Assembly: GCF_001613545.1 (NCBI RefSeq)
Contig: NZ_BDCO01000003.1
Location: 558,001-622,000 of the forward strand
Origin: Terrimicrobium sacchariphilum
Lineage (GTDB): Bacteria > Verrucomicrobiota > Verrucomicrobiia > Chthoniobacterales > Terrimicrobiaceae
Reading direction: 5' to 3'
Length of the DNA stretch: 64,000 nucleotides
In this document: one piece after another, positions 1 to 64,000 of the stretch
How positions within the stretch are numbered: the first letter of the stretch is position 1
Layout: each line of letters opens with the position of its first letter
The notes under the pieces: generated by a model
Database searches by the model: none
Told to the model about the DNA's origin: nothing
The model's input: the letters and a program-made list of their open reading frames with translations, nothing else
Position numbers and translations under genes: made by a program

Positions 1-668
1 CAGACGGCGCCGTCCTCTACACTGATGTCGCCGCCGCCCAGGGGGAGCGTCTCGGGAGGAAAGCGCACGCTGTAGGGATGGTGGCTTACGCCATCGAGGC
101 GGGCGAGGTGCTGTGAGTGCTTCTCTGCCATGTGGAAGAACTGCGGCTCGCCGGGATTTGCAATCACTGTGGCTGCGGGATCGGCTTCCTTGATCGCGGC
201 TGAGGCCGCATCGATGAGTTCTGCGAAACGATCGAGCCACGGACATTCGCCCTTTCCGCTCCAGGTCCCTCCGTAAGTCTTCAAAAAATAGAAGTTCGTC
301 GGTTCATTCCAAATCTCGTAGGCGACGGTTGGATAATCTCGGAGTTCCTTCGCCATGAAGCCCGCGTAGGCCGCGAATCCCTCGGCGTCCAGTGGATGGT
401 CATAGAGTGGATTTCCGTAATCGAGGATGAGGATGACGCCGAGACCAGCCTCGCGCACGGCGTCCATCCACTGGCGGGAAATGGCGGGAATCACGTAAAC
501 GCCTTTCTCCTTTTCCACCCACTCCCATTTGATTTCCTGGCGCACATGGCCGATGCCCAGTTCCAGCAATACGGGCAGCAGATTCTCGATTTTCCAACCG
601 AGTTCGCGCGATTCGAAATGCGTACAGACGCCAATGCTGTTCCGATATGGGGAGATGACTCTGGTCAT
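1..668 (-). CDS. Glycoside hydrolase, TIM-barrel (GH5/GH39-like), partial
   Basis: Translating the minus strand from an ATG at 668 gives an open frame of 222 codons that runs off the left edge, so the C-terminus is missing. The protein has no signal peptide. It reads as a clan GH-A barrel: an early conserved strand-arginine stretch (GIGHVRQEIKWEW), a mid-barrel strand VILILDYGNP, and the acid/base motif YEIWNEPTN with Glu122 as candidate proton donor; an SHHPY stretch follows near residue 205. The second catalytic glutamate would lie outside the window. The gene is downstream of the LacI gene on the same strand, and a copy of the LacI-linked 15-bp palindrome lies 61 bp upstream of the start. 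I infer a cytosolic or non-classically exported glycosidase controlled by that regulator. Family assignment beyond clan GH-A is uncertain. Confidence 0.8.
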   Translation of the reverse strand, partial: MTRVISPYRNSIGVCTHFESRELGWKIENLLPVLLELGIGHVRQEIKWEWVEKEKGVYVIPAISRQWMDAVREAGLGVILILDYGNPLYDHPLDAEGFAAYAGFMAKELRDYPTVAYEIWNEPTNFYFLKTYGGTWSGKGECPWLDRFAELIDAASAAIKEADPAATVIANPGEPQFFHMAEKHSQHLARLDGVSHHPYSVRFPPETLPLGGGDISVEDGAV

Positions 669-728
669 GGAAAAATCATCAGTGCTGCGACTGGGGCAAA
701 GCTCAATGGAAATCTCGAGAGCATTTTA

Positions 729-743
729 CCTACACGTAGGATT
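729..743. promoter_or_regulatory. Putative operator for the LacI regulator at 828-1895
   Basis: The inverted repeat CCTAC-AC-GTAGG followed by ATT is the exact reverse complement of the 15 bases at 1941-1955. It lies between the LacI gene and the partial glycoside hydrolase, 61 bp upstream of the hydrolase start, as expected for a shared operator. The assignment rests on the duplicated motif and its position. Confidence 0.65.
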
Positions 744-827
744 GGAGTTGTCAGGGTGGTCAATAGCCTACGAACGCAGTTTCATTCTTCGGAGGCCGAC
801 GTAGTCTTCGCACCCGGCACCCGGGAT

Positions 828-1895
828 TCATTGCTGCTGACGAGACGAGGATGGGAGTGGCGACCGGCCCGGACCATGTGAGCCAGGATCCACCCATTCG
901 CCATCCAGCATGAGAGTGAGGGGCTGCGAGGGGAGGCCGTGCTGGTTGTTCTGGATCTGGCCGACGAGAAAGGAGACAGCTTCTTTTCCCTGGGCTGACG
1001 GATTCTGAAAGATGCCCGGGCAGTCGCCCCATTCGGGGCTGTGATCGAGCGTCGCGATATCCACCTTATGTGTCAGGCTCGCCGCGTTGCGCTCGAGCCA
1101 TTGCCTGACCTGTAGGTGCATGGTTAGGATCACGTCTGGTTTCTCCCGGAGAACCCAGTCGGACAGAATGTTGGCAGGGAAGGAGTTTTGCGGCAAATAG
1201 AGTGGAGCGGGACGTGATACAGCCGGCAGGTTCTCGTGAAAGGAGAGATACCCGGCGGTCCAAAAGCGATCGAGTTGCCGGTCCATATGGGTGGTCAGCA
1301 CCAGACCGATCCTGCGGTATCCTTTTCGCCGTAGCTGGCGACAGGCCAGCTGGCTGCCGCGACATTGGTTGTGCCTCACACGATGAAGTCCCGGCTGTAC
1401 GAGCGAATTACAAAGCGCCACGGAAGCAAAACCGTGCAAAGGACGGGGCAGATGCCCCTTGCCACGTCGCCATGGACCCAGCAATAGCCCCGGAATGGCC
1501 CGGGTCCGAAGGATCTGAGCGAGCCGGGTGGCATTCAGATCCCCGGAATAGAGGTGAAAGGTCTCCAGCCGATAGCCCATTTCGAGACAGCGTTCCCGAG
1601 CTCCCTCCAGATACTGCTTTTCGAAGATGGACGGGTCCTTAACATCCAGGGACGGATACGAGATGTACGCCAGCACGGAGGAATGGCTGGGTTGGCGTTG
1701 AGCGCGCTTTTGCGCCATTAATGTGGCGACCAGGGGATTCGGACGATACCCCATATGGTTCGCGATCTTCACGACCCGGTCTCGGGTTTTTTCCGCAACT
1801 CTCGGGGAGTTCCGCAGCGCAAGGGCCACCGTGGTAAAATGGATTCCGCAGGCGCGGGCGATATCTCGCACGGTCACCGGTGAATGCATACTCAA
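828..1895 (-). CDS. LacI-family transcriptional regulator (paralogue 1)
   Basis: This 355-residue protein has an N-terminal LacI-type helix-turn-helix (VTVRDIARACGIHFTTVALA, about residues 7-26), a hinge region MGYRPNPLVATLMAQ, and a periplasmic-binding-protein-like effector domain from about residue 75. The recognition helix has H-F-T-T-V where most LacI proteins have a V-S-x-x-T-V pattern, and the hinge lacks the usual ARxL. The same departures occur in the two other LacI proteins of this window (28569-29606 and 47910-49067). It is divergent from the large secreted hydrolase-like gene at 2034 and upstream of the glycoside hydrolase at 1-668. Identical palindromes at 729-743 and 1941-1955 flank it, suggesting autoregulation and control of both neighbours. 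The C-terminal tail is basic and serine-rich. The start could equally be the second ATG, two codons in. Confidence 0.9.
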   Translation of the reverse strand: MSMHSPVTVRDIARACGIHFTTVALALRNSPRVAEKTRDRVVKIANHMGYRPNPLVATLMAQKRAQRQPSHSSVLAYISYPSLDVKDPSIFEKQYLEGARERCLEMGYRLETFHLYSGDLNATRLAQILRTRAIPGLLLGPWRRGKGHLPRPLHGFASVALCNSLVQPGLHRVRHNQCRGSQLACRQLRRKGYRRIGLVLTTHMDRQLDRFWTAGYLSFHENLPAVSRPAPLYLPQNSFPANILSDWVLREKPDVILTMHLQVRQWLERNAASLTHKVDIATLDHSPEWGDCPGIFQNPSAQGKEAVSFLVGQIQNNQHGLPSQPLTLMLDGEWVDPGSHGPGRSPLPSSSRQQQ

Positions 1896-1940
1896 GACCT
1901 AGTGCCTTTTCCCAAGGGGGCACAAGTTTTCAATCGGAAA

Positions 1941-1955
1941 AATCCTACGTGTAGG
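1941..1955. promoter_or_regulatory. Putative LacI operator in divergent promoter region
   Basis: AATCCTACGTGTAGG contains the imperfect palindrome CCTAC-GT-GTAGG. It sits 46 bp upstream of the LacI start (1895) and 79 bp upstream of the ATG at 2034. The same 15 bases occur inverted at 729-743. Its position also argues that the coding start of the divergent gene lies downstream of it. Confidence 0.65.
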
Positions 1956-2033
1956 CATGAGTCGCCATTGAGGACGGGAGGACGATGCGGGAACGTCTGG
2001 ATCTCGTCCATGTATTCCCCTCACGGCTTCCCT

Positions 2034-5000
2034 ATGACATCTCGCGCCTTGTATTCGGTGTCTCGTACCACGGGCGTGTGCATCCTTGTCTTGATCCTGA
2101 GTATTTGTCGTGACGTTTCTGCCAAGGACTTGGAAACCCAATGTCATGCCATTGCACTTGAAGGAGTCTGGCGATTTTTCCGCGACAAGGAGACGAAGCC
2201 GCAGGACGAAAAAGCCTCGAGGAATAATGCGGCGGAGCCGATGGCTGCGCCAGATCTCGACGACTCCGGATGGGAGGAAATACGCGTTCCTGGCGCCTAT
2301 GATCACCAGGGGCCGGCCTTTCTGGGGGTAGCTTGGTATCGGCGCGAGGTCATGGTGCCGTCCACCTGGAAGGGGAAGCCCGTCTTTCTGCAATTACCCC
2401 CGGTGGATGACCGGGACGAGACATTCTGGAATGGCGTGCGCATTGGGGCCATGGGGAGCAAGCAGTTCACGACTCCCCGGCTTTACCGCGTGCCGGACGA
2501 GGCGATCCGCTGGGGCGAAAGAAATGTGATCGCGGTGAAAGTGACAAACAACTACATGAGAGGGGGATTTACCTCGGATGGCCCGGCGCGCCTTCTTTCC
2601 CAAGGGCCCTTCGCCATGTTTCCGCCGGATGGTATGGCGCCGCTGGGTGAGGAGGAGATGAAGCTCGATGCCACACGAGATCTGGCGGGAAAACTCGGCA
2701 AGGCCTGGAGTCTGGGTTGGCGTGACGAAGGTACGGCGGATACCCGACCCAAACTGTATGCGAGAAAAGGGTTTCGCCCCGGCGACGAGGCGCTGGGCTT
2801 TGAGATCACGGAGCCAAACGCCAGCGGAGAGTTCGTCGACTACACCCTGCAGGAGAAGGAAATCGGTGCGATCTGGCAGTTGCGCGACTACGATTATCTG
2901 GCATTTGATTACCAGACGGACGACACCGAGGGAGAGATGCGCCTGTATCTGAACCCCGGAGGCTGGCGGTGGGGGAAGGGGCGGCCGGGATACGGAACGA
3001 GCTTTCCCGTACGCAAAGGAGGGTGGACACGTGTCATTCTGCCCTTCTCCGAGTTTCGCGACATTCAGCCGCGGATGACGATTTTCCTTCCCCAAAAGAA
3101 TCTGATCAAAACCCTCTCGCTGGGGTATCGCAACAACGAGATGCAGTCTCCAGGCGAGGTGAAGTTTGCAAATTTCCGCGTCGGACGTTTTAACGCGGCG
3201 AAGAGGGAGTCCGTGCACCTCGATGGTTTTTGGCACCTCGGGCGCGGCGAGACGGAGGATGCAGCGGGCGCTGATTTCCACACGTGGCCGGTGATTGCCG
3301 TGGGATTCTCCTGGACCGCCCAGGGCATCAAGGATGGCGCGGGAACATTTTGGCTCAAGCAGGAGGTGGAGATTCCAGAGACTTGGAAAGGCATGCAATT
3401 GCGTCTGCGTCTCGGCCAGATACGAAGCAGGGACGACGATGCGGAGGTGTTTTTCAACGGTCGGCCGGTCGGAGGGACGACGGACCACGATCCTCAACTT
3501 GACGTGAATATACCCGCCGGACTGGTGAATCCGGGAGGGAAGAACACCGTGGCGGTGCGGCTGCGGTTCAAAGCCGCCCAGAATGCCGGGCTTTTCCCAG
3601 GACCATTTGAGATCCTTCCACAGCAGGTGTGGGTTGCCATGCGCGAGGCTGGCTCTGGCGAAGAACCAGTTGTTTCCACCGAGTTTGATCCTGGTCCGGT
3701 TGTCGGAGGTAGGAAATACGAACTCTTCCTGCGTCTGCCGCTGAATGCGAATGCGATAACGGGCGGGCGGGTGACCTATGTCGTCAAGGATTGCTTTCAC
3801 CGCGTTGTCGCGGAAGGGGAGGGCGTTCCGACGCCCGTCCCGGACACAAACTTCCAGGAACTGGCGGTAAAGCTGAGCGAAGCTCAGTCGCGCCAACTTT
3901 ACTTCTCCGAGTTTTTTGACGTCCACGTCCTGGCCACAAACGTGAATGGCGCCCCTATTTTTGCCGGCACACAGTTGAAATCGGCAATGAGGTTTGACCA
4001 ACGCGACGCTTACGAACGCGCGCCCCTGGCCGAATCGTGGGAGGAGACGCCCTATGGCCGGCTCAAGCTGATCGACGTGATCGAGGCCGGGAAAGACCCC
4101 TCGGCCCAGGGCTATGTGTACAAGCAAGGCGGTCACCGCGAGAGCTGGGTCGGGCGGCGTGCTTACTCAACGCAGGTCCAAGGCGTGACAGTGGAGGAGT
4201 TCCTTGGCCGAAAATACCGCGAGGCAAACAATAACGAGTGGTTCGGTTACCGTGTGGGACGCGGTCGGATGATTCCCGGCAAAGCCTACCTGGTTCGCAT
4301 CGAGTATCCGGAGGACAAGACCCGGTACGCTCCCATCAATATCGATGCAGGTCGTAACTATCAGGGGCTGGGCTATAAGACAGGAGTTGGGCCGGGAGAT
4401 CCCTTCGATGACTATCCGCTCTCCGGGAAATACGAGTTCTTTGACACCGTGGTGATCCCCGATGACACTACCTATGGGAGCAAAGGAAGCCGCACGGTGC
4501 CGTCTGACAAGGGGATCTGGATTTTCTTTCTCGATACCGGCCGAGCCTACGTGCCGCAGTACCAGGCGGGTCCTGCCGTGTCGCGTATCCTCGTTTACGA
4601 GTTGCCGGAGGGGGCGGCGGCTCATGCCGCGGTTCGTTATCCGAAAGACGCGCCACGCCGTTTGTTTGTCGCGGATTGGGAACGTGAACCCGAGTGGGTC
4701 GCCAGGGACATGGTGCAGCACGCGCTCATCTCCGGGTACAATGCCATCGCACCCTCCATCCTCAAGTGGGGTAGCCTCGCCTTCTGGCATGTGGACAATG
4801 TGGAAAAGGTGAAGCTCAGGCCTGTGCGACCCGTAAGGGACGACCTGCCGCCCGACGAGGTCAGCGCGCTCGACCGCTACCTGAAAGCCAGCCGGGAGGC
4901 GGGCATCACCATCTTTCCGCGTCTGGAATACGGCGGAACGGATGCGCTGCCCAAGGAGGCTCGAGCCATCGGACTAGATGGCAAGCCTGCTCGCCCCAAT

Positions 5001-6182
5001 CGCTTTCACACCTGGTGTTCCAATCTCATGGACCCGAGGGTCGGTGAGGAGTTTTTCGATATTCTGAACCAGGTGGTGGGCAAAAACATCAAGAACAACC
5101 CCCAGTTGGGCGGCATCCTTTTTCGCATTCGCAGCGATCGTCTCCCCATCAGCTACGGACCCTCCGACGTGGCCCAATATGCCAGGGATACCGGAGACAA
5201 TCCTCCGGCTGGCCTCGAAGGCGAAGCGCTCTCAAAATGGGCTTCCGACCCTGAGCGGCAGGGGAAATATGGGGAATGGTGGCAGGGCAAACGCCGTGAC
5301 TTTCATGCTAAAATCGTCGAACAGCTCAAGAGCTACCGTCCCGACTTGCAGATGCTCTACTACAACTGGGATCCCGATCGCTGGAACCTGGGCGAGCACG
5401 AGATGTCGCCGGAAGATTTTCGTGATTTCTACAACGTCCACAAGAGCATCGATTATTACAGGCGCAGTGCGGCGTATCAGAAGGACGTGCCGCCCGGCGA
5501 ATATGTCGCAATGGTCCGGGACCAGGGGTTGCCTCATCACCAGGTGCGGCCGGAACTCTACGCCAGTCTCGATGGATTCGCTCTGCTCGGGCCGGTGAAT
5601 TGGCGCTATCTTGCGGACAATCCACAGTACCTGGATTTTTTCCGAACCGGGCGCCAGCTCGCCTTGACCAAGTTATTTGATTACGAGGAGCACGGTCGCT
5701 GGAATGTTCAGGGAGACAATTACGAGACGAGCGAGCTCATGAGCGGCGGGCCAGCTTTCGCTATGGCCGAACAGGTGCTCGCCGTTTTCCATGGTGATCC
5801 ATGGATTTTCACGGAGACGGCCTACACCTATGGAGGCGGATACATGGAGCAACATCGGGAGTTCGCGCAGGCTTTTCTCTCTTTGCCTGCCATGCCAGGG
5901 CAGGTGGTAGCCACGCCCGGAGTGGAAAAGGCGGATGACCTGCGGGTGCGCCGATACGACGTGAAAAATCAAGTGCACCTCTCCGTGGCCTACAAAGGCT
6001 ACACGCCTCAGGTTTTCTCAATGGAACTCCCCGGGCCTTGGGGTGAGTCCGTTACGGTGACTGATCAGGTTTCCGGCGAGAGGGTGCCAGCGGAGGTGCG
6101 CGATGGCAAACTGAGCCTCCATCTCGAACTGCCACCCATGGTGCTGAAGAGCTATCTGGTCGAGCCTTCGCCGAGATCATGA
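2034..6182 (+). CDS. Large secreted multidomain hydrolase-like protein (GH2-type jelly rolls plus TIM-barrel-like C-terminus)
   Basis: The frame is open from 1884, but I place the start at ATG 2034 because it begins a typical signal peptide (MTSRALYSVSRTT, then a hydrophobic stretch ending VSA) and lies after the putative operator. The 1382-residue protein shows an N-terminal GH2-like sugar-binding fold (LEGVWRFF ... WYRREVMVP ... FWNGVRIG ... ERNVIAVKVTN, about residues 25-190), a middle beta-rich CBM-like section, and a second GH2-like jelly roll near residues 395-520 (LDGFWHLG ... FFNGRPVGG). From about residue 876 to 1290 there is an alpha/beta, TIM-barrel-like region (LFVADWEREPEW ... 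ITIFPRLEYGG ... MLYYNWDPDRW). I do not recognise a named GH family for this last part, and candidate catalytic acids cannot be fixed by eye. Probably a LacI-controlled extracellular or periplasmic enzyme on a plant or algal glycan. Confidence 0.8.
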   Translation: MTSRALYSVSRTTGVCILVLILSICRDVSAKDLETQCHAIALEGVWRFFRDKETKPQDEKASRNNAAEPMAAPDLDDSGWEEIRVPGAYDHQGPAFLGVAWYRREVMVPSTWKGKPVFLQLPPVDDRDETFWNGVRIGAMGSKQFTTPRLYRVPDEAIRWGERNVIAVKVTNNYMRGGFTSDGPARLLSQGPFAMFPPDGMAPLGEEEMKLDATRDLAGKLGKAWSLGWRDEGTADTRPKLYARKGFRPGDEALGFEITEPNASGEFVDYTLQEKEIGAIWQLRDYDYLAFDYQTDDTEGEMRLYLNPGGWRWGKGRPGYGTSFPVRKGGWTRVILPFSEFRDIQPRMTIFLPQKNLIKTLSLGYRNNEMQSPGEVKFANFRVGRFNAAKRESVHLDGFWHLGRGETEDAAGADFHTWPVIAVGFSWTAQGIKDGAGTFWLKQEVEIPETWKGMQLRLRLGQIRSRDDDAEVFFNGRPVGGTTDHDPQLDVNIPAGLVNPGGKNTVAVRLRFKAAQNAGLFPGPFEILPQQVWVAMREAGSGEEPVVSTEFDPGPVVGGRKYELFLRLPLNANAITGGRVTYVVKDCFHRVVAEGEGVPTPVPDTNFQELAVKLSEAQSRQLYFSEFFDVHVLATNVNGAPIFAGTQLKSAMRFDQRDAYERAPLAESWEETPYGRLKLIDVIEAGKDPSAQGYVYKQGGHRESWVGRRAYSTQVQGVTVEEFLGRKYREANNNEWFGYRVGRGRMIPGKAYLVRIEYPEDKTRYAPINIDAGRNYQGLGYKTGVGPGDPFDDYPLSGKYEFFDTVVIPDDTTYGSKGSRTVPSDKGIWIFFLDTGRAYVPQYQAGPAVSRILVYELPEGAAAHAAVRYPKDAPRRLFVADWEREPEWVARDMVQHALISGYNAIAPSILKWGSLAFWHVDNVEKVKLRPVRPVRDDLPPDEVSALDRYLKASREAGITIFPRLEYGGTDALPKEARAIGLDGKPARPNRFHTWCSNLMDPRVGEEFFDILNQVVGKNIKNNPQLGGILFRIRSDRLPISYGPSDVAQYARDTGDNPPAGLEGEALSKWASDPERQGKYGEWWQGKRRDFHAKIVEQLKSYRPDLQMLYYNWDPDRWNLGEHEMSPEDFRDFYNVHKSIDYYRRSAAYQKDVPPGEYVAMVRDQGLPHHQVRPELYASLDGFALLGPVNWRYLADNPQYLDFFRTGRQLALTKLFDYEEHGRWNVQGDNYETSELMSGGPAFAMAEQVLAVFHGDPWIFTETAYTYGGGYMEQHREFAQAFLSLPAMPGQVVATPGVEKADDLRVRRYDVKNQVHLSVAYKGYTPQVFSMELPGPWGESVTVTDQVSGERVPAEVRDGKLSLHLELPPMVLKSYLVEPSPRS

Positions 6183-6344
6183 GTCCCGTGACACAGGAAT
6201 CACCTTGTCCATTCTGGCGACAAAGGACGAAACGACCGCGCCAGGCCTTTCCCGGAAGCTGAACCTCCGGCGGAGATGGTGGTCCATGGAGCAATTCCGA
6301 CATCGTTTTCGCCCGCCGCCTCGTCCCTGCCCTGAGGAGACTCC

Positions 6345-7106
6345 ATGCGCAACTACCAGATATTGTTCGCCGTCCTCGTAGCGGAGATTCTTCTGGAGTT
6401 TGCCGCATCGGGACAAGCTGGTCCCCCGATTGCTGTTGCGGCGCACGTAACGACAAGCCCTCCGGAAATCGACGGAGTATTGTCCGCTGGCGAATGGGAG
6501 AACACTGAGGAGATTATCCTGCCTGGCGGCAATCCCACCGTGGTTCGTGCGGAATGGTCGGAAACCGGGCTCTATTTTTCGCTGAAAGCCCTCGACACCA
6601 CGCCATTCATTCGCAAGCCCGGCCTTGAGGCGGAGGGCTCTCTTCATATGCAGGATGTTTGGGAAATCTTCATCGATGTCTTGGGAGATGCCCGTCAGTA
6701 CTACGAGGTGCAAATCGCCCTGTCGGGTGAAACCTATGCCAAGAATCATTTGCTGACTGCCCCGCCCGAGGTGGACGAGACTCATGTCCTGCGCAAAGAG
6801 TTCTGGTGCCGCGAGTGGTGGCCTCAGCCGATTATCCTGCCTGCCGACGTGCGTGCATCGAGTCGATACGACCCGATGAGCGGATGGTGGACCGCGGAGA
6901 TTTTTCTGCCGGCGGGATTTGTCAACAAGCGCCGCGGTGGGTGTCCTCTGAGTGCCGGTGTGATCCGATTGAACCTCGTTCGTCACGATTGGAAGAACGC
7001 CACCGATGCCGACTTTCTTTACTGGGCCCCTGTGAAATCCGGACATCCGCACCTTTCTCCTACGGTCATGGGAACCCTGCGATTGGAGGGAACTTCGGGC
7101 AGGTGA
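6345..7106 (+). CDS. Secreted CBM9-like (DOMON-type) carbohydrate-binding protein
   Basis: This 253-residue protein begins with a short hydrophobic leader (YQILFAVLVAEILLEFAASG) and continues as a single beta-sandwich of the CBM9-like type: EIDGVLSAGEWENTEEI near the N-terminus, then VVRAEWSETGLYFSLKALD, DVWEIFIDV, YYEVQIALSGE and a terminal GTLRLEG strand. The IDG-x-LS-x-xEW opening is characteristic of carbohydrate-binding domains attached to xylanases and related enzymes, here as a stand-alone domain. A good ribosome-binding site (TGAGGAG, five bases before the ATG) supports the start. It follows the large hydrolase-like gene in the same direction after 162 bp, so it may belong to the same LacI-controlled locus. 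Ligand unknown. Confidence 0.75.
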   Translation: MRNYQILFAVLVAEILLEFAASGQAGPPIAVAAHVTTSPPEIDGVLSAGEWENTEEIILPGGNPTVVRAEWSETGLYFSLKALDTTPFIRKPGLEAEGSLHMQDVWEIFIDVLGDARQYYEVQIALSGETYAKNHLLTAPPEVDETHVLRKEFWCREWWPQPIILPADVRASSRYDPMSGWWTAEIFLPAGFVNKRRGGCPLSAGVIRLNLVRHDWKNATDADFLYWAPVKSGHPHLSPTVMGTLRLEGTSGR

Positions 7107-7281
7107 TGAAAGCTGGTTTTCGCCTTTTCTCGTCTCGGGTCAAAAAACCTTGCGACGACATGTTCCCTTTGGGGTTTATCTCCATTGTCTGGAGACGATA
7201 GTTGGGTAAGGTTATCTGGTGTTGGGCGGATGAACGACTTTCGCCCGACATGAAAATCCACCCGCCGGAGACGATCTGATT
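7107..7281. other. Leader region of the WXG/FtsK cassette with two small inverted repeats
   Basis: This 175-bp gap precedes the cassette starting at 7282. It holds a perfect 6-bp inverted repeat TCTCCA-N5-TGGAGA at 7179-7195 and a second short stem GGGCG/CGCCC at 7224-7228 and 7242-7246. Neither has a T-tract, so they are candidates for an operator or mRNA leader structure rather than a terminator. I could not pick out a convincing sigma-70 promoter. Confidence 0.35.
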
Positions 7282-7554
7282 ATGGCCCAAGCGATAATGG
7301 ACCCCGAGGAAGTTCGGAGATTCGCTCGCGAACTCAAACGCTTCAATGATGACGTGACGACCAAGGCCTCGGCGCTCCAGGCCCAGTTTGCGGCGCTGGG
7401 CAGTTCCTGGCAGGACCAGGAGCACGAGAAATTTGCCGAGGAATTCCTCGTTACCATGAAGGCGTTAAGGAAGTTTGTGGAGATCTCGGAAAATCATACG
7501 CCCTACCTCCTGCGCAAGGCTCAACGCATCGAAGAGTATCTGAATCAACGTTAG
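7282..7554 (+). CDS. WXG100-like small helical protein (W-Q-D variant)
   Basis: This 90-residue protein has the size and shape of a WXG100 (ESAT-6/YukE-like) protein: a charged first helix (about residues 8-39), a turn LGSSWQDQ with Trp43, and a second helix (about 48-88) with aromatics at Phe51 and Phe55. The family's W-x-G turn is here W-Q-D, with Asp45 in the glycine position. There is no signal peptide. WXG100 proteins form helical-hairpin dimers and are exported by FtsK/SpoIIIE-type ATPases; the ATPase gene is three genes downstream in the same tight operon (5 bp to the next gene). The 70-residue protein at 8087 shares the W-Q-D-x5-F-x3-(F/Y)-L pattern exactly. Function as secreted substrate or structural adaptor is inference. 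Confidence 0.72.
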   Translation: MAQAIMDPEEVRRFARELKRFNDDVTTKASALQAQFAALGSSWQDQEHEKFAEEFLVTMKALRKFVEISENHTPYLLRKAQRIEEYLNQR

Positions 7555-7559
7555 CGCCG

Positions 7560-8090
7560 ATGTCCGATCAGGCCAAAGTCAGTTCCATCGAGGCGATAGA
7601 GGAGTTTCGCTCCCGCGTGATCGTCTATGTGAATCAGGCTCATTCCCGTCTCGACGAGGTTGGCGATGAGGTGAGAAGGACTCGGAGTTGGTTGCAGACA
7701 GAGCAGAGGATGCACTGGGAGGGTGAGATCCGACGCCGGAAGCGTGTTCTCGATCAGGCCGAGGCGGAATTGATGAATTCCCGGCTTTCGTCGATGAAAG
7801 ACTCGAATACCCTGCAGATGCTTGCAGTCACCCGCGCCAGGCTCTCTCTCCAAGAGGCGGAGGGAAAGCTGCTGAACGTTAAGCGCTGGTTCCGTGTGTA
7901 CGAGTCACAGGTTTCTCCCCTGCTAAAGAAGCTGGAATCTCTGCGCAGTGTCCTCGACCGCGAAATGCCAAAAGCCCTGGCTTACCTGCTCCAGATTGAA
8001 AATGCCCTGGAGGCTTACGCCGAGTCTGGTCCGGTGGCTGCCGCCGTCCATGAGGCGCCGGTCTCTCCCCATCCTTCTCCAGAATCATGA
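7560..8090 (+). CDS. Coiled-coil protein of WXG/FtsK cassette, carries a W-E-G motif
   Basis: This 176-residue protein is almost entirely predicted helix, rich in Glu, Arg and Leu, with heptad-like stretches (RRRKRVLDQAEAEL; LLKKLESLRSVLDREM) and a proline-rich tail (APVSPHPSPES). I recognise no catalytic domain, signal peptide or membrane segment. Near residue 53 there is a literal W-E-G triplet after a first helix, reminiscent of WXG/LXG-type export substrates, but flanking aromatic spacing does not match the two smaller cassette proteins. It starts 5 bp after the 90-residue protein and overlaps the next gene by ATGA, so it is co-translated with the cassette. It may be a partner or chaperone of the WXG-like proteins, a substrate, or a structural element; the sequence does not decide. 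Confidence 0.7.
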   Translation: MSDQAKVSSIEAIEEFRSRVIVYVNQAHSRLDEVGDEVRRTRSWLQTEQRMHWEGEIRRRKRVLDQAEAELMNSRLSSMKDSNTLQMLAVTRARLSLQEAEGKLLNVKRWFRVYESQVSPLLKKLESLRSVLDREMPKALAYLLQIENALEAYAESGPVAAAVHEAPVSPHPSPES

Positions 8091-8299
8091 GTGTTGTTTC
8101 CGCCTCAGCCCGTCTCATTCAATCCACAAAGGATCTCATGCTGGAGTGGGAACGCACGGCGGAGAGATGGCAGGATGCGAAGAGCCGGGAGTTTCATGAG
8201 GCATATCTGGAGGAGTTACCGCAGCACGTCATCCGGGCGACCGAGGCGATCGAGGAAATCCACACTTTGCTAAGAAAGGTGAAAGCCGATTGTGAATAG
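8087..8299 (+). CDS. Second WXG100-like small helical protein (W-Q-D variant)
   Basis: This 70-residue protein is a compact helix-turn-helix hairpin: helix 1 about residues 3-27, turn TAERWQDAK with Trp28, helix 2 about residues 31-68. Trp28-Gln29-Asp30, Phe36, Tyr40 and Leu41 fall at the same relative spacing as Trp43-Gln44-Asp45, Phe51, Phe55 and Leu56 in the 90-residue protein at 7282, so the two are probably a paralogous pair, as ESX substrates often are. It starts in an ATGA overlap with the preceding gene and overlaps the GTG start of the ATPase gene by 8 bp, implying translational coupling. There is no leader peptide. Too short to score well in family searches, which could explain its omission from automatic annotation. 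Confidence 0.7.
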   Translation: MSVVSASARLIQSTKDLMLEWERTAERWQDAKSREFHEAYLEELPQHVIRATEAIEEIHTLLRKVKADCE

Positions 8300-11200
8300 C
8301 TCAGCAGACCTCCGAGTGCAGCGCAGTCTGGCGCTGGTAAAATACCTGAAGGCGGTGACTGAGGAGTTCGCGCAAAAGGAAAGCGCGCTCTTGAGGGAAA
8401 TCAGCGCGCGGCGTGTGGCGGAGACACGAAAGTTCCGGGAGGAACAGGCCCGATTGGAAAACTGGCTGGCTGCCGAGACCGCTCTTGCGGATACGCGATT
8501 TCAGGAGCGAAAAGGGGAGGTCGAACATCGGGCAGCGCTGCGGGAGGCGCGGATTCGGAAGGCACATCGTACCGGTCTGGAGAATCTCCAGGAGCAGGCC
8601 AGACTGGCCAAGGAACGCTGGCTGGGAAACCTGCAGATGCGGCATTTCCGGGCTACAAGGACGTTGCCCCTCGATCTCAGGGCTGCGGACGAGGCGTATG
8701 CGGATTATTCTTCCAAGTTGGGCGGCTGGCAGGTGGCGGTGGCAGCGCTGGAACGAAAGGTGCGGGGAGCTTTTCGCGGCTATTGGACCTTTGGCAAACT
8801 GATAAAAACATCGTCCCCCGATCTGGCATCGGAGCCTCAGGACAGGTTCGTGCTCTTTGCGAAACTCCAGCAGGCTTATCGAGATGCCGAGGAGCGACTG
8901 GCGGAATTTCAAAAAATCGAGATTCCGAGGTATTTCAGTTTTTTACCTCCCCAACTCCTTATCCCATTGCTGGTGGCGATCCCGCTCGTTTCTTATTTCA
9001 TTGGTTCTCTGCCGCTTTTGACCATTGGCTCTGCGGCGGCCGATACTGTCTTGCTCGGGGCGATCTTCATTTTGCATCAAAAGGGACGGAGGCAGTCCCA
9101 GACGTCCGCCGAGGCGCTATCCGCAGCAGTGGCCCATGCGTGTGGGCTGGCTCGGCTTTGCCACGTTGTTGCCAACAGCCAGTACCAGGAAAAGCGTGAG
9201 AGACTCCAGCGTGAGTACGACCAGCTTTGCGCGGAGCTTGCGGAGAAGTGGGAGCAGGGCGATGCGATCGAAAGCCGGTTTGCCGTGGAGATTCGGGACA
9301 AGATCGAGGCGCAGGCTCCCCGGCTCTTGCTGCGGAATCAGGAATGGCGGACGGCTCGGCTGGAGCGAAACCAGGAGACCTATGAGGAGCGTCAGCGAGA
9401 AATCGCGGCCAGGGTCGAACCGTGGCGCGCTCAGACCTCCACAGCGTATGCTGCGGAAAGCTCGGCCTCGCAGGTCGAGGAGGAGGCGCGTTGGACAGAA
9501 CTGAAATTCGCATGGGAAGAGGCGATGAATCCACTGCTCGCCGATGTTGCCGCGATGCAGTCCACGGTGGCCGATACAGGCGCCCCCTGGGATGCCGATC
9601 TGGTGGAACACTGGACCCCGCCCGCCATCTTCAGCCCGGCCATTCAGCTGGGGGGATTGGTCGTGGATCTCGCCACGACGCCGCATCCGCGTGATTCCAG
9701 GCTCCGCATGCCGGAACCGGCGATACTCAACATCCCGCTCGCGCTATCGTTTCCCTCGCAGGGGTCATTGCTCTTTGAAACGTCCGAATCGGGCGCGGCG
9801 GAAGTGGCTGCAGTTTTCAATAACGCCATTTTACGCCTGCTCACCCACGCTCCTCCGGGAAAGCTGAATTTCACCATCCTGGATCCCGTCGGGCTGGGGC
9901 AGAATTTCGCCGGGCTCATGCACCTGACCGATTTTGAGGAGTCGCTCATCAACCGCCGCATCTGGACCCAGCGCGAGCAGATCGAGGAACGCCTCGCGGA
10001 GCTCAACGAGCATATTGAAAAGGTGATCCAGATGTATCTCCGCAACGAGTACGAGACGATCACCGAGTACAACGCCCAGGCGGGCAGCGTGGCGGAGAAA
10101 TATCACTTCCTCGTGGTGTCGGATTTCCCGGCGAACTTCAGCGAAACTGCCGCCAAGCGCCTCCAGAGCATCGTGACCTCCGGACCGCGCTGCGGCGTCT
10201 TCACCTTCCTCCACTGGGATCGCCGCCAGCCAGTGCCGGATGGGTTCGTGCCCGAGGAACTGCGCAAGAACGCCATCTGCCTCCGCCGGGATCATAACCG
10301 GTGGATTTTCCCGGCGGAGAAAACTCAGCCCGACGCCGTGGTCGCACTCGACCCGCCGCCGAGGAACGAACTGGCGGTGGATCTGGTGCACAAGATTGGC
10401 CAGAGCAGTATTGACTCCAATCGCGTCGAGGTGCCCTTTTCGCAGATCGCGCCGGGCGAGGCGGAACTCTGGACCGGCGATACCACGAGCGAGCTCAAGG
10501 TCGCCATCGGGCGCACGGGAGCCACGAAGCTCCAGTATCTCGCGATCGGCAAGGGGACACGCCAGCATGCGCTCTTTGCCGGAAAGACCGGATCGGGCAA
10601 ATCGACACTGTTTCACGTCATCATCACGAATCTCTCGCTCTGGTGCAGCCCGGAGCAGGTGGAGTTTTACCTGATCGACTTCAAGAAAGGCGTTGAGTTC
10701 AAGTGCTACGCCGAGCATCGCCTGCCGCATGCAAAGGTCGTCGCCATCGAGAGCGATCGAGAGTTTGGGCTGAGCGTTCTGCAGCGGGTCGATCTGGAGC
10801 TGAAGCGACGTGGCGACATGTTTCGCAAGCTCGGCGTGCAGGACATCGCGGGCTACAAGCGCGCAGGCGGCACGGAGCCGGTGCCGCGCACGCTGCTGAT
10901 CATCGATGAGTTTCAGGAGTTCTTCGTCGAGGACGACGAGATCGCGCAGACGGCCTCGCTTCTGTTCGACCGCATCGTCCGACAGGGACGCGCCTTCGGC
11001 ATTCATGTACTGCTCGGTTCGCAGACGCTGGGAGGAGCATATACGCTCGCCCGGGCGACCCTTGGGCAGATGGTGATTCGTGTAGCTCTGCAATGCAGTG
11101 AGGCCGATGCCTATCTCATCATGGACGATAACAATCCGGCGCCTCGTTTGCTCTCGCGGCCGGGTGAGGGCATCTACAACGACGCCGCCGGAGCGATTGA

Positions 11201-12185
11201 GGGAAACAGCCCCTTTCAGGTGGTATGGCTGTCCGACTCCGAGCGCGATACGCGGCTGGAGGAAATTCGCACCCTCGCCGAAGAGCGCAAGGAAGTCGCC
11301 GCACCGATTGTCTTTGAGGGAAATGCTCCCGCCGATCTGGAAGAAAATGTTCTGCTGAAGAATGTCATCGCGCACCCGCCGGTTTCCGCTTCGCCCATAG
11401 CGCGTGTTTGGCTGGGAGCGCCCAATTCCATCAAGGGACCGACCGAGGTCGGATTTCAGAACCAGAGCGGCAGCCATTTACTGATCGTGGGGCAGAATGA
11501 CGAGGCCATCTCAACGATGATGAGTGTTTCGCTCCTGGCGCTCGCTGCCCAGCACGCGGGATCAGAGGCCAGATACGTGTTTTTGACGCCGGACGGTCGC
11601 GGTTCGCTGCCGATCCTGGATTCGCTCGCTGCCGCACTCGGGAGCCGCCTGACCGTCGTGCAGAATGATGGCGTGAAAGACGCGATGCTGGCTTTGTCCG
11701 AGGAACTTGCCGCGCGGTCAGCGGGGGAGGGCGGAGCTCATGCTGAGCCGGTGTATGTCTTCATCCATCACCTTGAGCGTTTCAAGAAGCTCCGGAATGA
11801 AGACGACTTTAGCTTCTCCTCCAGCATGGATGCCACGCAGTCTCCGGCGGAGCAGCTTAAGGCTCTGCTTTCCGAGGGGAGCAGCGTCGGAATTCATGTG
11901 CTGGCCTCGATCGATACCTTCAATAATGTCGGGCGCTTCCTGAGCCGGAAGGCGCTGGGCGAATTTGAGATGCGCGTCGTCTTCCAGATGAGCGCGAATG
12001 ACTCGGCGAGCCTGATTGATTCGCCGCAGGCCAGCGCCCTCGGCTTGCATCGAGCCATTCTTTACAACGAGCACAACGGCTCGCTGGAAACGTTCCGACC
12101 CTATGCCGCGCCCGAGAATGACTGGGTGCGGGCGGCGGTGCAAAGCCTCACCGCAGCTTCGGCGGTAGGGACCCCGGCGCGATAA
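8292..12185 (+). CDS. FtsK/SpoIIIE-type (EssC/EccC-like) multi-domain ATPase
   Basis: This 1297-residue protein starts with GTG. Residues 1-210 are coiled coil; 216-260 hold two closely spaced membrane segments (PQLLIPLLVAIPLVSYFIG; TIGSAAADTVLLGAIFILH); another coiled coil follows to about 420. Three FtsK-like modules come next. Module 1 (about 440-650) has no intact P-loop. Module 2 (about 720-990) has Walker A GKTGSGKS at 764-771, Walker B LLIIDEF with Asp872-Glu873, and the FtsK stretch LLGSQTLGG. Module 3 (about 1050-1280) has a degenerate P-loop (VGQNDEAIST) and no acidic Walker B. One active and two degenerate modules in a membrane-anchored protein next to WXG-like genes point to a type VII-like export motor rather than a chromosome translocase; no gamma domain is evident. 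Unlike EssC it has no obvious FHA domains. Confidence 0.85.
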   Translation: MNSSADLRVQRSLALVKYLKAVTEEFAQKESALLREISARRVAETRKFREEQARLENWLAAETALADTRFQERKGEVEHRAALREARIRKAHRTGLENLQEQARLAKERWLGNLQMRHFRATRTLPLDLRAADEAYADYSSKLGGWQVAVAALERKVRGAFRGYWTFGKLIKTSSPDLASEPQDRFVLFAKLQQAYRDAEERLAEFQKIEIPRYFSFLPPQLLIPLLVAIPLVSYFIGSLPLLTIGSAAADTVLLGAIFILHQKGRRQSQTSAEALSAAVAHACGLARLCHVVANSQYQEKRERLQREYDQLCAELAEKWEQGDAIESRFAVEIRDKIEAQAPRLLLRNQEWRTARLERNQETYEERQREIAARVEPWRAQTSTAYAAESSASQVEEEARWTELKFAWEEAMNPLLADVAAMQSTVADTGAPWDADLVEHWTPPAIFSPAIQLGGLVVDLATTPHPRDSRLRMPEPAILNIPLALSFPSQGSLLFETSESGAAEVAAVFNNAILRLLTHAPPGKLNFTILDPVGLGQNFAGLMHLTDFEESLINRRIWTQREQIEERLAELNEHIEKVIQMYLRNEYETITEYNAQAGSVAEKYHFLVVSDFPANFSETAAKRLQSIVTSGPRCGVFTFLHWDRRQPVPDGFVPEELRKNAICLRRDHNRWIFPAEKTQPDAVVALDPPPRNELAVDLVHKIGQSSIDSNRVEVPFSQIAPGEAELWTGDTTSELKVAIGRTGATKLQYLAIGKGTRQHALFAGKTGSGKSTLFHVIITNLSLWCSPEQVEFYLIDFKKGVEFKCYAEHRLPHAKVVAIESDREFGLSVLQRVDLELKRRGDMFRKLGVQDIAGYKRAGGTEPVPRTLLIIDEFQEFFVEDDEIAQTASLLFDRIVRQGRAFGIHVLLGSQTLGGAYTLARATLGQMVIRVALQCSEADAYLIMDDNNPAPRLLSRPGEGIYNDAAGAIEGNSPFQVVWLSDSERDTRLEEIRTLAEERKEVAAPIVFEGNAPADLEENVLLKNVIAHPPVSASPIARVWLGAPNSIKGPTEVGFQNQSGSHLLIVGQNDEAISTMMSVSLLALAAQHAGSEARYVFLTPDGRGSLPILDSLAAALGSRLTVVQNDGVKDAMLALSEELAARSAGEGGAHAEPVYVFIHHLERFKKLRNEDDFSFSSSMDATQSPAEQLKALLSEGSSVGIHVLASIDTFNNVGRFLSRKALGEFEMRVVFQMSANDSASLIDSPQASALGLHRAILYNEHNGSLETFRPYAAPENDWVRAAVQSLTAASAVGTPAR

Positions 12186-12197
12186 GGCGCGGCGGTT

Positions 12198-12977
12198 TCA
12201 GGCGGGTGTTTCGCGCCACTCGCCGTTTTGGACATTGGCGGGGAGGGTGAGGTCATACTGCTCCCAGCCGGCAGCGATGCCGCCGTCGACCGGAAGGACT
12301 GCTCCGGTGATGTAGGAGGCCTCGTCGGAAGCGAGGAAATGAAACGCGGCGGCAACCTCTGCGGGTTCTCCGAGGCGGCCCAGCGGCGTGCGCTTTTCCA
12401 CGAAGGCGATCTCGGGATTGTCGGGAATCTCCGTTACTGCCGGGGTGCGGATGGTGCCGGGGCATACGCAATTCACGGTGATGCCCCGGGGGGCAAGCTC
12501 CACTGCGGCCAGCCGGGTGAGGTGAATGACGGTGGCCTTGGACGCGGCATAGGCCGTGCCGCAGGGAACTCCCAGCAGGCCGACGAAGGATCCGGTATTG
12601 ATGATGCGGCCTCCGGTGCTCATAAGGCGCGCGGCGTGCTTCGTTCCGAAAACCACGCCGTTCACATTCACGGCAAAGGTTCTTTGCAGGAGCTGCCCGG
12701 TGATTTCGGAAAAGGAAACGCCGAGTGGCTGGATACCTGCGTTGTTGACGACGATGTTGAGTCGACCATGGAGCGCGGCGATGCTCTCCATTGCGCTGGC
12801 GACCTCGTCTTCCCGCGAGACATCGACCGCCGCGCACGGGAAGGGCAGCTCTTCCCGAGGCGACAGGTCGAGTCCATGCACGATGGCTCCGGCTTCCTGG
12901 AACCGCTGGGCGATGGCGAGGCCGATGCCGGAGCTGGCTCCAGTGACCGCGGCGACTTTACCGGCGAGACTGAACAT
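12198..12977 (-). CDS. Short-chain dehydrogenase/reductase (classical SDR)
   Basis: This 259-residue protein has the classical SDR pattern: cofactor motif TGASSGIG (residues 12-19), NNAG at about 78-81, catalytic Ser130 and the YxxxK motif YAASK (Tyr143, Lys147). The Asp in HGLDLSP after the second strand suggests NAD(H) preference. It is the last gene of a minus-strand operon starting with an ABC permease at 19133 and containing two Rieske oxygenases, and begins 3 bp after the upstream Rieske gene ends. In such operons an SDR commonly oxidises the alcohol or cis-diol produced by the oxygenase, but the substrate is not evident. It ends 13 bp from the end of the convergent ATPase gene with no clear terminator between. 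Confidence 0.88.
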   Translation of the reverse strand: MFSLAGKVAAVTGASSGIGLAIAQRFQEAGAIVHGLDLSPREELPFPCAAVDVSREDEVASAMESIAALHGRLNIVVNNAGIQPLGVSFSEITGQLLQRTFAVNVNGVVFGTKHAARLMSTGGRIINTGSFVGLLGVPCGTAYAASKATVIHLTRLAAVELAPRGITVNCVCPGTIRTPAVTEIPDNPEIAFVEKRTPLGRLGEPAEVAAAFHFLASDEASYITGAVLPVDGGIAAGWEQYDLTLPANVQNGEWRETPA

Positions 12978-12980
12978 GCG

Positions 12981-14327
12981 TCACCTCTGGGCTGGAGCGG
13001 CTGGGCGATCTTGAGCGGGCCAGGAACCACGGCCTCGCGCGGCGAGGTAGCGCTGCATGAGCCACACCGACATTTCCAGGTGGCTGAGACGTCCCTGCTG
13101 CGCGCCAAGCGAACGCATGCCGCGCTGGATGGCGGTGCACATCTCCATATCCTCGAGGTGAAAGTCGATGAGCATCTTGGTCTCGCGGGTGAGCATCTCG
13201 GGAAACTCCGGATGCTCGGTGGTCGACTTCGGAACGAGCATCGTTGTGAGGAGCTTCATCCGGTGCGGCCCCATTGGCTGGACGCGATACCACACCACCC
13301 GGTCGGGCAGGACGAAGGTGAGGAAATTCGGGTAGATGAGAAAGAGTCCAGACTCCTTCTTTTTCCAGTCGGCGAGGGATTGGATGGTGGGGAAGCCGAA
13401 GGGATTGCCGCCCGCCTTTTCCATGGCCTCCCACTCGGCAACGAGGGCTTCCTTGAACGGAAGATGGCAGCGCACGTAGCTGTCGCGCTCCTGTTCATTC
13501 CACGTATCACGCGCGGGCATCATGGGCTGGAGGGTCTTGGCGTGCGCGCCGAGGTGGTGGTAGCTCTCCATGAAATTCTCGACTAGCACCTTCCAGTTGA
13601 ACGGGCAGTCCCATTCCCGCTCGATGATGACCTGCATGTCCTCGGAGTGCCAGTCGCCGAAATCGACGTTCATTTCTGAGAGGCGCTCGGCCAGAGGCGC
13701 GGCCTGCCCGTCGAAGTTCACGAAGATGAACCCGCGCCAGATCTCGGTGCGGAAGGGCATGAGGCCGTGGTCGTCGCGCTTGAACCCGCGCGCCTGCTGC
13801 ATCTCCGGGCAGGCTTTCAGCTTTCCGTCGAGTTCGAAGGTCCACGCGTGATAGGGACAGAGAAACAGGCGCGTGTGGCCGCAGTTGGGTTCGCTGCCGC
13901 GTGACTCGGCGACGCCATGGCCCTCGTGGCCGAATCCCGGCGGCATGATATCCATGCCCCGATGCGGACAGACACGCGAGAGCACGCGCACGGATTCGTC
14001 CTTGCCGCGCACGACGATGAGCGGCTCGCCCAGCAGGTCGAGATTCAGGAAGTCGCCCGGCTTGGGAATCTGCGAGACGTGGGCCACGCATTGCCACTCG
14101 CGGTGAAAGATATTGGTGACCTCCCACTGATAATATTCCTCGCTGGTGTAGGCCTCGGGAGGAGTCGTTACCGCGTCCTCCAGCGGGAGCGAGGCGCAGC
14201 TTTCGATGGCGGCCATCACCTCCGGCAGGGGGCGGATGGGGCGGCTTTGCTGCGAGGTCAGGGATTGGCCGACTGCATTTTCACAGGCGGATACTTTGGC
14301 TTCGGTGTCTTCGGCTAGAGCGATCAT
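12981..14327 (-). CDS. Rieske non-heme iron oxygenase, alpha subunit (paralogue 2)
   Basis: This 448-residue protein has a Rieske [2Fe-2S] domain with ligands Cys120-x-His122 and Cys157-x2-His160, and a C-terminal catalytic domain with the mononuclear iron motif ENFMESYHHLGAH (His257/258 and His262) and a later ED-containing helix (FHLEDMEMC). The gap between the two ligand pairs is 34 residues, much longer than the roughly 15-17 usual for ring-hydroxylating and choline-monooxygenase-type enzymes; the extra loop is rich in Gly and His and ends CGHTRLF. It belongs to the same operon as the paralogue at 15889-17226. No ferredoxin or reductase gene is nearby, so electrons must come from elsewhere. 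Substrate unknown: quaternary amines or plant phenolics are both possible. Confidence 0.88.
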   Translation of the reverse strand: MIALAEDTEAKVSACENAVGQSLTSQQSRPIRPLPEVMAAIESCASLPLEDAVTTPPEAYTSEEYYQWEVTNIFHREWQCVAHVSQIPKPGDFLNLDLLGEPLIVVRGKDESVRVLSRVCPHRGMDIMPPGFGHEGHGVAESRGSEPNCGHTRLFLCPYHAWTFELDGKLKACPEMQQARGFKRDDHGLMPFRTEIWRGFIFVNFDGQAAPLAERLSEMNVDFGDWHSEDMQVIIEREWDCPFNWKVLVENFMESYHHLGAHAKTLQPMMPARDTWNEQERDSYVRCHLPFKEALVAEWEAMEKAGGNPFGFPTIQSLADWKKKESGLFLIYPNFLTFVLPDRVVWYRVQPMGPHRMKLLTTMLVPKSTTEHPEFPEMLTRETKMLIDFHLEDMEMCTAIQRGMRSLGAQQGRLSHLEMSVWLMQRYLAARGRGSWPAQDRPAAPAQR

Positions 14328-14340
14328 GGCTGTTCAGGTG

Positions 14341-15195
14341 TCAGGCGGACGGCTGTTGCGCCCATTGTTGAAATTCCTTTTGCAGGAGGTGCCCGGTCCA
14401 GGAGTTCAGTTCCCAGAGGTTGGCGACGGGTTTTTGCGTATAGGGTTCGAGGTGGAGATAGCCGTCGGGACCGAATTCCGGCGTCATCGTGATGGTGTCA
14501 AAGCCACGGGCGCGCTGCCCTGCCCAGACGTGCTTCCACCAGCGCAGGTGCGCCTCCACGGCTTCGGAATACTCCGGCGCACGCGGATCGGGAACCTGCG
14601 GCCCCTGGTCGTAACCGATGCGGGGCTGGATGTGCAGGGCGCGCTCGGCGCAGAGGTCGAGCACATCGGGAAGCTGATCAAGCACGAGGCGCTCGGTGAC
14701 CACGCACCAATGGCTGAAATCCAGCGTCATTTCGATGGGTGGTGCTTCCTTGAGGAGTTCCCGCGTGATGACGGGATGAAACAGCGTGCGGCTGCGGTGG
14801 GTTTCAAAACCGAGGCGCACGCCGCGATCCTGGACGATCTCATAAGCCTCGGTGAGAAAGCGCACGCTGTCGCGGAAGACCCACAGATCGTTGCCCGCCA
14901 TGCTGCTAAAGAAGAGCGGCTCCGCCTCAAGGCTGGAATCAAGGATGCGCTTGAAGGCCTCCAGGTGATCGTCGACCGTGCTGCCGGGATCGGGCGTGGC
15001 GTAGCCGGTGGTAGAGATTTCCGCGATGTACCTGAGGTCATTATCCCGCAGGACGCTGATGAATTCTGCGCGCTCGGTCGGATCGGTGGGCAGCGGCCCC
15101 TCAATGCCGTGAAAGCCTGCATCGAGAACCTGTTTCGCCGCATCGGCGAACGTTCCCTCGTGTCCCCAGCGTTGTTTGAATAAGAGCAGTTTCAT
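14341..15195 (-). CDS. Sugar phosphate isomerase/epimerase-like TIM barrel (AP endonuclease 2 fold)
   Basis: This 284-residue protein is a xylose-isomerase-like barrel: an N-terminal MKLLLFKQRWGHEGTF strand and loop, AGFHGIEGPLP, RLGFETHRSR with a candidate metal-binding Glu, TLDFSHWCVV with candidate Asp and His ligands, and a C-terminal TMTPEFGPDGY strand with another Glu. Members include isomerases, epimerases, dehydratases and ring-opening or lyase enzymes acting on aromatic or sugar substrates, so a fold-level call is as far as the sequence goes. It lies between the two Rieske genes, overlapping the SUMF1-domain gene by 4 bp, so it probably acts on the same catabolic route. Confidence 0.82.
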   Translation of the reverse strand: MKLLLFKQRWGHEGTFADAAKQVLDAGFHGIEGPLPTDPTERAEFISVLRDNDLRYIAEISTTGYATPDPGSTVDDHLEAFKRILDSSLEAEPLFFSSMAGNDLWVFRDSVRFLTEAYEIVQDRGVRLGFETHRSRTLFHPVITRELLKEAPPIEMTLDFSHWCVVTERLVLDQLPDVLDLCAERALHIQPRIGYDQGPQVPDPRAPEYSEAVEAHLRWWKHVWAGQRARGFDTITMTPEFGPDGYLHLEPYTQKPVANLWELNSWTGHLLQKEFQQWAQQPSA

Positions 15196-15920
15196 AAATC
15201 ACAGGCGATGCGGAATCCCACATTGTCGCGCCGGATCGCCTCCGGCAGGGCGTCGCGCCAGGAGGTGCGGAGCAGGCGCGGCAGATAGTCCCAGGCCCCG
15301 CCGCGAATCACCCGCCACCCGCGCCGCCCCCCTTCGATCCAGGCCGAGCCGTCATTCGGTGCGCCGAGGTAGTCGGGGTGCCAGGTGTCCTGCGCCCATT
15401 CGCAGACGTTCCCGTGCATGTCAAAGAGGCCGAAGGCATTGGGCGGGAAACCTCCGCAGGGCGTGCGATGCCCGCGACCGACTTTCATGCCGTGCTCGGA
15501 GTAGAGGTAATTTGCCTGATCCGTATCGAGCGTGCTGCCGTGGGTGAAGATGTCGCGGCTTCCGGCCCGGCAGGCATACTCCCACTCCGCTTCCGTGGGC
15601 AGGCGAAAGGCGCGTCCGGTGTTTTCGCTGAGCCATTCGCAATATGCCGTGGCGTCGAGCCAGCTGATGCCCACGGCGGGCAGGCCGACGGATTCGCGGG
15701 GCGCGTGGCCAGGGCGGAAGGCGCGGAATTCCCCCACGGTGACAGGAAATACGCCCAGGCCGAAATCGCGTGGAATCGCGACCTCGTGGCGCGGGCGCTC
15801 CGTGTCGTTTGCAAACTTGTCCTCATCGTTCTCGCCCATCGCAAAGATCCCGGCGGGAACAATGGCGAGATCGGGAAGGATGGCCCGGTCAGCGCTGGGA
15901 AGGGGCGGCAGGACGGTCAT
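15192..15920 (-). CDS. SUMF1/FGE-fold protein lacking the FGE active-site cysteines
   Basis: This 242-residue protein is a complete formylglycine-generating-enzyme-type (C-type-lectin-like) domain: VPAGIFAMGEND near the start, RLPTEAEWEYACRAG in the middle, FGLFDMHGNVCEW, WRVIRGGAWDY and a terminal DNVGFRIACD. The two redox cysteines that precede the C-terminal NxGFR motif in true FGE are absent (the segment reads LLRTSWRDALPEAIRRDN), so it is unlikely to activate sulfatases. No leader peptide is seen. It overlaps the upstream Rieske gene by 32 bp and the downstream isomerase-like gene by 4 bp, so it is firmly embedded in the catabolic operon. It may be an accessory or maturation factor, a ligand-binding protein, or an iron enzyme of the EgtB-like branch; nothing decides this. 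Confidence 0.85.
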   Translation of the reverse strand: MTVLPPLPSADRAILPDLAIVPAGIFAMGENDEDKFANDTERPRHEVAIPRDFGLGVFPVTVGEFRAFRPGHAPRESVGLPAVGISWLDATAYCEWLSENTGRAFRLPTEAEWEYACRAGSRDIFTHGSTLDTDQANYLYSEHGMKVGRGHRTPCGGFPPNAFGLFDMHGNVCEWAQDTWHPDYLGAPNDGSAWIEGGRRGWRVIRGGAWDYLPRLLRTSWRDALPEAIRRDNVGFRIACDL

Positions 15921-17226
15921 AGGTCGGCCAGGTGTTGCGGGAACGCGCGGCGAGGTAGCGCTCGATCAGCCAGATGGGCATCTCAAGGTGGCTCAGACGA
16001 CCGCGACGGTATCCGGTGGAGTAAAAGCCCCGCTGCACGGCGGTACAGACCTCCATGTCCTCGAGGTGAAAATCGATCATCATTTTTTCCGCCGCCGCCT
16101 TTCGCTTTTCAAAGTCCGGCGCGGCGAGCGCTTCTTCGTTCACGAGCGTCGTGGTGATGAGCCTGCTGCGGTCCGTGGTGATCGGATCGAGTCGATACCA
16201 GATCATGCGATCGGGCCCGCCAAAGAGCAGAAAGGTGGGATAGGAAAGATACGCGCTCCATTGTACCTGATGCTCCGGCGGCAGGGTGGGGATGAGCGGA
16301 AAGCCTTCCGTCGTGCCGTCGGCGTATTGCTGCCGCATCTCGGACAGGGCGGCTTCCTTGAGCGGGGTATTGACCCGGATGGAATGCGCCCTCTCGCCCG
16401 AGGTCCATGTGTCCTTGGCCGGCATGAGCGGCTGGAGCGTGCGGCAGTGGGCGCCGAGGTGATGGTAGGGCTCCATGAAATTCTCGATGAGCACCTTCCA
16501 GTTGAACGGGCAATCCCACTCGCGCTCGATCACGACCTTCATTTTGCTCATGTCCCAACCCGCGAGATCGGAGGTGAGATCGGTCATGTTGGCCTCCAGC
16601 GATCCGGCTTTACCGTCGAGATTCACGAAGATGAAACCATTCCAAAGCTCGCTGCGGAAGGTGGTCAGCGCGTAGTCGTCGCGGCGGAAGCCCTCCGCAT
16701 TCTGCATTTCGGGGCAGGCCTTGAGCGAGCCATCGAGCTCGAAGCTCCAATGGTGATAAGGACAGAGAAACAGCCGCGTGTGGCCGCAGCCCGCGCCGCC
16801 CTCACGGGCATCGGCGGGGCCATGGCCGTCGTAGCCAAATCCCGGCGGCATGATATCCATCGCGCGGTGCGGGCAGACCCGGGAGAGCACCCGGATTTGC
16901 CCGTCCTTGCCGTGGACGACGATGAGCGGTTCGCCGAGGATGTCGATGTTGAGGAAATCGCCGGGGTTGGGAATCTGCGAACGGTGGGCGAGGCACAGCC
17001 ACTCCGCCCGCAGGACATTTTCCACCTCCCAGTTGTAGAAGGCCTCCGTGGTGTAAGCCTCCGCCGGCAGGGGGATGCCCTGCGCCAGCGGCAGGTCGGC
17101 GGCATGCTGGATATCGGCCAGGATGTCCTCCACGGTGCGGTCGGGCCGGGCTTTGCGGAAGATTGGGTACTCCGCAAAGCCACAGCCCGAGTTGCCAACA
17201 ACATTCGATTCGGCGACAGCGCTCAT
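15889..17226 (-). CDS. Rieske non-heme iron oxygenase, alpha subunit (paralogue 1)
   Basis: This 445-residue protein is a close paralogue of the product of 12981-14327 along its whole length, ending in nearly the same RYLAAR ... DRPAAP segment. Rieske ligands are Cys118-x-His120 and Cys155-x2-His158, again with an unusually long 34-residue spacer, and the catalytic-domain iron motif is ENFMEPYHHLGAH. It follows the substrate-binding protein gene by 14 bp and overlaps the SUMF1-domain gene by 32 bp. Two alpha subunits with no beta subunit in the window argue for homo-oligomers or a mixed complex of the two. Conserved DNA blocks between the genes (for example around 13938-13960 and 16840-16860) show a duplication. 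Confidence 0.88.
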   Translation of the reverse strand: MSAVAESNVVGNSGCGFAEYPIFRKARPDRTVEDILADIQHAADLPLAQGIPLPAEAYTTEAFYNWEVENVLRAEWLCLAHRSQIPNPGDFLNIDILGEPLIVVHGKDGQIRVLSRVCPHRAMDIMPPGFGYDGHGPADAREGGAGCGHTRLFLCPYHHWSFELDGSLKACPEMQNAEGFRRDDYALTTFRSELWNGFIFVNLDGKAGSLEANMTDLTSDLAGWDMSKMKVVIEREWDCPFNWKVLIENFMEPYHHLGAHCRTLQPLMPAKDTWTSGERAHSIRVNTPLKEAALSEMRQQYADGTTEGFPLIPTLPPEHQVQWSAYLSYPTFLLFGGPDRMIWYRLDPITTDRSRLITTTLVNEEALAAPDFEKRKAAAEKMMIDFHLEDMEVCTAVQRGFYSTGYRRGRLSHLEMPIWLIERYLAARSRNTWPTYDRPAAPSQR

Positions 17227-17240
17227 CGTGAGGTGTGCGA

Positions 17241-18287
17241 TTATTTCAGCTCGGCCGCGAGGGACTTGATCGGCTCAAAGCTCACGCCAGCGTCGATCGG
17301 GTGCTCCTTCTTGATCAGGCCAAACTTCAGCCACCAGGTCTCGGTGAGCTTCCAGTGGTCGTTGATCTCGCCGTTCTTCCAGCCGAGCGGCGGGTCTCCG
17401 GCCATCACGCCCATGAATTTCGCCGCCTCAGGCAGGTCGAAGACATAGATGCCGCCCTTGAGCCATTTGCCGTCCTTGCCGATGACGTTCTCGACATCTT
17501 TCACGTCAAATTTCAGGCCCTCGGCGATGATCTTGTTGCCTTCCTCGGGGTGAGCCTTCCACCAAGCCACGGCATCCCAGTAGGCCTTCATGGCTTTCTT
17601 GGCGGCTTCCGGCTTTTCCTTGAGAAAACTGTCGGACATGTACATGCCGTCTCCGAGCAGCGCGGTCTTCATGAAGTACGGCTCCAGCGAACTCGCCATG
17701 ACCTTGGACCCCTTCAGGCTCTCCAGCACCTGGCCGCCGAAGGGTTCCCAGAATTCGCCCGCCGCCACCTTGCCGCTGACCATGGCCGCCACGGCATCGT
17801 CCATCACGACGTTGACGTATTGTACCTCGTCAAACTTCACGCCGTTATTCTCCAGCCAGATGCCCATGAAGATCTGGGTGAGGCCGCCTTCCAGCACCGC
17901 GACAGACTTGCCCTTGAGCTCCTTCGGGTCGGCGATCTTCGGCGACATGATGATCTTGTCCGTGCCCGTCGATGGATTGGTGTAGGTGACGAATTTCACC
18001 GGCACGCCGCTGTCGGCCGCGATCGGGCCGTACTCGACCGTGCTGGAGGTGACGTCCAGCTTGCCCGCCGCCATCTGGCCAAAGCTCTCGTACGGGTCCT
18101 CGATGATCTGCACGTCGAGGTTGATGTCCGGTGCGAGGTTCTTCTCCTTGGCGATGAACCAGAATCCATATCCCGGCCACGAGAAGAGAGACACTTTTAC
18201 TGTCTCCTTGTCAGCCGCCACGCCTCCCTGTACCGCCATGCCCATGACGGCCAGGGCCGTCAGTATTGCCTTCCCCTTGGTTTTCAT
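17241..18287 (-). CDS. ABC transporter substrate-binding protein (SsuA/TauA/THI5-like)
   Basis: This 348-residue protein has a clear signal peptide (MKTKGKAILTALAVMGMAVQ, cleaved after VAA) and the bilobal fold of nitrate/sulfonate/taurine-type binding proteins: KVSLFSWPGYGFWFIAKEKN, ESFGQMAAGKLDVTSSTVEY, ADPKELKGKSVAVLEGG, and a C-terminal helical lobe with KAYWDAVAWWKAHPEEG. It lies 30 bp downstream of the ABC permease and directly upstream of the first Rieske gene, so it probably captures the compound the oxygenases attack. Binding proteins of this type serve sulfonates, nitrate, pyrimidine precursors and aromatic acids, so the ligand cannot be called. No lipobox is seen, consistent with a soluble periplasmic protein. 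Confidence 0.88.
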   Translation of the reverse strand: MKTKGKAILTALAVMGMAVQGGVAADKETVKVSLFSWPGYGFWFIAKEKNLAPDINLDVQIIEDPYESFGQMAAGKLDVTSSTVEYGPIAADSGVPVKFVTYTNPSTGTDKIIMSPKIADPKELKGKSVAVLEGGLTQIFMGIWLENNGVKFDEVQYVNVVMDDAVAAMVSGKVAAGEFWEPFGGQVLESLKGSKVMASSLEPYFMKTALLGDGMYMSDSFLKEKPEAAKKAMKAYWDAVAWWKAHPEEGNKIIAEGLKFDVKDVENVIGKDGKWLKGGIYVFDLPEAAKFMGVMAGDPPLGWKNGEINDHWKLTETWWLKFGLIKKEHPIDAGVSFEPIKSLAAELK

Positions 18288-18317
18288 AGTTTCGTGTTTT
18301 TTTGTTTAGTTGATTCG

Positions 18318-19133
18318 TTACTTGCGGCTACGCAGGTAGGGAAACGCCCACCAGCGCAGGCCGCGAATCGCCGCATCGGATAGGAATCCGAGCATGCCGA
18401 TCGTGAGGATGCCCGCCATGATGATGTCCATGCGCACGAGACGCCGCGCTCGCATCATCACCGCGCCGATGCCATCGGTGGCAGCGACGATTTCGGCGAT
18501 GACGAGGTACGTCCAACTCACCGCCAGCATTTGTCGCATTGTGTCGATGAAGAATGGCAGCGCGCAGGGCAGGATCACACGCAGGACGACCTGCCAGTGC
18601 TTCGCTCCCAACGTGCGCGAGGTGTCGATGAAATCAATCGGTACGCGCTTCGTGTCATCCATCAGGAGGCTGATGAGGAACCAGACGACGCCGATGAAAA
18701 GGAGGGCGATTTTTTGCTCATTCCCCGTGCCGAACCATGCAAGGAGCAGCGGAATGAAGGATGGCGCGGGCAGATAACGGAAAGGCGAGACGATGGGATT
18801 CAGAAAAGCCTCGACCGCCGGGAAGGAGCCCATGAGCACGCCGATGGGCATCGCCACGGCGATGGCCAGGGCAAAGCTGAGCATTGTGCGCTGGAGGCTC
18901 TGCCAGACATCGGTGGCGAAGCCCTTTTCGGCGAAAAGATTGTAGAGCGTCTCCAGGACGGTGACGGGAGTGGGCAGGAGCGCCTCGAGCTCCGGCGAGC
19001 GCGGAGCAAACTGCCAGACGCCAAGAAAGATCGCCCAGGCGGAGGCGGCGAGTGTCACCCTGGCCCAGCGCGGAAGGGTGGCTTGAAACTCAAACCAGCC
19101 GACGCGTTTGCTTGTTTGAGAGTTCGCAGCCAT
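18318..19133 (-). CDS. ABC transporter permease (SsuC/TauC-like)
   Basis: This 271-residue membrane protein has about six hydrophobic segments and the BPD_transp_1 signature region (LGAKHWQVVLRVILPCALPFF, the EAA loop contacting the ATPase). It resembles permeases of the sulfonate/nitrate/taurine class, matching the neighbouring binding protein. It is the first gene of the minus-strand operon 19133 to 12198. No ATP-binding subunit lies in the operon or elsewhere in the window, so the transporter must borrow an ATPase from another locus or the subunit gene was lost. The 245-bp divergent region to the MFS gene at 19379 should hold its promoter. Confidence 0.88.
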   Translation of the reverse strand: MAANSQTSKRVGWFEFQATLPRWARVTLAASAWAIFLGVWQFAPRSPELEALLPTPVTVLETLYNLFAEKGFATDVWQSLQRTMLSFALAIAVAMPIGVLMGSFPAVEAFLNPIVSPFRYLPAPSFIPLLLAWFGTGNEQKIALLFIGVVWFLISLLMDDTKRVPIDFIDTSRTLGAKHWQVVLRVILPCALPFFIDTMRQMLAVSWTYLVIAEIVAATDGIGAVMMRARRLVRMDIIMAGILTIGMLGFLSDAAIRGLRWWAFPYLRSRK

Positions 19134-19296
19134 TAGTTGCTCCGACAGCTGGCGGGTCGCGAACCGGCGCTTCCCTGGGTTTCTCTCGTCATCCCGTTTG
19201 TCTCCCTCCGAGAAATCATGTTCGCATGGTGCACCGGATGGCAGAATCCGGGAATAGCACTTTCTTCCTATACGGTCTTGGACTGGTTGACCGGGA

Positions 19297-19312
19297 ATTC
19301 TCCAGTGAGCCT
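19297..19312. promoter_or_regulatory. LacI-type operator, TTCTCC class
   Basis: ATTCTCCAGTGAGCCT matches the left half and centre of the family seen at 20802 and 29622, with a degenerate right half. It lies 67 bp upstream of the MFS start at 19379. A TTGACC hexamer about ten bases upstream could be a -35 element, which would place the operator in the promoter spacer. Confidence 0.5.
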
Positions 19313-19378
19313 GATCTTTCTCGGGGGTGGCCGAGCGGGGCGTGGTAGTGGTGGCAGCATGAGGTCCCTCTCCCCGCT

Positions 19379-20770
19379 ATGCATCCCGTAATCCCGTGCC
19401 GTTCGGAGACGTCACCCAGAACGAATCGCCCTCTCTGGAAAGCGGGGACGATCACTTATACCACTGGCGGGCTGGTGGCCCTGTTTGCCTGGCTGCTGCT
19501 CGGAGACTTCTCCTGGTCGATGCGCGACCGCTCCGTGGGACCCATGGCGATGTGGTATCTCAATCACCTGGGAGTGCCCAACCTCCTTTTCGGGCTGCTC
19601 ATCAGTTCCTTCCCAGCATTTATCGGACTCGTTCTCGGGCCCGTCATCAGTGTCAAATCTGACCGGCACCGTGGGCGATGGGGGCGCCGTATCCCGTTTC
19701 TACTCGTGACGACGCCCATGGCGGCGGCTGGCATGATCGGTATAGCCGTGACTCCCTTGCTCGCACGGTGGATGCACGGGCATTTCCCAGGGCAGAGTGA
19801 GATGGTCGTGTCTGTGGCATGCTTCGCGGTATTCTGGGCGACCTTCGAGATTGCAACTGTGGCGAGCTACTCGGTTTTCGGGGGACTCGTAAATGATGTG
19901 GTGCCGCAGCCCCTGCTTGGCAGGTTCTATGGACTCTTTCGTGCGGTCAGCCTGATCGACGGTGTGGTCTTCAATTACTGGATAATGGGCCACGTCCCCA
20001 ACCACTTCACTCTTATCCTGCTTTCTGTTGGAGTGTTTTACGGAGTTTCCTTCTTCTTGGTCTGCCTCCGTGTGCGAGAGGGCGAGTATCCTCCGCCCCC
20101 GTCGCCGGAACCCGGGCGGAGATGGCCCTCGGGGATGTGGTCGGAGGTCCGTACTTATTGCCGTGAGTGCTTTTCCAATCCCTATTATCTTGCAGTATTT
20201 CTCTTCCTGATGGGGGCGGGACAGGCGTTCATGCCGGTCAATACGTTTTCGATTCCTTACGCTAATAGTCTCGGCGTCAACATGGATAGTTACGGAAAGG
20301 CACTCGCGCTTACCTTTTTCATCTCGCTCTTGCTGGCCTATCCGCTCGGCTGGCTGGCGGACATCTTTCATCCGCTGCGGGTCGCTCTGGTATCACTGGC
20401 GGGGTATTTTATCGTAGCCATTTGCGGGGCGATCTTTGCGACGACTCCCCAGGCATTTCTGGTGGTCTTTGTCATGCATGGGGTACTCTCGGGGTCGTAC
20501 TTCACTTCGGCGGCCTCGCTGGGAGCTCGCCTGTTTCCCCGGGTGAAATTCGCACAGTTTGCCTCGGCTGCCCTCGCTGTGACCTCTCTCGCTACCATGA
20601 CGCTTACACCCCTCATGGGGGCGATCATCGACCAGACCGGAAACCTTTATCGTCTCACGTATGTGCTCGGCGCCTTCACGGCAGCCGTCGCTCTAGGGGT
20701 CGGCTGGTATGTGCATGCCCGCTTTGTGCAGTTGGGAGGTCCCAAGGCCTACGTGCCTCCGGAGTCTTGA
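19379..20770 (+). CDS. MFS sugar/uronide permease (GPH/SLC45-like), copy 1
   Basis: This 463-residue protein has about twelve hydrophobic segments and motifs of cation-coupled sugar permeases: VISVKSDRHRGRWGRRIPF in the loop after the third segment, LVNDVVPQPLLGRFYGLFR, and a C-terminal region with LGARLFPRVKFAQF. It is strikingly similar to the MFS protein at 49231-50607 over nearly the whole length. The genes around it encode an alginate-lyase-like enzyme, a PL8 lyase and uronate-dehydrogenase-like SDRs, so uptake of unsaturated uronides or short oligouronides is a reasonable inference. The TTCTCC-class operator 67 bp upstream suggests control by the LacI protein at 28569-29606. The start is the first ATG in a frame that opens shortly before it. 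Confidence 0.88.
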   Translation: MHPVIPCRSETSPRTNRPLWKAGTITYTTGGLVALFAWLLLGDFSWSMRDRSVGPMAMWYLNHLGVPNLLFGLLISSFPAFIGLVLGPVISVKSDRHRGRWGRRIPFLLVTTPMAAAGMIGIAVTPLLARWMHGHFPGQSEMVVSVACFAVFWATFEIATVASYSVFGGLVNDVVPQPLLGRFYGLFRAVSLIDGVVFNYWIMGHVPNHFTLILLSVGVFYGVSFFLVCLRVREGEYPPPPSPEPGRRWPSGMWSEVRTYCRECFSNPYYLAVFLFLMGAGQAFMPVNTFSIPYANSLGVNMDSYGKALALTFFISLLLAYPLGWLADIFHPLRVALVSLAGYFIVAICGAIFATTPQAFLVVFVMHGVLSGSYFTSAASLGARLFPRVKFAQFASAALAVTSLATMTLTPLMGAIIDQTGNLYRLTYVLGAFTAAVALGVGWYVHARFVQLGGPKAYVPPES

Positions 20771-20801
20771 GCGAATAGGAGGATCGTCCGGCTATGGGGG
20801 T

Positions 20802-20817
20802 ATTCTCCAATAAGAAT
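20802..20817. promoter_or_regulatory. LacI-type operator, TTCTCC class (near-perfect palindrome)
   Basis: ATTCT-CCAATA-AGAAT has perfect 5-bp arms. It lies 45 bp upstream of the GTG start of the alginate-lyase-like gene and 31 bp downstream of the MFS stop, so it probably gives the lyase gene its own regulated promoter. Confidence 0.6.
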
Positions 20818-20862
20818 TCCCCTCAGGTTGAGGCAAAAGACATGCGCTCATAGAGTGCGCAC

Positions 20863-22476
20863 GTGATTGCATTCCCTCCCTTTTCGCGCCCTATCGTTCG
20901 CTGGCTCGGAGGCCTCTTGATCGTGACGACCGGAACGTTTGGCGGCATCTGTCATGCGCAAGATATCCTGATGCGGACCGATTCCTTGGGCCAGGATCTC
21001 CAGCCCTATAGGGTGAAGGTCAATGGCAAGGAGCATAACTTTGCCGAACTGCTCAAGCTCAGGCCTGCTGACACGGACGGGGCACAGATCGAAACGGTGA
21101 AGCCGTTTCTCTTCAAGCATCCCGGCACGCTGAACGATCTGGATCAGTTGAATTTCATCAAACAGAAGATCGCCGAGGGCAGGGAACCCTGGGCGAGCGC
21201 CTTTGAGCGAATGAAGAAATCGCGTCATGGCAGGATCGACTATCTGGCAAAGATGAAGCAGCCACCGGAGATTATTTCGTCTGGATTCAGTGGATCCCAG
21301 GCTGTCGGCGCCTTTGAGGAGATGAATGACGCCACAGCGGCCTATGCCCAGGCTCTCCTGTGGTACTTCACGGGGGAAAGGAAATACGCAGAAAACGCGG
21401 CGGCCATTCTCGAGACCTATGCGAGGACAGTGAAGTCCCACGAAGGTGCAAACTGGTACCTGCTCGTTGCGTGGTCTGGATCGGTCTTTCCCGTCGCCGC
21501 GGATTTACTCAAGGCCACCGACCCCGAGTGGAAGAATGCGCCTGAGGTGCAGAAATGGTTCAACGATGTCTTTTTACCTGTACTCCACAACCGCGTCTCC
21601 CATGGCAATCGCGCCCTGGCCGTGATCAACGCGATGGCTGCGATAGGTGTCTTCAATGAAGACGTGGGGGCGTTTTATGAGGCGATGAACCACTGGTTGA
21701 GCTATGTGCCCGCTTATTTCTATCTCCAGTCAGACGGTCCCAAGCCGAGGATGCCTGACTACTGGCTGCCCGAGATCACGCCGAGTAACGCCTTTCTCAA
21801 TGCCCTCAACGCTCCTACCTTTCCGAAAGACTGGACGCCCTGGACTCAACTCGCCGAGGAGAACTGGAACATGGACAAGCGTCGGGGGAAATTTGGCGAT
21901 GACATCACCATCATGCGCAAGGCGGCGAAGGAAGAGCGCGATCCCGCGCCCGCGTGGCGTGGAGCGCCCGGCACCTACCTCGATGGCTATACAGCGGAAA
22001 CAGCCCGCGATCTGGCTCATGTCGATGTGTCCTTTGTTTCAGCGATGAACACCGCAGAGATCGCATGGCATCAGGGCATCGATCTTTATACCCCGGCGGC
22101 CAGGCGATTGACGACATTCATGGAAGCGCAGGCAAAGCTGCGGTTTGGTGAACCGCCTCCGGGTTCCGTGACAGAACCGCTCCTTGCTCTGGGAACGGGT
22201 CCGGGAGCTTATGAGATGGCCTACGATCGATTTCACAATGTCATGGGCATCGACCTGCCGCAGTCGTTGAAGTTTCTGGACGTCGTGATCCGACCGGCCA
22301 AGGGTTCGCGGGTATATCCGCTTGTCCGCGGCGAGGAGGGCCGTGATCCTCAGAATCCGCGGCTGTGGAAATTCCCGGAACCTTTCCCATCCCTGTTCGC
22401 TACCGTTATTAGCGAGGAGGATGGCTGGCTTAATAGCTGGCAGACCCTCACGCATCGCGATCTGCATGCAAAATGA
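20863..22476 (+). CDS. Secreted alginate-lyase-family protein (PL5-like alpha/alpha barrel)
   Basis: This 537-residue protein starts with GTG and has an N-terminal leader (RWLGGLLIVTTGTFGG ... CHAQ). The mature part matches the alginate_lyase domain (PF05426 type): a long helical toroid with DATAAYAQALLWYFTGERKYAENAAAI-type repeats, NWYLLVAWSGS, a SHGNRALAVINAMAAIGVF stretch with the conserved His-Gly-Asn-Arg, and a C-terminal segment with GTGPGAYEMAYDRFHN. This fold houses mannuronate lyases and related enzymes that beta-eliminate polyuronides or act on bacterial exopolysaccharides. It follows the MFS gene by 92 bp with its own putative operator. The exact substrate (alginate or another acidic glycan) is not determined. 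Confidence 0.83.
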   Translation: MIAFPPFSRPIVRWLGGLLIVTTGTFGGICHAQDILMRTDSLGQDLQPYRVKVNGKEHNFAELLKLRPADTDGAQIETVKPFLFKHPGTLNDLDQLNFIKQKIAEGREPWASAFERMKKSRHGRIDYLAKMKQPPEIISSGFSGSQAVGAFEEMNDATAAYAQALLWYFTGERKYAENAAAILETYARTVKSHEGANWYLLVAWSGSVFPVAADLLKATDPEWKNAPEVQKWFNDVFLPVLHNRVSHGNRALAVINAMAAIGVFNEDVGAFYEAMNHWLSYVPAYFYLQSDGPKPRMPDYWLPEITPSNAFLNALNAPTFPKDWTPWTQLAEENWNMDKRRGKFGDDITIMRKAAKEERDPAPAWRGAPGTYLDGYTAETARDLAHVDVSFVSAMNTAEIAWHQGIDLYTPAARRLTTFMEAQAKLRFGEPPPGSVTEPLLALGTGPGAYEMAYDRFHNVMGIDLPQSLKFLDVVIRPAKGSRVYPLVRGEEGRDPQNPRLWKFPEPFPSLFATVISEEDGWLNSWQTLTHRDLHAK

Positions 22477-22493
22477 GGCCGCGATTCAGTTTA

Positions 22494-22509
22494 GTTCTCC
22501 AATGAGGAT
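22494..22509. promoter_or_regulatory. LacI-type operator, TTCTCC class
   Basis: GTTCTCCAATGAGGAT matches the family consensus, with the right half one base off. It lies 17 bp after the lyase stop and 71 bp upstream of the PEP-CTERM gene at 22581. Confidence 0.5.
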
Positions 22510-22580
22510 TTTCGCTGCCTTGTCCGCCACCTCCTTCCTGACAACGATCTGATCCAAGATTTACCCCCTAGTAATCATCC

Positions 22581-24401
22581 ATGAAAACATCTCTCATGTC
22601 TCATCCGCTTTCCGCTGGGAATCCGGTCGCATCCCGGCGTCATCTCTGCGGGATTTTGCGTCTTGCTGCCCTTGCCGCGGTCGCTCTCGCCCCTGCGCTT
22701 CACGCAGATACACTCACCTGGGATAGCGGTGGAGCGAGTCCGGGGAATCCGCTCGATGGCTCGGGAACATGGAACACCTCGAGTCTGCTGTGGAGCAATG
22801 GCCTCTCCGACGCCGCCTGGGTCAATACGACGAGCAACATAGCGGTCTTTGGAAACAATAATGGTGCAGCCGGAACTGTGACTCTTGGGGAGGCTATTAC
22901 TGCCGGCGGAATTACTTTCAACACACCCGGGTCAGGAGCTTATACAATATCGGGGAGTACTTTGACTCTGGGCAGTACAGCCACGGTTACAACGAACGCA
23001 AGCGCAGCGATCAATTCGGTCATCGCGGGAAGCGCGGGGTTGACCAAGGCCGGCGCTGGGACGCTGACACTCAGCGGAACAAATACCTACACCGGGGGCA
23101 CCGTGATCAGCGGGGGGCTGTTGGTTGCGAACATCAACGCCAATCTGGGTGATAGCAGTTCGGGAGCAAACCGGAATCTGACGATGCTGAACGGAGCAGC
23201 ATTTCAGTGGACCGGAACGTCGTCCGGATTTAATCGCAATTGGATTCTTGGTGCTGGGACCACTACGATTCAGGTCGCAGGAACATCGGCTTTGCTCAGT
23301 AATGGCACGATTTCCTTCACAGGGTCGGGGCCACGCACTCTGGTTTTATCGACGACGAGCTCGTCTATCTCCACGTTAGGAGGTGCGATCACCGATGGCG
23401 CGGGAGGTATGACTTCCGTTACGAAAAATGGGTCTGGGATCTGGACCCTGACAAGCACTGGAAACACGTACAGCGGGGAAACGATTGTGAACGCAGGGAC
23501 GCTTTCCGCAGGAGCTACGAACGCAATCTCGGTGAATAGCACAGTGAGGGTCAACACGGGCGCCACGCTCAGGTTCGACGCCGGGACACAGACCATTGCC
23601 AACCTTCAGGATGGTAGCGGCGGCGGCGGCACGCTCGCAATGAACATTGCCGGAACGACGGCCCTGACCGTTCAATCGGGCTCGTTCAGCGGTGTACTGA
23701 AGGACCAGAGTGCAGGGACCAAGATTTTAGCGCTGTCCAAGACCACGTCGGATACGCTGATCCTAACTGGATCCGCCAACACTTACTCTGGTGGTACGAC
23801 GGTGTCGGGTGGGACGTTGCTTATCAACAATGCGAGCGGAAACGCGCTCGGCACCGGTGCGGTGATTGTCAATGCCGGCGCTTTGGGCGGCAGCGGATTC
23901 ACTGCGGCGAATATCACGGTCGGAAATGGCAGCGGCATCCAGGATGCGACGATCACCCCCGGGGGGGGAGGGACGGGTACCTTTACCACCTCGGGGTCGA
24001 TTTCACTGTTGTCCGATGCGGTTTTTGCCTTTGAACTCAATGGAGCAAGCGGCTCGGTCGCTGCTGACAAGATCGTCGCCAATGGCGTAGCCATCGACTC
24101 CGGCGCGACCTTTTCATTTACGCTGCTAGGTGGGTTGAGCGGACTGCAGGTGAACGACGAGTTCAAGATTATCGACAACACGGGGGCGGGTAATATCGCA
24201 GGGCAATTCAGTAATCTCGTTGCTGGAGGCACATACAATGCGGGTGGCGGATTGACCTTCAGCGTCAGCGGCAGCGGCGGGGTGTATGGTAACGACCTCG
24301 TGCTGACGGTGGCGACTGTGCCGGAACCTTCCACATGGGGACTCCTCGCGGCAGGAATGACGGTGCTCGTGGTGTTGCGCCAAAGGGGGAAAGTTTCGTG
24401 A
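22581..24401 (+). CDS. PEP-CTERM surface protein with autotransporter-associated beta-strand repeats
   Basis: This 606-residue protein has a leader ending LAPALHA, a low-complexity Gly/Thr/Ser/Asn-rich beta-helical body, and at least three PATR-type repeats: GAGTLTLSGTNTYTGGT, GSGIWTLTSTGNTYSGET and SDTLILTGSANTYSGGT. It ends with a PEP-CTERM sorting tag (VPEPSTWGLLAAGMTVLV followed by RQRGK), recognised by an exosortase, for which no gene is present here. No outer-membrane autotransporter barrel is present, so despite the repeats it is not a classical autotransporter; this arrangement is common in Verrucomicrobia. A C5-G8 run at 23956-23968 could be prone to slippage. The stop overlaps the start of the next gene (GTGA). 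Probably a surface or matrix protein, perhaps binding the polymer degraded by the locus. Confidence 0.85.
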   Translation: MKTSLMSHPLSAGNPVASRRHLCGILRLAALAAVALAPALHADTLTWDSGGASPGNPLDGSGTWNTSSLLWSNGLSDAAWVNTTSNIAVFGNNNGAAGTVTLGEAITAGGITFNTPGSGAYTISGSTLTLGSTATVTTNASAAINSVIAGSAGLTKAGAGTLTLSGTNTYTGGTVISGGLLVANINANLGDSSSGANRNLTMLNGAAFQWTGTSSGFNRNWILGAGTTTIQVAGTSALLSNGTISFTGSGPRTLVLSTTSSSISTLGGAITDGAGGMTSVTKNGSGIWTLTSTGNTYSGETIVNAGTLSAGATNAISVNSTVRVNTGATLRFDAGTQTIANLQDGSGGGGTLAMNIAGTTALTVQSGSFSGVLKDQSAGTKILALSKTTSDTLILTGSANTYSGGTTVSGGTLLINNASGNALGTGAVIVNAGALGGSGFTAANITVGNGSGIQDATITPGGGGTGTFTTSGSISLLSDAVFAFELNGASGSVAADKIVANGVAIDSGATFSFTLLGGLSGLQVNDEFKIIDNTGAGNIAGQFSNLVAGGTYNAGGGLTFSVSGSGGVYGNDLVLTVATVPEPSTWGLLAAGMTVLVVLRQRGKVS

Positions 24402-24934
24402 AGCTGAACGCAGCGTTTCTCGCGGCACTGGCGATCGGCTGCTGTTGCCATGCGGCTGATCCGGTTGAGATGCTCATCGACAACGGGGGATTTGAGAGCG
24501 GTCTCGACGGATGGACCCTGCGGGTCGGGGAAGGTGCCGTGGCAGCGCCGGAAGCCGCCCACGGCGGGCAGGCTGGTCTGCGTATTCCGACGACGGTCAA
24601 GATGAGCATCCAGGCCGCATCGGTCCCGGTTGACTGTGGAAAGAGATACCGTATTTCGCTTTGGGTGCGCGGTATCGGCTCGATCCCGATGTCTCTCAAT
24701 CTCGGGTGGCGTAACGACTCGGGCAAATACATGGAGGTGCAGAATCCCAATGATTTCAAACTCGCCCTGCCTGTGGGTTCCGAGTGGCAGCATTTTACAC
24801 GGGAGTTTGTCCCGCCGGACGGCGCGGCCTCCTTGCAGGTGGGATTCTCAACCTGGTTGCCGCCGGGAAAGACGAGCGCGACGCCCATCGATGTGGATGA
24901 GGTTGTCCTCGAGGAGATCGGCGAAGCGAACTAG
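24398..24934 (+). CDS. Secreted lectin-like carbohydrate-binding protein (CBM4/9-like)
   Basis: The frame is open earlier, but GTG at 24398 is the better start: it overlaps the preceding stop as GTGA, has a ribosome-binding site (AAAGGGGG, about 8 bases upstream) and begins a leader peptide (KLNAAFLAALAIGCCCHA). The 178-residue product is a single beta-sandwich with the carbohydrate-binding opening NGGFESGLDGWTL, the motif VPVDCGKRYRISLWVRG, and a closing IDVDEVVLEE strand. The same GFE-x-GL-x-GW opening recurs in the proteins at 41690-43174, 43201-43710 and 43722-45056. It is translationally coupled to the PEP-CTERM protein, suggesting joint work at the cell surface. Ligand unknown. Confidence 0.75.
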   Translation: MKLNAAFLAALAIGCCCHAADPVEMLIDNGGFESGLDGWTLRVGEGAVAAPEAAHGGQAGLRIPTTVKMSIQAASVPVDCGKRYRISLWVRGIGSIPMSLNLGWRNDSGKYMEVQNPNDFKLALPVGSEWQHFTREFVPPDGAASLQVGFSTWLPPGKTSATPIDVDEVVLEEIGEAN

Positions 24935-24954
24935 AAATTCTACAGGAAGAATTT
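24935..24954. promoter_or_regulatory. LacI-type operator, TTCTACAGG class (perfect palindrome)
   Basis: AAATTCT-ACAGGA-AGAATTT has perfect 7-bp arms, the best palindrome of this operator family in the window. It starts at the last base of the preceding reading frame and lies 75 bp upstream of the SDR gene at 25030. Confidence 0.65.
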
Positions 24955-25029
24955 TGCACATCTTGTTCATCTCCGAAGCCCCGCTATTTTCCCATTAAAG
25001 CCAGAAATGTCCCCTTTTACGGGAAATCT

Positions 25030-25800
25030 ATGAATACCGACACGCGCCTGACCTCCGCCATTCACAAAGTCCTCATCACGGGCGCGTCCGGATACCTCGG
25101 GCAGTCGCTTTGCGAGGTGTTGTCGGAGGATTATGACCTGATCCGCATGGACGTGGTCGAGACGCCGGGGCCCGGGGAGTTTCTGGCGGCTTCGGTGACA
25201 GATCGCGAGGTGCTTGATTCCGCATGCGCTCGCGCGGACGCGCTGGTGATCGCACACATGGCGCCGAACCGTCCCGATGTGTACGACTGGCCCGATGAGT
25301 GTCTCGACATCAATGTGCGCGGGGCGGCTCTGGCATTTGAGGCTGCGGTGCGGAACGGCATCCGGCGCGTGATCCTGATCTCGAGCATCTCGGTCGTCGG
25401 CGGACATTGTTCGCCGGGGTTCACGACAGCGGAGATGCCGTTTGCTCCGGTGAACCTCTACTCCATGACCAAGGTGCTGCAGGAGGAGGTGGCGGAGTAT
25501 TACCATCGCCTGCGGGGACTCGAAATAGTCGTGCTCAGACCCGCCTATATCCTACGCGAGGATTCACTCGTGAACAAATACGGTAAAAAGCGCGACTCGA
25601 TCACATGGCATTGTATCGATCCGCGGGATATCGGGCATGCGGTGCGATGCGGGTTGCAACTGCCTGATCTTTCCTACGAGGTGTTCTATCTTGCGGCAGG
25701 CCCGGGTGCCGAAGAGCATGTGGATCTGGAACCCAACAAGGTACGCCTCGGCTGGATCCCCCGGCATCGCTTTGAGGGTATTGCCATAGAGGCGGCCTAA
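25030..25800 (+). CDS. NAD-dependent epimerase/dehydratase-family SDR, uronate-dehydrogenase-like (copy 1)
   Basis: This 256-residue protein is a short extended-type SDR: N-terminal dinucleotide motif TGASGYLG (residues 17-24), an acidic residue after the second strand, the active-site motif YSMTK (YxxxK) and an LRPAYI strand. Length and layout, with DINVRGAALAFEAA and a late GWIPRHRFEG segment, resemble uronate dehydrogenase, which oxidises hexuronates to aldarolactones with NAD+, more than full-length sugar-nucleotide epimerases (about 310-340 residues). This is a fold-level comparison by eye. It sits between a putative operator and the PL8 lyase gene (32 bp downstream) and has a paralogue at 31007-31840. 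Oxidising released uronic acids is a plausible role. Confidence 0.75.
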   Translation: MNTDTRLTSAIHKVLITGASGYLGQSLCEVLSEDYDLIRMDVVETPGPGEFLAASVTDREVLDSACARADALVIAHMAPNRPDVYDWPDECLDINVRGAALAFEAAVRNGIRRVILISSISVVGGHCSPGFTTAEMPFAPVNLYSMTKVLQEEVAEYYHRLRGLEIVVLRPAYILREDSLVNKYGKKRDSITWHCIDPRDIGHAVRCGLQLPDLSYEVFYLAAGPGAEEHVDLEPNKVRLGWIPRHRFEGIAIEAA

Positions 25801-25832
25801 AAACACGACCGCCTGCCGGTTCTCCATTTATC

Positions 25833-28508
25833 ATGTATCGATTCCCCCTTCGAATCATTGTGCTGATCGGCCTGACGCTGAGCCTTTCAAGCTTGTCCTC
25901 CACCCGTGCGGGAGATTCCTCCGCACAGGTGCTAGGTTTTGACCAGGGTGACTGGAAGGGTATCGAACTCTCCAGTGAGCAGGTAAAAACAGGAGGGAAG
26001 TCCGGGCTTTGGAAGGATCACTTGGTGAACAAATCCGTGGGCAGCGGAGATATTCCACATGATTGGTCGGATGCGGAAGAACTGTCACTTTGGATCTACA
26101 ATGCAGGACAGAAGCCTGTCCCGCTCATGATCGTGCTCGTTTCCCGTACGGCCCCGCAAGGCTTCTCATACTTCGGATATCGCATGACGGTGGAGCGGCG
26201 GGGGTGGAATGAGGTGCGGGTTCCGCTCTCCTATTTCCAACCGAGCGGAAATCCCGCTGGATGGCCGAAGATCGATTCCGTGATGTTTGCCGCGGATGGG
26301 TGGGGGATGAAGCCCAGTCCAGATGCTGTCTTGTATCTGGACGGACTAGTGCTGCATAAGGCCGTCTCGAAGACCTTGTCGGAGTCGGAACAAAAGGAGC
26401 TCGACCAGATCAAACGGCATTTTGCCGAATATCAACAGGCGCAGTGGATGGGTGGCGGCGAAATGGAACGCCAGCGAGAGCGTGTGCCGGGATGGATGGC
26501 CACGCTGAACGCTGAGGGCGCCTGGCCGGATATCGACTATTCCGGCAAGACTGGCGGCTTCTGGCAACCGCTGACGCATCTGGCCCGTCTCAAGGCGATG
26601 GCCCTCGCCTACACGACGCCGGGAAGCTCGCTGAAGGGCGACGCCGCTCTGGCAGCGGCGGTTCACAAGGCGCTGGGGAACTGGCTGAGGAATGACTATT
26701 GGTCGAGTGCGTGGTGGTATCGTGAGATCGGGGTGCCAGCCGATCTGTCGAAGATCATGCTGCTCATCGATGCCGACCTCACGCGGGAAGAGCGATCTGC
26801 CGGCATCCGCATCGTGGGGCGTGCGGTGATGGATAGTCCGCCGCACTGGGGACGTGGAGTATTGACTGGGCAGAACCGGGTGTGGGTTGCGGCTAATGCT
26901 CTGGCCAAGGGGTTGCTCGCTTCCGACCTGGCGCTCGTCCGGCGAGCCCGGGATGTTGTGTTTGAAGAGGTCGTGATCGCCAGTCAGCCGGGCGGAACCA
27001 AGCCCGTCTTCAAAACATCAGGGAGGCCCGGCGATATCGACGTATCGACTCAGGAGGGCGTGCAGCCAGACTTTTCCTTTTATCAACATGGGCCTTTGCT
27101 CCAGCTCGGAAACTACGGAATGGGCTTCGCGCAGGATACTGTGCAATGGATCACGGTGCTGCGCGGAACGAGTCTCGCGGCAAGTCCCGAAAAGATGGCG
27201 GTCGTGAGCGGGTATCTGCTCGATGGTCTCGCCACGGTCGTATGGAAGGGCCGTGTCGACATCAGCTCGTGCGGACGCCAGATCGGGCCTCAATCTCCAG
27301 CAGGCAAAGGGGGGGAGGTGTTGCTGCTTTTGGATACGGCGAAAACGATGGACCCTGAGCATGCCTCCCAATACCAGGCCGCCATCGAGCGCGACCGCCC
27401 GGACGCTACGGCCATTCCGGCGCAGAATAAGTATTTCTGGCGATCGGACTACATGGTGCATCGGCGACCAGAGTATTACACCTCCACGAGGATGAACTCC
27501 GCAAGGGTTCTTGCCACGGAGGTTGTCAATACGGAGAACCTCTCTGGAGGCTATCTCGGGGATGGCGCGACATTCCTGTACCTGACGGGACGGGAATATG
27601 AAGACATCTTCCCGGTATGGGACTGGGCGCGGCTGCCGGGCGTCACTGCTCCGGTGACCACCGACAAGGCGCGTCTCAAGCCCAGGAACTGGAAGGTTAC
27701 GAACGACTGTGATTTTGTCGGTGGTGTGTCGGATGGTGGATATGGCGCTGCGGTGTTGACCCTCAATCGGGACGGTTTGGCGGCGAAAAAGAGCTGGTTT
27801 TATTTTGACGACGAGATTGTAAACCTTGGCGCGGGAATCTCCAGTGACCGGGAACCCGTAGTCTCCAGTGTGAACCAGTGTCTCGCAACCGGCGAGGTGA
27901 TGGTGGCGGCTGGTGATGCGAATCCCGGGAATGCCGATGGGGGAGTGCGGGAATACACAGATCTCAAATGGGCGTGGCATGACGGAGTGGGCTATGTTTT
28001 TCCGTCTCCACAGCGTCTGAGTCTCGGAGTTCAGGAGCAGACCGGGGCATGGAACCTCGTCAATGGCCGGGCAAAGCCAGATCCGGTCAAGGCGCCGGTA
28101 TTCTCGGCGTGGATCAACCACGGGGACAAGCCGCGAAACGCAACTTACGAATATGTGCTCCTGCCCGGAGCGTCTCGTGAGCAGACTGCCGCCGCAGCTG
28201 CTTCTCCGAAGGTTCAGATCCTGCAAAACACCCGCGAGCTCCAGGCGGTGCGCCATGCTGGATTAAAGAGGGTGGAGGCGGTCTTTCACCAACCGGGAGC
28301 ATTGAGCTTTGGAGAAGGTCGCTCGATCGCTGTAGATCGGCCCTGTGTGCTCATGCTTGAGGAGCTGAGTGGGCGGTTGACAATTGCGGACCCCACGCAA
28401 CTACTCAAGGAGATCACGGTCACGTTGGATGGCAAGGAGACGAAGCTCATGCTGCCTGCGGGCGCAATGGCTGGATCGACCCTTACGGTTGTGCTGCCAC
28501 AAGCATGA
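25833..28508 (+). CDS. Polysaccharide lyase family 8-like (hyaluronate/chondroitin/xanthan lyase type)
   Basis: This 891-residue protein has a leader peptide (MYRFPLRIIVLIGLTLSLSS ... TRAG), an N-terminal beta-sandwich with a CBM-like GWNEVRVPLSYF segment (about residues 30-180), a PL8-type alpha/alpha toroid (about 190-530) and C-terminal anti-parallel beta-sandwich domains (about 540-890). The catalytic signature DFSFYQHGPLLQLGNYG places His419 and Tyr428 nine residues apart, as His399 and Tyr408 are in pneumococcal hyaluronate lyase; Asn348 in TGQNR is the likely third residue. PL8 enzymes beta-eliminate uronate-containing polymers and yield unsaturated uronides. It follows the uronate-dehydrogenase-like SDR gene by 32 bp, probably co-transcribed. 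Which polymer it cuts is not evident. Confidence 0.87.
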   Translation: MYRFPLRIIVLIGLTLSLSSLSSTRAGDSSAQVLGFDQGDWKGIELSSEQVKTGGKSGLWKDHLVNKSVGSGDIPHDWSDAEELSLWIYNAGQKPVPLMIVLVSRTAPQGFSYFGYRMTVERRGWNEVRVPLSYFQPSGNPAGWPKIDSVMFAADGWGMKPSPDAVLYLDGLVLHKAVSKTLSESEQKELDQIKRHFAEYQQAQWMGGGEMERQRERVPGWMATLNAEGAWPDIDYSGKTGGFWQPLTHLARLKAMALAYTTPGSSLKGDAALAAAVHKALGNWLRNDYWSSAWWYREIGVPADLSKIMLLIDADLTREERSAGIRIVGRAVMDSPPHWGRGVLTGQNRVWVAANALAKGLLASDLALVRRARDVVFEEVVIASQPGGTKPVFKTSGRPGDIDVSTQEGVQPDFSFYQHGPLLQLGNYGMGFAQDTVQWITVLRGTSLAASPEKMAVVSGYLLDGLATVVWKGRVDISSCGRQIGPQSPAGKGGEVLLLLDTAKTMDPEHASQYQAAIERDRPDATAIPAQNKYFWRSDYMVHRRPEYYTSTRMNSARVLATEVVNTENLSGGYLGDGATFLYLTGREYEDIFPVWDWARLPGVTAPVTTDKARLKPRNWKVTNDCDFVGGVSDGGYGAAVLTLNRDGLAAKKSWFYFDDEIVNLGAGISSDREPVVSSVNQCLATGEVMVAAGDANPGNADGGVREYTDLKWAWHDGVGYVFPSPQRLSLGVQEQTGAWNLVNGRAKPDPVKAPVFSAWINHGDKPRNATYEYVLLPGASREQTAAAAASPKVQILQNTRELQAVRHAGLKRVEAVFHQPGALSFGEGRSIAVDRPCVLMLEELSGRLTIADPTQLLKEITVTLDGKETKLMLPAGAMAGSTLTVVLPQA

Positions 28509-28568
28509 ATCTTCGCCGGGAGCGGCTGTCCATCGGCTTCGCCCGCAGCGACCCGGGTCATCGGAATC

Positions 28569-29606
28569 CTAATGTTTTGCTTTGGTCGGGGATTTGCGCA
28601 GAGGCAGAGTCTCCCCTTCAAACCATGTGCTGTCGACCAGCGTCCGGACCGGGACCTCGGGGAGTCCGCGCTCGCCACGGTGGATCATTCCGATCAGCAC
28701 GTCGGTGGCGATTTTTCCTATGAGGAAATCATTCTGGTTTGCTCCCGAGATGCGTTGATCGGTGGTGTCGATCGCCATCGATACAAAGCCGATGTCCCTG
28801 GGTACGCGGTAGCCGAGTTTCTCGATCACCGGGAGGACGGAGTTGTAGCCGATCAGCACGTCCGGCTTGTACTTATTAATCCACTTTTTGAAGAAATCCG
28901 GATCAAGCGATTGCAGTCGCGGCACGGGAGTGAGGTCGGGGTGCATCGTAAAAAGATACAGCAGGCGCGAGATCCAGATGTAGTTCCCCCCGACATCGGT
29001 CGAAGGCAGGATGCAGTAGCCGGGCCGGCGGTACCCGAGTTCCATCACCTTGTCCATCACCAGGTCCATGGTTTGGGTGTGATGATTCGTCACAAGGTGC
29101 AGCATGTGCGGGTGCATCGAATACCCAAAGGCCACGGCGGAGAAGTCATGAAAATTCAGCTCCACCGGCACCTTGGACCGGGGCTGGGGGGCGATAAGCA
29201 GACCATTGATATTCCTCGCCTGGAAAATACGCTGGAGGCGTTCGGGCGTCATATCCTTTGCATGCAGCCAGAACTCTTCCAGCTTGTAGCCCAACTCGCT
29301 GGCACGGGTCGATGCGCCCTCAAAATAGCTGCGATAAATAGGATTCTCCAGCAGCGCCTCCCGATCGGGCCAGTTGTTGACCCAGGCCAGCACGGCATGA
29401 AACGTCGCCGGGCGCTTTGCGTTCCGGTAGGAGATGAGTGCGGAGAGGATAGGATCGGGGCGATAGCCCATCCTTTCCGCCACGGCGCGGACCTTTTCGC
29501 GGGTCTCCTTTTTCAATCGCGGAGACCCTCGCAGGGCGAGTCCGACTGTCGTGTAGTGCAGGCCCAATTCGCGGGCAATATCGCGGACCGAAACGCGTTT
29601 TGTCAT
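28569..29606 (-). CDS. LacI-family transcriptional regulator (paralogue 2)
   Basis: An upstream ATG at 29657 exists, but I prefer ATG 29606 because it begins MTKRVSVRDIARELGLHYTT, the normal LacI start, and leaves the palindrome at 29622-29637 in the promoter. The 345-residue product has the HTH at residues 4-25, the hinge MGYRPDPILSALISYRNAKR and a two-lobed effector domain. Recognition helix (HYTTVGLALR) and hinge depart from classical LacI as in the window's two other LacI proteins. It is divergent from the esterase gene at 29720 and lies in the middle of the polyuronide locus; the TTCTCC-class operators at 19297, 20802, 22494 and 29622 are likely its targets, implying autoregulation. The inducer is probably a degradation product; unknown. 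Confidence 0.9.
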   Translation of the reverse strand: MTKRVSVRDIARELGLHYTTVGLALRGSPRLKKETREKVRAVAERMGYRPDPILSALISYRNAKRPATFHAVLAWVNNWPDREALLENPIYRSYFEGASTRASELGYKLEEFWLHAKDMTPERLQRIFQARNINGLLIAPQPRSKVPVELNFHDFSAVAFGYSMHPHMLHLVTNHHTQTMDLVMDKVMELGYRRPGYCILPSTDVGGNYIWISRLLYLFTMHPDLTPVPRLQSLDPDFFKKWINKYKPDVLIGYNSVLPVIEKLGYRVPRDIGFVSMAIDTTDQRISGANQNDFLIGKIATDVLIGMIHRGERGLPEVPVRTLVDSTWFEGETLPLRKSPTKAKH

Positions 29607-29621
29607 CAGGGAGGATAAGGA

Positions 29622-29637
29622 ATTCTCCAGTGTGAAT
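29622..29637. promoter_or_regulatory. LacI-type operator, TTCTCC class, upstream of its own LacI gene
   Basis: ATTCTCCAGTGTGAAT lies 15 bp upstream of the preferred LacI start (29606) and 82 bp upstream of the divergent esterase start (29720). The third LacI gene has its operator at almost the same distance (49077-49092, 9 bp from 49067). Confidence 0.6.
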
Positions 29638-29719
29638 GACTTATCTTCGCAAAGCAATTTAAATCCCGGATTGCTTCGCTAACATAGGATGAAAACAAAC
29701 CTCTCCCCCGTTTATAAGA

Positions 29720-31000
29720 ATGAACATCGCATCCGCGAATCAAATCCTCCTCGGAGTCCTTGCCCTTTCCATTGCCGCGACGGCGGGTTGGGCGGTTGAA
29801 TTGACTCTTTCCGGCAAGACCGACAAGGAGGTTGCGCTTTACCAACCAGGCGAGCCAATGGTGTTTCAGGTCCAGTTGCTGGAAGATGGAAAACCGGTCG
29901 GAGACCGTAGGCTGCGCTGGACCCGGACAGGCGACGATGGGAAGACCGAGAAGGGTGAGACGGTGGCGTCTGCCACCGGACCCCTGGTCATCACGACATC
30001 GACGGACCAGCCGGGATTTGTCCGCATTCAGGTCGAGGCGGTGGATGATGCGGGGAAGCCGCTTCTAGGGAGCAAGCAGATTCCGATCCGCTTCGATGGA
30101 GGAGCCGGGGTTCAACCGGAGAAGCTGGTACAGGGCGCACCGGAGCCCGCGGACTTCGACACATTTTGGAAGACGCAGGTCGAGCGCCTGAAAGAGGTGC
30201 CAATGAAGTTCACCATGACCGAGGTCTCGTCAGCCGATCCGGCGTATGTGACATACGACGTCAAGATCGACTGCGCCGGGGGCAAGCCTGTCTCCGGATA
30301 TCTGACGAAGCCCAGAGATGCGGCGCCCAAATCCCTCCGCGCCAATGGAGTCTACATGGGGTACGGCGTCTCATCGGCAAAGCCCTATACAGCGCCGGGA
30401 ACCATGATGTTGTGTATCAACGCCCATGGCATCGAGAACGGGAAGGAGGCGGAGTACTACAAGGGACTGGGTTTGGAAAAATACGGTTTCAAGAATGAGG
30501 AAAATGCCAGACCGGAGACAGCGTACTTCAATGGCATGATCCTGCGTGTCCTGCGTTCGCTCGAATTTCTCAAGGCCCAGCCCGAGTGGAACGGCAGGGA
30601 TCTCATCGTCAGCGGCGGCAGCCAGGGAGGATTCCAAGCCTTGTCCGGCGCCGCCCTGGACAAGGATGTGACCAAGTGCATGGTCAATGTGCCGTGGATG
30701 TGCGACCTCGCCGGGGTGAATGTGGGACGGCTCCGGGGATGGCGGCCGGATTACGCCGAGGGGCTGGGGTATTATGATTCCGTAAACATGGCCAGACATA
30801 TTGCATGTCCCGTCACCATCACGGCTGGCCTCGGGGACTATGTGTGCCCGCCCTCGGGAGTGGCGGTGCTGTACAATAATCTCAAGAGCGCAAAGCAACT
30901 GGATCTGGTGCAGGGGATGACACACCAATATTCTCCGCCGAAGCCCCAGCAAAAGATCGCCCTCAAGGCCGACCTAACACCCTCCACCACTCAGAACTGA
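29720..31000 (+). CDS. Secreted acetylxylan-esterase-like alpha/beta hydrolase (AXE1 family)
   Basis: This 426-residue protein has a leader (MNIASANQILLGVLALSIAA ... GWA), an N-terminal beta-sandwich domain of about 120 residues (LTLSGKTDKEVALYQPGEPM ... SKQIPIRFDGG) and an AXE1-type alpha/beta hydrolase domain. The nucleophile elbow SGGSQGG places Ser301; the likely Asp is in GLGDYVCPP and the His in GMTHQYSPP. Members remove acetyl groups from sugars or polysaccharides such as xylan and cephalosporin C; an N-terminal sandwich before the domain is a common variant. It is divergent from LacI paralogue 2 with a shared operator, and 6 bp upstream of the second SDR gene. Deacetylation of an acetylated acidic polysaccharide would fit the lyases in the locus. 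Confidence 0.83.
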   Translation: MNIASANQILLGVLALSIAATAGWAVELTLSGKTDKEVALYQPGEPMVFQVQLLEDGKPVGDRRLRWTRTGDDGKTEKGETVASATGPLVITTSTDQPGFVRIQVEAVDDAGKPLLGSKQIPIRFDGGAGVQPEKLVQGAPEPADFDTFWKTQVERLKEVPMKFTMTEVSSADPAYVTYDVKIDCAGGKPVSGYLTKPRDAAPKSLRANGVYMGYGVSSAKPYTAPGTMMLCINAHGIENGKEAEYYKGLGLEKYGFKNEENARPETAYFNGMILRVLRSLEFLKAQPEWNGRDLIVSGGSQGGFQALSGAALDKDVTKCMVNVPWMCDLAGVNVGRLRGWRPDYAEGLGYYDSVNMARHIACPVTITAGLGDYVCPPSGVAVLYNNLKSAKQLDLVQGMTHQYSPPKPQQKIALKADLTPSTTQN

Positions 31001-31006
31001 TCCGTC

Positions 31007-31840
31007 ATGGCTGTTGTTTCATTAGGTGCATCGGTGCTTGTCACTGGAGCTGGCGGGTTCCTGGGCCGTCACCTGGTCGACGTGCTCGGGCGGGATTTCT
31101 CTGCCCGCGCCTTCGATGTGCAGGGAGAGTCTGTGATCAAGGGTTCGGTGACAGATCGAGCCGCGCTTGAGTCCGCCATGGAGGGTGTGACGGGATTGGT
31201 TATCGGCCACATGGCGCCAAATCGGGATGGTATATACGATGACCCGGCGGTGCCATTTGACATCAACGTCAAGGGTGCCGCCCTGTGCCTGCAGGTCGCC
31301 GCCGAGCTGGGTGTGAAGCGTGTGGTTCTGATTTCGAGCACGACCGTTGTCGGTCGGGACCTTGCTGCCCGTCGGTTTCTTTCGCGGGACCTGCCTCCGT
31401 CACCTCATGGACTATACGCCTTGACCAAGACTCTGCAGGAGGTCATCGCGCGATATTACCATGAGGAGCATGGCATGGAGGTCGCCATGTTGCGGCCGGC
31501 TTATGTCGTGAGCGGCGAGGATCTTGTGGACAAATACGGGAACCGGAAACCTGGAGCGGATTGGCAGGCGATCGACCCCCGCGATATTGCGGAGGCTGCC
31601 AGCGCGGCGCTTCTGCTGGATGGGCTGGGATGCGAGCCATTTTACCTCGTGGCGGGGCCAGAGGCCGAGGCGCATGCCGATATTGCCTACACCATGGAGC
31701 GCCTGGGATGGCAGCCGAGATACCGCTTCGACGAGTTTCCGCGGCAGGACAGCCAGACGGTTCCGGGAGAGGAAACCCGATCCGGTGAATCATCAGGGGG
31801 TTTCTACAGGTTGAATCCTAAACGAGTTGGTAATCAATAA
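31007..31840 (+). CDS. NAD-dependent epimerase/dehydratase-family SDR, uronate-dehydrogenase-like (copy 2)
   Basis: This 277-residue protein is a paralogue of 25030-25800: TGAGGFLG dinucleotide motif near the N-terminus, VTDRAALESAMEGV, IGHMAPNRDGIYDDP, DINVKGAALCLQVAAELG, the YALTK active-site motif and LRPAYVVSGEDLVDKYGN. The C-terminus extends about 20 residues beyond copy 1, and this extension overlaps an operator-like palindrome at 31801-31816. It starts 6 bp after the esterase gene, so the two are co-transcribed. Two diverged copies in one locus suggest different substrates or different regulation of one oxidation step. Whether it is a uronate dehydrogenase, an epimerase or another reductase needs comparison with characterised enzymes. 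Confidence 0.75.
   Translation: MAVVSLGASVLVTGAGGFLGRHLVDVLGRDFSARAFDVQGESVIKGSVTDRAALESAMEGVTGLVIGHMAPNRDGIYDDPAVPFDINVKGAALCLQVAAELGVKRVVLISSTTVVGRDLAARRFLSRDLPPSPHGLYALTKTLQEVIARYYHEEHGMEVAMLRPAYVVSGEDLVDKYGNRKPGADWQAIDPRDIAEAASAALLLDGLGCEPFYLVAGPEAEAHADIAYTMERLGWQPRYRFDEFPRQDSQTVPGEETRSGESSGGFYRLNPKRVGNQ
31801..31816. promoter_or_regulatory. LacI-type operator, TTCTACAGG class, inside the 3' end of the SDR gene
   Basis: TTTCTACAGGTTGAAT fits the same consensus as 24935, 46851 and 49077. It is inside the last codons of the SDR gene and 68 bp upstream of the Verru_Chthon cassette start at 31884. It could tie the cassette to the polysaccharide regulon, or be chance because it is coding. Confidence 0.4.
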
Positions 31841-31883
31841 ACACGGGTAGTATGGTTGTTTCGTGCTCACTCCCCCAAGGCAT

Positions 31884-32318
31884 ATGAAAAAGTCTTTTGC
31901 AGCCTTCTCTCTCGTCGAGGTGACGCTGGCGCTGGGAATCATCTCGGTGAGTCTGCTTTCCTTGATTGGTCTGCTACCTGCCGGACTGGGAGCATTGCGG
32001 GAGTCAATGGACCAGACGGTCCATGCGCAAATCGTGCAGCGTATCGCGGCGGGAGTCTCCACTTCGGAGTTTGCCTCTCTCACTGGTCAGACCCTGACGT
32101 TTGATCAGGAGGGCCAGCTGCTGGCAGGCACGACGGATGCCAGCGCCCGCTACACGGCAAAGATCGAGGAGTCCAAGCCCTCGCTGCCAGGATTGAGCGC
32201 GGATGCCGATATTGCGCAGATGCAGGATCATCTCAAGCGCATCCGGATCGGCATCACTCGGAGCAATGTGCCAAATGCCCAGATTGTCTGGTATGCGATT
32301 CAAGTGGCAGCCCGCTGA
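31884..32318 (+). CDS. Verru_Chthon cassette protein B (prepilin-like)
   Basis: The frame is open from 31863, but ATG 31884 gives the proper prepilin start: a short basic segment (MKKSFAA) then FSLVEVTLALGIISVSLLSL, the N-methylation-type hydrophobic helix with Glu at position +5 and Ala rather than Gly before the cleavage point. The remaining 120 residues of this 144-residue protein are a small pseudopilin-like domain. It is the first of four overlapping genes in the order B-C-D-A of the Verru_Chthon cassette, a set known only from Verrucomicrobia and related genomes, often in several copies. The cassette is presumably a pilus- or type II secretion-like envelope machine; its function is unproven. 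Confidence 0.82.
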   Translation: MKKSFAAFSLVEVTLALGIISVSLLSLIGLLPAGLGALRESMDQTVHAQIVQRIAAGVSTSEFASLTGQTLTFDQEGQLLAGTTDASARYTAKIEESKPSLPGLSADADIAQMQDHLKRIRIGITRSNVPNAQIVWYAIQVAAR

Positions 32319-33351
32319 GGGAAAGACGCTTCATCCCGCCGGGTTCACGTTGCTCGAGATCCTGGCGGCGGTGACCCTGCTGGCGATGATCCTGGTGATG
32401 ACAGGATCGATCATCAGCAGTAGTTCGCGAGCGTGGCGGCAAGCCAACGCCAAGATCGAGACCTTTCAGGATGCGCGCGCAGCATTTGACGTGATGACAG
32501 GCAGGCTTAGCCGGGCGACGTTGAATACCTATTGGGACTACTATGATAGCGCGCGGAAACCCTTCCGGCTGTCGTCCTCGCCCGCAACGTTTGTACCCGA
32601 CCAGTACGGCCGCTATTCCGATCTGCATTTTCTTTGCGGTCCGGCCTCGTCATTGATCACGGGCATGCCCCCCGGCATCTCGGCCGTGGCGACGCAGGCG
32701 GTCTTTTTCATTGCGCCCACAGGCCTGTCGTCCAACGCTGATTACAGCGCGCTGCCGGGTCTGCTGAGCGCGTGCGGGTACTTCGTCGGTTTCGGTCATG
32801 ACGATGCGTCGAAACCGGGGTTTCTTTCCACCCCTTCGCGGTACCGCTGGAGATTGATGGAGCTGAGCGCCCCGGCGGAAAAACTGTCGGTCTTTACGAC
32901 TTCGTCGGGGGATTCCTGGGCAACTACCCCGCTGTCCCAGGGGCAGGTCCGTGCAGTGGCGGAGAATGTGATCGCGCTGGTGGTGTGGCCCAAGCTCTCG
33001 GCACAGGATGATCCGACGGGCACGCAGATCTCCAGTGACTATGCCTATGACTCCCGTACCAGCGGCTCGTGGAGCGGCACTCCACCCCGGCAGCCTGCAC
33101 AGGCGCATCAGCTTCCACCCAACCTGCAACTTACGCTGGTCGTCATCGATGAGATTTCGGCCCGCCGCATCGAGAAAGGGTCGGCTCCTCCGACGGAAAT
33201 CACCACAGCCCTCAGTGGATTGTTTACGAATAACGTCACCCAATATGCCGACGACCTAAAGAAGCTGCAGGACCGGCTGGCGGCGAGCAATATCGGATAT
33301 CGCGTCTTTTCGACGACGGTATCGCTGCGGGAGTCGAAATGGTCGCCATGA
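32293..33351 (+). CDS. Verru_Chthon cassette protein C (prepilin-like)
   Basis: I use ATG 32293, which gives a short leader MRFKWQPAEGKTLHPAG, the prepilin cleavage motif G|FTLLEI and the hydrophobic helix LAAVTLLAMILVMTGSII. The 352-residue product resembles PilW/GspJ-type minor pseudopilins in having a long globular domain (FDVMTGRLSRATLNTYWDYY ... LSVFTTSSGDSW ... LQLTLVVIDEISARR). The last part, a hydrophobic strand with VVIDEISA, is repeated in related form in the truncated protein at 63577-64000. It overlaps cassette B by 26 bp and cassette D by ATGA, so translation is coupled. Probably assembled with B and D into a pseudopilus-like tip. Confidence 0.82.
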   Translation: MRFKWQPAEGKTLHPAGFTLLEILAAVTLLAMILVMTGSIISSSSRAWRQANAKIETFQDARAAFDVMTGRLSRATLNTYWDYYDSARKPFRLSSSPATFVPDQYGRYSDLHFLCGPASSLITGMPPGISAVATQAVFFIAPTGLSSNADYSALPGLLSACGYFVGFGHDDASKPGFLSTPSRYRWRLMELSAPAEKLSVFTTSSGDSWATTPLSQGQVRAVAENVIALVVWPKLSAQDDPTGTQISSDYAYDSRTSGSWSGTPPRQPAQAHQLPPNLQLTLVVIDEISARRIEKGSAPPTEITTALSGLFTNNVTQYADDLKKLQDRLAASNIGYRVFSTTVSLRESKWSP

Positions 33352-33932
33352 AGATGCGCGCCTTCAGCCTGGTTGAGCTCCTTGTGGTCGTTGCGATCAT
33401 TGGCCTCCTTGCGGTATTGGCTGTCCCGGCAATGTCGAGCATCACGGGAGGTACGTCGATGACACGCGCGGGGCAGATCGTGGCAGACCAGTTTGCTTAT
33501 GCCCGACAGGAGGCTGTGGGTAAGAATCGTGAGGTGCAGGTGCGCTTTGTGTGGCGGGATGGCAGTCAGCCCGGGTATGCCGGGGTGCAGTTGTGGGCTC
33601 CGGCGCCGAATGATGTTACGAGTTATCGACCGATCTCCCGCATCTCATGGCTGCCGGATGGCACTGTGATGGCCTCGAACTCCAAGATGTCACCGCTGAT
33701 CGCGGGGGCCTCGATCCGCGAGACCAATGGCGTGTTTCCGGGGAGAGGAAATACGAAGTATTGCGGCTTTCGTTTTCGCCCGGGTGGTGGCACCGACCTG
33801 GGCTTTGATACCACGTCGAATTTTGTGACCGTCGTGCGCGACCGTGATGCGGCGAAAACCGATGTGCCGGATAACTACGCCGTGATCCAGGTCGACCAGG
33901 TGAATGGTCGCATCCGTACCTACAGACCGTGA
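33348..33932 (+). CDS. Verru_Chthon cassette protein D (prepilin-like, GspH/FimT-type)
   Basis: ATG 33348 overlaps the stop of the preceding gene as ATGA; starts at 33339 and 33354 are also possible. The 194-residue protein begins MKMRAFSLVELLVVVAIIGL, a textbook prepilin segment, with Ala before the cleavage Phe. The soluble domain has the GspH-like feature ADQFAYARQEAVGKNREVQVRFVW followed by beta strands, ending DNYAVIQVDQVNGRIRTYRP. Its length suits cassette D. It is coupled to gene A by a GTGA overlap. Envelope location is expected after processing by a prepilin peptidase, for which no gene is in the window. Confidence 0.83.
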   Translation: MKMRAFSLVELLVVVAIIGLLAVLAVPAMSSITGGTSMTRAGQIVADQFAYARQEAVGKNREVQVRFVWRDGSQPGYAGVQLWAPAPNDVTSYRPISRISWLPDGTVMASNSKMSPLIAGASIRETNGVFPGRGNTKYCGFRFRPGGGTDLGFDTTSNFVTVVRDRDAAKTDVPDNYAVIQVDQVNGRIRTYRP

Positions 33933-36900
33933 GAAACCTGACTCCATCGCGCCTCGGCAATCACCGGGGTGCTGCGCTTATCATTGCCTTGGCCATCATG
34001 ATTCTCGTGCTGGCTCTGGTCATGGGAATCCTTTCCCGGGTGACCACCGAGAGATCCGCCGCAGGGGGATATGCCTCCTCCGTCGGAGCAAAGCTGCTTG
34101 CCGAGACCGCGGTGCAGCTCGTGCAGGCACAGATCGACTCGTCGACCTCGGGCGGCATCTCGGTGGCCTGGGCGTCCCAGCCAGGATTGATCCGTACGTT
34201 TGACGCATCCGGTCGTCCGGCGAAGTCATTCAAACTCTATAGCGACGGCACGATGCAGGTGAATGGAGCGCTCAATCCCGTCACAGAAGCCAATGCATTG
34301 AAGGACTGGTACAAGAGTCCCGGAGTCTTTACCGATATCAACTCACCAGTGGATGCAAACTTCGATGGCACCCCGGATATGTGGCCCATCCTTGACCCAT
34401 CGGCCGCAGGAAAGGTCGAAGGTTTTGCGATTAACTCCGCTCCGATCGGAAGCTATCTCGGTGTAAATAATAGCGCGCCGATGCCGGTGCGCTGGCTCTA
34501 TGTCCTCGAGGATGGGCAGGTTGTAGCGCCGGACTCCTCGTCAACTGGCAATGAAGCCAACGTTCCCGGAGCCTCCAAGGACAACCCGATCGTTGGGCGT
34601 ATTGCTTTCTGGACGGATGACGAAACCTGTAAACTCAACGTCAACACCGCGTCGGAAGGCGCATATTGGGATGTGCCGAAGTTTACCACGGTCACGGATC
34701 AGAATCTCGGCATCTACCAGCCTGTGAAAAACGAGTTCCAGGGATATCCGGGTCATCCTGCGGGGGTGAACATCTCCACCGTTTTTCCCGGACTCGTTTC
34801 CGGGTCGACCGCGACAGAGTATGACAGATTTTACAAGATAGCCCCGCGCATAGCAGCGGGCGGTTCGGCCAACCTTACCAAGCCGGCGACAGATTCGCTG
34901 AACCCTGTCACCCTCGATCAGGATCGTCTATATGCCGATATCGATGAGCTGATTTTCGATAATTCCCGTAACCCCGATGGAGCCTTGGGAAAGGCGGATA
35001 TCGAGCGGGCGAAGTTTTTCCTCACGACGATCAGCCGCGCGCCGGAGGTGAATCTGTTCAATCTCCCGAGGGTCGTGTGCTGGCCGATTCACACGGATTC
35101 CTCCCGGCGTACGCCCTTTGACAAGCTCATCGCTTTTTGCGGTACCCTCAACGGGCTTCCCTATTATTTCCAAAGGCAAAACAAAGACAGCATGACCGAG
35201 GATTTCGTGAGCATATCGCGGAATCGCGTCCTTTATTCCTATCTGCAGGATCTCACATCTCGAAAGACCCCCGGGTTTGGTGGATCGATCGCAGGCAAGC
35301 TGGGGGCCGACCGCGACCAGGTGCTCACCGAGGTGTTTGACTACATTCGCAGTTCGAACCTCAATGACCTGAACTTCACCGACACCACCAAGCAATTTGC
35401 TCCCGGGACAGGAAACCGTGCGGTGGGGCAGGGCGAAGTGGTGCCGATCAAGATCGGGAACACGCGGGGATTTGGGAGATATGTGACGATTAGCGAGCTG
35501 GGTCTATGGTTCATCTGCACCGCAGATCCGAACACGCCGTCGTCCAACAATGCTACGACCAATCTCACGCTGGCAGAATTGACACCCCTTCAGAAAAATG
35601 ACGCGGCAGGCACGCGGCAGGTGCGGATCGAGGCGGCCCTGCTTCTCGATCCCTTTACGCCCATGCACGGTTCAGTCGCGATGCATCCCGATATCGAGAT
35701 CCTGATCGACGGGCTGGACGGTTGGACGGTGAAGGGAAATGCCGACCCGGCAGTAGCCAACCTTGGTTTTCCCACTCTCGCCAGGCAGACCGACTCCGAT
35801 GCCGGCGTCTTTCGCTTTGGAACCAATTCGGGCTGGGTCTCGTCCCTGCCGAATACGGGTGGCTACATGGGGACCAACTGGGCCATGTATCAGCGTCAGA
35901 TGCGGGCGCGCGGCCGACTCGCCAAGGATGGGGGATTTGACGGATCAGTCGACTCCAGCGGCGTTAAGAATAAACAGAATCCGTTTGTCAGCCTGCCGGT
36001 CACGATCTCGGTGACCAACTCGAATCCGAAGATGACCGTGAAAGGATCTCCCATCACCGTCACCATCAAGCAGCGAACCACCGGTGAGGTGATCCAGACG
36101 CTCAAGATGGAGTTTCCGGAAACGACTATGCCCGTGCCGAAGCTCTCGACGACGCTGCCATGGACATTCCAGCAAACCGGAGCCGGTGTCGCGCCGGAGA
36201 CCACTGTGACCGGAGGCCGGTTTACCTCGTCGGTCCCGTCCGTCGATCGCAACAATGATGTGATCTACTCACTGGTGGCAGCCCAGGGAACCCCTGCGCA
36301 AACGCTCGATCCCCGCTTCCTCGCGATGACGGAGAATGTGGAGAACACATTCATCCTTCACCCGAAGGCGGACGGGACAAATGCATTTGCCCACTCGATC
36401 ATATCCAATCCGATTTCAGGCTTCGGCGGCTATACTCCAGGGGCCGGGAATGGGAACACCGGGACCCTGGCGAACCTCGGGGCGGGAAAGTTCTACCCAT
36501 TTTCCTATCAACCCTGTCCGAAGGTGCCTCTGCCGGCATTGGCAGCGGTGGCCAACGGAGACTGGGACAATGGGATCGGGCCTTTGCCGGACGGAGGCTT
36601 TCTTAACCAGCCGGACCAGGGCAACCTGGCGGCGCGTACCGACACGGATGCCAACTTTGGCTACACGACGCCGTATTTCAGCGTACATAACAAGATCAGC
36701 GGGGTGAGCACGACCTTTACTTCGCCCAGTCGTATGATGCCCTCGCCTGGAATGTTTGGTTCTCTCCCTTCGGGATTCAAGCGCGGGTTGGGCTGGCAGA
36801 CGCTGCTCTTCCGCCGTCAGCCATCGCATCCCGGTTACGGAGCGGCCAGCGGCGGCTTCATCGACAATCCCGACTTTCTCTGGATGGATCTTTTCTGGAT

Positions 36901-37618
36901 GCCGGTGGTGGAGCCATATGCTATCAGCGAGCCGCTGTCCACGGCTGGAAAAGTCAATATGAACACCCAGATCATTCCGTTCACCTACATCCAGCGTGAT
37001 ACGGGCATCTATGCAGTGCTGGAGAATGAGCGGGTGATCTCGGTCCCGGCAACGGATTACAACGGGGTGTACAAGACCGGAACCAACAACGTCTTTAGCA
37101 CAAATAACTACCGGCATCCGGTGAACATTGCTGGCACGCTCAAGCAGTTTGAGCAACGATTCAACAACTCGGATGGCACGGGGCTGTTTGCCTTTCGGTC
37201 GGCTGCGGAGATTTGCGATCTGCATATCCTTCCCGACGATGCTTCCGTGGATACATCGTCCCGATCCTCCATAGATAATTCCATGGCGACTTACTGGGCG
37301 GCCAGAACGTTGACCGGGGACAACTCCCGGGAGCGTGTCTACACGACGGTCTATCAACGCCTCACGACAAAATCGAATACGTATACTGTCCACTTCCGCG
37401 CCCAGTCGCTACGCAAGCGCTCGGGTTCGTCTGCCAGTGTCTGGGACGAGAGCAAGGACATGATCACCGGTGACTACCGGGGGTCGACGACGCTGGAGCG
37501 ATTCGTTGATCCGAACAATACCACTATCCCGGATTTTGCAGCAAATCCCGTCGCGACGCCTACGCTGGACAGCTTTTATCGCTGGCGGATGCGCTCGCAT
37601 CGCACCTTTGCTCCCTAG
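33929..37618 (+). CDS. Verru_Chthon cassette protein A (giant GspK/PilX-like protein)
   Basis: This 1229-residue protein starts with GTG in a GTGA overlap with gene D. The N-terminus is a GspK/PilX-like membrane segment (NHRGAALIIALAIMILVLAL) followed by a TTERSAAGGYASSVGAKLLAETAVQL helix, a layout shared with the protein at 60176-63580. The rest is a very long Asn/Gly/Ser/Thr-rich exported region with repeated beta-like stretches, including RIAFWTDDETCKLNVNTAS, LFNLPRVVCWP and a DLFWMPVVEPYAISEPLS segment near residue 990. Its size matches cassette A proteins, several times larger than ordinary GspK. It is the last gene of the cassette and is followed by a strong hairpin terminator at 37748-37777. 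It probably caps or displays on the pseudopilus; that is inference. Confidence 0.83.
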   Translation: MRNLTPSRLGNHRGAALIIALAIMILVLALVMGILSRVTTERSAAGGYASSVGAKLLAETAVQLVQAQIDSSTSGGISVAWASQPGLIRTFDASGRPAKSFKLYSDGTMQVNGALNPVTEANALKDWYKSPGVFTDINSPVDANFDGTPDMWPILDPSAAGKVEGFAINSAPIGSYLGVNNSAPMPVRWLYVLEDGQVVAPDSSSTGNEANVPGASKDNPIVGRIAFWTDDETCKLNVNTASEGAYWDVPKFTTVTDQNLGIYQPVKNEFQGYPGHPAGVNISTVFPGLVSGSTATEYDRFYKIAPRIAAGGSANLTKPATDSLNPVTLDQDRLYADIDELIFDNSRNPDGALGKADIERAKFFLTTISRAPEVNLFNLPRVVCWPIHTDSSRRTPFDKLIAFCGTLNGLPYYFQRQNKDSMTEDFVSISRNRVLYSYLQDLTSRKTPGFGGSIAGKLGADRDQVLTEVFDYIRSSNLNDLNFTDTTKQFAPGTGNRAVGQGEVVPIKIGNTRGFGRYVTISELGLWFICTADPNTPSSNNATTNLTLAELTPLQKNDAAGTRQVRIEAALLLDPFTPMHGSVAMHPDIEILIDGLDGWTVKGNADPAVANLGFPTLARQTDSDAGVFRFGTNSGWVSSLPNTGGYMGTNWAMYQRQMRARGRLAKDGGFDGSVDSSGVKNKQNPFVSLPVTISVTNSNPKMTVKGSPITVTIKQRTTGEVIQTLKMEFPETTMPVPKLSTTLPWTFQQTGAGVAPETTVTGGRFTSSVPSVDRNNDVIYSLVAAQGTPAQTLDPRFLAMTENVENTFILHPKADGTNAFAHSIISNPISGFGGYTPGAGNGNTGTLANLGAGKFYPFSYQPCPKVPLPALAAVANGDWDNGIGPLPDGGFLNQPDQGNLAARTDTDANFGYTTPYFSVHNKISGVSTTFTSPSRMMPSPGMFGSLPSGFKRGLGWQTLLFRRQPSHPGYGAASGGFIDNPDFLWMDLFWMPVVEPYAISEPLSTAGKVNMNTQIIPFTYIQRDTGIYAVLENERVISVPATDYNGVYKTGTNNVFSTNNYRHPVNIAGTLKQFEQRFNNSDGTGLFAFRSAAEICDLHILPDDASVDTSSRSSIDNSMATYWAARTLTGDNSRERVYTTVYQRLTTKSNTYTVHFRAQSLRKRSGSSASVWDESKDMITGDYRGSTTLERFVDPNNTTIPDFAANPVATPTLDSFYRWRMRSHRTFAP

Positions 37619-37747
37619 AGCACATTCCTCCTAATCCGTGACCTCTCGTCTGCCCAGGCAGACAGCGAGGAAGGGTGCTGCAGTTGTCACCGCGCGAATG
37701 CCATTAGGCGCTCGCAAATCATCGGTGACTTATCAGCCTAAAAGATA

Positions 37748-37777
37748 GGGCCGGAAGTCCCCATGGTCTTCCGGCCC
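37748..37777. terminator. Bidirectional hairpin terminator
   Basis: GGGCCGGAAG (37748-37757) pairs perfectly with CTTCCGGCCC (37768-37777) across a 10-base loop. On the minus strand it is followed by TATCTTTTA; on the plus strand by a weaker TTGTCCTATTTGT. It separates the convergent cassette A gene (ends 37618) and zinc-ribbon gene (ends 37807). A separate palindrome, GTCTGCC-CA-GGCAGAC, lies at 37648-37663 without a T-tract. Confidence 0.8.
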
Positions 37778-37806
37778 TTGTCCTATTTGTCGAAAATAGT
37801 GACTGG

Positions 37807-38028
37807 CTATAGCGAGCGCTGCTCTTCCAGAGTGATGCGTTTACCCATGTTGTGAAATTTCTTCTGGATGTCGCGGTACATACCGCGGATCTCCGACTCC
37901 AGGCCCTGAAAGCTACACTTTGGGCAGTAGTGGAAATCGTTGCCAGCGTTGATCATGAGAACGTCGGTATCCCGTGAGAAACACACGGGGCACCGCATTA
38001 GGCTGCGATAGGGGTTAGATTCAGACAT
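37807..38028 (-). CDS. Small zinc-ribbon protein
   Basis: This 73-residue protein has two CxxC knuckles, CPVC and CPKC, about 20 residues apart (RCPVCFSRDTDVLM ... FHYCPKCSFQG), enough to bind one zinc ion, then a charged helix (SEIRGMYRDIQKKFHNMGKR). The start at 38028 overlaps the end of the upstream gene by 31 bp; an alternative ATG at 37998 overlaps its stop as TAATG and gives 63 residues with the zinc motif at the very N-terminus. It ends 30 bp from the terminator hairpin. Zinc ribbons of this size serve as nucleic-acid-binding or adaptor proteins; no role can be assigned. Its coupling to a sugar-metabolism-like gene may be incidental. Confidence 0.65.
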   Translation of the reverse strand: MSESNPYRSLMRCPVCFSRDTDVLMINAGNDFHYCPKCSFQGLESEIRGMYRDIQKKFHNMGKRITLEEQRSL

Positions 38029-39743
38029 GAGCTAGTGGTGCCATTGCCGGTAAGGCGGTGGGTGAGTTGGAGGGTGAAGTAGGGGCTGAAGAGATGTCCG
38101 GCGTGAACACTGCCGGAAACGGCGGATTCGCTCGTCAGGGAGAGTCGGCTACGGACATGAGGGATGATAGCAGCGACCTCGGTGGCGCCGGGTGCGTCGC
38201 TCCATTTGCCGGAGTAGTCAAACTCACGACGCAGGGGTGATGCGCCATTGGCCTCGAGGACAATGCCATGCAAATCCTCTGGGTACTCGGTGCGACCGGG
38301 GGCTCCCTTGAAGTACTCGACGAGGTCCAGGTCCACTTGCGCGGAGAGGTCTGTGACCCGGCGCGAAATGGTGATGACACCTTTTCCAAATTCGTACCTC
38401 GTTGTCAGTTCGCCGGTCAATCCGTCGGAGAAGGTGAAACGCACCGGAGACAGGGTGAGCTTCACCTTTCCATCGGCGCGCTCTACCGATGCCGCTTTCG
38501 TGCGGAAATTGCAAAGGTCGAGGGTTTGTTCTCCGTGCTTGAGGAGCAGCGTGGTGCGTGCGCCATCGTAGCAGTGATGAGCGTTGCCAGACCGATGCTG
38601 GGACTGAATGAGATATGGATAGCTGCCGATGTCGCGATGTGGCGTGTCGGGGCCGGTCGCCACGGGAGCCTCTCCCGCATAGGGCCGGAGATCGCCGATG
38701 GAGCCGCCCTGCGTGGCGTCGATGGTCACGCGGTAGGCGGGATCGATGAACCAGAAGTAATGCTTCCCGCTCCCATAGAGGAGCTCCTTTGCGAGATAGA
38801 CCTCGTCATGGCCGACGGGGCGGATCTGGCGGTGACGTTCGCCATAGGAGGAAAGCGTGAGATCCTCAAGCTGACCTTTCTTTTTGAGATCGGCCATATA
38901 GGTGAGAAACTTGCGGTACAACTCCCATGCCACCTCTGGCGGATACTCGCTGTTGTGATTCCAATCCAGCCAGGACGGACTGACGAACGTATTGTAGTAC
39001 GAATAGCCGCCATTCCATTCCGCCTGCATGCGGTATTGGTCGATGAGGTTAAGGTCGTACGGGCAAAAGCTTGCGTCATTGCCCATGCCACGAATGACAT
39101 TCGGCGGATGGCTGGCCCAGAAATCATTGCGGCCCTCAAAGGCGAGCGACATATCGCGCACCAGGTGAGGGACGGCGACGACGCCGGCGGCGTCTTCTTC
39201 AGCCCGTGCGGGGCGCAGACCATGGGTTTTGCTCGGGTACCATGGGTTCCACGGCATGCCTTCATTGAAAAGGTACCACGAGTGGTTGCAGCCATGGAAC
39301 ACGCGCACGCCTTCCTCGAAACACCCGCCGATTACCGTGCGCGCCTCGGGCGCGAGACGGCGCAGGATCTCCAGGCAGGAGGAGTCGAGATGATAGGACC
39401 CGATGGAGGTGGGGTTGGCTCCGAAGACCTCGGCGAACTTGCCGATCATCCTGGCGAGGATCTGCTCTTTGCTCTCTCGATCGAGCAGCCACAGGGCGAT
39501 CTGGCCGTTGGAGATTTCAGAGATCCCCGGTCCGGTGAGATTGTGCAGGGCGAGGGAGATTTCGTCGCCATGCGTGTCGCGATCGCGGATGGCGTCGGCG
39601 ATGGCGCGTGGATCGAAGAGATCGCTGTAGTACAGGAAGATGGTGGTCTTCAAGCCGAGCTGATGAGCGAGCTCCTGCTGTTGACGATAGATATCGTAGT
39701 GGGCGCCCGGACCCGGGCGGTGAAAGATATTGAATAGCATCAT
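37998..39743 (-). CDS. Uncharacterised cytosolic alpha/beta protein, possibly a carbohydrate-active enzyme
   Basis: This 581-residue protein has no signal peptide. The N-terminal 340 residues resemble a (beta/alpha) barrel with acidic and aromatic patches typical of glycan enzymes: FHRPGPGAHYDIY, TTIFLYYSDLFDP, SYHLDSSCLEIL, GGCFEEGVRVFHGCNHSWY, YDLNLIDQYRMQAEW, TLSSYGERHRQI. The C-terminal part is beta-rich (VKLTLSPVRFTFSDGLTGELTTRYEF), like substrate-binding domains of several glycoside hydrolases. The first segment recalls polysaccharide-deacetylase (NodB-like) barrels, but I cannot place the catalytic triad, so the family is left open. It starts 135 bp after the GH5-like gene ends, with an operator-like palindrome in between, and is coupled to the zinc-ribbon gene. 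Confidence 0.75.
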   Translation of the reverse strand: MMLFNIFHRPGPGAHYDIYRQQQELAHQLGLKTTIFLYYSDLFDPRAIADAIRDRDTHGDEISLALHNLTGPGISEISNGQIALWLLDRESKEQILARMIGKFAEVFGANPTSIGSYHLDSSCLEILRRLAPEARTVIGGCFEEGVRVFHGCNHSWYLFNEGMPWNPWYPSKTHGLRPARAEEDAAGVVAVPHLVRDMSLAFEGRNDFWASHPPNVIRGMGNDASFCPYDLNLIDQYRMQAEWNGGYSYYNTFVSPSWLDWNHNSEYPPEVAWELYRKFLTYMADLKKKGQLEDLTLSSYGERHRQIRPVGHDEVYLAKELLYGSGKHYFWFIDPAYRVTIDATQGGSIGDLRPYAGEAPVATGPDTPHRDIGSYPYLIQSQHRSGNAHHCYDGARTTLLLKHGEQTLDLCNFRTKAASVERADGKVKLTLSPVRFTFSDGLTGELTTRYEFGKGVITISRRVTDLSAQVDLDLVEYFKGAPGRTEYPEDLHGIVLEANGASPLRREFDYSGKWSDAPGATEVAAIIPHVRSRLSLTSESAVSGSVHAGHLFSPYFTLQLTHRLTGNGTTSSCLNLTPIAA

Positions 39744-39830
39744 GGCGGAAAGGGGATCGGCTGGGCTGCCGTGGGATCACGGCACTTCTTCATTCTGCCT
39801 GTGACGCGAACCAAGCGCCAGCGGCTCAAA

Positions 39831-39846
39831 TTTCTCTCTGTAGAAA
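39831..39846. promoter_or_regulatory. LacI-type operator, TTCTACAG class
   Basis: Read on the minus strand, TTTCT-ACAGAG-AGAAA has perfect 5-bp arms. It lies 88 bp upstream of the minus-strand gene that starts at 39743, in the gap after the GH5-like gene. It suggests that gene has its own promoter in the same regulon. Confidence 0.5.
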
Positions 39847-39878
39847 GAGGGGGGATCTTCCGCCGCTGGCGATGATTG

Positions 39879-40976
39879 CTAACTCCTGCCAGTGAGCGTG
39901 CGAAACAGGACAGCTTCGCTTTCGCGAAAGGGCGTGCCGTCGGGACGGAGCAGATCGTGAAACCAGAGATCGGGATCGGAGAGGATCGGCTCTCTCCAGG
40001 ACTCCCAGGGAAAGAGCGTCTGCGTCCTGCCGGTCACACCACCCCAGTTGAACGCGCCGATCTTGTGGCGATGGAACAGGGGCAGGGTATCCTCAAGTGT
40101 GTTGCCGATGGTGCGGGCGAGGTACTCGGTGCACCAGAGCGGGCGGTCGTAGCTCCGGAGATACCCGACCACATCCACGGTCTGCCCGGGAGGCAGGTAG
40201 ATGTGGAAGGAAAGAATGTCGGAAGCCTCCAGCATGAAGCGCGCGATAGGGTGCTCGCGGCAGGCTCCTCCCGCGTCGAACCTCCACACACCCGAGGTGA
40301 GAGGTTGGATGGGGTGGACGGAGCGCACCCAGTCAAAGGCTCGGGCGATCAGCGGAAAGACGATCTCAGGTTTGGCATCGCCCAGCTCGCGAGGGATGTA
40401 CCACGGGCTTTCGTTGTCGGGTTCGTTCCAGACATCCCATCCGATGATGCGCTGGTCGTCCTGAAAATGGCCGACCACGCCGGTGACGTATCCCTCAAGG
40501 GTCTCAAATGCGCCGGGCCTGGCCAGAATCTCCCGACCCGGAGACTGCACCCAGAAGCTGTTGTGCACCCCGGGCTCCGGCTCCCGTTGTTTGCCGAGGC
40601 GGGGAAAGGGATGCCAGCAGCTATCGAAAAGAACGAGCAGGGGGGAGATGCCGTGTCTGGCCGAAATCTCGAGGAATCGGTCAATACGGGAGAGAAACCC
40701 CTGCGCATCCTGCGTCCACAGGAGGTCGTGGAGGAAGACGCGCATTGTATTCATGCCCAGCCCGGCGAGCCAGCCGAGCTCCCGGTCGATGGCGGCCTCG
40801 TCAAAGGTCTCCGGCTGCCACATCTCCAGTTGGTTCACGGCGTTGCTCGGCTGGAAATTGCATCCCACGAGCCATGGGCGGGCGTTGTGCCATTCCCAGG
40901 ACTGCTCGGCGGACCAGCGTTTATCGGCGACGGATTGATGATAGGGAGGGAGGTGCATGATATTTGGCGTTTCCAT
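39879..40976 (-). CDS. GH5-like glycoside hydrolase (clan GH-A, cytosolic)
   Basis: This 365-residue protein has no signal peptide. It shows the clan GH-A signature: GMNTMRVFLHDLLW (strand 2/3), SPLLVLFDSCW, the acid/base motif DVWNEPDN with Glu185, FHIYLP, and the nucleophile motif RPLWCTEYLA with Glu284 about 100 residues later, the usual spacing for GH5 and GH2-like barrels. Such enzymes hydrolyse beta-linked glycans or oligosaccharides; without a leader it probably works on imported oligosaccharides. It is divergent from an AraC regulator whose start (41006) is only 29 bp away, which suggests control by it. Starts at 40976 or 40958 are possible. Confidence 0.83.
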   Translation of the reverse strand: METPNIMHLPPYHQSVADKRWSAEQSWEWHNARPWLVGCNFQPSNAVNQLEMWQPETFDEAAIDRELGWLAGLGMNTMRVFLHDLLWTQDAQGFLSRIDRFLEISARHGISPLLVLFDSCWHPFPRLGKQREPEPGVHNSFWVQSPGREILARPGAFETLEGYVTGVVGHFQDDQRIIGWDVWNEPDNESPWYIPRELGDAKPEIVFPLIARAFDWVRSVHPIQPLTSGVWRFDAGGACREHPIARFMLEASDILSFHIYLPPGQTVDVVGYLRSYDRPLWCTEYLARTIGNTLEDTLPLFHRHKIGAFNWGGVTGRTQTLFPWESWREPILSDPDLWFHDLLRPDGTPFRESEAVLFRTLTGRS

Positions 40977-41005
40977 ATTCCTTCCATAAGTGCTTCTCTG
41001 TTTCC

Positions 41006-41827
41006 ATGGGTCGAATCCACCTGGACCTTCGTGAAATCCACTCGATCGGAAAGCGAACGCGAGAGTGGATCGTCGGCCCGATGCAGTGCCGGGCTCTGGA
41101 AAGACACGACATCGCGTTAGCAGGCATCTCGGAGGCCGCGAAGGATTTTTGCTTCGTGCGCCATTGTCCGGAGATGAGGCAGGTGCTCGTCAGCCTGGAG
41201 GGTGCCGGGCGTGTGTGGACTGCCGATGGCTGGAAAGAATGCCTGCCGGGAAAAGCCTACATCACCTCGGCCGGGAGGCCGCATGCGTACCGGTCCGAGG
41301 GTCGTTGGAAGGTGTGCTGGGTGATCCAGCCTGGAGCAGGAACCTCTGACCGTCACAATCCGCTGTTGCTCGATGTGGATCCGCGTCCGCTGGTGGCGGT
41401 GCTTGAGGGCTTGAAGCTGGAGATGTCCTCGAGGCGGGAACCCGAGGCGCTGCGGCATTGGGTGGAGCTTCTTCAGGGCTACACGCTGCGAGTGGGACGA
41501 CATGGTTCGCCTTCGCTGCTCTGGCCGCTCTGGGAGGAGGTGCGGAGTAGAGTGGGGGAACCTTGGACGCTGACCATGCTGGCCCGTCGCGCTGGACTGG
41601 AGCCGGAGCAGTTGCGGCGTATCTGCCATCGCGAGACGGGGCGCAGCCCCATGCGGCAGGTGACGATGCTACGGATGCAGGAGGCGGTATCACTCCTCGG
41701 CTCCGGCTTTACGGTCGAGGCTGCCGCGCATGCTGTCGGCTATGAGAATGGCTTTGCCTTTTCCACGGCGTTTCGCCGGGTCATGGGTATCCCGCCATCC
41801 GAGGCGGCTGCGCGGGTGCGACGCTGA
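41006..41827 (+). CDS. AraC-family transcriptional regulator
   Basis: The frame is open from 40964, but ATG 41006 avoids overlap with the divergent GH5-like gene and gives a usual AraC length (273 residues). The N-terminal half is a cupin-like sensor (EGAGRVWTADGWKECLPGKA ... PHAYRSEGRWKVCWVIQ). The C-terminal half (about residues 175-270) is a double HTH: WTLTMLARRAGLEPEQLRRI, then EAAAHAVGYENGFAFSTAF, with the usual GxSPxxxVTxLRMQ link (RSPMRQVTMLRMQEA). It probably senses a sugar and controls the adjacent divergent gene. Its last 138 bp are antisense to the coding end of the deacetylase-like gene at 41690-43174. Confidence 0.88.
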   Translation: MGRIHLDLREIHSIGKRTREWIVGPMQCRALERHDIALAGISEAAKDFCFVRHCPEMRQVLVSLEGAGRVWTADGWKECLPGKAYITSAGRPHAYRSEGRWKVCWVIQPGAGTSDRHNPLLLDVDPRPLVAVLEGLKLEMSSRREPEALRHWVELLQGYTLRVGRHGSPSLLWPLWEEVRSRVGEPWTLTMLARRAGLEPEQLRRICHRETGRSPMRQVTMLRMQEAVSLLGSGFTVEAAAHAVGYENGFAFSTAFRRVMGIPPSEAAARVRR

Positions 41828-43174
41828 CCGATCAGGGCTCCCAGCGAAGTCCGAGGCAAAGACAAACTCCGCCTTTTGAGAGATGAGGAACTCGACGATC
41901 TTGGTGAACTGCTCCCAGCGGTCGTCTCCCCATCCGGCGGGATGTCCTTGCAGGACAAAGTACTCCGCGCCGCGATTGTGGGCATAGCCTTCGACAAATG
42001 CGGCGTAGTTGGGAATGAGCGTCGGAGTTTCCAGGGTGACTGCGCCGCAGCGGATGAGGACCTTTTTGCCAGCCGGGTTGCGGGGATCGCCGTACATCCA
42101 GACCTTAATGTCCTGGTCCTCTGCGAGCACCTTGGCGGTATTCTCATCCGTGGCGTTGAAAGGTGCTCCGAAGGAAACGTAGGGGAAGCCGAGCTTTTCG
42201 CGGGCGAGCTTGTTGGCATCGGTCATGTGCTGCTTTTGATGCTCGTAAGGTTCACCGCCAAACTCCATGATGCGCTTTTTTCCGTCCATGCGCTCGGCGT
42301 GGTCGTAGCCATGATTCCAGAACTCGATGCGGCCGCTGTCATGCTGCTGTTTTGTCCAGGCGACGAAGTCCGCGATATTCTCGTTTTGGATGCGCGTGGC
42401 AATGATGCCAAACGTTACCTTGATACCTTTTGATGCAGCATAATCCGCCACCTTTTTCCACCGGGCATGAACCCCGCTGCCTGCCGCGCCGAAGTCGTCG
42501 AGCTTGATCACGATCCTGGGCGGCTGTTTTCCGCGATAGGGGTCGGCCTTGATCTCATCCTCTAGGTTCTTGAGGAGTTGCGGATCGAAAGACGGAACGG
42601 GATGTCCGCCTCCCTCGGCGATTTGCGGATCCGGGATATCGTCCAGCTCGGCGAGGGAAAAGTCGTCCAGATTGACTGGTCCCACCGGCCCCTTGCCTGA
42701 GGATGAGAGCCTCACCTCCAGGGTGGCTGCGCCTTCGGGAGCCGCCCCAGCCATGGTGTATTCCTCGTTGAAGAAGTTGTTGGCGATCATCGCGACCGGC
42801 CACTTGCGGATCTTCGCAGGGGCGGCGGCGATTTCCTTGCCGTCGGCGCTGCGAAAGACGAGCTTGGCGTCGAGGTTACTCTGGGGTTGCTCCAGTGCCT
42901 TGGGGCTGCCCGCCCAGAAGTTGAGCTTGTAGGTCTTGCCGGGAGTGACTGGTACGGCGGCGGAGGTCAGTGAAAACCGAGCCGGTTCGCTTTGCATGCG
43001 CAATCCGTTCTTTCCGAGCATGGCTGCATCGGGCGCGACGGTGGCTGCCGTGGCAGAACCCTCCAGTTTCCAGGAGTCGAGACCATTTTCGAAGCCGCCA
43101 TTGGGCAGCGGGAGTGGGATTTCTCCAGCGGCAAGCGAGCCGCCAACGAGCATGAGCAGGGGCAGGAGTTTCAC
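41690..43174 (-). CDS. Secreted polysaccharide-deacetylase-like protein with lectin-like N-terminus (A)
   Basis: This 494-residue protein has a leader (MKLLPLLMLVGGSLAAG), a CBM4/9-like sandwich opening NGGFENGLDSWKLEG (about 22-175), and a NodB-like domain beginning RIVIKLDDFGAAG, the metal-binding Asp-Asp motif, followed by IEFWNHGYDHAER with candidate His ligands. It is a close relative of 43722-45056. The last 45 residues (from about GSPDRS) have no counterpart in the paralogue; they are encoded antisense to the AraC gene's 3' end and look like read-through after loss of an original stop. It is the third gene of a minus-strand trio of secreted proteins. Its NodB signature is only partly complete, so deacetylase activity is likely but not certain. 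Confidence 0.78.
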   Translation of the reverse strand: MKLLPLLMLVGGSLAAGEIPLPLPNGGFENGLDSWKLEGSATAATVAPDAAMLGKNGLRMQSEPARFSLTSAAVPVTPGKTYKLNFWAGSPKALEQPQSNLDAKLVFRSADGKEIAAAPAKIRKWPVAMIANNFFNEEYTMAGAAPEGAATLEVRLSSSGKGPVGPVNLDDFSLAELDDIPDPQIAEGGGHPVPSFDPQLLKNLEDEIKADPYRGKQPPRIVIKLDDFGAAGSGVHARWKKVADYAASKGIKVTFGIIATRIQNENIADFVAWTKQQHDSGRIEFWNHGYDHAERMDGKKRIMEFGGEPYEHQKQHMTDANKLAREKLGFPYVSFGAPFNATDENTAKVLAEDQDIKVWMYGDPRNPAGKKVLIRCGAVTLETPTLIPNYAAFVEGYAHNRGAEYFVLQGHPAGWGDDRWEQFTKIVEFLISQKAEFVFASDFAGSPDRSASHPRSRLGWRDTHDPAKRRGKGKAILIADSMRGSLDRKAGAEE

Positions 43175-43200
43175 AAGGGGATTGGAGGGGAAATGGGGGG

Positions 43201-43710
43201 CTATTCGATCGTGACATCGAAATCGTCGAGATCGACGATACCTTTGGACCGGCTCCAGGAGCGGATGTTGATAACCATGGACTCGGCCTCGTCAGGCACG
43301 GTGTATGACGCATTGTATTGCTTCCAGTCGGCCGACATTTTGATGCCGATCACCAGCGGGGGCTGGCCTTTTTCGTCCATGAGCGGACGGCTGCGGGCGC
43401 CCAGAGGTTGCAGCGACACTCCGACTACATCGCCATGGGGGGAGCGCGCCCAGAAGCTGATCGTTACCTTCTGGCCCGGACTCACCGTGAAGGCGTCGGA
43501 AAAGAATCGCGCGCCATCCGTCTCCGATTGATCCTCCACACGCAGGCCGTGTTCACCGGTGCGGGCTGCCGCAGTGGAGATGCTTGTGATGGGTGTTTTC
43601 TCCGTTGTCTTCCACCCCTCCAAGCCCGACTCGAAGCCAGGATTGGGCAGGATCTGAGCGGGGAGAAAGGACGCTGAGGCGAGGAAAATACCGATGATGA
43701 GGGGTTTCAT
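43201..43710 (-). CDS. Secreted stand-alone lectin-like domain (CBM4/9-like)
   Basis: The start is ATG 43710, which begins a leader peptide (MKPLIIGIFLASASFLPAQI); upstream frame to 43821 lies inside the neighbouring gene's region. The 169-residue product is a single carbohydrate-binding beta-sandwich opening NPGFESGLEGWK, with the strand SPGQKVTISFWARS and the closing GIVDLDDFDVTIE. It matches the lectin modules of its two neighbours on the same strand, which carry NodB-like domains behind it, as if the catalytic part had been lost or never added. Gene spacing is 11 bp to the upstream gene's end and 26 bp to the next start. It probably binds the same glycan as its neighbours. Confidence 0.75.
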   Translation of the reverse strand: MKPLIIGIFLASASFLPAQILPNPGFESGLEGWKTTEKTPITSISTAAARTGEHGLRVEDQSETDGARFFSDAFTVSPGQKVTISFWARSPHGDVVGVSLQPLGARSRPLMDEKGQPPLVIGIKMSADWKQYNASYTVPDEAESMVINIRSWSRSKGIVDLDDFDVTIE

Positions 43711-43721
43711 GGGAGGATGTG

Positions 43722-45056
43722 TTAGTTGGCCGACTTTACTCGTGCGGCGAGTTCGGAGGGAGTTAGAAACTCGGCTTTCTGCTCGACGAGGAAATCGATG
43801 ATCTTGGTGAACTCCGCCCATTTTTCCGGCGTACCCCAGGACATGGGATGGCCCTGAAGGACGAAGTATTCGCGGTCCGGATTCTTGGCATAACCTTCGA
43901 GGAAGCGCTGGAAATCCGGCTGGCCGACCTTGGACTCCAGATTCACGGCCCAGACGCGATCCAGCACGGTGACCTTGCCTCCAGCCTGGAGGTCGAGTGC
44001 GGCTTTGTCCATCGGCTGGGGGTAGAGCCAGACCTTCATGTCGGGTTCGTCCGCCATGACCTGGTATGTATTGGCATCGCCAAAGCCGTTGCTGGCACCT
44101 CCGGGAGGGCCAAAGGTGTTGTAGGCGAAACCGAACTTCTCCTTCGTAATCGCTTGCCCGTCGTCGAATCGCTTCTTTTGTTCCTCGTAGGGGCGTTTGT
44201 TGAACTCGTTGTACTTCACGCCGTCGACCTCATGCATGGCGTGATCCCAGCCATGGAACCAGAACTCCACCTCGCCGGAGGCATGCTGCTTTTTCACCCA
44301 CTCGATCAGAGCGGGAGAAGCCTCGTTGAGTTTCTCGGGATTCACGCCGATGCTGACCTTGGCGTTTTTGGAGGCAAGATAGTCCACGACCTTGATCCAG
44401 ATGCCGTGGAGGTTGCCACCGTTGATCGGGCGGAAATCGTCGACTTTGATCACGATGAGCGGAGGCTTGGCACGCGAAGGAATGACGACAGGAGCTCGGG
44501 GCTGCGGAGGAGGAGTCTGGACTGCGGCAGATGCCGCCCCACTGGCTCCTTCAAAAACGAAATCATCAAAGTCCGCGGAACCAACTGCCTTGCCGAACGA
44601 GTGAACCCAGATCGCGACACTCGCGGCCTCGGGCGGAACGGTGGCTTTCAGCCCATACGGGCTCCACTGGCCGTCGGCTTTACTGACGCCGACCACGGGA
44701 TGGCCGGCACCCGCGCGCTGCGACTCCTCCTTGATCAGCTTGCCCGCCTGATCGTAGAAAAAGAGGTACACGCCGATGAACCCCGCAGTCTCAGTGCGCG
44801 CTTGGAAACGAAGTTCCACCATCGCTCCGGGCGTCACCGGGATCCTGCCGCTCGTGGCGGAGGAGCCTGCGTCGGGACTGTTGTCGGTGATGCGGAGTCC
44901 GATCTTTCCTGTATTGGCTGCTTCTGGGACGACGGTCGACATGGGGTCGAGCGACCAGCCGGTCGCGCCGTCTTCAAAGCCGGGGTTGACGGGAGCCTGG
45001 CCGAAGCCAGTGGTGAACGCGGCGAGCGCGAGAAATGCGGGGAGGAGGAATTTCAT
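43722..45056 (-). CDS. Secreted polysaccharide-deacetylase-like protein with lectin-like N-terminus (B)
   Basis: I use ATG 45056, which begins a leader (MKFLLPAFLALAAFTTGFGQ); an ATG at 45086 is also in frame. The 444-residue product has a CBM4/9-like module opening VNPGFEDGATGWSLD (about 20-165), a Pro-rich linker, and a NodB-like domain starting PLIVIKVDDFRPING (Asp-Asp metal motif), then VEFWFHGWDHAM with candidate His ligands and a terminal FLTPSELAARVKSAN. It is first of the trio 45056-43722, 43710-43201, 43174-41690. A 37-bp palindrome at 45115-45151 lies in the divergent promoter region shared with the beta-helix gene at 45210. Probably removes acetyl or N-acetyl groups from an extracellular polysaccharide. 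Confidence 0.8.
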   Translation of the reverse strand: MKFLLPAFLALAAFTTGFGQAPVNPGFEDGATGWSLDPMSTVVPEAANTGKIGLRITDNSPDAGSSATSGRIPVTPGAMVELRFQARTETAGFIGVYLFFYDQAGKLIKEESQRAGAGHPVVGVSKADGQWSPYGLKATVPPEAASVAIWVHSFGKAVGSADFDDFVFEGASGAASAAVQTPPPQPRAPVVIPSRAKPPLIVIKVDDFRPINGGNLHGIWIKVVDYLASKNAKVSIGVNPEKLNEASPALIEWVKKQHASGEVEFWFHGWDHAMHEVDGVKYNEFNKRPYEEQKKRFDDGQAITKEKFGFAYNTFGPPGGASNGFGDANTYQVMADEPDMKVWLYPQPMDKAALDLQAGGKVTVLDRVWAVNLESKVGQPDFQRFLEGYAKNPDREYFVLQGHPMSWGTPEKWAEFTKIIDFLVEQKAEFLTPSELAARVKSAN

Positions 45057-45114
45057 GGGACAAACTGCCTGGAGCCAACCTAACACGGTAGCCTGGGTCT
45101 GCGACTGTCGATGT

Positions 45115-45151
45115 TTTCAAACTGTAGACACGGGTTGTCTACACGTTGAAA
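45115..45151. promoter_or_regulatory. Large interrupted palindrome in a divergent promoter
   Basis: TTTCAA-N2-TGTAGACA-N5-TGTCTACA-N2-TTGAAA has two nested perfect arms (6 and 8 bp). It lies 59 bp upstream of the minus-strand gene starting at 45056 and 59 bp upstream of the plus-strand gene starting at 45210, an exactly central position. It probably binds a dimeric or tetrameric regulator; which one is unknown. The core resembles, but does not equal, the TTCTACAGG class. Confidence 0.65.
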
Positions 45152-45209
45152 GGAAACTCAAGAGCACATGATTGCTCCGTGCGGGATTCGCTTTAGGTTG
45201 AGCGGAGCT

Positions 45210-46829
45210 ATGAAGTTCCCCTTTCTGTGCGCTCTCGCCGTGGCCGGTTCGGCCTCTGTCCTCCTGGCTCAGGAAACCTCCTGGCGCTCGGCTTTGTACC
45301 CGACGGATTGGACCCCCGGCTTTAGTGATGGTTCAGGCCATTTTTTGCATGATTTCTCCTACGCGGGATACCATCGCGGTGAGAAGCCCGTGCCCCGGAT
45401 CGAGGGGGATGTCCTCGACGTGACGAAGCCTCCCTATCAGGCGGACCCGACCGGGGTGAAGGATTCGACAAGCGAAATCCAGGCGGCGCTTGACGCGGCG
45501 GGGGATTCCGGTGGAGGGGTGGTGTTTCTGCCTGCGGGTACCTATCGTATCCAGCCGCAGGGAGCAGCCAACTTTGTGTTGCGGCTTCGCGGCAACAAGA
45601 CAGTCCTGCGCGGAGCAGGCGCGGACAAGACTTTCCTCTTCAACGATACGCCGATGATGCGCGGCAAGGTGGTGATCGCGGTGGAGCCGGAGAAAGCCAT
45701 GGATTGGAGGGACGAGGGTAATGGCATCCTCGCCAGTCCGCTCGCCCAGGATGTCCCGAATCAGGCTGCGGAGATCGTTTTGAAAAGCGTGGAGGGGTTT
45801 TCAGTAGGTGATCTTGTGGTTCTGCGGAGCGACCTTACCCAGCGCTTCATTGATGAGATTGAGATGACGGGCAAGTGGCAGCCGGCTGGCGCAGCTTCCC
45901 CAAACCGCACGCTGATGTTCTGTCGTCGTGTCGTGGGAATCGATCCCGCCAAATCGGCCGTGACGCTCGATGTCCCGGTCCGTTATCCGGTGCGCGTTGC
46001 GGATCTAGGCCGTTTGGTGAAGATCCCTGGCGAACTCATTTCAGAATGTGGATTGGAGGATTTCTCGATCGGCATGAAACAGCATTCCGGTGTGGGAACG
46101 GAGGAAGAGGATTTCAACAAGCCCGGCACCGTGGGATATGACGTTCATGGTGCTTGCGCGATCAGCCTTCGCAATGCCGAGAACTGCTGGATCAAGGGCG
46201 TAAAATCCTATGCTCCCTCTGGCAACGATCCGAATATTCATCTGCTATCGAGTGGGATCGCGCTACGTCGTTCGCGGTTTGTCACCGTGGAGGATTGTTC
46301 GTTGGGCTTTTCCCAATACAAAGGCGGCGGTGGCAATGGCTACCTGTACACGCACAATGGTCAGGAAAACCTGATCATCAACTGCCGCGCCGAGGCCGGG
46401 CGGCATAACTACGACTTTGGTACCATGGCTTGCAGCGGCAACGTCATTTCTGGCTGCTATTCCAAGGACGGCTCTCATGCATCGGACTTTCACATGTTCC
46501 TTTCCATGTCGAATCTCCTCGACCGGATGACCTGCGATGGAGACTTCCTTGAGGCGCGATACTTTCGGCCCTGGGGTGGAAATCCCGTGCATGGCGTGAC
46601 GACCACGCAGTCGGTCTTCTGGAATTCCAAGGGATTGAAATACTCCAGGGAACGCCAGGCGCTCGTATGGTCCCAGCAGGTCGGAAACGGCTATGTCATC
46701 GGAACCAGCGGTCCCTGCGACAAGGTGGACTCCGATGATTATGTCGAGGGTGTAGGCAAAGGCGATTCCCTCATCCCGGCGTCGCTCTATCAGGATCAGC
46801 TACAGCGTCGCCTGAAGGCGGCGAAATAA
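45210..46829 (+). CDS. Secreted parallel beta-helix protein (pectate-lyase-3-like)
   Basis: ATG 45210 has a ribosome-binding site (GCGGAG) and begins a leader (MKFPFLCALAVAGSASVLLA); an ATG at 45168 is in frame upstream. The 539-residue product has the polygalacturonase/pectate_lyase_3 opening: a D-x-T-x-A-type segment (ADPTGVKDSTSEIQAALDAA) and GGVVFLPAGTYRIQPQG, then right-handed beta-helix coils with VLRGAGADKTFLF, ENCWIKGVKSYAPSG, FVTVEDCSLGFSQYKGGGGN and ISGCYSKDGSHASDFHMF. It is divergent from the deacetylase-like trio with a shared palindrome. Probably a lyase or hydrolase of acidic polysaccharide; catalytic residues cannot be fixed. Confidence 0.8.
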   Translation: MKFPFLCALAVAGSASVLLAQETSWRSALYPTDWTPGFSDGSGHFLHDFSYAGYHRGEKPVPRIEGDVLDVTKPPYQADPTGVKDSTSEIQAALDAAGDSGGGVVFLPAGTYRIQPQGAANFVLRLRGNKTVLRGAGADKTFLFNDTPMMRGKVVIAVEPEKAMDWRDEGNGILASPLAQDVPNQAAEIVLKSVEGFSVGDLVVLRSDLTQRFIDEIEMTGKWQPAGAASPNRTLMFCRRVVGIDPAKSAVTLDVPVRYPVRVADLGRLVKIPGELISECGLEDFSIGMKQHSGVGTEEEDFNKPGTVGYDVHGACAISLRNAENCWIKGVKSYAPSGNDPNIHLLSSGIALRRSRFVTVEDCSLGFSQYKGGGGNGYLYTHNGQENLIINCRAEAGRHNYDFGTMACSGNVISGCYSKDGSHASDFHMFLSMSNLLDRMTCDGDFLEARYFRPWGGNPVHGVTTTQSVFWNSKGLKYSRERQALVWSQQVGNGYVIGTSGPCDKVDSDDYVEGVGKGDSLIPASLYQDQLQRRLKAAK

Positions 46830-46850
46830 GATCCAGCGGGCCTCGGCTGC

Positions 46851-46866
46851 TTTCTACAGGATGAAT
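46851..46866. promoter_or_regulatory. LacI-type operator, TTCTACAGG class
   Basis: TTTCTACAGGATGAAT matches the family, with one mismatch in the right arm. It lies 62 bp upstream of the hydroxyacid dehydrogenase gene at 46928. Confidence 0.55.
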
Positions 46867-46927
46867 GGAATAGCTGGATCGGCTTCTTTGCCGAAGGTCG
46901 GGATGGTCGTATCCTAGCGGCAGATTC

Positions 46928-47992
46928 ATGGAAGTGAGCGATGCAACCATCAAGACGCACCGGAACGGCGTGTCACCCGTAGCGCAGCATGTCGTGCTCG
47001 CGATGACGGAGGATGAAAAAGGGTTGTTCTTTCGAAATAGCCCCTTTGGCCTGAAGCATTCCGCCGTACGCGAGAGCTGGCTGGATACGTCGCTCGTCGA
47101 CGCGGAGACGATCGAGGATGCGCTGAAGACGATGAAGCCGACGATCCTCGTCACGGCATGGAGTTGTCCCCGGCTGCCGGAGGCATGGGGGCAGGAGCCG
47201 GACTTTCCCATCCGCTACGTTTGCAGCGTCACCGGGTCGGTGAAGCCACGGGTGCCTCGCTCCTGGATTGAGGACGGCGTGATCGTGACCAATTGGGGAG
47301 CCATGGCCAGCACGGCCGTGGCGGAGCATGCTTTTCTCATGGTGCTCGCGCTGCTGCGCTCGCTCCCGCTCTGGGAGGACTGCATGGCAGATGAAACCTC
47401 GATGTTTGAGATGATGCCGCGCCTGCGCACGCGAGTGCTGCGCGGGAAACGGGTCGGTCTCCATGGCTTTGGCGCGGTGGCGCGCGAACTCGCGGCCATA
47501 CTTAGGCCTTTTCATGCCGATGTTGCAGCATATTCCCACGGCGTGCCGCATGCGATGATGGAGGAGTTTGGCGTCACGCCATGCCTGGACCTTCGCTCGC
47601 TTTTTGCCCGGAGCGAGATCCTTATCGAGTGCGAAGGACTCAACGAACGAAGCCTCAACTCGGTCACGGAGGAATTGCTGCGCCTGCTGCCGCAGGACGG
47701 GGTTTTTGTTAATGTCGGTCGCGGGGCTGTCGTCGATGAGAGCGCGCTGATCAAACTCGCTGCCGAGGGTCGCCTCCGGATCGGGCTGGATGTGTTTCGG
47801 CACGAACCTCTACCGGCAGGCTCCCCGTTGCGCGGGCAACCGGGTATCCTGCTTTCGCCTCATGTTGCCGGGCCGACCTGGGAAACCTATCCCCACTGCG
47901 GCCAGGAGGCTATGAGGAACCTGCAGCGCTACCTGCGCGGCGAGAAGGTCGAGAACCGCGTGACGCTGGAGGTTTACGACCGCGCGACTTAG
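46928..47992 (+). CDS. D-isomer-specific 2-hydroxyacid dehydrogenase
   Basis: This 354-residue protein has the two-domain fold of the family: an NAD-binding motif GLHGFGAVARELA in the middle, the catalytic Arg in FVNVGRGAVVDESAL, the Glu in VFRHEPLP and the His in LLSPHVAGPT. The N-terminal substrate domain (residues 1-110) and C-terminal helix resemble phosphoglycerate, hydroxypyruvate or glyoxylate reductases, but the substrate is not clear. It is controlled by a TTCTACAGG-class operator and ends antisense to LacI paralogue 3 (83 bp overlap). In context it may reduce a 2-keto acid formed in sugar-acid breakdown. Confidence 0.87.
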   Translation: MEVSDATIKTHRNGVSPVAQHVVLAMTEDEKGLFFRNSPFGLKHSAVRESWLDTSLVDAETIEDALKTMKPTILVTAWSCPRLPEAWGQEPDFPIRYVCSVTGSVKPRVPRSWIEDGVIVTNWGAMASTAVAEHAFLMVLALLRSLPLWEDCMADETSMFEMMPRLRTRVLRGKRVGLHGFGAVARELAAILRPFHADVAAYSHGVPHAMMEEFGVTPCLDLRSLFARSEILIECEGLNERSLNSVTEELLRLLPQDGVFVNVGRGAVVDESALIKLAAEGRLRIGLDVFRHEPLPAGSPLRGQPGILLSPHVAGPTWETYPHCGQEAMRNLQRYLRGEKVENRVTLEVYDRAT

Positions 47993-49067
47993 CGGCGTTC
48001 TTTTTGCCTGCCTGGTCGGCGGATTTGTCGACTTTTCTCAAGTCGGGCATGGTCGTTCCCAGATAGAACTCTCCCTCGACCAACATGCGCACTGGAGTGC
48101 CCGGTATGCCGGTTTCACCGCGATGCAGCATGTCGATTACCATGTCGACAGCCTTCTGGCCGATAAGGTAGTCGCTCTGGTGCACGCCGCTCATTATGCT
48201 TTCATCCTTGTTTAGAAAAGCGCTGGCAAAGGCGACGTCTTCAGGAATTCGGTAGCCGACGTTTTCGACCGCTTTCTTGGCTTCGTTGAAGGCGAGGATC
48301 ACGTCAGGTCGATTTTCGCCGATCCATGCAGCCAGGCCGGCATCCTGGGTGGCGTCCCATGTCGCCCAGTAGATCGGGATACGGGCGAGCTCAGGGTGCT
48401 CATCCAGGAAAAGCAGGAAGACACTCTGCCAGGCGCAGTCGACTTTGTAGTTCCAATCACGAGGGATGCACAGCCCCGGCCTGCGATAGCCAAACTCCAG
48501 CACCTTTTCCATCAGCATCATCATCGTGTGATAGTGGTGGTTGGTCACCAGATGTAACACGGCAGGGCGCATACTGAAGCCGAAGGCCACGGCCGAAAGC
48601 TCGTCATAACGAAGGTCGAGAAAGCTCTTCGCTGAGGGCTGCGGGGCAAGCAGCGTGCCCTGGATGTTGCGGGCGCGCAGGATGCGGTGCAGACGCTCGA
48701 TTGTGATGCCGTCCTTGGCCAGTGCAAACTCCTCGATATTGTACCCGCGCTCGGCTGCGCGGTCGCACGCACCCATATAATATTGGTTGAACTCCTCGCA
48801 GCCGTAAAGATTCTCGGGATTGGCCCAGTTGTGCACCCAGGCGAGCGAGGCTTGATAATGCACCGGCCGATTCGCCTGCCGGTAGGCATTCAATGCCGCC
48901 AGCATCGGATCGGGGCGATATCCCATCGACTCCGCCAGCTTCTGGATTTTCTCCCGGGTCTCGATCTTCAGCTTGGGACTGTTGCGCAGCGCCAGGCTGA
49001 CCGTTGTGAAATGCATGTGAGCCTTGCGGGCAATGTCGCGGATCGTAACGCGGGGGCTGGTCGACAT
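47910..49067 (-). CDS. LacI-family transcriptional regulator (paralogue 3)
   Basis: This 385-residue protein begins MSTSPRVTIRDIARKAHMHF, the HTH (about residues 6-28), followed by the hinge MGYRPDPMLAALNAYRQAN and a two-lobed effector domain. The C-terminus ends in a basic, Ser-rich tail (KKNAAKSRGRKPPASRGSR ...) absent from paralogue 2 and antisense to the dehydrogenase gene. It starts 9 bp from a TTCTAC-AG-GTAGAA palindrome, so it is likely autoregulated; the similar sites at 24935, 31801, 39831 and 46851 are candidate targets. The neighbouring MFS gene (49231) and dehydrogenase suggest it senses a sugar acid or similar compound. Confidence 0.9.
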   Translation of the reverse strand: MSTSPRVTIRDIARKAHMHFTTVSLALRNSPKLKIETREKIQKLAESMGYRPDPMLAALNAYRQANRPVHYQASLAWVHNWANPENLYGCEEFNQYYMGACDRAAERGYNIEEFALAKDGITIERLHRILRARNIQGTLLAPQPSAKSFLDLRYDELSAVAFGFSMRPAVLHLVTNHHYHTMMMLMEKVLEFGYRRPGLCIPRDWNYKVDCAWQSVFLLFLDEHPELARIPIYWATWDATQDAGLAAWIGENRPDVILAFNEAKKAVENVGYRIPEDVAFASAFLNKDESIMSGVHQSDYLIGQKAVDMVIDMLHRGETGIPGTPVRMLVEGEFYLGTTMPDLRKVDKSADQAGKKNAAKSRGRKPPASRGSRPSRRAGSAAGSS

Positions 49068-49076
49068 ACGAGGAAG

Positions 49077-49092
49077 GTTCTACAGGTAGAAG
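49077..49092. promoter_or_regulatory. LacI-type operator, TTCTACAGG class, upstream of its own LacI gene
   Basis: GTTCTACAGGTAGAAG contains the palindrome TTCTAC-AG-GTAGAA, 9 bp upstream of the LacI start at 49067. Its architecture (CTAC-NN-GTAG core) is shared with the operators of LacI paralogue 1 at 729 and 1941. Confidence 0.65.
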
Positions 49093-49230
49093 AATAGCGC
49101 AACCAAATACCGCTTTCGCCGGGCGGAAACCATTCCTAATGTTCTCAAGTCAAAGCGGTGCTTTCGCTGCGCTGTTTTGTCCCCAGGCAGGTTTCATCGC
49201 AGGTGACCCGAGGGAAAAGGAAAAACAATC

Positions 49231-50607
49231 TTGAACGTCACGGTCTCTCCCCCAACACCCGAGCATTCCGCGCCGGCCCACCAGCGTGTCTGGCAGGCGG
49301 GTACGCTGGTTTATACCTCGACGGGCATCGTCATTCTCTTTGCCTGGCTGCTTCTTGGTGATTTCGCCTGGTCGATGCGCGACCGTTCCGTGGGTCCGAT
49401 GGCCCAGTGGTATCTGAGTCAGTTGAATGTCCCCAACATTCTGTTCGGGCTGCTCATCAGTTCCTTTCCCGCGCTGATCGGGTTGATTCTCGGTCCGGTG
49501 ATCAGCGTGAAGTCAGATCGTCATCGCGGAAGGTTTGGACGGCGCATTCCGTTTCTGCTTATCACCACGCCCTTGGCGGCGGCGGGAATGATCGGCCTGG
49601 GATTCACGCCGATCCTCGCGCGCTGGGTTCACGCCCATTTCCCGAACGAGAGCGAGATGCTTGTCTCACTCATCTGCTTCGGCGTCTTCTGGGCAGCCTT
49701 TGAGGTGGCCACCATCGCCGGGCAGGCGGTTTTTGGAGGATTGGTCAACGATGTGGTGCCGACGCCGCTGCTGGGGCGATTTTATGGGTTGTTCCGGGCG
49801 GTGAGCCTCATCGACGGAATGATCTTCAACTACTGGATATTCGGGTTGGTGCCCCATCATTTCACCCTCATTCTCGTGACGGTGGGCATCTTTTACGGAG
49901 TGGCCTTCTTCTGGGTTTGCCTGCGGGTCAAGGAGGGTGAGTACCCTCCGGCGCCGCCGATGGAACCCGGCAGGCGCGGGGCGGTCGGCGAGATGAAGAC
50001 CTATTTTCGCGAGTGCTTCAGCCAGCCGTATTTTCTGGCGGTCTTTGTCATGCTGATGGCGGCAGGGTTGACCTTTTCGCCGGTGAACACCTTTAGTATT
50101 CCCTACGCCAAGAGCCTGGGTGTTGACATGGATATGTTTGGCAAATCGCTTGCGCTTACCTTTGCGATTTCGCTTTGCCTGGCCTATTTTCTCGGCTGGC
50201 TGGTCGATCTCTTTCATCCGCTGCGGATGGTGATGTTCTGCCTGATCGGCTATGCGGCGGTGGCGATCTGGGGAGCTGTCTTTGCCCGCACGGCGGATAC
50301 CTTTCTCGTGGGCTGGGTGCTGCACGGAGTGCTCTCGGGCTGCTATTTTACCTGTGCGGCATCGCTCGGCCAGCGGTTGTTTCCGCGCATCAAATTTGCC
50401 CAGTTTGCCTCTGCCTCGGGCATCGTGATGTCGCTGGCTACCATGACGTTATCGCCCGCTATGGGAGTCCTCATCGACCAGACGCATAATACCTACCGAT
50501 ACACCTTTGCCATCGGAGCCGGTCTGGCGACCTTTGCCCTGGTGGCGGCGGGTTTTGTCTATCGCAGCCTCATGCGCCGCGGCGGCCTCGACAAGATCCC
50601 GGAGTAA
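49231..50607 (+). CDS. MFS sugar/uronide permease (GPH/SLC45-like), copy 2
   Basis: This 458-residue protein is nearly the same as the product of 19379-20770 across most of its length, including VISVKSDRHRGRFGRRIPF, LVNDVVPTPLLGRFYGLFR and the LGQRLFPRIKFAQF segment; about twelve membrane segments. It starts at a TTG (49231) after a purine-rich stretch (GAGGGAAAAGGAAA), because no ATG lies upstream in frame and the paralogue starts at the same relative place. It is divergent from LacI paralogue 3 (start 49067) and ends 1 bp before the convergent dehydrogenase-like gene. Uptake of a sugar acid or oligouronide is inferred from the locus. Confidence 0.87.
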   Translation: MNVTVSPPTPEHSAPAHQRVWQAGTLVYTSTGIVILFAWLLLGDFAWSMRDRSVGPMAQWYLSQLNVPNILFGLLISSFPALIGLILGPVISVKSDRHRGRFGRRIPFLLITTPLAAAGMIGLGFTPILARWVHAHFPNESEMLVSLICFGVFWAAFEVATIAGQAVFGGLVNDVVPTPLLGRFYGLFRAVSLIDGMIFNYWIFGLVPHHFTLILVTVGIFYGVAFFWVCLRVKEGEYPPAPPMEPGRRGAVGEMKTYFRECFSQPYFLAVFVMLMAAGLTFSPVNTFSIPYAKSLGVDMDMFGKSLALTFAISLCLAYFLGWLVDLFHPLRMVMFCLIGYAAVAIWGAVFARTADTFLVGWVLHGVLSGCYFTCAASLGQRLFPRIKFAQFASASGIVMSLATMTLSPAMGVLIDQTHNTYRYTFAIGAGLATFALVAAGFVYRSLMRRGGLDKIPE

Positions 50608-50608
50608 T

Positions 50609-51664
50609 CTAGCTGTGGAAGCAGCGATGCAGCCACGGATCGGTGGCAAGGGCGTGCTCGATGGCGGGCATGCAGTTGCGTGATGAGAGGATGGTGTAAA
50701 AGTCGGCCTTGATCGTGGGGGCGATGCGGGCGGCCTCCAGCCACTCGGAGCGGTCAAAACGATCTGACTCGATGGCCTGCCAGAATCCTGTGGCATCAAA
50801 AAGCCCGGCGATTGTTTCCGTGGCTCCCTGCCCCTGGATGATGCTCATCAGGTAGGAGGCCACGCCGACCTGCAAACCATGGAGGCGCGGACGCTGGCTG
50901 AGTCCATCGAGGGCATGGGAAATGAGGTGCTCACTGCCGCTGGCTGGGCGGGAAGATCCGCAGATGGCCATCGAGATGCCATTCAGCAACAGGGCGGAAC
51001 CCAGGAGGCGCATGCCCTCGAGATCGTGCTTTGGCCGGCCGATGAATTGATAAACGCTGGCGTCGGAGAGCAGAGCGGCAAAATCGTCGACTGGCTCGCC
51101 CTTGGCATGAAAGGCGAGTTTCCAGTCCGCTACAGCGGTGAACTTTGCGACGAGGTCGCCGACGCCGGAGTGCCACAGGATCGCAGGGGCGCCGAGACAT
51201 ACCTCGGTGTCCAGGACGACACCCATCGGCATGCTGGAGGGGAAGGAACGGCGCTTGCCCTCCACTGTGAGACTGGACTGCGGGCTGCAGATGCCGTCGT
51301 TGGAGAGGGATGTCGGTACGGCGATGTAGGGCAGGCGGGAGAGAAACGCGACGTATTTCGCGACGTCGAGCGCCTTGCCTCCTCCGAATCCGATGATGGC
51401 ATCCACACGCGATGGCAAGGTGACGGCAAACTCCGCAGCATCCTCAAAACTGGCCGACTCCACCGGGATCTGACTGACGATGGCGATACGATCGGCGACC
51501 AGAGACGTGGTGAGGACGTCGTGCAACGCCTCGACTATGTCTTTGCTGTAAAACAAGGCCACGCGGCGAAAGGCGTGCCGGGTGGCATAAATGCCGACGC
51601 GCTCGAGGGCGCCAGGCTTGACCCGGACGAGGGTGGGGATGGCGGTCTGTCGCTGGTTTAGCAT
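50609..51664 (-). CDS. Glycerol-1-phosphate-dehydrogenase-like (AraM/iron-dependent ADH family) protein
   Basis: This 351-residue protein has the GGGKALDVAKY phosphate/NAD motif, PTSLSNDGICSPQSS, VLDTEVCLGAP, and metal-binding histidines in GSEHLISHALD and HGLQVGVAS, a pattern typical of glycerol-1-phosphate dehydrogenases (archaeal EgsA and bacterial AraM) rather than plain alcohol dehydrogenases. Those enzymes reduce dihydroxyacetone phosphate to sn-glycerol-1-phosphate. It overlaps the upstream HAD phosphatase gene (51658-52308) by 7 bp, so product and phosphatase are probably used together. The arabinose-operon AraM of Bacillus is the closest functional precedent. Substrate in this strain is not proven. 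Confidence 0.82.
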   Translation of the reverse strand: MLNQRQTAIPTLVRVKPGALERVGIYATRHAFRRVALFYSKDIVEALHDVLTTSLVADRIAIVSQIPVESASFEDAAEFAVTLPSRVDAIIGFGGGKALDVAKYVAFLSRLPYIAVPTSLSNDGICSPQSSLTVEGKRRSFPSSMPMGVVLDTEVCLGAPAILWHSGVGDLVAKFTAVADWKLAFHAKGEPVDDFAALLSDASVYQFIGRPKHDLEGMRLLGSALLLNGISMAICGSSRPASGSEHLISHALDGLSQRPRLHGLQVGVASYLMSIIQGQGATETIAGLFDATGFWQAIESDRFDRSEWLEAARIAPTIKADFYTILSSRNCMPAIEHALATDPWLHRCFHS

Positions 51665-52308
51665 AGGAGCGTGTCGCGGATGGTAGTCCAGGAGTCAAAT
51701 CGGACAAATCCTTCCTTACGGGCAGTCAGTTCGTCGGCCAGCCAGCCGCGAGCGAAGCGACGCTCCTCCGGCACCAGCAGCGAGGGATTGATATCGGGTC
51801 TTCCATCCCCGGCAAATGCTACGCAGTCGCACCTCCGCAGTGCATCGCGGGTGATCTCGAGCTTGTTGACACCTGTGCCCGGATCGAGGAATGGCGATGC
51901 TGGAGGCAGGCTCATGATCAGCCCCCGGGCGGGATCAAATACACCGGGATTGCTGTATACCTGGATCGAAATACCTGCTTGGGCAAGAAGTCGCTCGATG
52001 TACCACGCACATCCTGCCGAGGCGACGAGCACCTCCCATCCCTGGCCCTGGAGTTCACGTATCGTAGCCGCAAAGTTGGGATCGACCTCCATCTGATCGA
52101 CCAAACTCAGAAGCTCGGCTTCGCTGCATCGGATGCGAGAGAAAATCAGCGCAAGTGCTTGAAAATGGGTGATTTCTCCGGAGACATAACGCTCCCAGGG
52201 GTCTTCATCCTTGGGAATCGGCCAGCGGGCGCGCACAAGATCAAAAAAATCCTTCCGGGAGATCGTGCCGTCAAAGTCAGATACCAGGATGCCAGCCGGG
52301 CGTTGCAT
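51658..52308 (-). CDS. HAD-superfamily phosphatase (MtnX/phosphoserine-phosphatase-like)
   Basis: This 216-residue protein has the HAD motif I DFDGT (Asp11, Asp13), motif II Ser in VLVASAGCAWY, the Lys in VNKLEI and motif IV GDGRPDI. The small cap (about 15-80) and length resemble PSP/MtnX-type phosphatases. It precedes the glycerol-1-phosphate-dehydrogenase-like gene with a 7-bp overlap, so it may dephosphorylate the same metabolite or a precursor. It is divergent from the GntR-type regulator at 52570 (261 bp apart). No leader or membrane segment is seen. Confidence 0.83.
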   Translation of the reverse strand: MQRPAGILVSDFDGTISRKDFFDLVRARWPIPKDEDPWERYVSGEITHFQALALIFSRIRCSEAELLSLVDQMEVDPNFAATIRELQGQGWEVLVASAGCAWYIERLLAQAGISIQVYSNPGVFDPARGLIMSLPPASPFLDPGTGVNKLEITRDALRRCDCVAFAGDGRPDINPSLLVPEERRFARGWLADELTARKEGFVRFDSWTTIRDTLLC

Positions 52309-52550
52309 CCCGGCATCTTTGGGGAATTTGCTGGGACTCGCAAGCCGCAGTCAATATCTCGCCTGCCAAATCCTGCCAGTCTCGTAATTGTCGACTTTCC
52401 CGGTCTTTGTCTCGTGGGCCGCCGAAAAGCCCCCAGAAGCGAGATCGGCAGCAACAAACTCCCCTTTTCGGTTCTTTCGTCGGCATATCAAGGAATTGGG
52501 AAAAGTCAGGAGTGCAGGCACCTGCGGGCAGGGGAGTTGTTTATTGCATC

Positions 52551-52567
52551 AGGTTTTCTCAAAACCT
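52551..52567. promoter_or_regulatory. Palindrome overlapping the ribosome-binding region of the GntR gene
   Basis: AGGTTTT-CTC-AAAACCT has perfect 7-bp arms and ends 2 bp before the ATG at 52570. No ordinary Shine-Dalgarno motif is left if that start is used (ATG 52579 is an alternative). A bound repressor would block transcription or translation, so autoregulation is plausible. Confidence 0.55.
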
Positions 52568-52569
52568 AG

Positions 52570-53643
52570 ATGTGGAGCATGTTGGAGACGGGTCCCCAGT
52601 ATAAACGAGTCGCCAAATTGATAAAAAAGCGGATTCTTCACGGAGACTACTCCATCAAATCCATCCCCTCGGAGCGTCAAATCGCAAGAGAGCTGAATGT
52701 CAATTTCATGACGGTTCGCCGGGGTCTTCAATTGTTGGTGGACGACGGTTTGATTGAACGACGCCGGGGAAGGATGAGGGTCAGGGATGACGGAAAGGGA
52801 AGCCGGCGGATTGTAAGGGTTGCGTTGTTGGTCCCGATCCTCGCTTCCTCTCGGGTCGACGAATTGCGCGTAGCCACCGAGATTGCCGCCGAGAGTCGCG
52901 GTATATCCGTCCGGACCGTAATCTATGTTCACTGGGACGACCCGGTCTTGCTGGATGCGGTTCAGGGATTTGATGGTGCTTTTATCGTTCCTCCGGAGGA
53001 ACCTGTTTCACCGGAGGTCCTGAAGGTTGTCCGAAACGCCTCCTTACGGGTGGTCGTGCTTGATCAAAACCTGAGCGGATTTGGGCTGCCTTCTATTCTT
53101 CAATTTCCGACCAATTGCGGACAGGTCGTGCTTGATCATCTGGCCTCGCTGGGGCGATCCCGCATCGCCTGCTTGAACACTCAACCGGAACATACTCCGG
53201 TCCTGGAGCGGATTGACCTTTGGCGCTACTGGATGGCGGCCCATGGCTTCCGGGGCAAACTCTACAACCGACCGGTAAAGTCCGGCGAGGTTACTTCGAC
53301 GGCAGCATTACGCTACATGAAAGAAATCCTCGAAACCGGCATGGATGCCGACGCCATTTTTTGTATCACCGCCGCTGCGGCGGTGGGCGTCCTACGGGCT
53401 CTTGCCGATTCGCGTCGCAAGGTCGGGGCCGAGTTTCCGGTGGCGGCTTTTTCCGGGGAAGGAATCGCAGAGCTTTTGAACCCGACCCTGACCAGTCTGA
53501 AGTCCCCGGATATTGGTCCCTATCTGAAATGCTGTCTGGATTGGATGCTCGCTGGGGATGAACCTTGGGACGGTCCCTTGATCATGGCTCCGTCGGAAAT
53601 CCCCTTGTTTTTTGGAGAGTCGACCGGCGGATCGGGGGGGTGA
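52570..53643 (+). CDS. GntR-type regulator with LacI/periplasmic-binding-like effector domain (A)
   Basis: This 357-residue protein has an N-terminal winged HTH of the GntR family (KRVAKLIKKRILHGDYSIKS, then SERQIARELNVNFMTVRRGL, about residues 12-60) and a C-terminal two-lobed sugar-binding fold (about 80-345) instead of the more common FadR/UTRA domain, a combination seen in AraR-type regulators. The perfect palindrome just upstream (52551-52567) is a candidate autoregulatory operator. It is divergent from the HAD/G1P-dehydrogenase-like pair, the probable target. Its paralogue-like gene lies at 53753-54889. Effector unknown. Confidence 0.87.
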   Translation: MWSMLETGPQYKRVAKLIKKRILHGDYSIKSIPSERQIARELNVNFMTVRRGLQLLVDDGLIERRRGRMRVRDDGKGSRRIVRVALLVPILASSRVDELRVATEIAAESRGISVRTVIYVHWDDPVLLDAVQGFDGAFIVPPEEPVSPEVLKVVRNASLRVVVLDQNLSGFGLPSILQFPTNCGQVVLDHLASLGRSRIACLNTQPEHTPVLERIDLWRYWMAAHGFRGKLYNRPVKSGEVTSTAALRYMKEILETGMDADAIFCITAAAAVGVLRALADSRRKVGAEFPVAAFSGEGIAELLNPTLTSLKSPDIGPYLKCCLDWMLAGDEPWDGPLIMAPSEIPLFFGESTGGSGG

Positions 53644-53752
53644 TTTCGCCGCACGCGATGCGCTTCTCTGAACGGCGGGGTGAAACCAGGCGACAGGTAG
53701 ATGGTTTTGGCCGCACAACTCTGCAGGAGAGTCGTTTGGATACGCTCTTTGC

Positions 53753-54889
53753 CTAATCTGCCGCTTTTCTTCCCGCGAGCCGGGGATGTGAAGATTTTTT
53801 CCGGATCGTCCTTCCGGATTTGGGGGCTGTCCCCACGCTTTCTCGCCAGACGATCCGGTAAGGGATTGTTTCACTAAGCAAGGGAGCGTCGCTTCCAGCC
53901 AGGCGTGTTTCCACGATGCGTATGGCCGCCGCAGCCAGTTCCAGATTGTTGGTTGCCGTATTGCAGAGCCCGGGGGTGGTGTATTTGGCCCGGGGGTCGC
54001 TGCCAAGACAACAAAGACTGAGATCGCGAGGAATACGGACCCCTGCATCATAGAAAGCCCGGAATGCAGGGATGGAACCCGCTGCACTTCCTGTCACGAG
54101 AGCAGTGAACGGAAGTCTATGGGGGCTCAGGCTTTCGAGGTAGTTGGTAAGAAACTCCTCTGATCTCTGGATGCTGTCTGTCCCGTATTGCGCGTGAACT
54201 TCCAGGATGGGAAAGCTTTTCAGGCCCAGCCACTGGCAGGTCTCCAGAAAGCGATCGACCCGTCGTTTTACCTCATGGAAAGGCGGTTCACAATTCAAGT
54301 AGGCAATGTGTCGATGGCCGTGCCTGGCGAGGACGGTGACAAACTCGCGGATCACGGGGAATTCGTCTCCAGTGACAAAATCAAGGCCCAGCTCCCCCGT
54401 ATCTCGTCCGAGAATCACTACCGGGGTCCTGTTGTTGCTCAGGCGCCCAAGCAGTGGGGATCGGAAGGTAACCAGCTCCGGCGGGAGAATGAAGGCATCC
54501 GCGCTGATCTCTTCGTCTAGAAAGTGAACCTGTTTCGCGTCGAAACGGGCAACAATCAGTTTCCATCCTCGCTCAAGGCAAAGCGTTCGCAAGGACTGTT
54601 CATTTCTGTCGAGCAGAGGATTGATGTCATGAGGGCGACAGAAGCAGATGGTTGCTGCGCGTGACTCTGGGCTGGCAAAAACGCCGCTGCCGTTGCGCCG
54701 GGAAATGAGGTGCTCGTCCTCCAGAATCCGCAGCGCCGACATCACGGTGTGCTGACTGATTTGGAACCGTTTCATGAGCGAACGCACGGAGGGGAGTCGA
54801 TTGCCGTTCGGGAGGGAACGAAGCCTTTCCTTCAGGATGTCAGCCAAGTGCTCGTACTTGGTCTGATGCTGGAGGGGATTGGTGCTCAT
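53753..54889 (-). CDS. GntR-type regulator with LacI/periplasmic-binding-like effector domain (B)
   Basis: This 378-residue protein begins with a GntR-type winged HTH (YEHLADILKERLRSLPNGN, LPSVRSLMKRFQISQHTVMS, about residues 13-65) followed by a two-lobed sugar-binding-like domain (about 85-345) and a basic tail (RTIRKKSSHPRLAGRKAAD). Like its neighbour at 52570 it combines an HTH of one family with an effector domain of another. It is divergent from the PEP-CTERM gene at 55008, with a GATAC-N5-GTATC palindrome in between (54938-54952), and it may control that gene and itself. The end overlaps a small open frame of no obvious meaning. Confidence 0.87.
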   Translation of the reverse strand: MSTNPLQHQTKYEHLADILKERLRSLPNGNRLPSVRSLMKRFQISQHTVMSALRILEDEHLISRRNGSGVFASPESRAATICFCRPHDINPLLDRNEQSLRTLCLERGWKLIVARFDAKQVHFLDEEISADAFILPPELVTFRSPLLGRLSNNRTPVVILGRDTGELGLDFVTGDEFPVIREFVTVLARHGHRHIAYLNCEPPFHEVKRRVDRFLETCQWLGLKSFPILEVHAQYGTDSIQRSEEFLTNYLESLSPHRLPFTALVTGSAAGSIPAFRAFYDAGVRIPRDLSLCCLGSDPRAKYTTPGLCNTATNNLELAAAAIRIVETRLAGSDAPLLSETIPYRIVWRESVGTAPKSGRTIRKKSSHPRLAGRKAAD

Positions 54890-54937
54890 AGAGCATGTCT
54901 ATTTGCAGACGGACCCGCCTGTCGAGTCAACCGTATG

Positions 54938-54952
54938 GATACGCTTTGTATC
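54938..54952. promoter_or_regulatory. Candidate operator of GntR-type regulator B
   Basis: GATAC-GCTTT-GTATC is a 5-bp-arm inverted repeat in the 118-bp divergent gap between the regulator and the PEP-CTERM gene. A partial copy (GGATACGCT) recurs near 53738 at the regulator's 3' side. Confidence 0.4.
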
Positions 54953-54970
54953 TATAAAGAGCCAATATGT

Positions 54971-55001
54971 TTGACCGGTCGGTTGGTGGCATGACTATAA
55001 A
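54971..55001 (+). promoter_or_regulatory. Candidate sigma-70-type promoter for the PEP-CTERM gene
   Basis: TTGACC (54971-54976) and TATAAA (54996-55001) are separated by 19 bases, slightly long. Transcription would start almost at the ATG at 55008, suggesting a leaderless or very short leader transcript. The -35 hexamer lies inside the palindrome GACCGGTC. Confidence 0.35.
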
Positions 55002-55007
55002 TCTCCC

Positions 55008-55745
55008 ATGAAATCCCTCCGTCTCTTCCTAGTCATATTTGCGGCTTCCGTCGTCCTAAACGGTCATGGAGCCATGGTGCTTGTCGATTTCAGTACCTTA
55101 GTTTCCGGACCATTGAACAAGACGGATACCGGCACGGGATATATTTGGAATAGCGTTGCAGGAGCAAATTTCTCGTTTTCGAATCTGGTCGACTCCGGTG
55201 GGACGTCCACGAGTCTGAGTCTGTCCAGTTCCACTCCTGACAACTACAATGCGGTCGGAGCGCTGGTGACGGGTGCAAATTCAAGTCCCGGTCCTGCCTG
55301 GATTGGCAGTAATTGGATTTCCCAGGATAGTCTTTTTACGACCACTACCGTCACTTTGACGCTGGGCGGGCTTTCGGCTGGTCAGGTTTATAATTTTGAA
55401 TTTTTCGGTGCCCGAGGCAACGCCGCTAACCCCGTGAATAATAATCGCACGGCGCTCTACACCGTAACTTCAGGCTCTTCCTCGGGGAGTGCAAATCTGA
55501 ACACCTCCAACAACACAAACACGACGGTGAATTTCAATATTACAGCGGATGTCACCGGAAATGCCACGATCACCATGGCGCTGGGAACCGGGAATGACAG
55601 CGGGTTTGCGTATTTGAACGCGATGAAAGTCACTGCTGTTCCTGAGCCGGCATCCGTGGCTTTGGTCATCATCGGCGGAGGTCTGCTTCTCTGGGTCAGG
55701 CTGAGAAAGCGCTCCGGAGTTGATGCCGCCTCCGTGCTGCGATAG
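55008..55745 (+). CDS. PEP-CTERM secreted protein
   Basis: This 245-residue protein has a leader (MKSLRLFLVIFAASVVLNGH), a Thr/Ser/Asn-rich beta-sandwich-like body (TVTLTLGGLSAGQVYNFEFF, ATITMALGTGNDSGFAYLNA) and the C-terminal sorting signal VPEPASVALVIIGGGLLLWV followed by RLRKR. It is the second PEP-CTERM protein in the window and carries no PATR repeats. The body resembles small Verrucomicrobia/Planctomycetes exported domains of unknown role. It is followed 102 bp later by a secreted SGNH hydrolase, and the gene lies behind a divergent GntR-type regulator. An exosortase elsewhere in the genome is implied. Confidence 0.85.
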   Translation: MKSLRLFLVIFAASVVLNGHGAMVLVDFSTLVSGPLNKTDTGTGYIWNSVAGANFSFSNLVDSGGTSTSLSLSSSTPDNYNAVGALVTGANSSPGPAWIGSNWISQDSLFTTTTVTLTLGGLSAGQVYNFEFFGARGNAANPVNNNRTALYTVTSGSSSGSANLNTSNNTNTTVNFNITADVTGNATITMALGTGNDSGFAYLNAMKVTAVPEPASVALVIIGGGLLLWVRLRKRSGVDAASVLR

Positions 55746-55847
55746 CCGGATCGAGATTTGGTCGGCGGATTTTACGGCTCTCGACCGAGTGGGGTCGTCT
55801 CCATTTTTTGAAAAGTGAGCCGTGCTCTGCCGGATGTACCTCCAGTC

Positions 55848-56762
55848 ATGAAAAAAGCAGCTGCAAACTCCCTCCTCGCGATCGGACTTTTCGCCACCGT
55901 ATTGGCAATCACCGGAAGTGTTCAGGCGAGTGATCCCATCGAGATACTGTTTGTTGGAAACAGTTTCACCCATGGCCATTCCGCACCGGCCCAATATTAC
56001 AATAGAGACAAGGTTACGGATGCAAATGGCACCGGATTTGGGGGCGTGGCCGGCTTGTTCAAGCAGCTAACGTTGCAGGCGGGGTTGAACTATAATGTGA
56101 CCCTGGAGGTCGAGGGCGGGCGGACTCTTCGGTGGCACTGCGAAAACAAAGCGGCGATCATCGGTCGGCCGGTCTGGGATGTTGTGGTCCTTCAGGAACT
56201 AAGCACCACCCCTCTTCCGGCAAACCGTGGCGGTAATCCTTCCCAATATGCGCAGAGCGTGGCGAAGCTCCAGAGTTTGATCCGGGCAAATAATCCCGCG
56301 GCGTCGATTTACCTGTACGAGACCTGGGCATCGCCTGCCTCGGTGATCAAGCAGGGATATACAAACTCCGGAGGGCTGCAGGCGATGCAGAATGACCTCC
56401 AGGCGGCCACCTATGATGTATATCACGATCTTGGTGTGACGGGGGTGGCTCGGGTCGGGGATGCATTCCTGAAGGCGGTAGACCAAGGGCTGGCGGATCC
56501 AGATCCTTCCAATGGAGTGGAGCCGGGGAAGATTAATTTCTGGGGTGAGGATGCCCGACATGCGGGTGCGTATGGGAGCTATCTTTCGGCTGTGGTGATC
56601 TTCGCAAAGATCACGGGAGTTGACCCACGGTCTCTGGATGTGGGCGAGGGTAGCGCGGCGCAGGGACTCGGACTCGATGTCTCGATGGCCCGCGAACTTA
56701 ATCGCATCGCTTTTGAAATGACGACCCTTGCCGAGCCCGCTCGACAATCGCTCCCAAACTGA
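55848..56762 (+). CDS. Secreted SGNH/GDSL-type hydrolase (short)
   Basis: ATG 55848 begins a leader (MKKAAANSLLAIGLFATVLA, cleaved after VQA); the frame is open from 55815. The 304-residue product has the block I motif ILFVGNSFTHG with the likely nucleophile Ser, a G-containing block near GRTLRWHC, and a C-terminal DARHAGAYGSYL motif with the Asp-His pair. It probably deacylates or deacetylates a carbohydrate or lipid. It ends 9 bp before the next secreted protein gene, so the two are likely co-transcribed. Confidence 0.8.
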   Translation: MKKAAANSLLAIGLFATVLAITGSVQASDPIEILFVGNSFTHGHSAPAQYYNRDKVTDANGTGFGGVAGLFKQLTLQAGLNYNVTLEVEGGRTLRWHCENKAAIIGRPVWDVVVLQELSTTPLPANRGGNPSQYAQSVAKLQSLIRANNPAASIYLYETWASPASVIKQGYTNSGGLQAMQNDLQAATYDVYHDLGVTGVARVGDAFLKAVDQGLADPDPSNGVEPGKINFWGEDARHAGAYGSYLSAVVIFAKITGVDPRSLDVGEGSAAQGLGLDVSMARELNRIAFEMTTLAEPARQSLPN

Positions 56763-56771
56763 TCGAGAATC

Positions 56772-57440
56772 ATGCCCCGCTTTTTCAAAATCCAGTATCC
56801 CGTGAACACCCCATCACATAACATCCGGGGCAGATTTTTCCCTGCCCGTAGTGTCTTGTCCGCAGCAGCTTTATCCATGGTGCTATATACCGGCGTCGCA
56901 TGGGCGGCCAGTGAGGTTTTGGAGGACTTTGAGTCGGGGCCACAGGTCAAGGTGGAGAACAATTCCCATCCCGACACCCAGTGTCTCGTGGTCGAAGATC
57001 CAGGGAAAACGGGCAATCACGTGATGAAGCTATCGTGGGCCGCTCACTCCGGAACGCATGTTGCAGGAAGCTTGTCGACCCCTGGTGCAGTGGTTTTTCG
57101 GGAACCCGGTATTTATGAGGTCACGGTCAAGGTGAACCTGGAGCAATGTCCACCGGAGTCCAGAAAAATGGCTTTGCGTGTGGTGGATGCCAGAAATGAA
57201 GCCTTTCAGTACTCCGTTCCCATCGAAAAGGCTGGCGAGCCCGGATGGACCGAGATGAAATGGACGATCAACACCAACGATCCCTTGCCCGGTGCCAGCA
57301 AATCCTGGGGTGATCGGGTCGACGGGGTGATGGATTTTCCGGTCAAGTTTTACGGTTTTGCCATGGGACTGAAGAATCGAAAAACCGAAGGGGGAACATT
57401 GCTTTTTGACGAAATCTCCGTGACGAGAATTTCCGATTAG
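56772..57440 (+). CDS. Secreted beta-sandwich protein, possibly carbohydrate-binding
   Basis: This 222-residue protein has a basic N-terminus and hydrophobic leader (SVLSAAALSMVLYTGVAWAA). The mature part opens EVLEDFESGPQVKVE and closes GGTLLFDEISVTRISD, the outline of family 11/30-like carbohydrate-binding sandwiches. I recognise no catalytic motif. The upstream residues may hide a later start, but no better ATG lies near the leader. It sits between two SGNH hydrolases in the same direction. It probably binds a glycan or anchors the hydrolases. Confidence 0.65.
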   Translation: MPRFFKIQYPVNTPSHNIRGRFFPARSVLSAAALSMVLYTGVAWAASEVLEDFESGPQVKVENNSHPDTQCLVVEDPGKTGNHVMKLSWAAHSGTHVAGSLSTPGAVVFREPGIYEVTVKVNLEQCPPESRKMALRVVDARNEAFQYSVPIEKAGEPGWTEMKWTINTNDPLPGASKSWGDRVDGVMDFPVKFYGFAMGLKNRKTEGGTLLFDEISVTRISD

Positions 57441-57639
57441 CGTGCGGGAAAACTCCTTGGTCGTCGCTAAGCAGACATCTCTTGCGGGTCGGCGTCCAGG
57501 TTCCTTGCTACCAGACGAATGATCCTGTGTATTTTCGGGCGGCAAGATGGAGATATTCCCTATGGGCTTCTTTTCCTTCGGGCTGGCGCAGCCCAAAACT
57601 CCTTGCGGGGATCGATACAGCAAAGCTGACCGCGGCCCA

Positions 57640-59253
57640 ATGAGACTCAAACATTGGTTGCTCATGGGATTGCTGCCTCTCGCGCTATCGATCGCCATGG
57701 CAGACGCGAATCCTCCGGGAATCGGTGCTGATATTTCCAGTGTTTTTGCTCGCGCCAAGCGAGGCGAGCCTCTCCGGTACGTTGCATTGGGTGGCTCCAT
57801 CACCCAGGCGGGTGCGGGGTGGATCGGTCCGTGGCTCAGGCAGCAGTTTCCTCAAAGCGACATTACCTCCATCAACTCTGGCATGGCCGGGACAGGAAGT
57901 GCTCTAGGGATCTTTCGGGTGGAGCGGGATGTGATTTCCCATCAGCCGGACCTGGTTGCCATTGAGTACTGCGTTAATGATGGATATCTGAATGACGAGG
58001 ATGCGATCCGGTATATGGAAAGCCTGATCGTACGGCTCAAACAATTGCCCAAGCCTCCGGCAATCCTGATCATCGAGGCTGCAGACAAAAATACGGTCAA
58101 CCTTCAAAGACACCGAAAGGTTGCGCAACACTATGGCCTGTTGGAGGTGGATCTTCAAAAGTCTGTGAATGAGGCGTTGGCTGCCAAGGGGCGCGGCTGG
58201 GACGATTTCTTTTCCGATGCCGTGCATCCTAATGCAACGGGGCACGCCTTTTACGCCCGGGTTATCGAGCAAGCTCTTGAGCCTTTGCTCGCGGCGTCGC
58301 CCGGCGCCGTTCCGCCGCTGCCGCAGCCAATCAGTTCCAAGCCGCTACTGCTTGATGGAACGATGTCGGCCCTGGCTTTTCGAGTTGATGATGAAGGCTG
58401 GCACTATGAACCCTCTCCCCCTCAGGCGGCCCGGTTTTTCCGTGGGGTCCTCACGAGCGAGCTGCCGGGCGTGCATCTGCCTGTATCGTTTCGTGGGACC
58501 TGTGTCGGGCTCCTGTACGCAATGAACAAGGATCAGGGCGTGTTTTTTGCCAGTCTCAATGGAGGGTTGCCAAAGGTAATCAAAACCAACTCCCGGGATG
58601 GCTACGCCAGTACCATCCTCAGCAGCGACCTCTCTCCCGGTGAACACCGGCTTGATGTGGTGCTTCCTGTCGCAAGCGAGCCTCGGATGCGGTATAATGG
58701 GCCGGTGCGGCTAGGATATTTGCTGTTGGCAGGTACCGCCCCGCAGGCTGAGACAACAAAGCCAGACGATGGGCCTTTTCATCCAGAGATCCTTGCCTCG
58801 TTGAAGTTCATTCCGGTTCCTGCCAGTGACTGGGGCTGGACCGGCCCATTCCGGGCTGAGACGGGCGCATTTGATGCGCGTTCGATGATCTCGGCTTCTT
58901 TCCCGCCGGAATCCGCTGAACCTGGCGAGATCGAGTGGCGGGAGATTCCGTCTCAGGACGATCTCTGGGTCGATCTGGGAAAACTGCTTGGCACAGAACC
59001 CCCTGCTACGGTTTTTGCAAAAACCCAGCTCGAGGTCGCGAAGGAAGGCAAAGTCCTGCTGAGCCTCTCCGTGGATTATTTTGCCAAAGTGTGGGTCAAC
59101 GGGCGTTTGGCTGAGACGATCGCCGGGCCTCATGGAGACGTGATCCTGATTCCTGCCACATTGCGTGCCGGGACCAATGACATCTTGCTAAAGCTCGGCT
59201 CAGGTAGTTCGGGATTCGGCTTCTCATTGGCCTGGAGTCGTCTTGCTGAGTGA
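57640..59253 (+). CDS. Secreted SGNH hydrolase with C-terminal beta domains
   Basis: ATG 57640 begins a leader (MRLKHWLLMGLLPLALSIAM); the frame is open from 57547. The 537-residue product has an SGNH hydrolase domain at about residues 25-215: block I LGGSITQAG (Ser nucleophile), GTGSALG, the Asn block EYCVNDG, and DAVHPNATGH with the Asp-His pair. After it come beta-rich domains, one of which ends FGFSLAWSRL and recalls CBM-like sandwiches (VWVNGRLAETI, GTNDILLKLG). It probably acts as a carbohydrate or lipid esterase outside the cell. It ends 261 bp before the convergent prepilin-associated gene. Confidence 0.8.
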   Translation: MRLKHWLLMGLLPLALSIAMADANPPGIGADISSVFARAKRGEPLRYVALGGSITQAGAGWIGPWLRQQFPQSDITSINSGMAGTGSALGIFRVERDVISHQPDLVAIEYCVNDGYLNDEDAIRYMESLIVRLKQLPKPPAILIIEAADKNTVNLQRHRKVAQHYGLLEVDLQKSVNEALAAKGRGWDDFFSDAVHPNATGHAFYARVIEQALEPLLAASPGAVPPLPQPISSKPLLLDGTMSALAFRVDDEGWHYEPSPPQAARFFRGVLTSELPGVHLPVSFRGTCVGLLYAMNKDQGVFFASLNGGLPKVIKTNSRDGYASTILSSDLSPGEHRLDVVLPVASEPRMRYNGPVRLGYLLLAGTAPQAETTKPDDGPFHPEILASLKFIPVPASDWGWTGPFRAETGAFDARSMISASFPPESAEPGEIEWREIPSQDDLWVDLGKLLGTEPPATVFAKTQLEVAKEGKVLLSLSVDYFAKVWVNGRLAETIAGPHGDVILIPATLRAGTNDILLKLGSGSSGFGFSLAWSRLAE

Positions 59254-59421
59254 GGAAATATTCGCAATCTTACGAAAGGCTGCGAACAAAACGAACCCGT
59301 CGGAGAAGGCTCCTTCACTTGGTACAAGGGGCTTGGTGAGAGCTGCTATTTCCCGGGATTTTCCCTTTTCTAAAATGGGATGCATCAACTGGCGACCGGG
59401 AGCGGCTGATGTGGGGTCACC

Positions 59422-59436
59422 ATCTGCATGGCAGAT
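59422..59436. terminator. Weak hairpin between convergent genes
   Basis: ATCTGC-ATG-GCAGAT is a 6-bp-arm inverted repeat in the 261-bp gap between the SGNH hydrolase and the prepilin-associated gene, flanked by GGGG and CCCC. It has no T-tract, so it is only a candidate terminator. I see nothing else in the gap. Confidence 0.3.
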
Positions 59437-59514
59437 CCCCTGCGCTTTTCTTGGGCTGAATTGGGGTAAGGGCGGAGGAGGACTGACTGCAAGCAAACGA
59501 GATGCCTGCGGTTC

Positions 59515-60183
59515 TCAGGGCTTCTGCGTCCAGGAAGGCGAGCGGCTGGTCGAACCCTGGATGCGGGCGTGCAGCTTGGCAAAGTCTTCCGGCATCTGCA
59601 GGGCGGCAGGTGGCGTGTTCTGAAAGCTAAAGTAAAACGTGGCCAAGCCGTTGTTGTATGCAACCGGCAACCGACTTTCCGTGTCGACCCACGCCTGTCG
59701 CAGGTTCCAGTCCTCAGAGTTTGAATAAAGATCTGGTGTCCCTGTGCGTGCAGGTTTTTCGTACAGCAGCGCCTTCCGTTTTTCAAAGACAGTTTCCTTC
59801 GCGGGATTGGCCTCTGTAACCCATGAAAACAGTGAGGCGTTGAGAAGCCCTACCAAACCGGGTATCAGTGTATTCGGAGAAAGGGCGATACGTCCGGTGA
59901 CAGAATCCCTGACCATGGTGATTTTATCACGGCTCCACACTTCGGATATCTGCCCGTTGCTCCAGCTTATTTTATAGCACTCGGTCCCATCAAACGACGC
60001 GCAGTCCACGCGAGTGGCCTGGGGGCGTTGGGCGGCGGGTGTCTCATTTGTCTGAGAGTTCTCCCGGTAGGTGATATTGACAGTCCATGCCTTGTTGCCC
60101 TCAGGGAAGACGATACGGTCGTCAGCTTGGGCTGCTCCGACGACGAGCCACAGAAAGATGAGTGCAGCGGCTGGTTTATTCAT
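59515..60183 (-). CDS. Secreted protein of second prepilin-like cluster, no recognised domain
   Basis: ATG 60183 (not the upstream ATG at 60231) begins a leader (MNKPAAALIFLWLVVGAAQA) and overlaps the end of the giant protein by 8 bp. The 222-residue mature protein is beta-rich and Asn/Ser/Thr-containing (KAWTVNITYRENSQTNETP, ECYKISWSNGQISEVWS, WVDTESRLPVAYNNG) and ends in a helix-like segment (MPEDFAKLHARIQG). I recognise no family. It is the last gene of the cluster and probably an accessory envelope factor for the A-like protein. The fairly low similarity to any known protein by eye leaves the function open. Confidence 0.7.
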   Translation of the reverse strand: MNKPAAALIFLWLVVGAAQADDRIVFPEGNKAWTVNITYRENSQTNETPAAQRPQATRVDCASFDGTECYKISWSNGQISEVWSRDKITMVRDSVTGRIALSPNTLIPGLVGLLNASLFSWVTEANPAKETVFEKRKALLYEKPARTGTPDLYSNSEDWNLRQAWVDTESRLPVAYNNGLATFYFSFQNTPPAALQMPEDFAKLHARIQGSTSRSPSWTQKP

Positions 60184-63100
60184 AAACGGGTTCCAACTGT
60201 TGCCCGATGATTTCTCCGGTAACACGGTCAATGGCTACATGGAGCCAGTAGCGCTTTTCACCTTCCACGAGAAACTGGGAGAGGTTGGTCGCTTTTGGCC
60301 CCATCCGTCCGGATTGGGCGATTACGTCAATGAGAAGGTTCCAGGTTCGGGTGTCGGTGACTGCTGCGAGCGCGCGCATGGGGGTTTCGGCGTACGTTTT
60401 GTTGCCCCGGTCTTCCGTGCTCGACATAGCTGTCTGGATCGAGGCGCTGAGTTTCGTCGCGATGTCCCCGTTATTAAGCAGAGGGTCCGACCGGAGTTTG
60501 AGGGCTATCGCCGAGGCAAGGTTTTTAGCGAGAGAGTCCGGAATATTGTAGGCGGTTCCGGGATTGGCTGCATTTTTTCCCGCCCCTCGCAGTACCGCCT
60601 GGATTACCGTTTGGGGGGAGTTGTTCAGTTGCAGTCTGCCTGTAACAATTGAGGGTTCATCGGTCAGGCTGAACACATCCAGCAGCATGGAATCTCCGCT
60701 TTGTTCGGACCAAAAATCGAGAGTCTTGAAGGGTTCATCCCGGAATACATAACCCAACTCCCCAACGGAGCGGAACGGGCGGTCAAGGATCACCGGACGC
60801 CGCGGGGATGATACCCCTCCGGAAAATGTCTGCCGTCCATCTCCCGTGCTGTCCGTGCCGCGAAATCCATCGGCCGGGCGGATGATGCCATCCGGGCTGC
60901 TATATCGCGCCCGGGAGGTGGAGGTGTTGATCTGCCAGTCGCCTAGATAATATGGACTGCCGGCTCCATAGGTGAAGCCTGCAATACGGGGCAGGAACCA
61001 CTTGACGCTGTGCGCTCCAGAAGAGGACGGCCAGATGGTCCGATTTGTGCTGAAGGTGGTCGCCGGGCTGCCCTGGCTTTGCGGCCAGTCTCCCGAGAGA
61101 GAGAACCTGTCGGTCCGGGCATCAGCGTGGTTGTAGAACAGCCTGGCAGCAGTGGAACCGACGATCTTGGTTTCGTCCGTGGCGGTGGAACTGACGCTGG
61201 CTGAGGAAATCCCCTGGAGTCGGAGCATTTGACTATAGGGGTGCCAGATTCCGGCCTCGTCCTGGAACTCAAGCACCACGCTGAATTCATTGGTCGGACG
61301 TGTGCGGCCAAATACTTGAAAATCGCTGTCAGTTTCGGATTTCGGAGTGAAGGGAACGGCACTCTCGCCAGAATAAATCGCAGCAAATGGGTTGGAGCGC
61401 CCGGTGCCGGTAACATGCGGGTACTCTCCGCTCGGCACATCGAAGAGACAGTCTGGGTCGGTTGCCGAAGTATCAACGATGCTGGTGGTAAGCGTGACCG
61501 GGTTGTTGACAAACGCAGAGCTGCTGCCTCCAGGATCTCCAAAATAGATGATGCCTTTTGACTGCTCGGTTCCTTCAAAATCCGAGGGGGTGCCCGTGTT
61601 GTAGGCCGCCTGCATGGTCGATCCGCTGCCGACATGGATCCATTGAAACCAGGTGGTCATCGCCAGGCCATACGTCCGCACCCGGAAACGAGCGGGGCGG
61701 GCGCCTGAGGATGTCGCGGGTAACTGATGGGGGTTCCAAAGCTCCGGCTGGAGCCAGGCTCCGAGTCTGCCTTTTATCCCGTTGGTGTAGCTGCCGGGAG
61801 AGGTGGCCATCACGATCTGGTGCAGGCGGTGAAGGTACGGCAGATTCTCAATCCCGGCGAATGTATTGACAACCTCGCCAGGGTTGAGGCCATCAAAAAT
61901 GCGGCAGTAAATCATGGTCGGGTAGCTGTCGGCATCGGCCTGATCGATGATGCTGGCCCCAATCCGAAAGATCTGAGCGTCCTTGACAGCGCTGGATTGT
62001 TCAAAACCAAATCCCATTACTCCATTGTTTGCGAGACTTTGATCCGGACTGGCAGTGTCTTTTGGTCCCGGGTCTCTCCCGAGCGAGCCGCTGAGGATGC
62101 CGGCTTTCAGAAGCTCAAAGAAGTTGGGTTCCCGCCCTTCTGCGGCGACGACATCCAATGTCTTGATGGCGTGATCCGAAGGCATGGGATTGGCGAGTTC
62201 CACGTAGTTCCAGCGCTTGTTCGCATTATCCCAATTCAGGCCGAAGCTGGCGCGGATGGCGGCATCGGAGATGCCTGAGGCGTTTCCATTTCTGGTGATC
62301 CATGCAAGTTTTGCCAGGGAAAAGCGGCGTTGCAGCAGCGGGCTGCCTTTGGCGATGGGGTAGGTGAGACTGCCGCCGGCATCGTCGTAATGGGTGATCA
62401 CGAGGTCCGATGGCGCCCTCACATTGGCGAGATTACGATTGGCTTTTCCTGCCATGTCGGCCTCGGCTCCGTAATTCACTGTGCTGCCCGCCGGTGTAGT
62501 AGGCCTGGCCGATGGTGCATTGGCTGATCTGCTAAATGTGCTCAGATACGGACTGGCCTCAGAAGCGGCTTTTTTACTCAGGAAATCCAACATGTCCTGG
62601 CGGCTCAATAGCGGGTTGTCACCCGCCCATTGCTGGAGAAATCCTTTGCGTGCGGATTGGGTAAGCAGGTTTGACCAAGGGGAAAAAAGTGTGCTGCCGC
62701 CTTGATTACGCCGACTTACAAATTGATCGATTACAGATTGTGAAAGCCCGGGAATGACACTCAAGTCCGCATAAGACACGTAAGACTTGCCAGCAGTCGC
62801 TCCGGGCTCGGCGGCTACGGCCGCCTGAGGCAGGCCGGCCACATTGATGTCCAGGAGTGAACCCTGGTCGTAAATCACATAGGCGTAGCGGCCGAGAACG
62901 GCATTGGCATTCGCGCCGCCTGGATCGGCCCAGAGGCTGCCAGAGGCAGCCTCGGTATCGCTGCAAACGCGCGTTCCTGACCGGGTGACATAGATCCAGT
63001 CCGGAGGTTTTGCCGAGAACGGCTGTGCTGGTTGAGCGCCAAAGAGTTGTGGTTTGTTCCAACGGGCCGGGGTGACCCTGCGTCGATTGGCCGAGACATT

Positions 63101-63580
63101 GGTCGTGGAAACGTCAGACGCTACCAGGGAGGGCAGTTTGGCGGTGTCGTACCCGGCCGGATAGTTTGCATTATAGCGGCTGACTTGAAGAAGCGATGGG
63201 GGGAGTTTGGCGCCCGTGCTGTCCACATCCGTGGAGAAGTCTGTTGCCGGAAAACCGAGGCGTGCAGGAACAGAGGTGGAATTTGTCAGAGCTGGGTAGA
63301 TGCGGATGCCGTTTACGGTGTCGCTTGCGTTTGCACTCGAACCTGCATCAATCTCTTGCAGCAGCCCCGACACAATCTGCTGCATTGCACTTTGGGCGAC
63401 TTCTTCAGCTTTGATGGCTTGCCCATAGTTGCTCATGGACTGTTTGTCCAATTGCACGGAGATGAGATATGACAAAAGCAGGGCGGCCAGGATGGTGATG
63501 ATCGCCAGAGTGGTAACCAAAGCCGCGCCTTTGTTTCTAGCACGGTAAGTTCTGGCGCGAGGAGGGCGGGAAGAAGTCAT
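60176..63580 (-). CDS. Verru_Chthon cassette A-like giant prepilin-associated protein
   Basis: This 1134-residue protein has a basic N-terminus (SRPPRARTYRARNK) then a GspK/PilX-like membrane segment (GAALVTTLAIITILAALLLSY) and SNYGQAIKAEEVAQSAMQQI, the same layout as the cassette A protein at 33929-37618 (HRGAALIIALAIM). No prepilin cleavage motif (G|FxxxE) is present. The body is a long Ser/Asn/Gly/Pro-rich exported region with repeated beta-like stretches, for example NARF-type RVRTYGLAMTTWFQWIHVG and SGEYPHVTGTGRSNPF. Its start overlaps the upstream gene as ATGA. It represents a second, diverged copy of the system in this genome. Confidence 0.8.
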   Translation of the reverse strand: MTSSRPPRARTYRARNKGAALVTTLAIITILAALLLSYLISVQLDKQSMSNYGQAIKAEEVAQSAMQQIVSGLLQEIDAGSSANASDTVNGIRIYPALTNSTSVPARLGFPATDFSTDVDSTGAKLPPSLLQVSRYNANYPAGYDTAKLPSLVASDVSTTNVSANRRRVTPARWNKPQLFGAQPAQPFSAKPPDWIYVTRSGTRVCSDTEAASGSLWADPGGANANAVLGRYAYVIYDQGSLLDINVAGLPQAAVAAEPGATAGKSYVSYADLSVIPGLSQSVIDQFVSRRNQGGSTLFSPWSNLLTQSARKGFLQQWAGDNPLLSRQDMLDFLSKKAASEASPYLSTFSRSANAPSARPTTPAGSTVNYGAEADMAGKANRNLANVRAPSDLVITHYDDAGGSLTYPIAKGSPLLQRRFSLAKLAWITRNGNASGISDAAIRASFGLNWDNANKRWNYVELANPMPSDHAIKTLDVVAAEGREPNFFELLKAGILSGSLGRDPGPKDTASPDQSLANNGVMGFGFEQSSAVKDAQIFRIGASIIDQADADSYPTMIYCRIFDGLNPGEVVNTFAGIENLPYLHRLHQIVMATSPGSYTNGIKGRLGAWLQPELWNPHQLPATSSGARPARFRVRTYGLAMTTWFQWIHVGSGSTMQAAYNTGTPSDFEGTEQSKGIIYFGDPGGSSSAFVNNPVTLTTSIVDTSATDPDCLFDVPSGEYPHVTGTGRSNPFAAIYSGESAVPFTPKSETDSDFQVFGRTRPTNEFSVVLEFQDEAGIWHPYSQMLRLQGISSASVSSTATDETKIVGSTAARLFYNHADARTDRFSLSGDWPQSQGSPATTFSTNRTIWPSSSGAHSVKWFLPRIAGFTYGAGSPYYLGDWQINTSTSRARYSSPDGIIRPADGFRGTDSTGDGRQTFSGGVSSPRRPVILDRPFRSVGELGYVFRDEPFKTLDFWSEQSGDSMLLDVFSLTDEPSIVTGRLQLNNSPQTVIQAVLRGAGKNAANPGTAYNIPDSLAKNLASAIALKLRSDPLLNNGDIATKLSASIQTAMSSTEDRGNKTYAETPMRALAAVTDTRTWNLLIDVIAQSGRMGPKATNLSQFLVEGEKRYWLHVAIDRVTGEIIGQQLEPVYE

Positions 63581-64000
63581 CGGATGGTGGCAATGGGGAG
63601 GGCTACCTGGCGCTCGAAGGATTTGAGTCCCACCCTCAGGGGTTCCGGGAGGCTGGCGATGCCGGAGCCGGAGCGAATCAGATCATTCCAGTATGCTGCG
63701 TAGCTTTCATTAGGGTCGGGAGTCCCGGAAAATGCATCCATCAGCTCCGAAATCCTGCCCGTGTCTTTGGCAAGCTTCAGCGCAGTTGAGTCAATCACCA
63801 GCAACGACAAAACCAGAGATCGGGCGTTCGTTGTCGAGGAGGGATTGTCATAGTCGTATTGAAACAACTTGCTCAACGTTCCATCTGCCAAAACAAATTG
63901 TACCTCCAGTCGGAGCACCCCGTCGGTGAGGGCCTGGGAGGTTGCCTTATCCAGATCCGGCATGAGGCCATGCGTGCCGTAAGGCGGCGTACTTGTTGAA
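63577..64000 (-). CDS. Prepilin-like protein (C-like), partial at the window edge
   Basis: The frame is open to the right edge without a stop, so the first ATG seen (63963) is not necessarily the true start; the gene continues beyond 64000. The visible part of about 140 residues has LRLEVQFVLADGTLSKLFQY and a strand VLSLLVIDSTALKL, comparable to the C-terminal VVIDEISA region of cassette C (32293-33351). Its stop overlaps the giant A-like gene as ATGA. It is probably a PilW/GspJ-like pseudopilin, with the N-terminal cleavage motif out of view. Confidence 0.65.
   Translation of the reverse strand, partial: STSTPPYGTHGLMPDLDKATSQALTDGVLRLEVQFVLADGTLSKLFQYDYDNPSSTTNARSLVLSLLVIDSTALKLAKDTGRISELMDAFSGTPDPNESYAAYWNDLIRSGSGIASLPEPLRVGLKSFERQVALPIATIR

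Follow-up and report, generated by a model that had tools for sequence, protein, structure and literature searches.

A four-gene cassette of Terrimicrobium sacchariphilum encodes what we infer, with a probability of roughly 0.55, to be a toxin-less stand-alone WXG100/FtsK machine that would act as a small inner-membrane translocase and export its own helical proteins. Its genes encode a WXG100 hairpin protein (WXG), a coiled-coil protein (CC), a putative shortened WXG100-like hairpin (W3), and an FtsK/EccC-like ATPase. They abut or overlap, all on the forward strand, at positions 7282–12185 of the window (the whole 64,000-nucleotide stretch of DNA analyzed), and the three small proteins have the sizes given in the original prediction (Table 1). 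The pairing of a solo WXG100 protein with a three-domain ATPase is already known as a class that includes Verrucomicrobia (PMC3482391). What is different in the cassette lineage is that CC has no nuclease, no immunity gene is conserved, TerY-P partners are missing, the ATPase has membrane helices, and inheritance is vertical. Judged by its sequence, the cassette is a toxin-free, membrane-anchored, and vertically kept variant of that class and very probably not a stripped ESX/Yuk system.

Work on type VII secretion has been confined almost entirely to Actinomycetota and Bacillota, whose systems contain many extra membrane proteins that mask what the WXG100–ATPase pair does alone. A fixed four-gene set in environmental diderms would cleanly test whether the WXG100/FtsK motor alone moves protein, and the hosts of the cassette include the cultured genus Verrucomicrobium as well as metagenome-assembled genomes labelled Prosthecobacter. 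The cassette also represents one lineage of a toxin- and conflict-linked class that has long been kept without any toxin.

Table 1. Features of the four-gene cassette, in window coordinates
Feature	Coordinates	Strand	Remarks
WXG, WXG100 hairpin protein, 90 aa	7282..7554	+	PF06013 E=1.7e-10, above cut-off
Turn motif of WXG, W43-Q-D45	7408..7416	+	W43 and D45 invariant in alignment
CC, coiled-coil protein, 176 aa	7560..8090	+	two ~75-residue helices and a variable Pro/Ser-rich tail
W3, putative shortened WXG100-like hairpin, 70 aa	8087..8299	+	4-nt overlap with CC; invariant W-x-D turn
Cys69 near C-terminus of W3	8291..8293	+	Cys among last four residues in 112/121 relatives
Three-domain FtsK/EccC-like ATPase, membrane-anchored, 1297 aa	8292..12185	+	GTG start; 8-nt overlap with W3
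N-terminal coiled-coil stretch of ATPase	8292..8954	+	charged, helical-looking in alignment; inferred from sequence
Two predicted membrane helices, ~residues 222-240 and 243-261	8955..9074	+	hydropathy peaks
Degenerate FtsK-like domain D1, no Walker A	9639..10307	+	AlphaFold2 model and alignment
FtsK-like domain D2, active as inferred from motif	10494..11228	+	model; tree
Walker A GKTGSGKS, residues 764-771, sole one in ATPase	10581..10604	+	
Walker B LLIIDE, residues 868-873	10893..10910	+	conserved in alignment
Degenerate FtsK-like domain D3, no Walker A	11400..12104	+	model and alignment

All four genes are under strong purifying selection, with dN/dS values of 0.05–0.10 in comparison with a congeneric relative, in which the cassette is intact and the ATPase is 85% identical. 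A close ATPase homologue occurs in 48 of 286 genomes of the class (in pieces in two of them), a WXG100 match is present in the same 48, and so is CC, which was found only inside the cassette. Chance association of the genes was rejected on the strength of this co-occurrence and the dN/dS values. Besides the 48, WXG100 matches among the 286 genomes were confined to G165, where the match is a truncated remnant described below, and G181, both under the Pfam cut-off. The conserved co-occurrence of the four genes that had been proposed as a check is borne out by gene order: WXG-CC-W3-ATPase is kept in 117 of the 119 loci with enough upstream DNA. The full comparison covered 129 loci, some of them one genome under two names; 117 show the full order, and the other 12 include six that are nearly devoid of upstream DNA and two that are cut before WXG. 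Two of the 129 (L082 and L083) belong to different lineages. Homologous ATPases occurring elsewhere without the small proteins had been named as evidence against the type VII-like reading, and three loci (L090, L162, and L197) stand as the only such exceptions in the lineage. L090 and L162, the remaining two of the 12, retain only W3 together with the ATPase; in L197, a locus beyond the 129 and from another class of the phylum, the ATPase is present and the three small genes are undetectable upstream.

The verrucomicrobial origin assigned to the DNA agrees with its nearest named match, Spartobacteria bacterium LR76, and the best 80 named relatives are titled Verrucomicrobia except for a few labelled "bacterium" and one labelled "Bacteroidetes." In a tree of the ATPase from 46 genomes, taxonomic family changes 21 times, where the minimum is 20 and the mean after shuffling is 36.7; none of 200 shuffles was as low. 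Because the ATPase tree follows taxonomy in this way, we favor vertical inheritance, and a mobile-element reading of the verrucomicrobial lineage was rejected on the same agreement. One genome of the window's own family (L195:8624-8812) carries a truncated WXG with 57% identity over residues 1-63 and lacks the other three genes; this remnant records loss of the cassette. The remnant adjoins an apparent cysteinyl-tRNA synthetase gene. The patchy presence of the cassette is best read as old vertical inheritance combined with losses.

Around the cassette, no other conserved gene family was found in the neighborhoods of the loci compared. Beyond the four genes, ORF families recur in at most about five other loci and are of common ABC-transporter and oxidoreductase-like types, and a hidden effector or immunity gene nearby was rejected on this low recurrence. 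An Rfam scan of the window gave no matches, and promoter and terminator scans of the window returned numbers close to shuffled expectation.

We then consider the small proteins, two of which had been described as WXG100-like hairpins. For the 90-residue WXG this description stands: it scores 41.4 bits against the Pfam WXG100 model (cut-off, 27.3), forms a single domain, and is the sole WXG100 match in the whole genome. W-x-D replaces W-x-G in 117 of 117 WXG relatives. The nearest solved structure is that of Helicobacter pylori HP0062 (profile E=1.5e-10), which is dimeric and folds as a helical hairpin whose turn reads WRD (PMC3397514); the H. pylori HP0062/HP0066 cluster resembles the cassette in placing a WXG100 hairpin with a W-x-D turn together with an FtsK-type ATPase. 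For the 70-residue W3 the assignment is weaker. W3 itself gives no Pfam match, the WXG100 model is reached by just two of the 22 members of its family (best E 9e-4), and when the WXG and W3 profiles were compared the probability was only 3%. Kinship between the two is suggested because the W-x-D turn is invariant in the W3 family as well and because the W3 profile matches WXG100 proteins of sister operons (E=1.6e-6 among 19 proteins, against 7e-3 for the best control with reversed sequence). W3 is probably a WXG100-like hairpin, with superfamily membership weak for single sequences.

The third small protein, predicted earlier as a 176-residue coiled coil, is modeled by AlphaFold2 as two helices spanning residues 2-76 and 81-155 (pLDDT 91), consistent with a predicted helical hairpin of 75+75 residues. 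Foldseek searches with CC returned generic coiled coils only, none below E=0.001, and CC as a WXG100 homologue was rejected by profile comparison (6% probability). No toxin fusion or further domain was present on CC in any of the 48 genomes that encode it, and CC fused to toxins elsewhere was likewise rejected, with none among the 286 genomes. None of 117 WXG and none of 121 W3 sequences carries the C-terminal YxxxD/E secretion motif, and CC has it in only 4 of 119.

The ATPase proved to be the membrane-anchored FtsK/SpoIIIE protein that had been anticipated. It matches FtsK_SpoIIIE (PF01580) above the cut-off (103 bits, E=2.2e-29), and the only other such match above cut-off in the genome is a separate housekeeping-type FtsK. 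One or two hydropathy peaks typical of membrane helices are present in all 104 ATPase relatives whose alignment covers the region. The AlphaFold2 model contains three FtsK-like folds, and exactly one G-x4-GK[ST] motif, located in D2, was found in each of 20 aligned relatives. The best fold match is the cytoplasmic domain of EccC (4nh0, E=1.4e-27), ahead of EssC and FtsK, and D3 groups with the second domain of EccC in the domain tree. Equivalog scores are far below cut-offs for EccCa (109/509 bits), EccCb (94/347), and EssC (89/778), and the match to the housekeeping FtsK model PRK10263 is weak (26.7/1566 bits). The Pfam scan gave no match to an FtsK gamma domain in the ATPase. Individual domains also match the defense ATPases SspH and mad8.

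This architecture corresponds to a published class in which a solo WXG100 protein accompanies a three-domain YueA-like ATPase with an active middle domain, and for which Verrucomicrobia are named (Zhang et al. 2012, PMC3482391, Table 1 footnote 6). Stand-alone members have been called "mobile versions of T7SS" (PMC3482391). The cassette likewise combines a solo WXG100 protein with three FtsK-like domains, of which only the middle one has Walker A; in contrast to that class, it is vertically inherited rather than mobile, its ATPase has two membrane helices, and its fixed partners CC and W3 are absent from the footnote description. We found no functional experiment on the stand-alone WXG100/FtsK class in the literature describing it.

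Related parts recur in CoCoNuT operons. The EssC-like ATPases of these operons have a coiled coil at the N-terminus and lack membrane helices, and a coiled-coil nuclease is encoded along with two WXG100 proteins; the WXG100/EssC-like component is said to exist elsewhere as a stand-alone system (PMC11090510). TerY-P and CoCoNuT systems are thought to act in defense (PMC11090510; PMC4978471). On Caballeronia plasmid pSBC2-5 (L186), the order is VWA, WXG100, a coiled coil with a D-ExK-like domain, a 113-aa gene, a 76-aa gene, ATPase, CARF, VWA, PP2C, and kinase; the D-ExK-like domain was read by eye and has no Pfam match. The cassette and these Caballeronia, TerY-P, and CoCoNuT operons share an ATPase with an N-terminal coiled coil in which the central domain alone is active (for the cassette, as judged from the motif). 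As in CoCoNuT and TerY-P, a coiled-coil protein is present, and WXG with the putative hairpin W3 may correspond to their pair of WXG100-type proteins, of which one lacks the motif. The cassette differs from both in that CC lacks a nuclease, no DNA-mimic or conserved immunity gene is present, and VWA, PP2C, kinase, and CARF genes are not conserved beside it. Its ATPase also has membrane helices, whereas five sister ATPases show no strong pair.

On Helicobacter plasmid pNHP190012_1 (L187), a WXG100 gene is followed by a coiled coil with a WHH/HNH nuclease, SUKH-1, a 77-aa gene, and the ATPase. There, the nuclease and SUKH-1 sit between WXG and ATPase, unlike in the cassette, which has neither, and the plasmid ATPase is 823 aa long with no clear membrane-helix pair. 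A small helical protein directly precedes the ATPase in both; similarity of the 77-aa Helicobacter gene to W3 is not significant, and the likeness lies in this W3-like position. CC matches the nuclease-bearing coiled coils of sister operons weakly (best E=7e-4 among 19 sequences; reversed controls, 6e-3). Equivalence of CC and W3 to sister-operon genes is accordingly positional and should be taken as weak, with helical character as an additional likeness for CC. Deinococcus and Rhodococcus plasmids carry the same parts in other gene orders. In one genome of the phylum (G427), the four-gene cassette (L193) coexists with a nuclease-bearing operon of TerY-P type (L191) that includes CARF-like, VWA, PP2C, and kinase genes. 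A second lineage, seen in verrucomicrobial L082 and on a Deinococcus plasmid (L189:11839-16641), begins with the ATPase, followed by WXG100, a long protein, and a protein of 144-147 aa whose turn is W-N-D; the long protein has 543 aa in L082 and is a 326-aa coiled coil in the Deinococcus plasmid. A further variant (L083:5700-9768, reverse complement) combines an 836-aa ATPase with a membrane protein of 316 aa and a pair of WXG100-like genes of 97 aa each.

The translocase reading is favored because an EccC-like fold, a membrane anchor, and a fixed link to WXG100 occur together. The sister operons, built on a similar plan but with a nuclease fused to the coiled coil, also speak for it. In the proposed mechanism, the ATPase would be held in the inner membrane by its two helices, probably as a hexamer. 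ATP would be hydrolyzed by D2 only, with the degenerate outer domains offering docking surfaces. WXG, as a homodimer or paired with W3, might dock on the ATPase and start translocation, and helical hairpins, most likely CC with its WXG/W3 partners, would then be moved across the inner membrane into the periplasm. Against this reading, the cassette encodes no outer-membrane or periplasmic partner, and the YxxxD/E motif has the distribution noted above. A more specific version can be offered only tentatively: the four proteins may be a complete diderm inner-membrane translocase, a disarmed and vertically kept relative of toxin-delivery or conflict machines whose sole exports would be its own coiled-coil hairpins, serving some role in the envelope.

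The original prediction had offered either a reduced secretion system or another use of the same motor. A true reduction of ESX/Yuk, with the other components lost in Verrucomicrobia, now appears very improbable. ESX/Yuk systems, like the cassette, have a WXG100 protein adjoining a tandem-domain, membrane-bound FtsK-family ATPase, and the fold match to EccC extends that resemblance. The predicted absence of other ESX components was upheld across the whole genome for YukD/EsaB (PF08817) and YukC/EssB (PF10140), neither of which gave a match where Bacillus subtilis controls were positive; EccB gave no match in the genome or in any control genome. Several features separate the cassette from ESX/Yuk. 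WXG and W3 are without the YxxxD/E motif, and Walker A is found in the middle ATPase domain only, compared with D1 and D2 in EssC (PMC11090510). In the active-domain tree, which has few EccC and EssC rows and a midpoint root, EccC D1 and EssC form a group (100/95) that joins FtsK (100/98), apart from the cassette ATPase and its stand-alone sisters; the verrucomicrobial ATPases group instead with one Rhodococcus sister (97/91) in this same tree of few rows. Members of the same class are found in Helicobacter and a betaproteobacterium, where no ESX parts accompany them. With the active domain outside the EccC and EssC group and equivalog scores under their cut-offs, the cassette fits the class published for Verrucomicrobia. 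An FtsK-related DNA translocase regulated by the small proteins is comparably remote: the FtsK_SpoIIIE domain and the faint match to the housekeeping model speak for it, but EccC and EssC precede FtsK as fold matches, the Pfam scan found no DNA-reading gamma domain, the genome has its separate housekeeping-type FtsK, and the ATPase is constantly linked to WXG100.

The main rival to the translocase is a conflict or sensing motor, which would answer phage or stress within the cell or at its membrane and export no protein; WXG, W3, and CC would then be adaptors through which the ATPase assembles or senses. Operons of the TerY-P/CoCoNuT kind, where sister ATPases stand with VWA, PP2C, Ser/Thr kinase, and CARF genes, argue for such a role, as do the domain-level matches to SspH and mad8. 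We nevertheless regard it as somewhat unlikely: those partners are not conserved beside the cassette, the ATPase tree shows little sign of transfer, and none of the four proteins has a nuclease or other killing domain. Delivery of toxins encoded elsewhere in the genome seems unlikely. It draws on the Helicobacter plasmid, with its nuclease-bearing coiled coil and SUKH-1 immunity gene, and on the D-ExK-like domains joined to coiled coils in Caballeronia and in a further genome of this phylum; yet across the 286 genomes there is no CC-type carrier and no WXG100 above the Pfam cut-off outside the cassette, and the proteins are conserved rather than diversifying.

Insertions and neighboring genes provided several minor observations, all named by eye. 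In one metagenome-assembled genome (L130:3199-3800), RelE/HigB-like and HTH antitoxin-like proteins are inserted between CC and W3. In another single genome (L050, reverse complement, 2272-2690), W3 and the ATPase are separated by inserted ORFs that include a HicB/HicA-like pair. Downstream of the cassette in the window (12198-17226), the opposite strand encodes a short-chain dehydrogenase, two Rieske-type oxygenases, and sugar-isomerase-like and formylglycine-generating-enzyme-like proteins, a neighborhood common to the same genus only.

What the first reader, a model, noticed from the sequence alone, without database searches (positions are those of the whole stretch)
7282..8299. A matched pair of W-Q-D hairpins, with Asp replacing the WXG glycine
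Trp43-Gln-Asp, Phe51, Phe55, Leu56 in the 90-residue protein and Trp28-Gln-Asp, Phe36, Tyr40, Leu41 in the 70-residue protein have identical relative spacing. This suggests paralogous partners of a heterodimer, and explains why the pair could escape a strict W-x-G search.
Basis: seen in the sequence. Interest (0 to 1): 0.7.

Follow-up and report, generated by a model that had tools for sequence, protein, structure and literature searches.

The report
Two paired WXG100-like hairpins beside ATPase
A four-gene cassette in Verrucomicrobiota pairs two small helical-hairpin proteins related to type VII secretion proteins with a membrane ATPase and a long coiled-coil protein, and looks like a stripped-down, still uncharacterised relative of type VII secretion in bacteria with two membranes.

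Summary
The residues are as described. The 90-aa protein (A) is an ordinary Pfam WXG100 member (41.4 bits, cut-off 27.3; 68 of 68 orthologues hit), so it does not escape a profile search. The 70-aa protein (C) does escape Pfam, but is a remote WXG100-type hairpin: confident AlphaFold hairpin, top structural neighbours mostly WXG100 proteins, and A-C profile similarity above composition- and heptad-preserving decoys. The conserved signature is W-x-D-x5-F-x3-[FY]; the Q and the Leu are incidental. Its spacing is that of WXG100 proteins generally, so it shows common ancestry, not heterodimerisation, which remains untested; A's nearest solved relative (HP0062) is a homodimer. The real unit is four genes, A-B-C-ATPase, in that order in 91 of 99 testable loci; C occurs in exactly the 48 of 286 class genomes that hold the full-length ATPase. 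The ATPase has three FtsK/HerA domains, only the middle one with intact Walker motifs, and membrane segments. Such solo-WXG systems were noted in Verrucomicrobia in 2012, and a WXG100 pair beside such an ATPase in 2024 (CoCoNuT loci). New here: the standalone four-gene make-up, W-x-D as the norm, and nucleases in B's slot in related plasmid loci. Best reading: reduced type-VII-like export module.

The parts
7282..7554 (+). gene A: 90-aa WXG100 protein with W-x-D instead of W-x-G; the most conserved protein of the operon (mean column identity 81%)
   Evidence: Pfam PF06013 41.4 bits, cut-off 27.3; 68 of 68 orthologues hit PF06013; alignment A1; nearest PDB relative HP0062, E 3.1e-10 over residues 1-89
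7408..7416 (+). codons of W43-Q44-D45 of A (W and D invariant in 82/82, Q in 70/82)
7560..8090 (+). gene B: 176-aa coiled-coil protein, two 75-residue helices and a variable, low-confidence Pro/Ala/Ser-rich C-terminal tail; W110 and Y153 invariant
   Evidence: AlphaFold pLDDT 91.6, helices 2-76 and 80-155; alignment A3; no Pfam family above cut-off in the window protein, scattered weak hits in orthologues
8087..8299 (+). gene C: 70-aa divergent WXG100-type helical hairpin; overlaps B by 4 nt and the ATPase by 8 nt
   Evidence: AlphaFold pLDDT 94.0, helices 3-27, 31-41, 44-69; VIA-align top entries EsxB Z 8.3, EsxEF 8.1, HP0062 8.1; alignment A2; decoy test
8168..8176 (+). codons of W28-Q29-D30 of C (W and D invariant in 91/91, Q in 6/91)
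8288..8296 (+). conserved Asp-Cys-Glu tail of C; the TGT-G of Cys-Glu also supplies a GTG, the start codon of the ATPase in the window, in 84 of 92 distinct sequences, so much of its invariance is confounded
8292..12185 (+). [quoted passage not shown]
   Evidence: PF01580 E 2.2e-29; TIGR03924/TIGR03928 partial, below cut-off; EccC/EssC structures; ortholog alignment of 92
8955..9011 (+). predicted membrane segment of the ATPase, residues 222-240; two such segments in 62, one in 23, none in 7 of 92 sequences
10581..10604 (+). Walker A of the middle ATPase domain (GKTGSGKS, residues 764-771)

Best explanation
The locus is a self-contained, four-gene, type-VII-like translocation module. Shown here: A is a WXG100 protein, C a remote WXG100-type hairpin, B a predicted long antiparallel coiled-coil hairpin, and the fourth gene an EssC/EccC-related ATPase with membrane segments and a single intact ATPase domain; the four genes are co-inherited in fixed order with overlapping or near-overlapping frames. 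Inferred: the ATPase assembles as a ring in the inner membrane; A and C dimerise (with themselves or with each other) through their hairpins, the W-x-D turn and the aromatic at +8 closing the helix ends as W43/Y51 do in ESAT-6; they deliver B, which sits in the gene slot where related loci of other phyla carry a coiled-coil protein with a nuclease domain, to the ATPase, and B (perhaps with A) is moved across the inner membrane. B, having no toxin domain and being conserved, would be a fixed structural or envelope-active passenger and not a polymorphic toxin. Likelihoods: type-VII-like ATPase plus WXG100 module 0.85; C is a true WXG100 relative 0.8; B is the passenger 0.35; A:C heterodimer 0.4.
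For: Pfam WXG100 for A; structure and neighbours of C (11 of the first 15 VIA entries are WXG100/Esx proteins by their titles, several of them entries of one protein); decoy-calibrated A-C relation, bridged by the WXG100 of a second-type locus (L134) that scores 73.1 bits with the A model and 20.7 with the C model. A-B-C-ATPase in order on one strand in 91 of 99 loci with at least 1300 nt upstream. C at E < 1e-20 in 48 of 286 class genomes, the same 48 that hold the full-length ATPase (lists compared by eye). Nothing else conserved in the flanks: the largest flanking cluster spans 6 loci. Only middle-domain Walker motifs, TM segments in 85 of 92. Slot comparison: Helicobacter sp. plasmid has A-like 89 aa - colicin-DNase/WHH nuclease - SUKH - 77 aa - ATPase; Caballeronia plasmid and L134 have WXG100 - coiled coil with restriction-endonuclease-like end - small genes - ATPase (the nuclease-like ends of the latter two have no Pfam match, and are named after the description in PMC11090510).
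Against: No secretion has been shown. The canonical YxxxD/E signal is absent from the last 40 residues of A (0 of 82) and C (0 of 91), present in B in 5 of 89. No YukD or YukC-like protein in the genome, no other WXG100, no second B, hence no obvious further substrates; no outer-membrane component was identified. The soluble relatives in TerY-P/CoCoNuT-like loci (no TM in L133, L134, L141) suggest that this ATPase class may also do something other than secretion. B shows no detectable homology to the nuclease-bearing coiled coils. hhalign gives no support for A-C at its usual probability threshold.
Confidence: 0.6

Rival explanations
1. A and C are both WXG100-type hairpins but not partners: A forms homodimers like HP0062, while C is a separate adaptor (comparable to the Lap targeting factors of T7SSb) that binds B or the ATPase.
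For: HP0062, the nearest solved relative of A, is reported as an antiparallel homodimer (PMC3397514, passages). A is far more conserved (81% mean column identity) than C (51%), which is not what two obligate equal halves usually show. Lap1/Lap2 are WXG100-like, not exported, and bind the LXG cargo (PMC9600955, passages). C is 20 residues shorter and lacks the first 15 residues of the A helix.
Against: Classical Esx pairs are encoded together and heterodimerise; A and C are strictly co-inherited.
Confidence: 0.45
2. The cassette is not a secretion system but an intracellular defence or stress module, like its relatives in TerY-P/CoCoNuT loci, in which the ATPase and coiled coils act on nucleic acid or on infected-cell targets.
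For: Relatives with the same gene syntax occur beside VWA, CARF, PP2C and kinase genes and in CoCoNuT loci (PMC11090510, passages). The ATPase's best PADLOC matches are to SspH and mad8 models, through the shared ATPase domain.
Against: The verrucomicrobial ATPases carry membrane segments (85 of 92; also L135-L137), whereas L133, L134 and L141 have none; B has no nuclease domain; no conserved defence genes flank it.
Confidence: 0.2
3. The resemblance of A and C is convergence of two amphipathic hairpins and C is unrelated to WXG100.
For: hhalign probability 3.5; no Pfam family for C, and among 69 orthologues only scattered hits, WXG100_2 in 4 at best E 0.012; Foldseek E-values of C are above 1; designed hairpins reach Z 7.9.
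Against: Column-shuffle, heptad-shuffle and reversed controls; independent TIGR03930 hit of C, E 0.008; WXG100 proteins fill 11 of the first 15 VIA entries; invariant W-x-D-F at the turn.
Confidence: 0.08

Closest known systems
HP0062 / HP0066 of Helicobacter pylori (structures 3fx7, 2gts)
   Same: Full-length sequence relative of A (E 3.1e-10), Trp-x-Asp in the turn (WRD), genomically linked to an FtsK/SpoIIIE protein (PMC3397514, passages; PMC4978471 calls a cluster there a WXG100 secretion system, passages)
   Different: The H. pylori cluster includes a nuclease of the HNH/ENDO VII superfamily (PMC4978471, passages); I did not read that locus itself. The verrucomicrobial slot holds B, without a nuclease
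Solo WXG with three-domain YueA-like ATPase, only the middle domain active (Zhang et al. 2012, PMC3482391, footnote 6 of its table, passages)
   Same: Same phylum named, same ATPase domain pattern, one recognised WXG protein
   Different: That note speaks of solo WXG domains; C and B are not described in the passages seen
EssC-like ATPase with two WXG100 proteins in Type III-A CoCoNuT loci (PMC11090510, passages)
   Same: Two WXG100-type proteins, one without the motif, beside an ATPase with only the central domain active; a coiled-coil protein in the same operon
   Different: There the ATPase is said to lack TM helices and the coiled coil carries a restriction-endonuclease-like domain; here TM segments and no nuclease
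T7SSg (PMC11217815, passages)
   Same: Simple set with two WXG100 proteins and a membrane ATPase without FHA domains
   Different: Found in Acetivibrio and Paenibacillus; has ubiquitin-like TsgB and beta-propeller TsgL, which are not in this operon
T7SSa/T7SSb (EccC, EssC, EsxA/EsxB; LXG effectors with Lap1/Lap2)
   Same: EccC/EssC-related ATPase and WXG100 fold
   Different: No YukD, YukC, no YxxxD/E tail on A or C, only one intact ATPase domain, the middle one

Membership tests
WXG100 / ESAT-6 superfamily (protein A) | Match to the family profile above its cut-off | tested here: met
   PF06013 41.4 bits vs 27.3; 68 of 68 orthologues hit at E <= 0.1. TIGR03930 31.0 bits is under its stricter cut-off 44.85
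WXG100 / ESAT-6 superfamily (protein A) | Literal W-x-G in the turn | tested here: not met
   W-x-D in 82 of 82 distinct sequences. Not decisive, as the curated profile accepts it
WXG100 / ESAT-6 superfamily (protein C) | Match to the family profile above its cut-off | tested here: not met
   0 Pfam families in the window; TIGR03930 16.4 bits vs 44.85. So C is called WXG100-like, not filed as a Pfam member
WXG100 / ESAT-6 superfamily (protein C) | Antiparallel helical hairpin with Trp at the turn | tested here: met
   Model pLDDT 94, helices 3-27 and 31-69 with a break at 42-43, W28-D30 at the turn; HP0062 Z 8.1, rmsd 1.7 over 65. Z of this size alone is not specific for hairpins; length is 70, not 100
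WXG100 / ESAT-6 superfamily (protein C) | C-terminal HxxxD/ExxhxxxH pattern (Poulsen et al. 2014; exact pattern recalled) | tested here: inconclusive
   Loose regular expression in the last 40 residues: 17 of 91 for C, 7 of 82 for A
Type VII secretion system | Membrane EccC/EssC-type ATPase plus WXG100 protein | tested here: met
Type VII secretion system | Subtype components (YukD/EsaB, YukC/EssB) | tested here: not met
   0 matches in the window's genome for PF08817 and PF10140, Bacillus subtilis found over the cut-off as control. EccB/D/E, EssA, EsaA not searched
Type VII secretion system | YxxxD/E export signal at a C-terminus | tested here: not met
   A 0 of 82, C 0 of 91, B 5 of 89
Type VII secretion system | ATPase-dependent export of substrates | not testable with these tools
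   needs an experiment
Mobile T7SS-like systems with mid-domain-active ATPase (Zhang 2012) | Three FtsK/HerA domains, only the middle with Walker motifs | tested here: met
   Walker A and B conserved at 764-771 and 868-874 only; no P-loop in the aligned first- and third-domain stretches that were printed
CoCoNuT/TerY-P associated WXG100-ATPase operon | Coiled-coil-nuclease gene, VWA/kinase/phosphatase neighbours, ATPase without TM | tested here: not met
   B ends without a recognised nuclease domain; no conserved neighbours; TM segments present

The most novel reading that the evidence does not exclude
A type-VII-like secretion system of LPS-type two-membrane bacteria that has dropped toxins and all subtype-specific parts: two W-x-D hairpins chaperone one fixed coiled-coil passenger (B) through a membrane-anchored, single-engine ATPase, so that the minimal set for type VII export would be four genes.
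Probability: 0.25. Interest if true: 0.75.

Novelty: new variant of a known kind. Interest (0 to 1): 0.5.

Why it matters
Type VII secretion is studied almost only in Gram-positive and mycolic-acid bacteria. A four-gene cassette present in 48 of 286 sampled genomes of the window's class, with the two hairpins, one coiled coil and one ATPase together, would be a very small experimental system in which to ask what the WXG100 pair and the ATPase do on their own. The slot comparison (nuclease elsewhere, B here) also suggests a simple way to find passengers of the related loci: read the gene between the WXG100 and the small hairpin.

Tried and rejected
Paralogy of A or C with B: hhalign E 0.017 and 0.035 with negligible probability; profile score reached by 99 and 110 of 1000 column shuffles; rejected. 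B as LXG domain: LXG among Pfam hits in 2 of 70 members at best E 0.011, no specific fold neighbour for so generic a hairpin; left open. Absence of a fold match for B is not evidence of a new fold. Rotations of the C profile as a null (42 reached the score) were discarded because a rotation keeps the aligned block intact; told here because the number looks unfavourable. The invariant penultimate Cys of C was first taken as a functional residue; in 84 of 92 distinct sequences its TGT-G makes a GTG, the start of the ATPase in the window; the 8 TGC cases keep Cys without that GTG, so some protein-level constraint may remain, but two distant loci have Phe there. RNA families and tRNAs in the window: none. 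PADLOC: only ATPase-domain matches for the ATPase and weak matches for A and B. Phages: no relative of the Caballeronia WXG100. Plasmids: ATPase relatives in 5 records of 72,556, none covering 80%; 4 of the 5 were opened, the second Rhodococcus record was not. Rows dropped: 4 of 52 genomes with weak partial C hits (E 1.7e-4 to 5.9e-4, residues 36-65) were not counted as C, G060 (253 residues, 36%) was not counted as full-length ATPase, 8 of 99 loci failed, three of them (L035, L050, L056) with all genes present on mechanically extended ORFs and five with a gene missing from my ORF list; loci L001 and L003 (the window itself) were left out of the ortholog sets.

Papers: PMC3482391, PMC11090510, PMC3397514, PMC4978471, PMC3935865, PMC9600955, PMC11217815, PMC3796261 were seen as passages (PMC11217815 also as outline and abstract); others only as search listings. 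Searches behind the statement that I found no description of this four-gene set in print: (open-access library only; Anantharaman et al. 2012 is not held, and is known here only through PMC11090510 and PMC4978471). The names CARF, VWA and PP2C for genes of L134 are my reading of the sequence by analogy with the annotated record L141.

Full report
Observation.

Is it more than chance? With the two window sequences alone, no (567 of 5000 shuffles). With families, yes. I collected orthologues with the search for related loci (80 loci) and the genome search and found A, B and C upstream of the ATPase by iterated HMMs. Distinct sequences: A 82, B 89, C 91. In A, W43, D45 and F51 are invariant and F55 is Phe in 81 (Tyr in one); in C, W21, W28, D30, F36, L44 and C69 are invariant. 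The Q is common in A (70 of 82) but rare in C (6 of 91, Arg in 58), and the Leu at +13 is not conserved in A (6 of 82). The best ungapped profile alignment pairs A 32-59 with C 17-44 at offset 15, that is, W with W and D with D; 0 of 1000 column shuffles and 1 of 1000 heptad-preserving shuffles reach its score. HMM cross-scores beat reversed, shuffled and heptad-shuffled decoys: for the C model on 82 A sequences no decoy of 1640 heptad shuffles reaches the median; for the A model on 91 C sequences the separation is weaker (median 6.9 bits; 14 of 1820 heptad decoys reach it, none the maximum 14.8). A WXG100 protein from a second-type locus (L134) scores with both models, 73.1 and 20.7 bits, its own heptad shuffles reaching at most 13.4 and 11.0. 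Against: hhalign probability 3.5, E 0.012, and the divergent C of L136 scores 17.2 bits with the A model while its own shuffles reach 17.1.

What A and C are. A passes Pfam's WXG100 gathering score; the Pfam model is hit by 68 of 68 orthologues. Its nearest solved relatives are HP0062 of H. pylori, then EsxB and EsxA proteins. C hits no Pfam family, only TIGR03930 weakly. Its AlphaFold model (69 sequences) is a confident hairpin (pLDDT 94). Foldseek finds no significant match (best E 1.4), as one would expect of a short hairpin; VIA-align, on Foldseek's own 142 candidates, puts EsxB (Z 8.3), EsxEF (8.1) and HP0062 (8.1, rmsd 1.7 over 65) first, with designed hairpins close behind at 7.9. Model residues 1-67 align with HP0062 16-80, about the offset found by sequence. 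I therefore call C a remote WXG100-type hairpin and not a member of the Pfam family.

The spacing W to aromatic +8 is not special to this pair: in ESAT-6, W43 and Y51 close the helix ends together (PMC3935865, passages). It shows that both proteins are of the WXG100 kind, not that they pair with each other.

Asp for Gly. In a sample of 387 genomes of the phylum, PF06013 gives 23 places in 21 genomes; 21 of the 23 have W-x-D; the two others lie together in one MAG (G550, 82% complete), beside what looks by eye like an actinobacterial ESX gene set, probably a mis-binned contig. Related proteins on plasmids of Helicobacter (WGD), Caballeronia (WQD), Deinococcus (WQD, WND) and Rhodococcus (WKD) share it, as does HP0062 (WRD). 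So W-x-D marks the WXG100 proteins that go with this kind of ATPase, as far as these examples reach.

The unit. Of 99 loci with at least 1300 nt upstream of the ATPase, 91 have A, B and C in order on the same strand. In the class sample, full-length ATPase and C (E < 1e-20) occur in the same 48 of 286 genomes, one C each; 7 of 7 sampled genomes of other genera in the window's own family lack both. In the phylum sample A occurs in 20 of 387. No flanking gene family is shared by more than 6 loci. The window's genome has one A, one B, one C, one such ATPase (the second hit there is a partial FtsK-like match), and no YukD or YukC. A is the most conserved member (81% mean column identity, against 51% for C and 45% for B).

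The ATPase. 210 positions are conserved in at least 98% of 92 sequences; Walker A (764-771) and Walker B (868-874) lie only in the middle domain; the first and third domains keep FtsK-like conservation without a P-loop in the stretches printed. Two hydrophobic segments between residues 150 and 350 are seen in 62, one in 23 and none in 7 of 92. Relatives in the second-type loci L133 and L134 and in Caballeronia have none.

The slot between A and C. B is predicted as two 75-residue helices with a low-confidence tail and has only generic coiled-coil neighbours. In related loci the same place holds a nuclease: in the Helicobacter sp. NHP19-012 plasmid a 340-aa protein with colicin-DNase and WHH matches followed by a SUKH protein; in Caballeronia and L134 a coiled coil whose end I read as restriction-endonuclease-like after PMC11090510 (no Pfam match). 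B is not detectably homologous to them, so 'B is the passenger' rests on gene order alone. The 76-82 aa proteins before the ATPase in those loci do not score with the C model either (1.7 to 5.5 bits where scored), so that they are C's counterparts also rests on position and size.

What was known. [quoted passage not shown] PMC11090510 (2024) describes two WXG100 proteins, one without the motif, beside such an ATPase in CoCoNuT loci. PMC3397514 notes WRD in HP0062. I found no description of the verrucomicrobial A-B-C-ATPase set, of C, or of B in the searches listed under Tried and rejected.

Verdict. The locus is a variant of a known kind with an unexplored function.

Noticed in passing
L139 (Helicobacter sp. 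NHP19-012 plasmid), 3749-8151: WXG100-like (WGD) - colicin-DNase/WHH nuclease - SUKH - 77 aa - FtsK/SpoIIIE ATPase: looks like a nuclease-immunity pair inside a WXG100-ATPase cassette.
   Followed up: partly
L134 2395-10501 and L141 2558-14208: VWA - WXG100 (WQD) - coiled coil with nuclease-like end - small genes - ATPase without TM - further VWA and PP2C genes: TerY-P/CoCoNuT-like setting; G426 (L134, L135) holds both this and the standalone cassette.
   Followed up: partly
L140 (Deinococcus actinosclerus plasmid) 5839-10641: ATPase followed by several helical proteins with W-x-D (88 and 144 aa) and a 326-aa coiled coil; no Walker A of the form GxxxxGK[ST] found in that ATPase.
   Followed up: no
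window 8288-8299: The conserved Asp-Cys-Glu end of C shares its bases with the GTG start of the ATPase; the GTG is there in 84 of 92 distinct sequences, a case where an overlap can mimic an invariant residue.
   Followed up: yes
L165 / G550:C115: A MAG of the phylum with two other WXG100 genes (one with W-Q-G) beside PPE-like genes, probably a mis-binned actinobacterial contig.
   Followed up: no
window 1884-6182: 1432-aa ORF with glycosyl hydrolase family 2 sugar-binding domain and further jelly-roll-like matches, upstream of the cassette and not conserved with it.
   Followed up: no

What the first reader, a model, noticed from the sequence alone, without database searches (positions are those of the whole stretch)
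12198..19133. Catabolic operon with two Rieske oxygenases but no reductase and no ABC ATPase
Permease, binding protein, two alpha subunits, SUMF1-domain protein, isomerase-like protein and SDR overlap or abut in one direction. Known Rieske systems need a reductase (often a ferredoxin too) and ABC importers need an ATPase; both are missing from the window. The gene set does not match a pathway I recognise.
Basis: partly seen in the sequence, partly recalled or inferred. Interest (0 to 1): 0.6.

Follow-up and report, generated by a model that had tools for sequence, protein, structure and literature searches.

The report
Rieske operon feeding guanidine breakdown
These soil and water bacteria carry an operon of two iron enzymes and an uptake system that most likely breaks guanidine off a larger molecule for use as nitrogen, a job not described before for this type of enzyme, and the usual electron-supplying partner is missing from the whole genome.

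Summary
The seven-gene operon is real: permease, NMT1-type binding protein, Rieske oxygenase RO1, SUMF1/PvdO-like protein, xylose-isomerase-like TIM barrel, RO2 and SDR, at 12198-19133 (-). Two congeners keep it, under purifying selection. The 'missing' ATPase is not missing: a NitT/TauT-type ATPase lies in a second island of the same genome (C2:2365534-2366394), beside a type III glutamine synthetase, an amidotransferase, a creatininase-family gene and a second binding protein/permease. A third island encodes the guanidine-carboxylase route. In a same-family genome these genes lie on one contig. Across relatives, RO clusters sit beside one of two unrelated guanidine-degrading routes: carboxylase/UAAP1-2/allophanate hydrolase, or GdmH-type guanidine hydrolase. 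Best reading: the oxygenases hydroxylate a carbon next to a guanidino nitrogen, as the related CntA does next to trimethylammonium; guanidine is released and assimilated. The substrate is unknown; nothing here is biochemical. The missing reductase is genuine: Fer2, NAD-binding, Reductase_C and Rieske models found only NuoG, SdhB, two CysJ-like flavoproteins and a bc-type Rieske protein in the 96%-complete genome. A distant Paraburkholderia relative has a reductase directly behind its oxygenase. No held paper found describes a Rieske route to guanidine.

The parts
18318..19133 (-). NitT/TauT-type ABC permease (BPD_transp_1), first gene of the operon
   Evidence: 97% identical in G001 and G002
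17241..18287 (-). NMT1/SsuA-like periplasmic binding protein (type A)
   Evidence: 66-74% identical copies in relatives' oxygenase clusters
15889..17226 (-). Rieske oxygenase alpha subunit RO1
   Evidence: member of a supported 9-row subclade
15192..15920 (-). SUMF1-fold protein, closest to PvdO, without a cysteine pair in the FGE catalytic stretch
14341..15195 (-). Xylose-isomerase-like TIM barrel (IolE/epimerase fold), candidate lyase or isomerase
12981..14327 (-). Rieske oxygenase alpha subunit RO2, closest fold CntA carnitine monooxygenase
12198..12977 (-). Classical short-chain dehydrogenase/reductase, last gene of the operon
   Evidence: 55-72% identical SDR beside RO2-like oxygenases in relatives

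Best explanation
The operon is the front end of a guanidine-yielding nitrogen-scavenging pathway. The binding protein and permease import one or more guanidino compounds, using the NMT1-family ATPase encoded in the second island. RO1 and RO2 are two different CntA-like Rieske monooxygenases that hydroxylate the carbon next to a guanidino nitrogen. The resulting hemiaminal breaks into guanidine and an aldehyde or ketone, perhaps helped by the SUMF1-like or TIM-barrel protein acting like MgdL. The SDR and downstream enzymes process the carbonyl product. Guanidine goes to guanidine carboxylase, UAAP1/UAAP2 (carboxyguanidine deiminase) and allophanate hydrolase in the third island, and the ammonia is taken up by the type III glutamine synthetase. 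Shown: gene content, conservation, split and contiguous arrangements, enzyme families, diagnostic residues. Inferred: substrate class, hydroxylation site, lyase role, ATPase sharing. Unknown: exact substrate(s) and electron donor.
For: (1) G010 (same family) carries UAAP1-UAAP2-carboxylase-allophanate hydrolase-SBP2-PERM2-ATPase-creatininase-GS3-GS3-LuxR-PERM-SBP-RO1-SUMF1-TIM-GFA on one contig; the window's genome has most of these ingredients in three islands. (2) By my count over, of 27 verrucomicrobial carrier genomes 13 have carboxylase-route genes in the fetched stretch, 3 (L065-L067) have a GdmH-type gene instead, 3 (G000, G001, G002) have a full-length carboxylase elsewhere, and 8 show none in the stretch held. 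(3) The L065 ureohydrolase matches GdmH 7esr/7oi1 at E 1.9e-156, next non-GdmH family 1.5e-44; L067 adds a Ni-transporter-like gene and urease genes. (4) The window genome's carboxylase has Asp where K. lactis urea carboxylase has Asn, the residue called diagnostic in PMC12186494 (passage); 7 of 8 readable carboxylases have Asp. (5) RO2's model matches CntA best (Z 38.5, 2.2 A, 347 residues), then other quaternary-amine oxygenases at Z about 36, aromatic ones at about 33 or less. (6) In Acetobacteraceae L078 the RO abuts a 3-guanidinopropionase-like enzyme (3nip, E 3.4e-138) and a second ureohydrolase. (7) Precedent: guanidine-carboxylase operon with a 2-OG oxygenase and a hemiaminal lyase for methylguanidine (PMC12508155 passages).
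Against: No guanidine riboswitch reached the gathering score in 22 loci, or E 1 in window 10000-24000, although many known guanidine operons have one. 8 of 27 carriers show no guanidine gene in the stretch held; four of those stretches are under 9 kb, but L064 is 21 kb and G051 19.6 kb. L075's carboxylase has Cys at the diagnostic position. The window genome's guanidine genes are not next to the operon. Co-location could mark a general nitrogen-scavenging island. Creatininase-family, PuuE-like deacetylase, SUMF1-like and amidotransferase genes have no assigned step. No biochemical data.
Confidence: 0.55

Rival explanations
1. The oxygenases degrade a quaternary amine or betaine (carnitine, glycine betaine or stachydrine type), as their nearest characterised relatives do, and the guanidine genes are near only because all serve nitrogen scavenging.
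For: Best NCBIfam match GbcA; best PDB matches CntA and stachydrine demethylase; bridging Glu and an aromatic residue two before it are kept.
Against: Two unrelated guanidine-degrading routes alternate beside the same RO cluster, and ureohydrolases also sit near two of three proteobacterial relatives. The CntA cysteine pair is absent. NCBIfam scores (125-132 bits) are far below the GbcA cut-off of 670.
Confidence: 0.2
2. Ring-opening pathway: the substrate is a cyclic guanidine (creatinine or iminohydantoin type), oxidised by the Rieske enzymes and opened by the creatininase-family and PuuE-like hydrolases; guanidine or methylguanidine is only an end product.
For: Creatininase-family and PuuE-like genes recur in the clusters. 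A GFA-family gene, a hint of formaldehyde from N-demethylation, occurs in several loci.
Against: The creatininase-family proteins score 84 and 124 bits against a 235-bit creatininase cut-off and higher on MftE. RO1-type clusters L033, L034 and L035 show no PuuE-like gene in the stretch held.
Confidence: 0.15
3. Guanidino groups are split off hydrolytically or by other enzymes, and the Rieske enzymes act on the carbon skeleton at a site away from the guanidine.
For: SDR, TIM barrel, SUMF1-like and PuuE-like proteins suggest a larger, perhaps sugar-like skeleton.
Against: The nearest solved relative CntA oxidises carnitine to trimethylamine, a break next to a cationic nitrogen (PMC7948474, abstract and passages). 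GdmH and guanidine carboxylase act on free guanidine, so something must release it.
Confidence: 0.1

Closest known systems
[quoted passage not shown]
   Same: An oxygenase plus ABC importer plus guanidine carboxylase, CgdAB and allophanate hydrolase; the oxygenase hydroxylates a carbon on a guanidino nitrogen; a helper lyase splits a stable hemiaminal.
   Different: MgdH is a 2-oxoglutarate dioxygenase; here the oxygenases are Rieske enzymes. Riboswitch control there, none detected here. Extra SDR, TIM-barrel, SUMF1-like, GS and creatininase-family genes here.
Carnitine monooxygenase CntA/CntB (PMC7948474, PMC10952381, passages read)
   Same: Closest solved fold and sequence; Rieske motif, 2-His-1-carboxylate site and bridging glutamate; expected cleavage of a carbon-nitrogen bond next to a cationic nitrogen.
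   Different: Cysteine pair not kept; 34-residue spacing in the Rieske loop; no CntB-like reductase in the window's genome.
GdmH nickel guanidine hydrolase operon of Synechocystis (PMC12186494, passages read)
   Same: GdmH-type gene and a Ni-transporter-like gene occur in three relatives' clusters.
   Different: Not seen in the window; no Rieske oxygenase is mentioned for it in the passages read; relatives' GdmH has a His-rich N-terminal extension.
Homoarginine-6-hydroxylase and ethylene-forming enzyme (PMC11018352, passages read)
   Same: Iron oxygenases whose hydroxylated product releases guanidine.
   Different: 2-oxoglutarate-dependent, unrelated fold (recalled).

Membership tests
Rieske non-heme iron oxygenase alpha subunit | Rieske [2Fe-2S] ligands C-x-H ... 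C-x2-H and mononuclear iron H, H, D | tested here: met
   C120, H122, C157, H160, H257, H262 and D393 invariant in 15 of 15 aligned proteins and in 10 of 10 of A2; Pfam Rieske and Ring_hydroxyl_A over cut-off
CntA-like (Group V) quaternary-amine Rieske monooxygenase | Bridging glutamate equivalent to CntA E205 | tested here: met
   E254 invariant in 15 of 15; register to E205 inferred from the end points and an assumed 20-residue tag
CntA-like (Group V) quaternary-amine Rieske monooxygenase | Cysteine pair C206/C209 beside the bridging Glu (only some members, PMC10952381) | tested here: not met
   RO2 has Ser255/His258, RO1 Pro/His at these columns
CntA-like (Group V) quaternary-amine Rieske monooxygenase | Cognate FMN/[2Fe-2S] reductase (CntB/GbcB type) | tested here: not met
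   None in the operon. Own genome Fer2 hits are NuoG and SdhB, NAD_binding_1 hits two CysJ-like proteins, no Reductase_C. Distant relative L077 has one
NitT/TauT-type ABC importer | Binding protein, permease and ATPase | tested here: met
   SBP and permease in the window; ATPase 74% identical to G010's in a second island. That this ATPase serves this permease is inferred
Formylglycine-generating enzyme | Catalytic cysteine pair near the C terminus (recalled) | tested here: not met
   The invariant stretch RGGAWDYLPRLLR..WRD holds no invariant Cys in 8 of 8; best PDB match PvdO
Guanidine carboxylase (versus urea carboxylase), third island | Asp instead of Asn in the carboxyltransferase site | tested here: met
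   Asp aligned with Asn of K. lactis urea amidolyase; position 1330 recalled, the Asp/Asn rule from PMC12186494 passages
MgdH/MgdL methylguanidine demethylase | 2-oxoglutarate/Fe(II) dioxygenase in the guanidine operon | tested here: not met
   The oxygenases are Rieske enzymes
Guanidine-releasing oxygenase | Guanidine formed from a guanidino substrate | not testable with these tools
   Needs an enzyme assay

The most novel reading that the evidence does not exclude
A family of Rieske oxygenases, largely of Verrucomicrobiota, is a new biological source of free guanidine. It works with a previously unrecognised lyase (SUMF1-like or TIM barrel), and in the window's genome and most relatives it is reduced by an electron donor that is none of the known Rieske-oxygenase reductases.
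Probability: 0.3. Interest if true: 0.8.

Novelty: new variant of a known kind. Interest (0 to 1): 0.6.

Why it matters
Guanidine-sensing and guanidine-degrading systems are widespread, yet the natural sources of guanidine remain an open question in the 2025 review read here (PMC12186494, passages). A Rieske route would add a new enzyme class to the few guanidine producers known. The clusters name a short list of genes for direct assay. The genome-wide lack of a conventional reductase makes the electron donor of a Rieske oxygenase a testable unknown.

Tried and rejected
Permease pair at C2:1783821-1786345 as the ATPase partner: it looks like a polyamine-type locus (two permeases and a spermidine/putrescine-like binding protein; judged by eye), rejected. 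Local reductase: no plant-type 2Fe-2S motif in the seven stretches mapped. Rieske ferredoxin as donor: the third Rieske hit lies beside cytochrome b, so bc-type. Guanidine riboswitch: none. Tandem duplication of RO1/RO2: rejected, they fall in different supported subclades. Plasmid relatives: none above 31% identity for the L077 oxygenase (14 records); SUMF1-like matches 42% or less in the 10 of 56 records listed. SxtT as nearest kin: weak by sequence (E 8.5e-4), Z 21 by fold. TIM-barrel function by fold: many tied isomerases, epimerases and dehydratases (Z 18-20), no single function. Promoter/terminator scan of 12000-19500: nothing usable. Literature joint searches found no Rieske-guanidine pathway; two papers hold both words 'Rieske' and 'guanidine carboxylase' (a Nitrospirales comparison and a contaminant review), seen only in the listing.
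Full report
What is there. The seven ORFs stand at the stated coordinates on the minus strand and abut or overlap. In order they are: permease 19133-18318, NMT1-type binding protein 18287-17241, Rieske alpha RO1 17226-15889, SUMF1-fold protein 15920-15192, xylose-isomerase-like TIM barrel 15195-14341, Rieske alpha RO2 14327-12981, SDR 12977-12198. The window is G000:C3:558001-622000 of a 4.75-Mb genome in 3 contigs, 96% complete. RO1 and RO2 (56% identical) are the only two matches in it with RO1 as query.

Conservation. Both other genomes of the genus that were searched (G001, G002) keep all seven genes in order at 91-99% protein identity. dN/dS is 0.018-0.10 in 14 of 14 comparisons, lowest for RO2. 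The family is rare: in 387 genomes of the phylum 9 matched RO2 at E 1e-40, 7 of them (own included) at 50% identity or more and 2 at 30-31%. In genome contigs the best 80 loci split into 19 at 43-98% identity (L061-L079, 16 of Verrucomicrobiota and 3 of Proteobacteria) and 61 at 35% or less. A tree of 44 oxygenases puts 34 in one clade (100/99); RO1 and RO2 lie in different supported subclades, so they are not a recent tandem duplicate.

The ATPase. The closest relative of G010's cluster ATPase in the window's genome is 74% identical, at C2:2365534-2366394; the next is 48%. It sits in an island with a LuxR regulator, type III glutamine synthetase (over the NCBIfam cut-off), class-I amidotransferase, creatininase-family protein, a second NMT1 binding protein (best NCBIfam match the 'putative urea ABC transporter' family TIGR03427, below its cut-off) and a second permease. 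In relatives the window-type permease/binding-protein pair has no ATPase directly beside it in the mapped stretches, while in L034, L069 and L073 one ATPase stands with the second pair in the same locus. One shared ATPase is therefore the simplest reading; it is inferred.

The guanidine connection. A third island, C2:1466000-1485000 (L149), encodes UAAP1, UAAP2, a 1195-aa urea/guanidine carboxylase and allophanate hydrolase; the UAAPs and the hydrolase exceed their NCBIfam cut-offs. In G010 these genes and the second transporter precede the ATPase, creatininase-family gene, two GS genes, LuxR, permease, binding protein, RO1, SUMF1-like, TIM and GFA genes on one contig. I counted 27 verrucomicrobial carrier genomes, taking G387=L062/L052, G002=L061, G033=L035/L054 and L070/L079 as one each. 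13 have carboxylase-route genes in the fetched stretch: G010, G027, G033, G043, G267, G376, L062, L068, L069, L072, L073, L075 and L079. 3 have a GdmH-type gene: L065, L066 and L067. 3 have a full-length carboxylase elsewhere: G000, G001 and G002. 8 show none in the stretch held: G021, G051, G184, G292, L063, L064, L071 and L074. The L065 ureohydrolase matches Synechocystis GdmH structures at E 1.9e-156 against 1.5e-44 for the next family; that 7oi1/7esr are GdmH is recalled. L065-L067 carry a Ni-transporter-like gene (named by eye), and L067 continues into urease genes. Two unrelated routes for the same small molecule beside one oxygenase cluster is the main argument that guanidine is its product. 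In Acetobacteraceae L078 the oxygenase is followed by a 3-guanidinopropionase-like enzyme and a second ureohydrolase, and Paraburkholderia L077 has a ureohydrolase some 8 kb on; Haliea L076 shows none in 21 kb.

Guanidine or urea. A review states that Asp marks guanidine carboxylases and Asn urea carboxylases (PMC12186494, passages). In the window genome's enzyme Asp aligns with Asn of K. lactis urea amidolyase (that this is residue 1330 is recalled, and fits the printed numbering). Of 8 readable carboxylases in carriers 7 have Asp and L075 has Cys; L035, L062 and L079 are cut off before the site.

The oxygenases. The metal ligands and a bridging Glu are invariant in 15 of 15 aligned proteins. 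The RO2 model (pLDDT 84.7) matches CntA best (Z 38.5, 2.2 A, 347 residues), then other quaternary-amine oxygenases (Z about 36), then aromatic ones (Z about 33 or less). CntA uses a bridging Glu205, a Tyr203 that contacts the cationic nitrogen, and a cysteine pair shared by some relatives (PMC7948474, PMC10952381, passages). Here the Glu is kept, the Tyr position is Phe or Trp, and the cysteine pair is absent from RO1 and RO2. Guanidine-releasing hydroxylation at a carbon on a guanidino nitrogen is known for 2-oxoglutarate enzymes (PMC11018352 and PMC12508155, passages). The MgdH product is a long-lived hemiaminal split by the lyase MgdL, so the SUMF1-like or TIM-barrel protein, each found in most clusters, is a candidate for such a helper. 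The TIM-barrel model (pLDDT 86.5) resembles sugar epimerases, IolE and dehydratases about equally.

The reductase. In the window's genome Fer2 hits are NuoG and SdhB, NAD_binding_1 hits are two CysJ-like flavoproteins (identified by eye from the sequences), Reductase_C has none, and the third Rieske protein is bc-type. Over 29 carrier genomes, of which 26 are verrucomicrobial and 25 distinct (G387=G435), I found Fer2 and NAD_binding_1 side by side, as in a CntB-type reductase, in G043, G051, G184, G437 and G446, thus 5 of 25, and in 3 of 3 proteobacterial carriers (read by eye); several of the 25 are incomplete MAGs. In Paraburkholderia L077 such a reductase directly follows the oxygenase. The electron donor in the window's organism is unknown; glutathione-reductase-like or thioredoxin-reductase-like proteins and [4Fe-4S] ferredoxins were not searched for.

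Weak points. No guanidine riboswitch was found. The substrate is unknown; the creatininase-family, PuuE-like, amidotransferase and SUMF1-like genes have no assigned step. Whether a PuuE-like gene exists elsewhere in the window's genome was not searched. Co-location is not proof of a shared pathway. No assay exists. Literature was limited to the held open library.

Noticed in passing
L075:10831-14448 (+): Carboxylase of the guanidine cluster has Cys instead of Asp or Asn at the position said to separate guanidine from urea carboxylases.
   Followed up: partly
L065:1787-3244, L066:2242-3702, L067:2463-3926: GdmH-like proteins with a His-rich N-terminal extension of about 110 residues, beside a Ni-transporter-like gene.
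   Followed up: partly
window 12981-17226 and relatives: Verrucomicrobial oxygenases mostly have an enlarged Rieske loop: 34 residues between H122 and C157 in RO2, against 22 in the relatives L076 and L077.
   Followed up: no
L071:6383-6682: A short RO2-like remnant next to an intact RO1 cluster, suggesting loss of one oxygenase.
   Followed up: no
window 8292-12185 (+): 1297-aa FtsK/SpoIIIE-domain protein convergent with the operon; a homologue lies at the same place in G002.
   Followed up: no
window 19379-22476 (+): Divergent MFS sugar-type transporter and alginate-lyase-like protein upstream of the operon.
   Followed up: no
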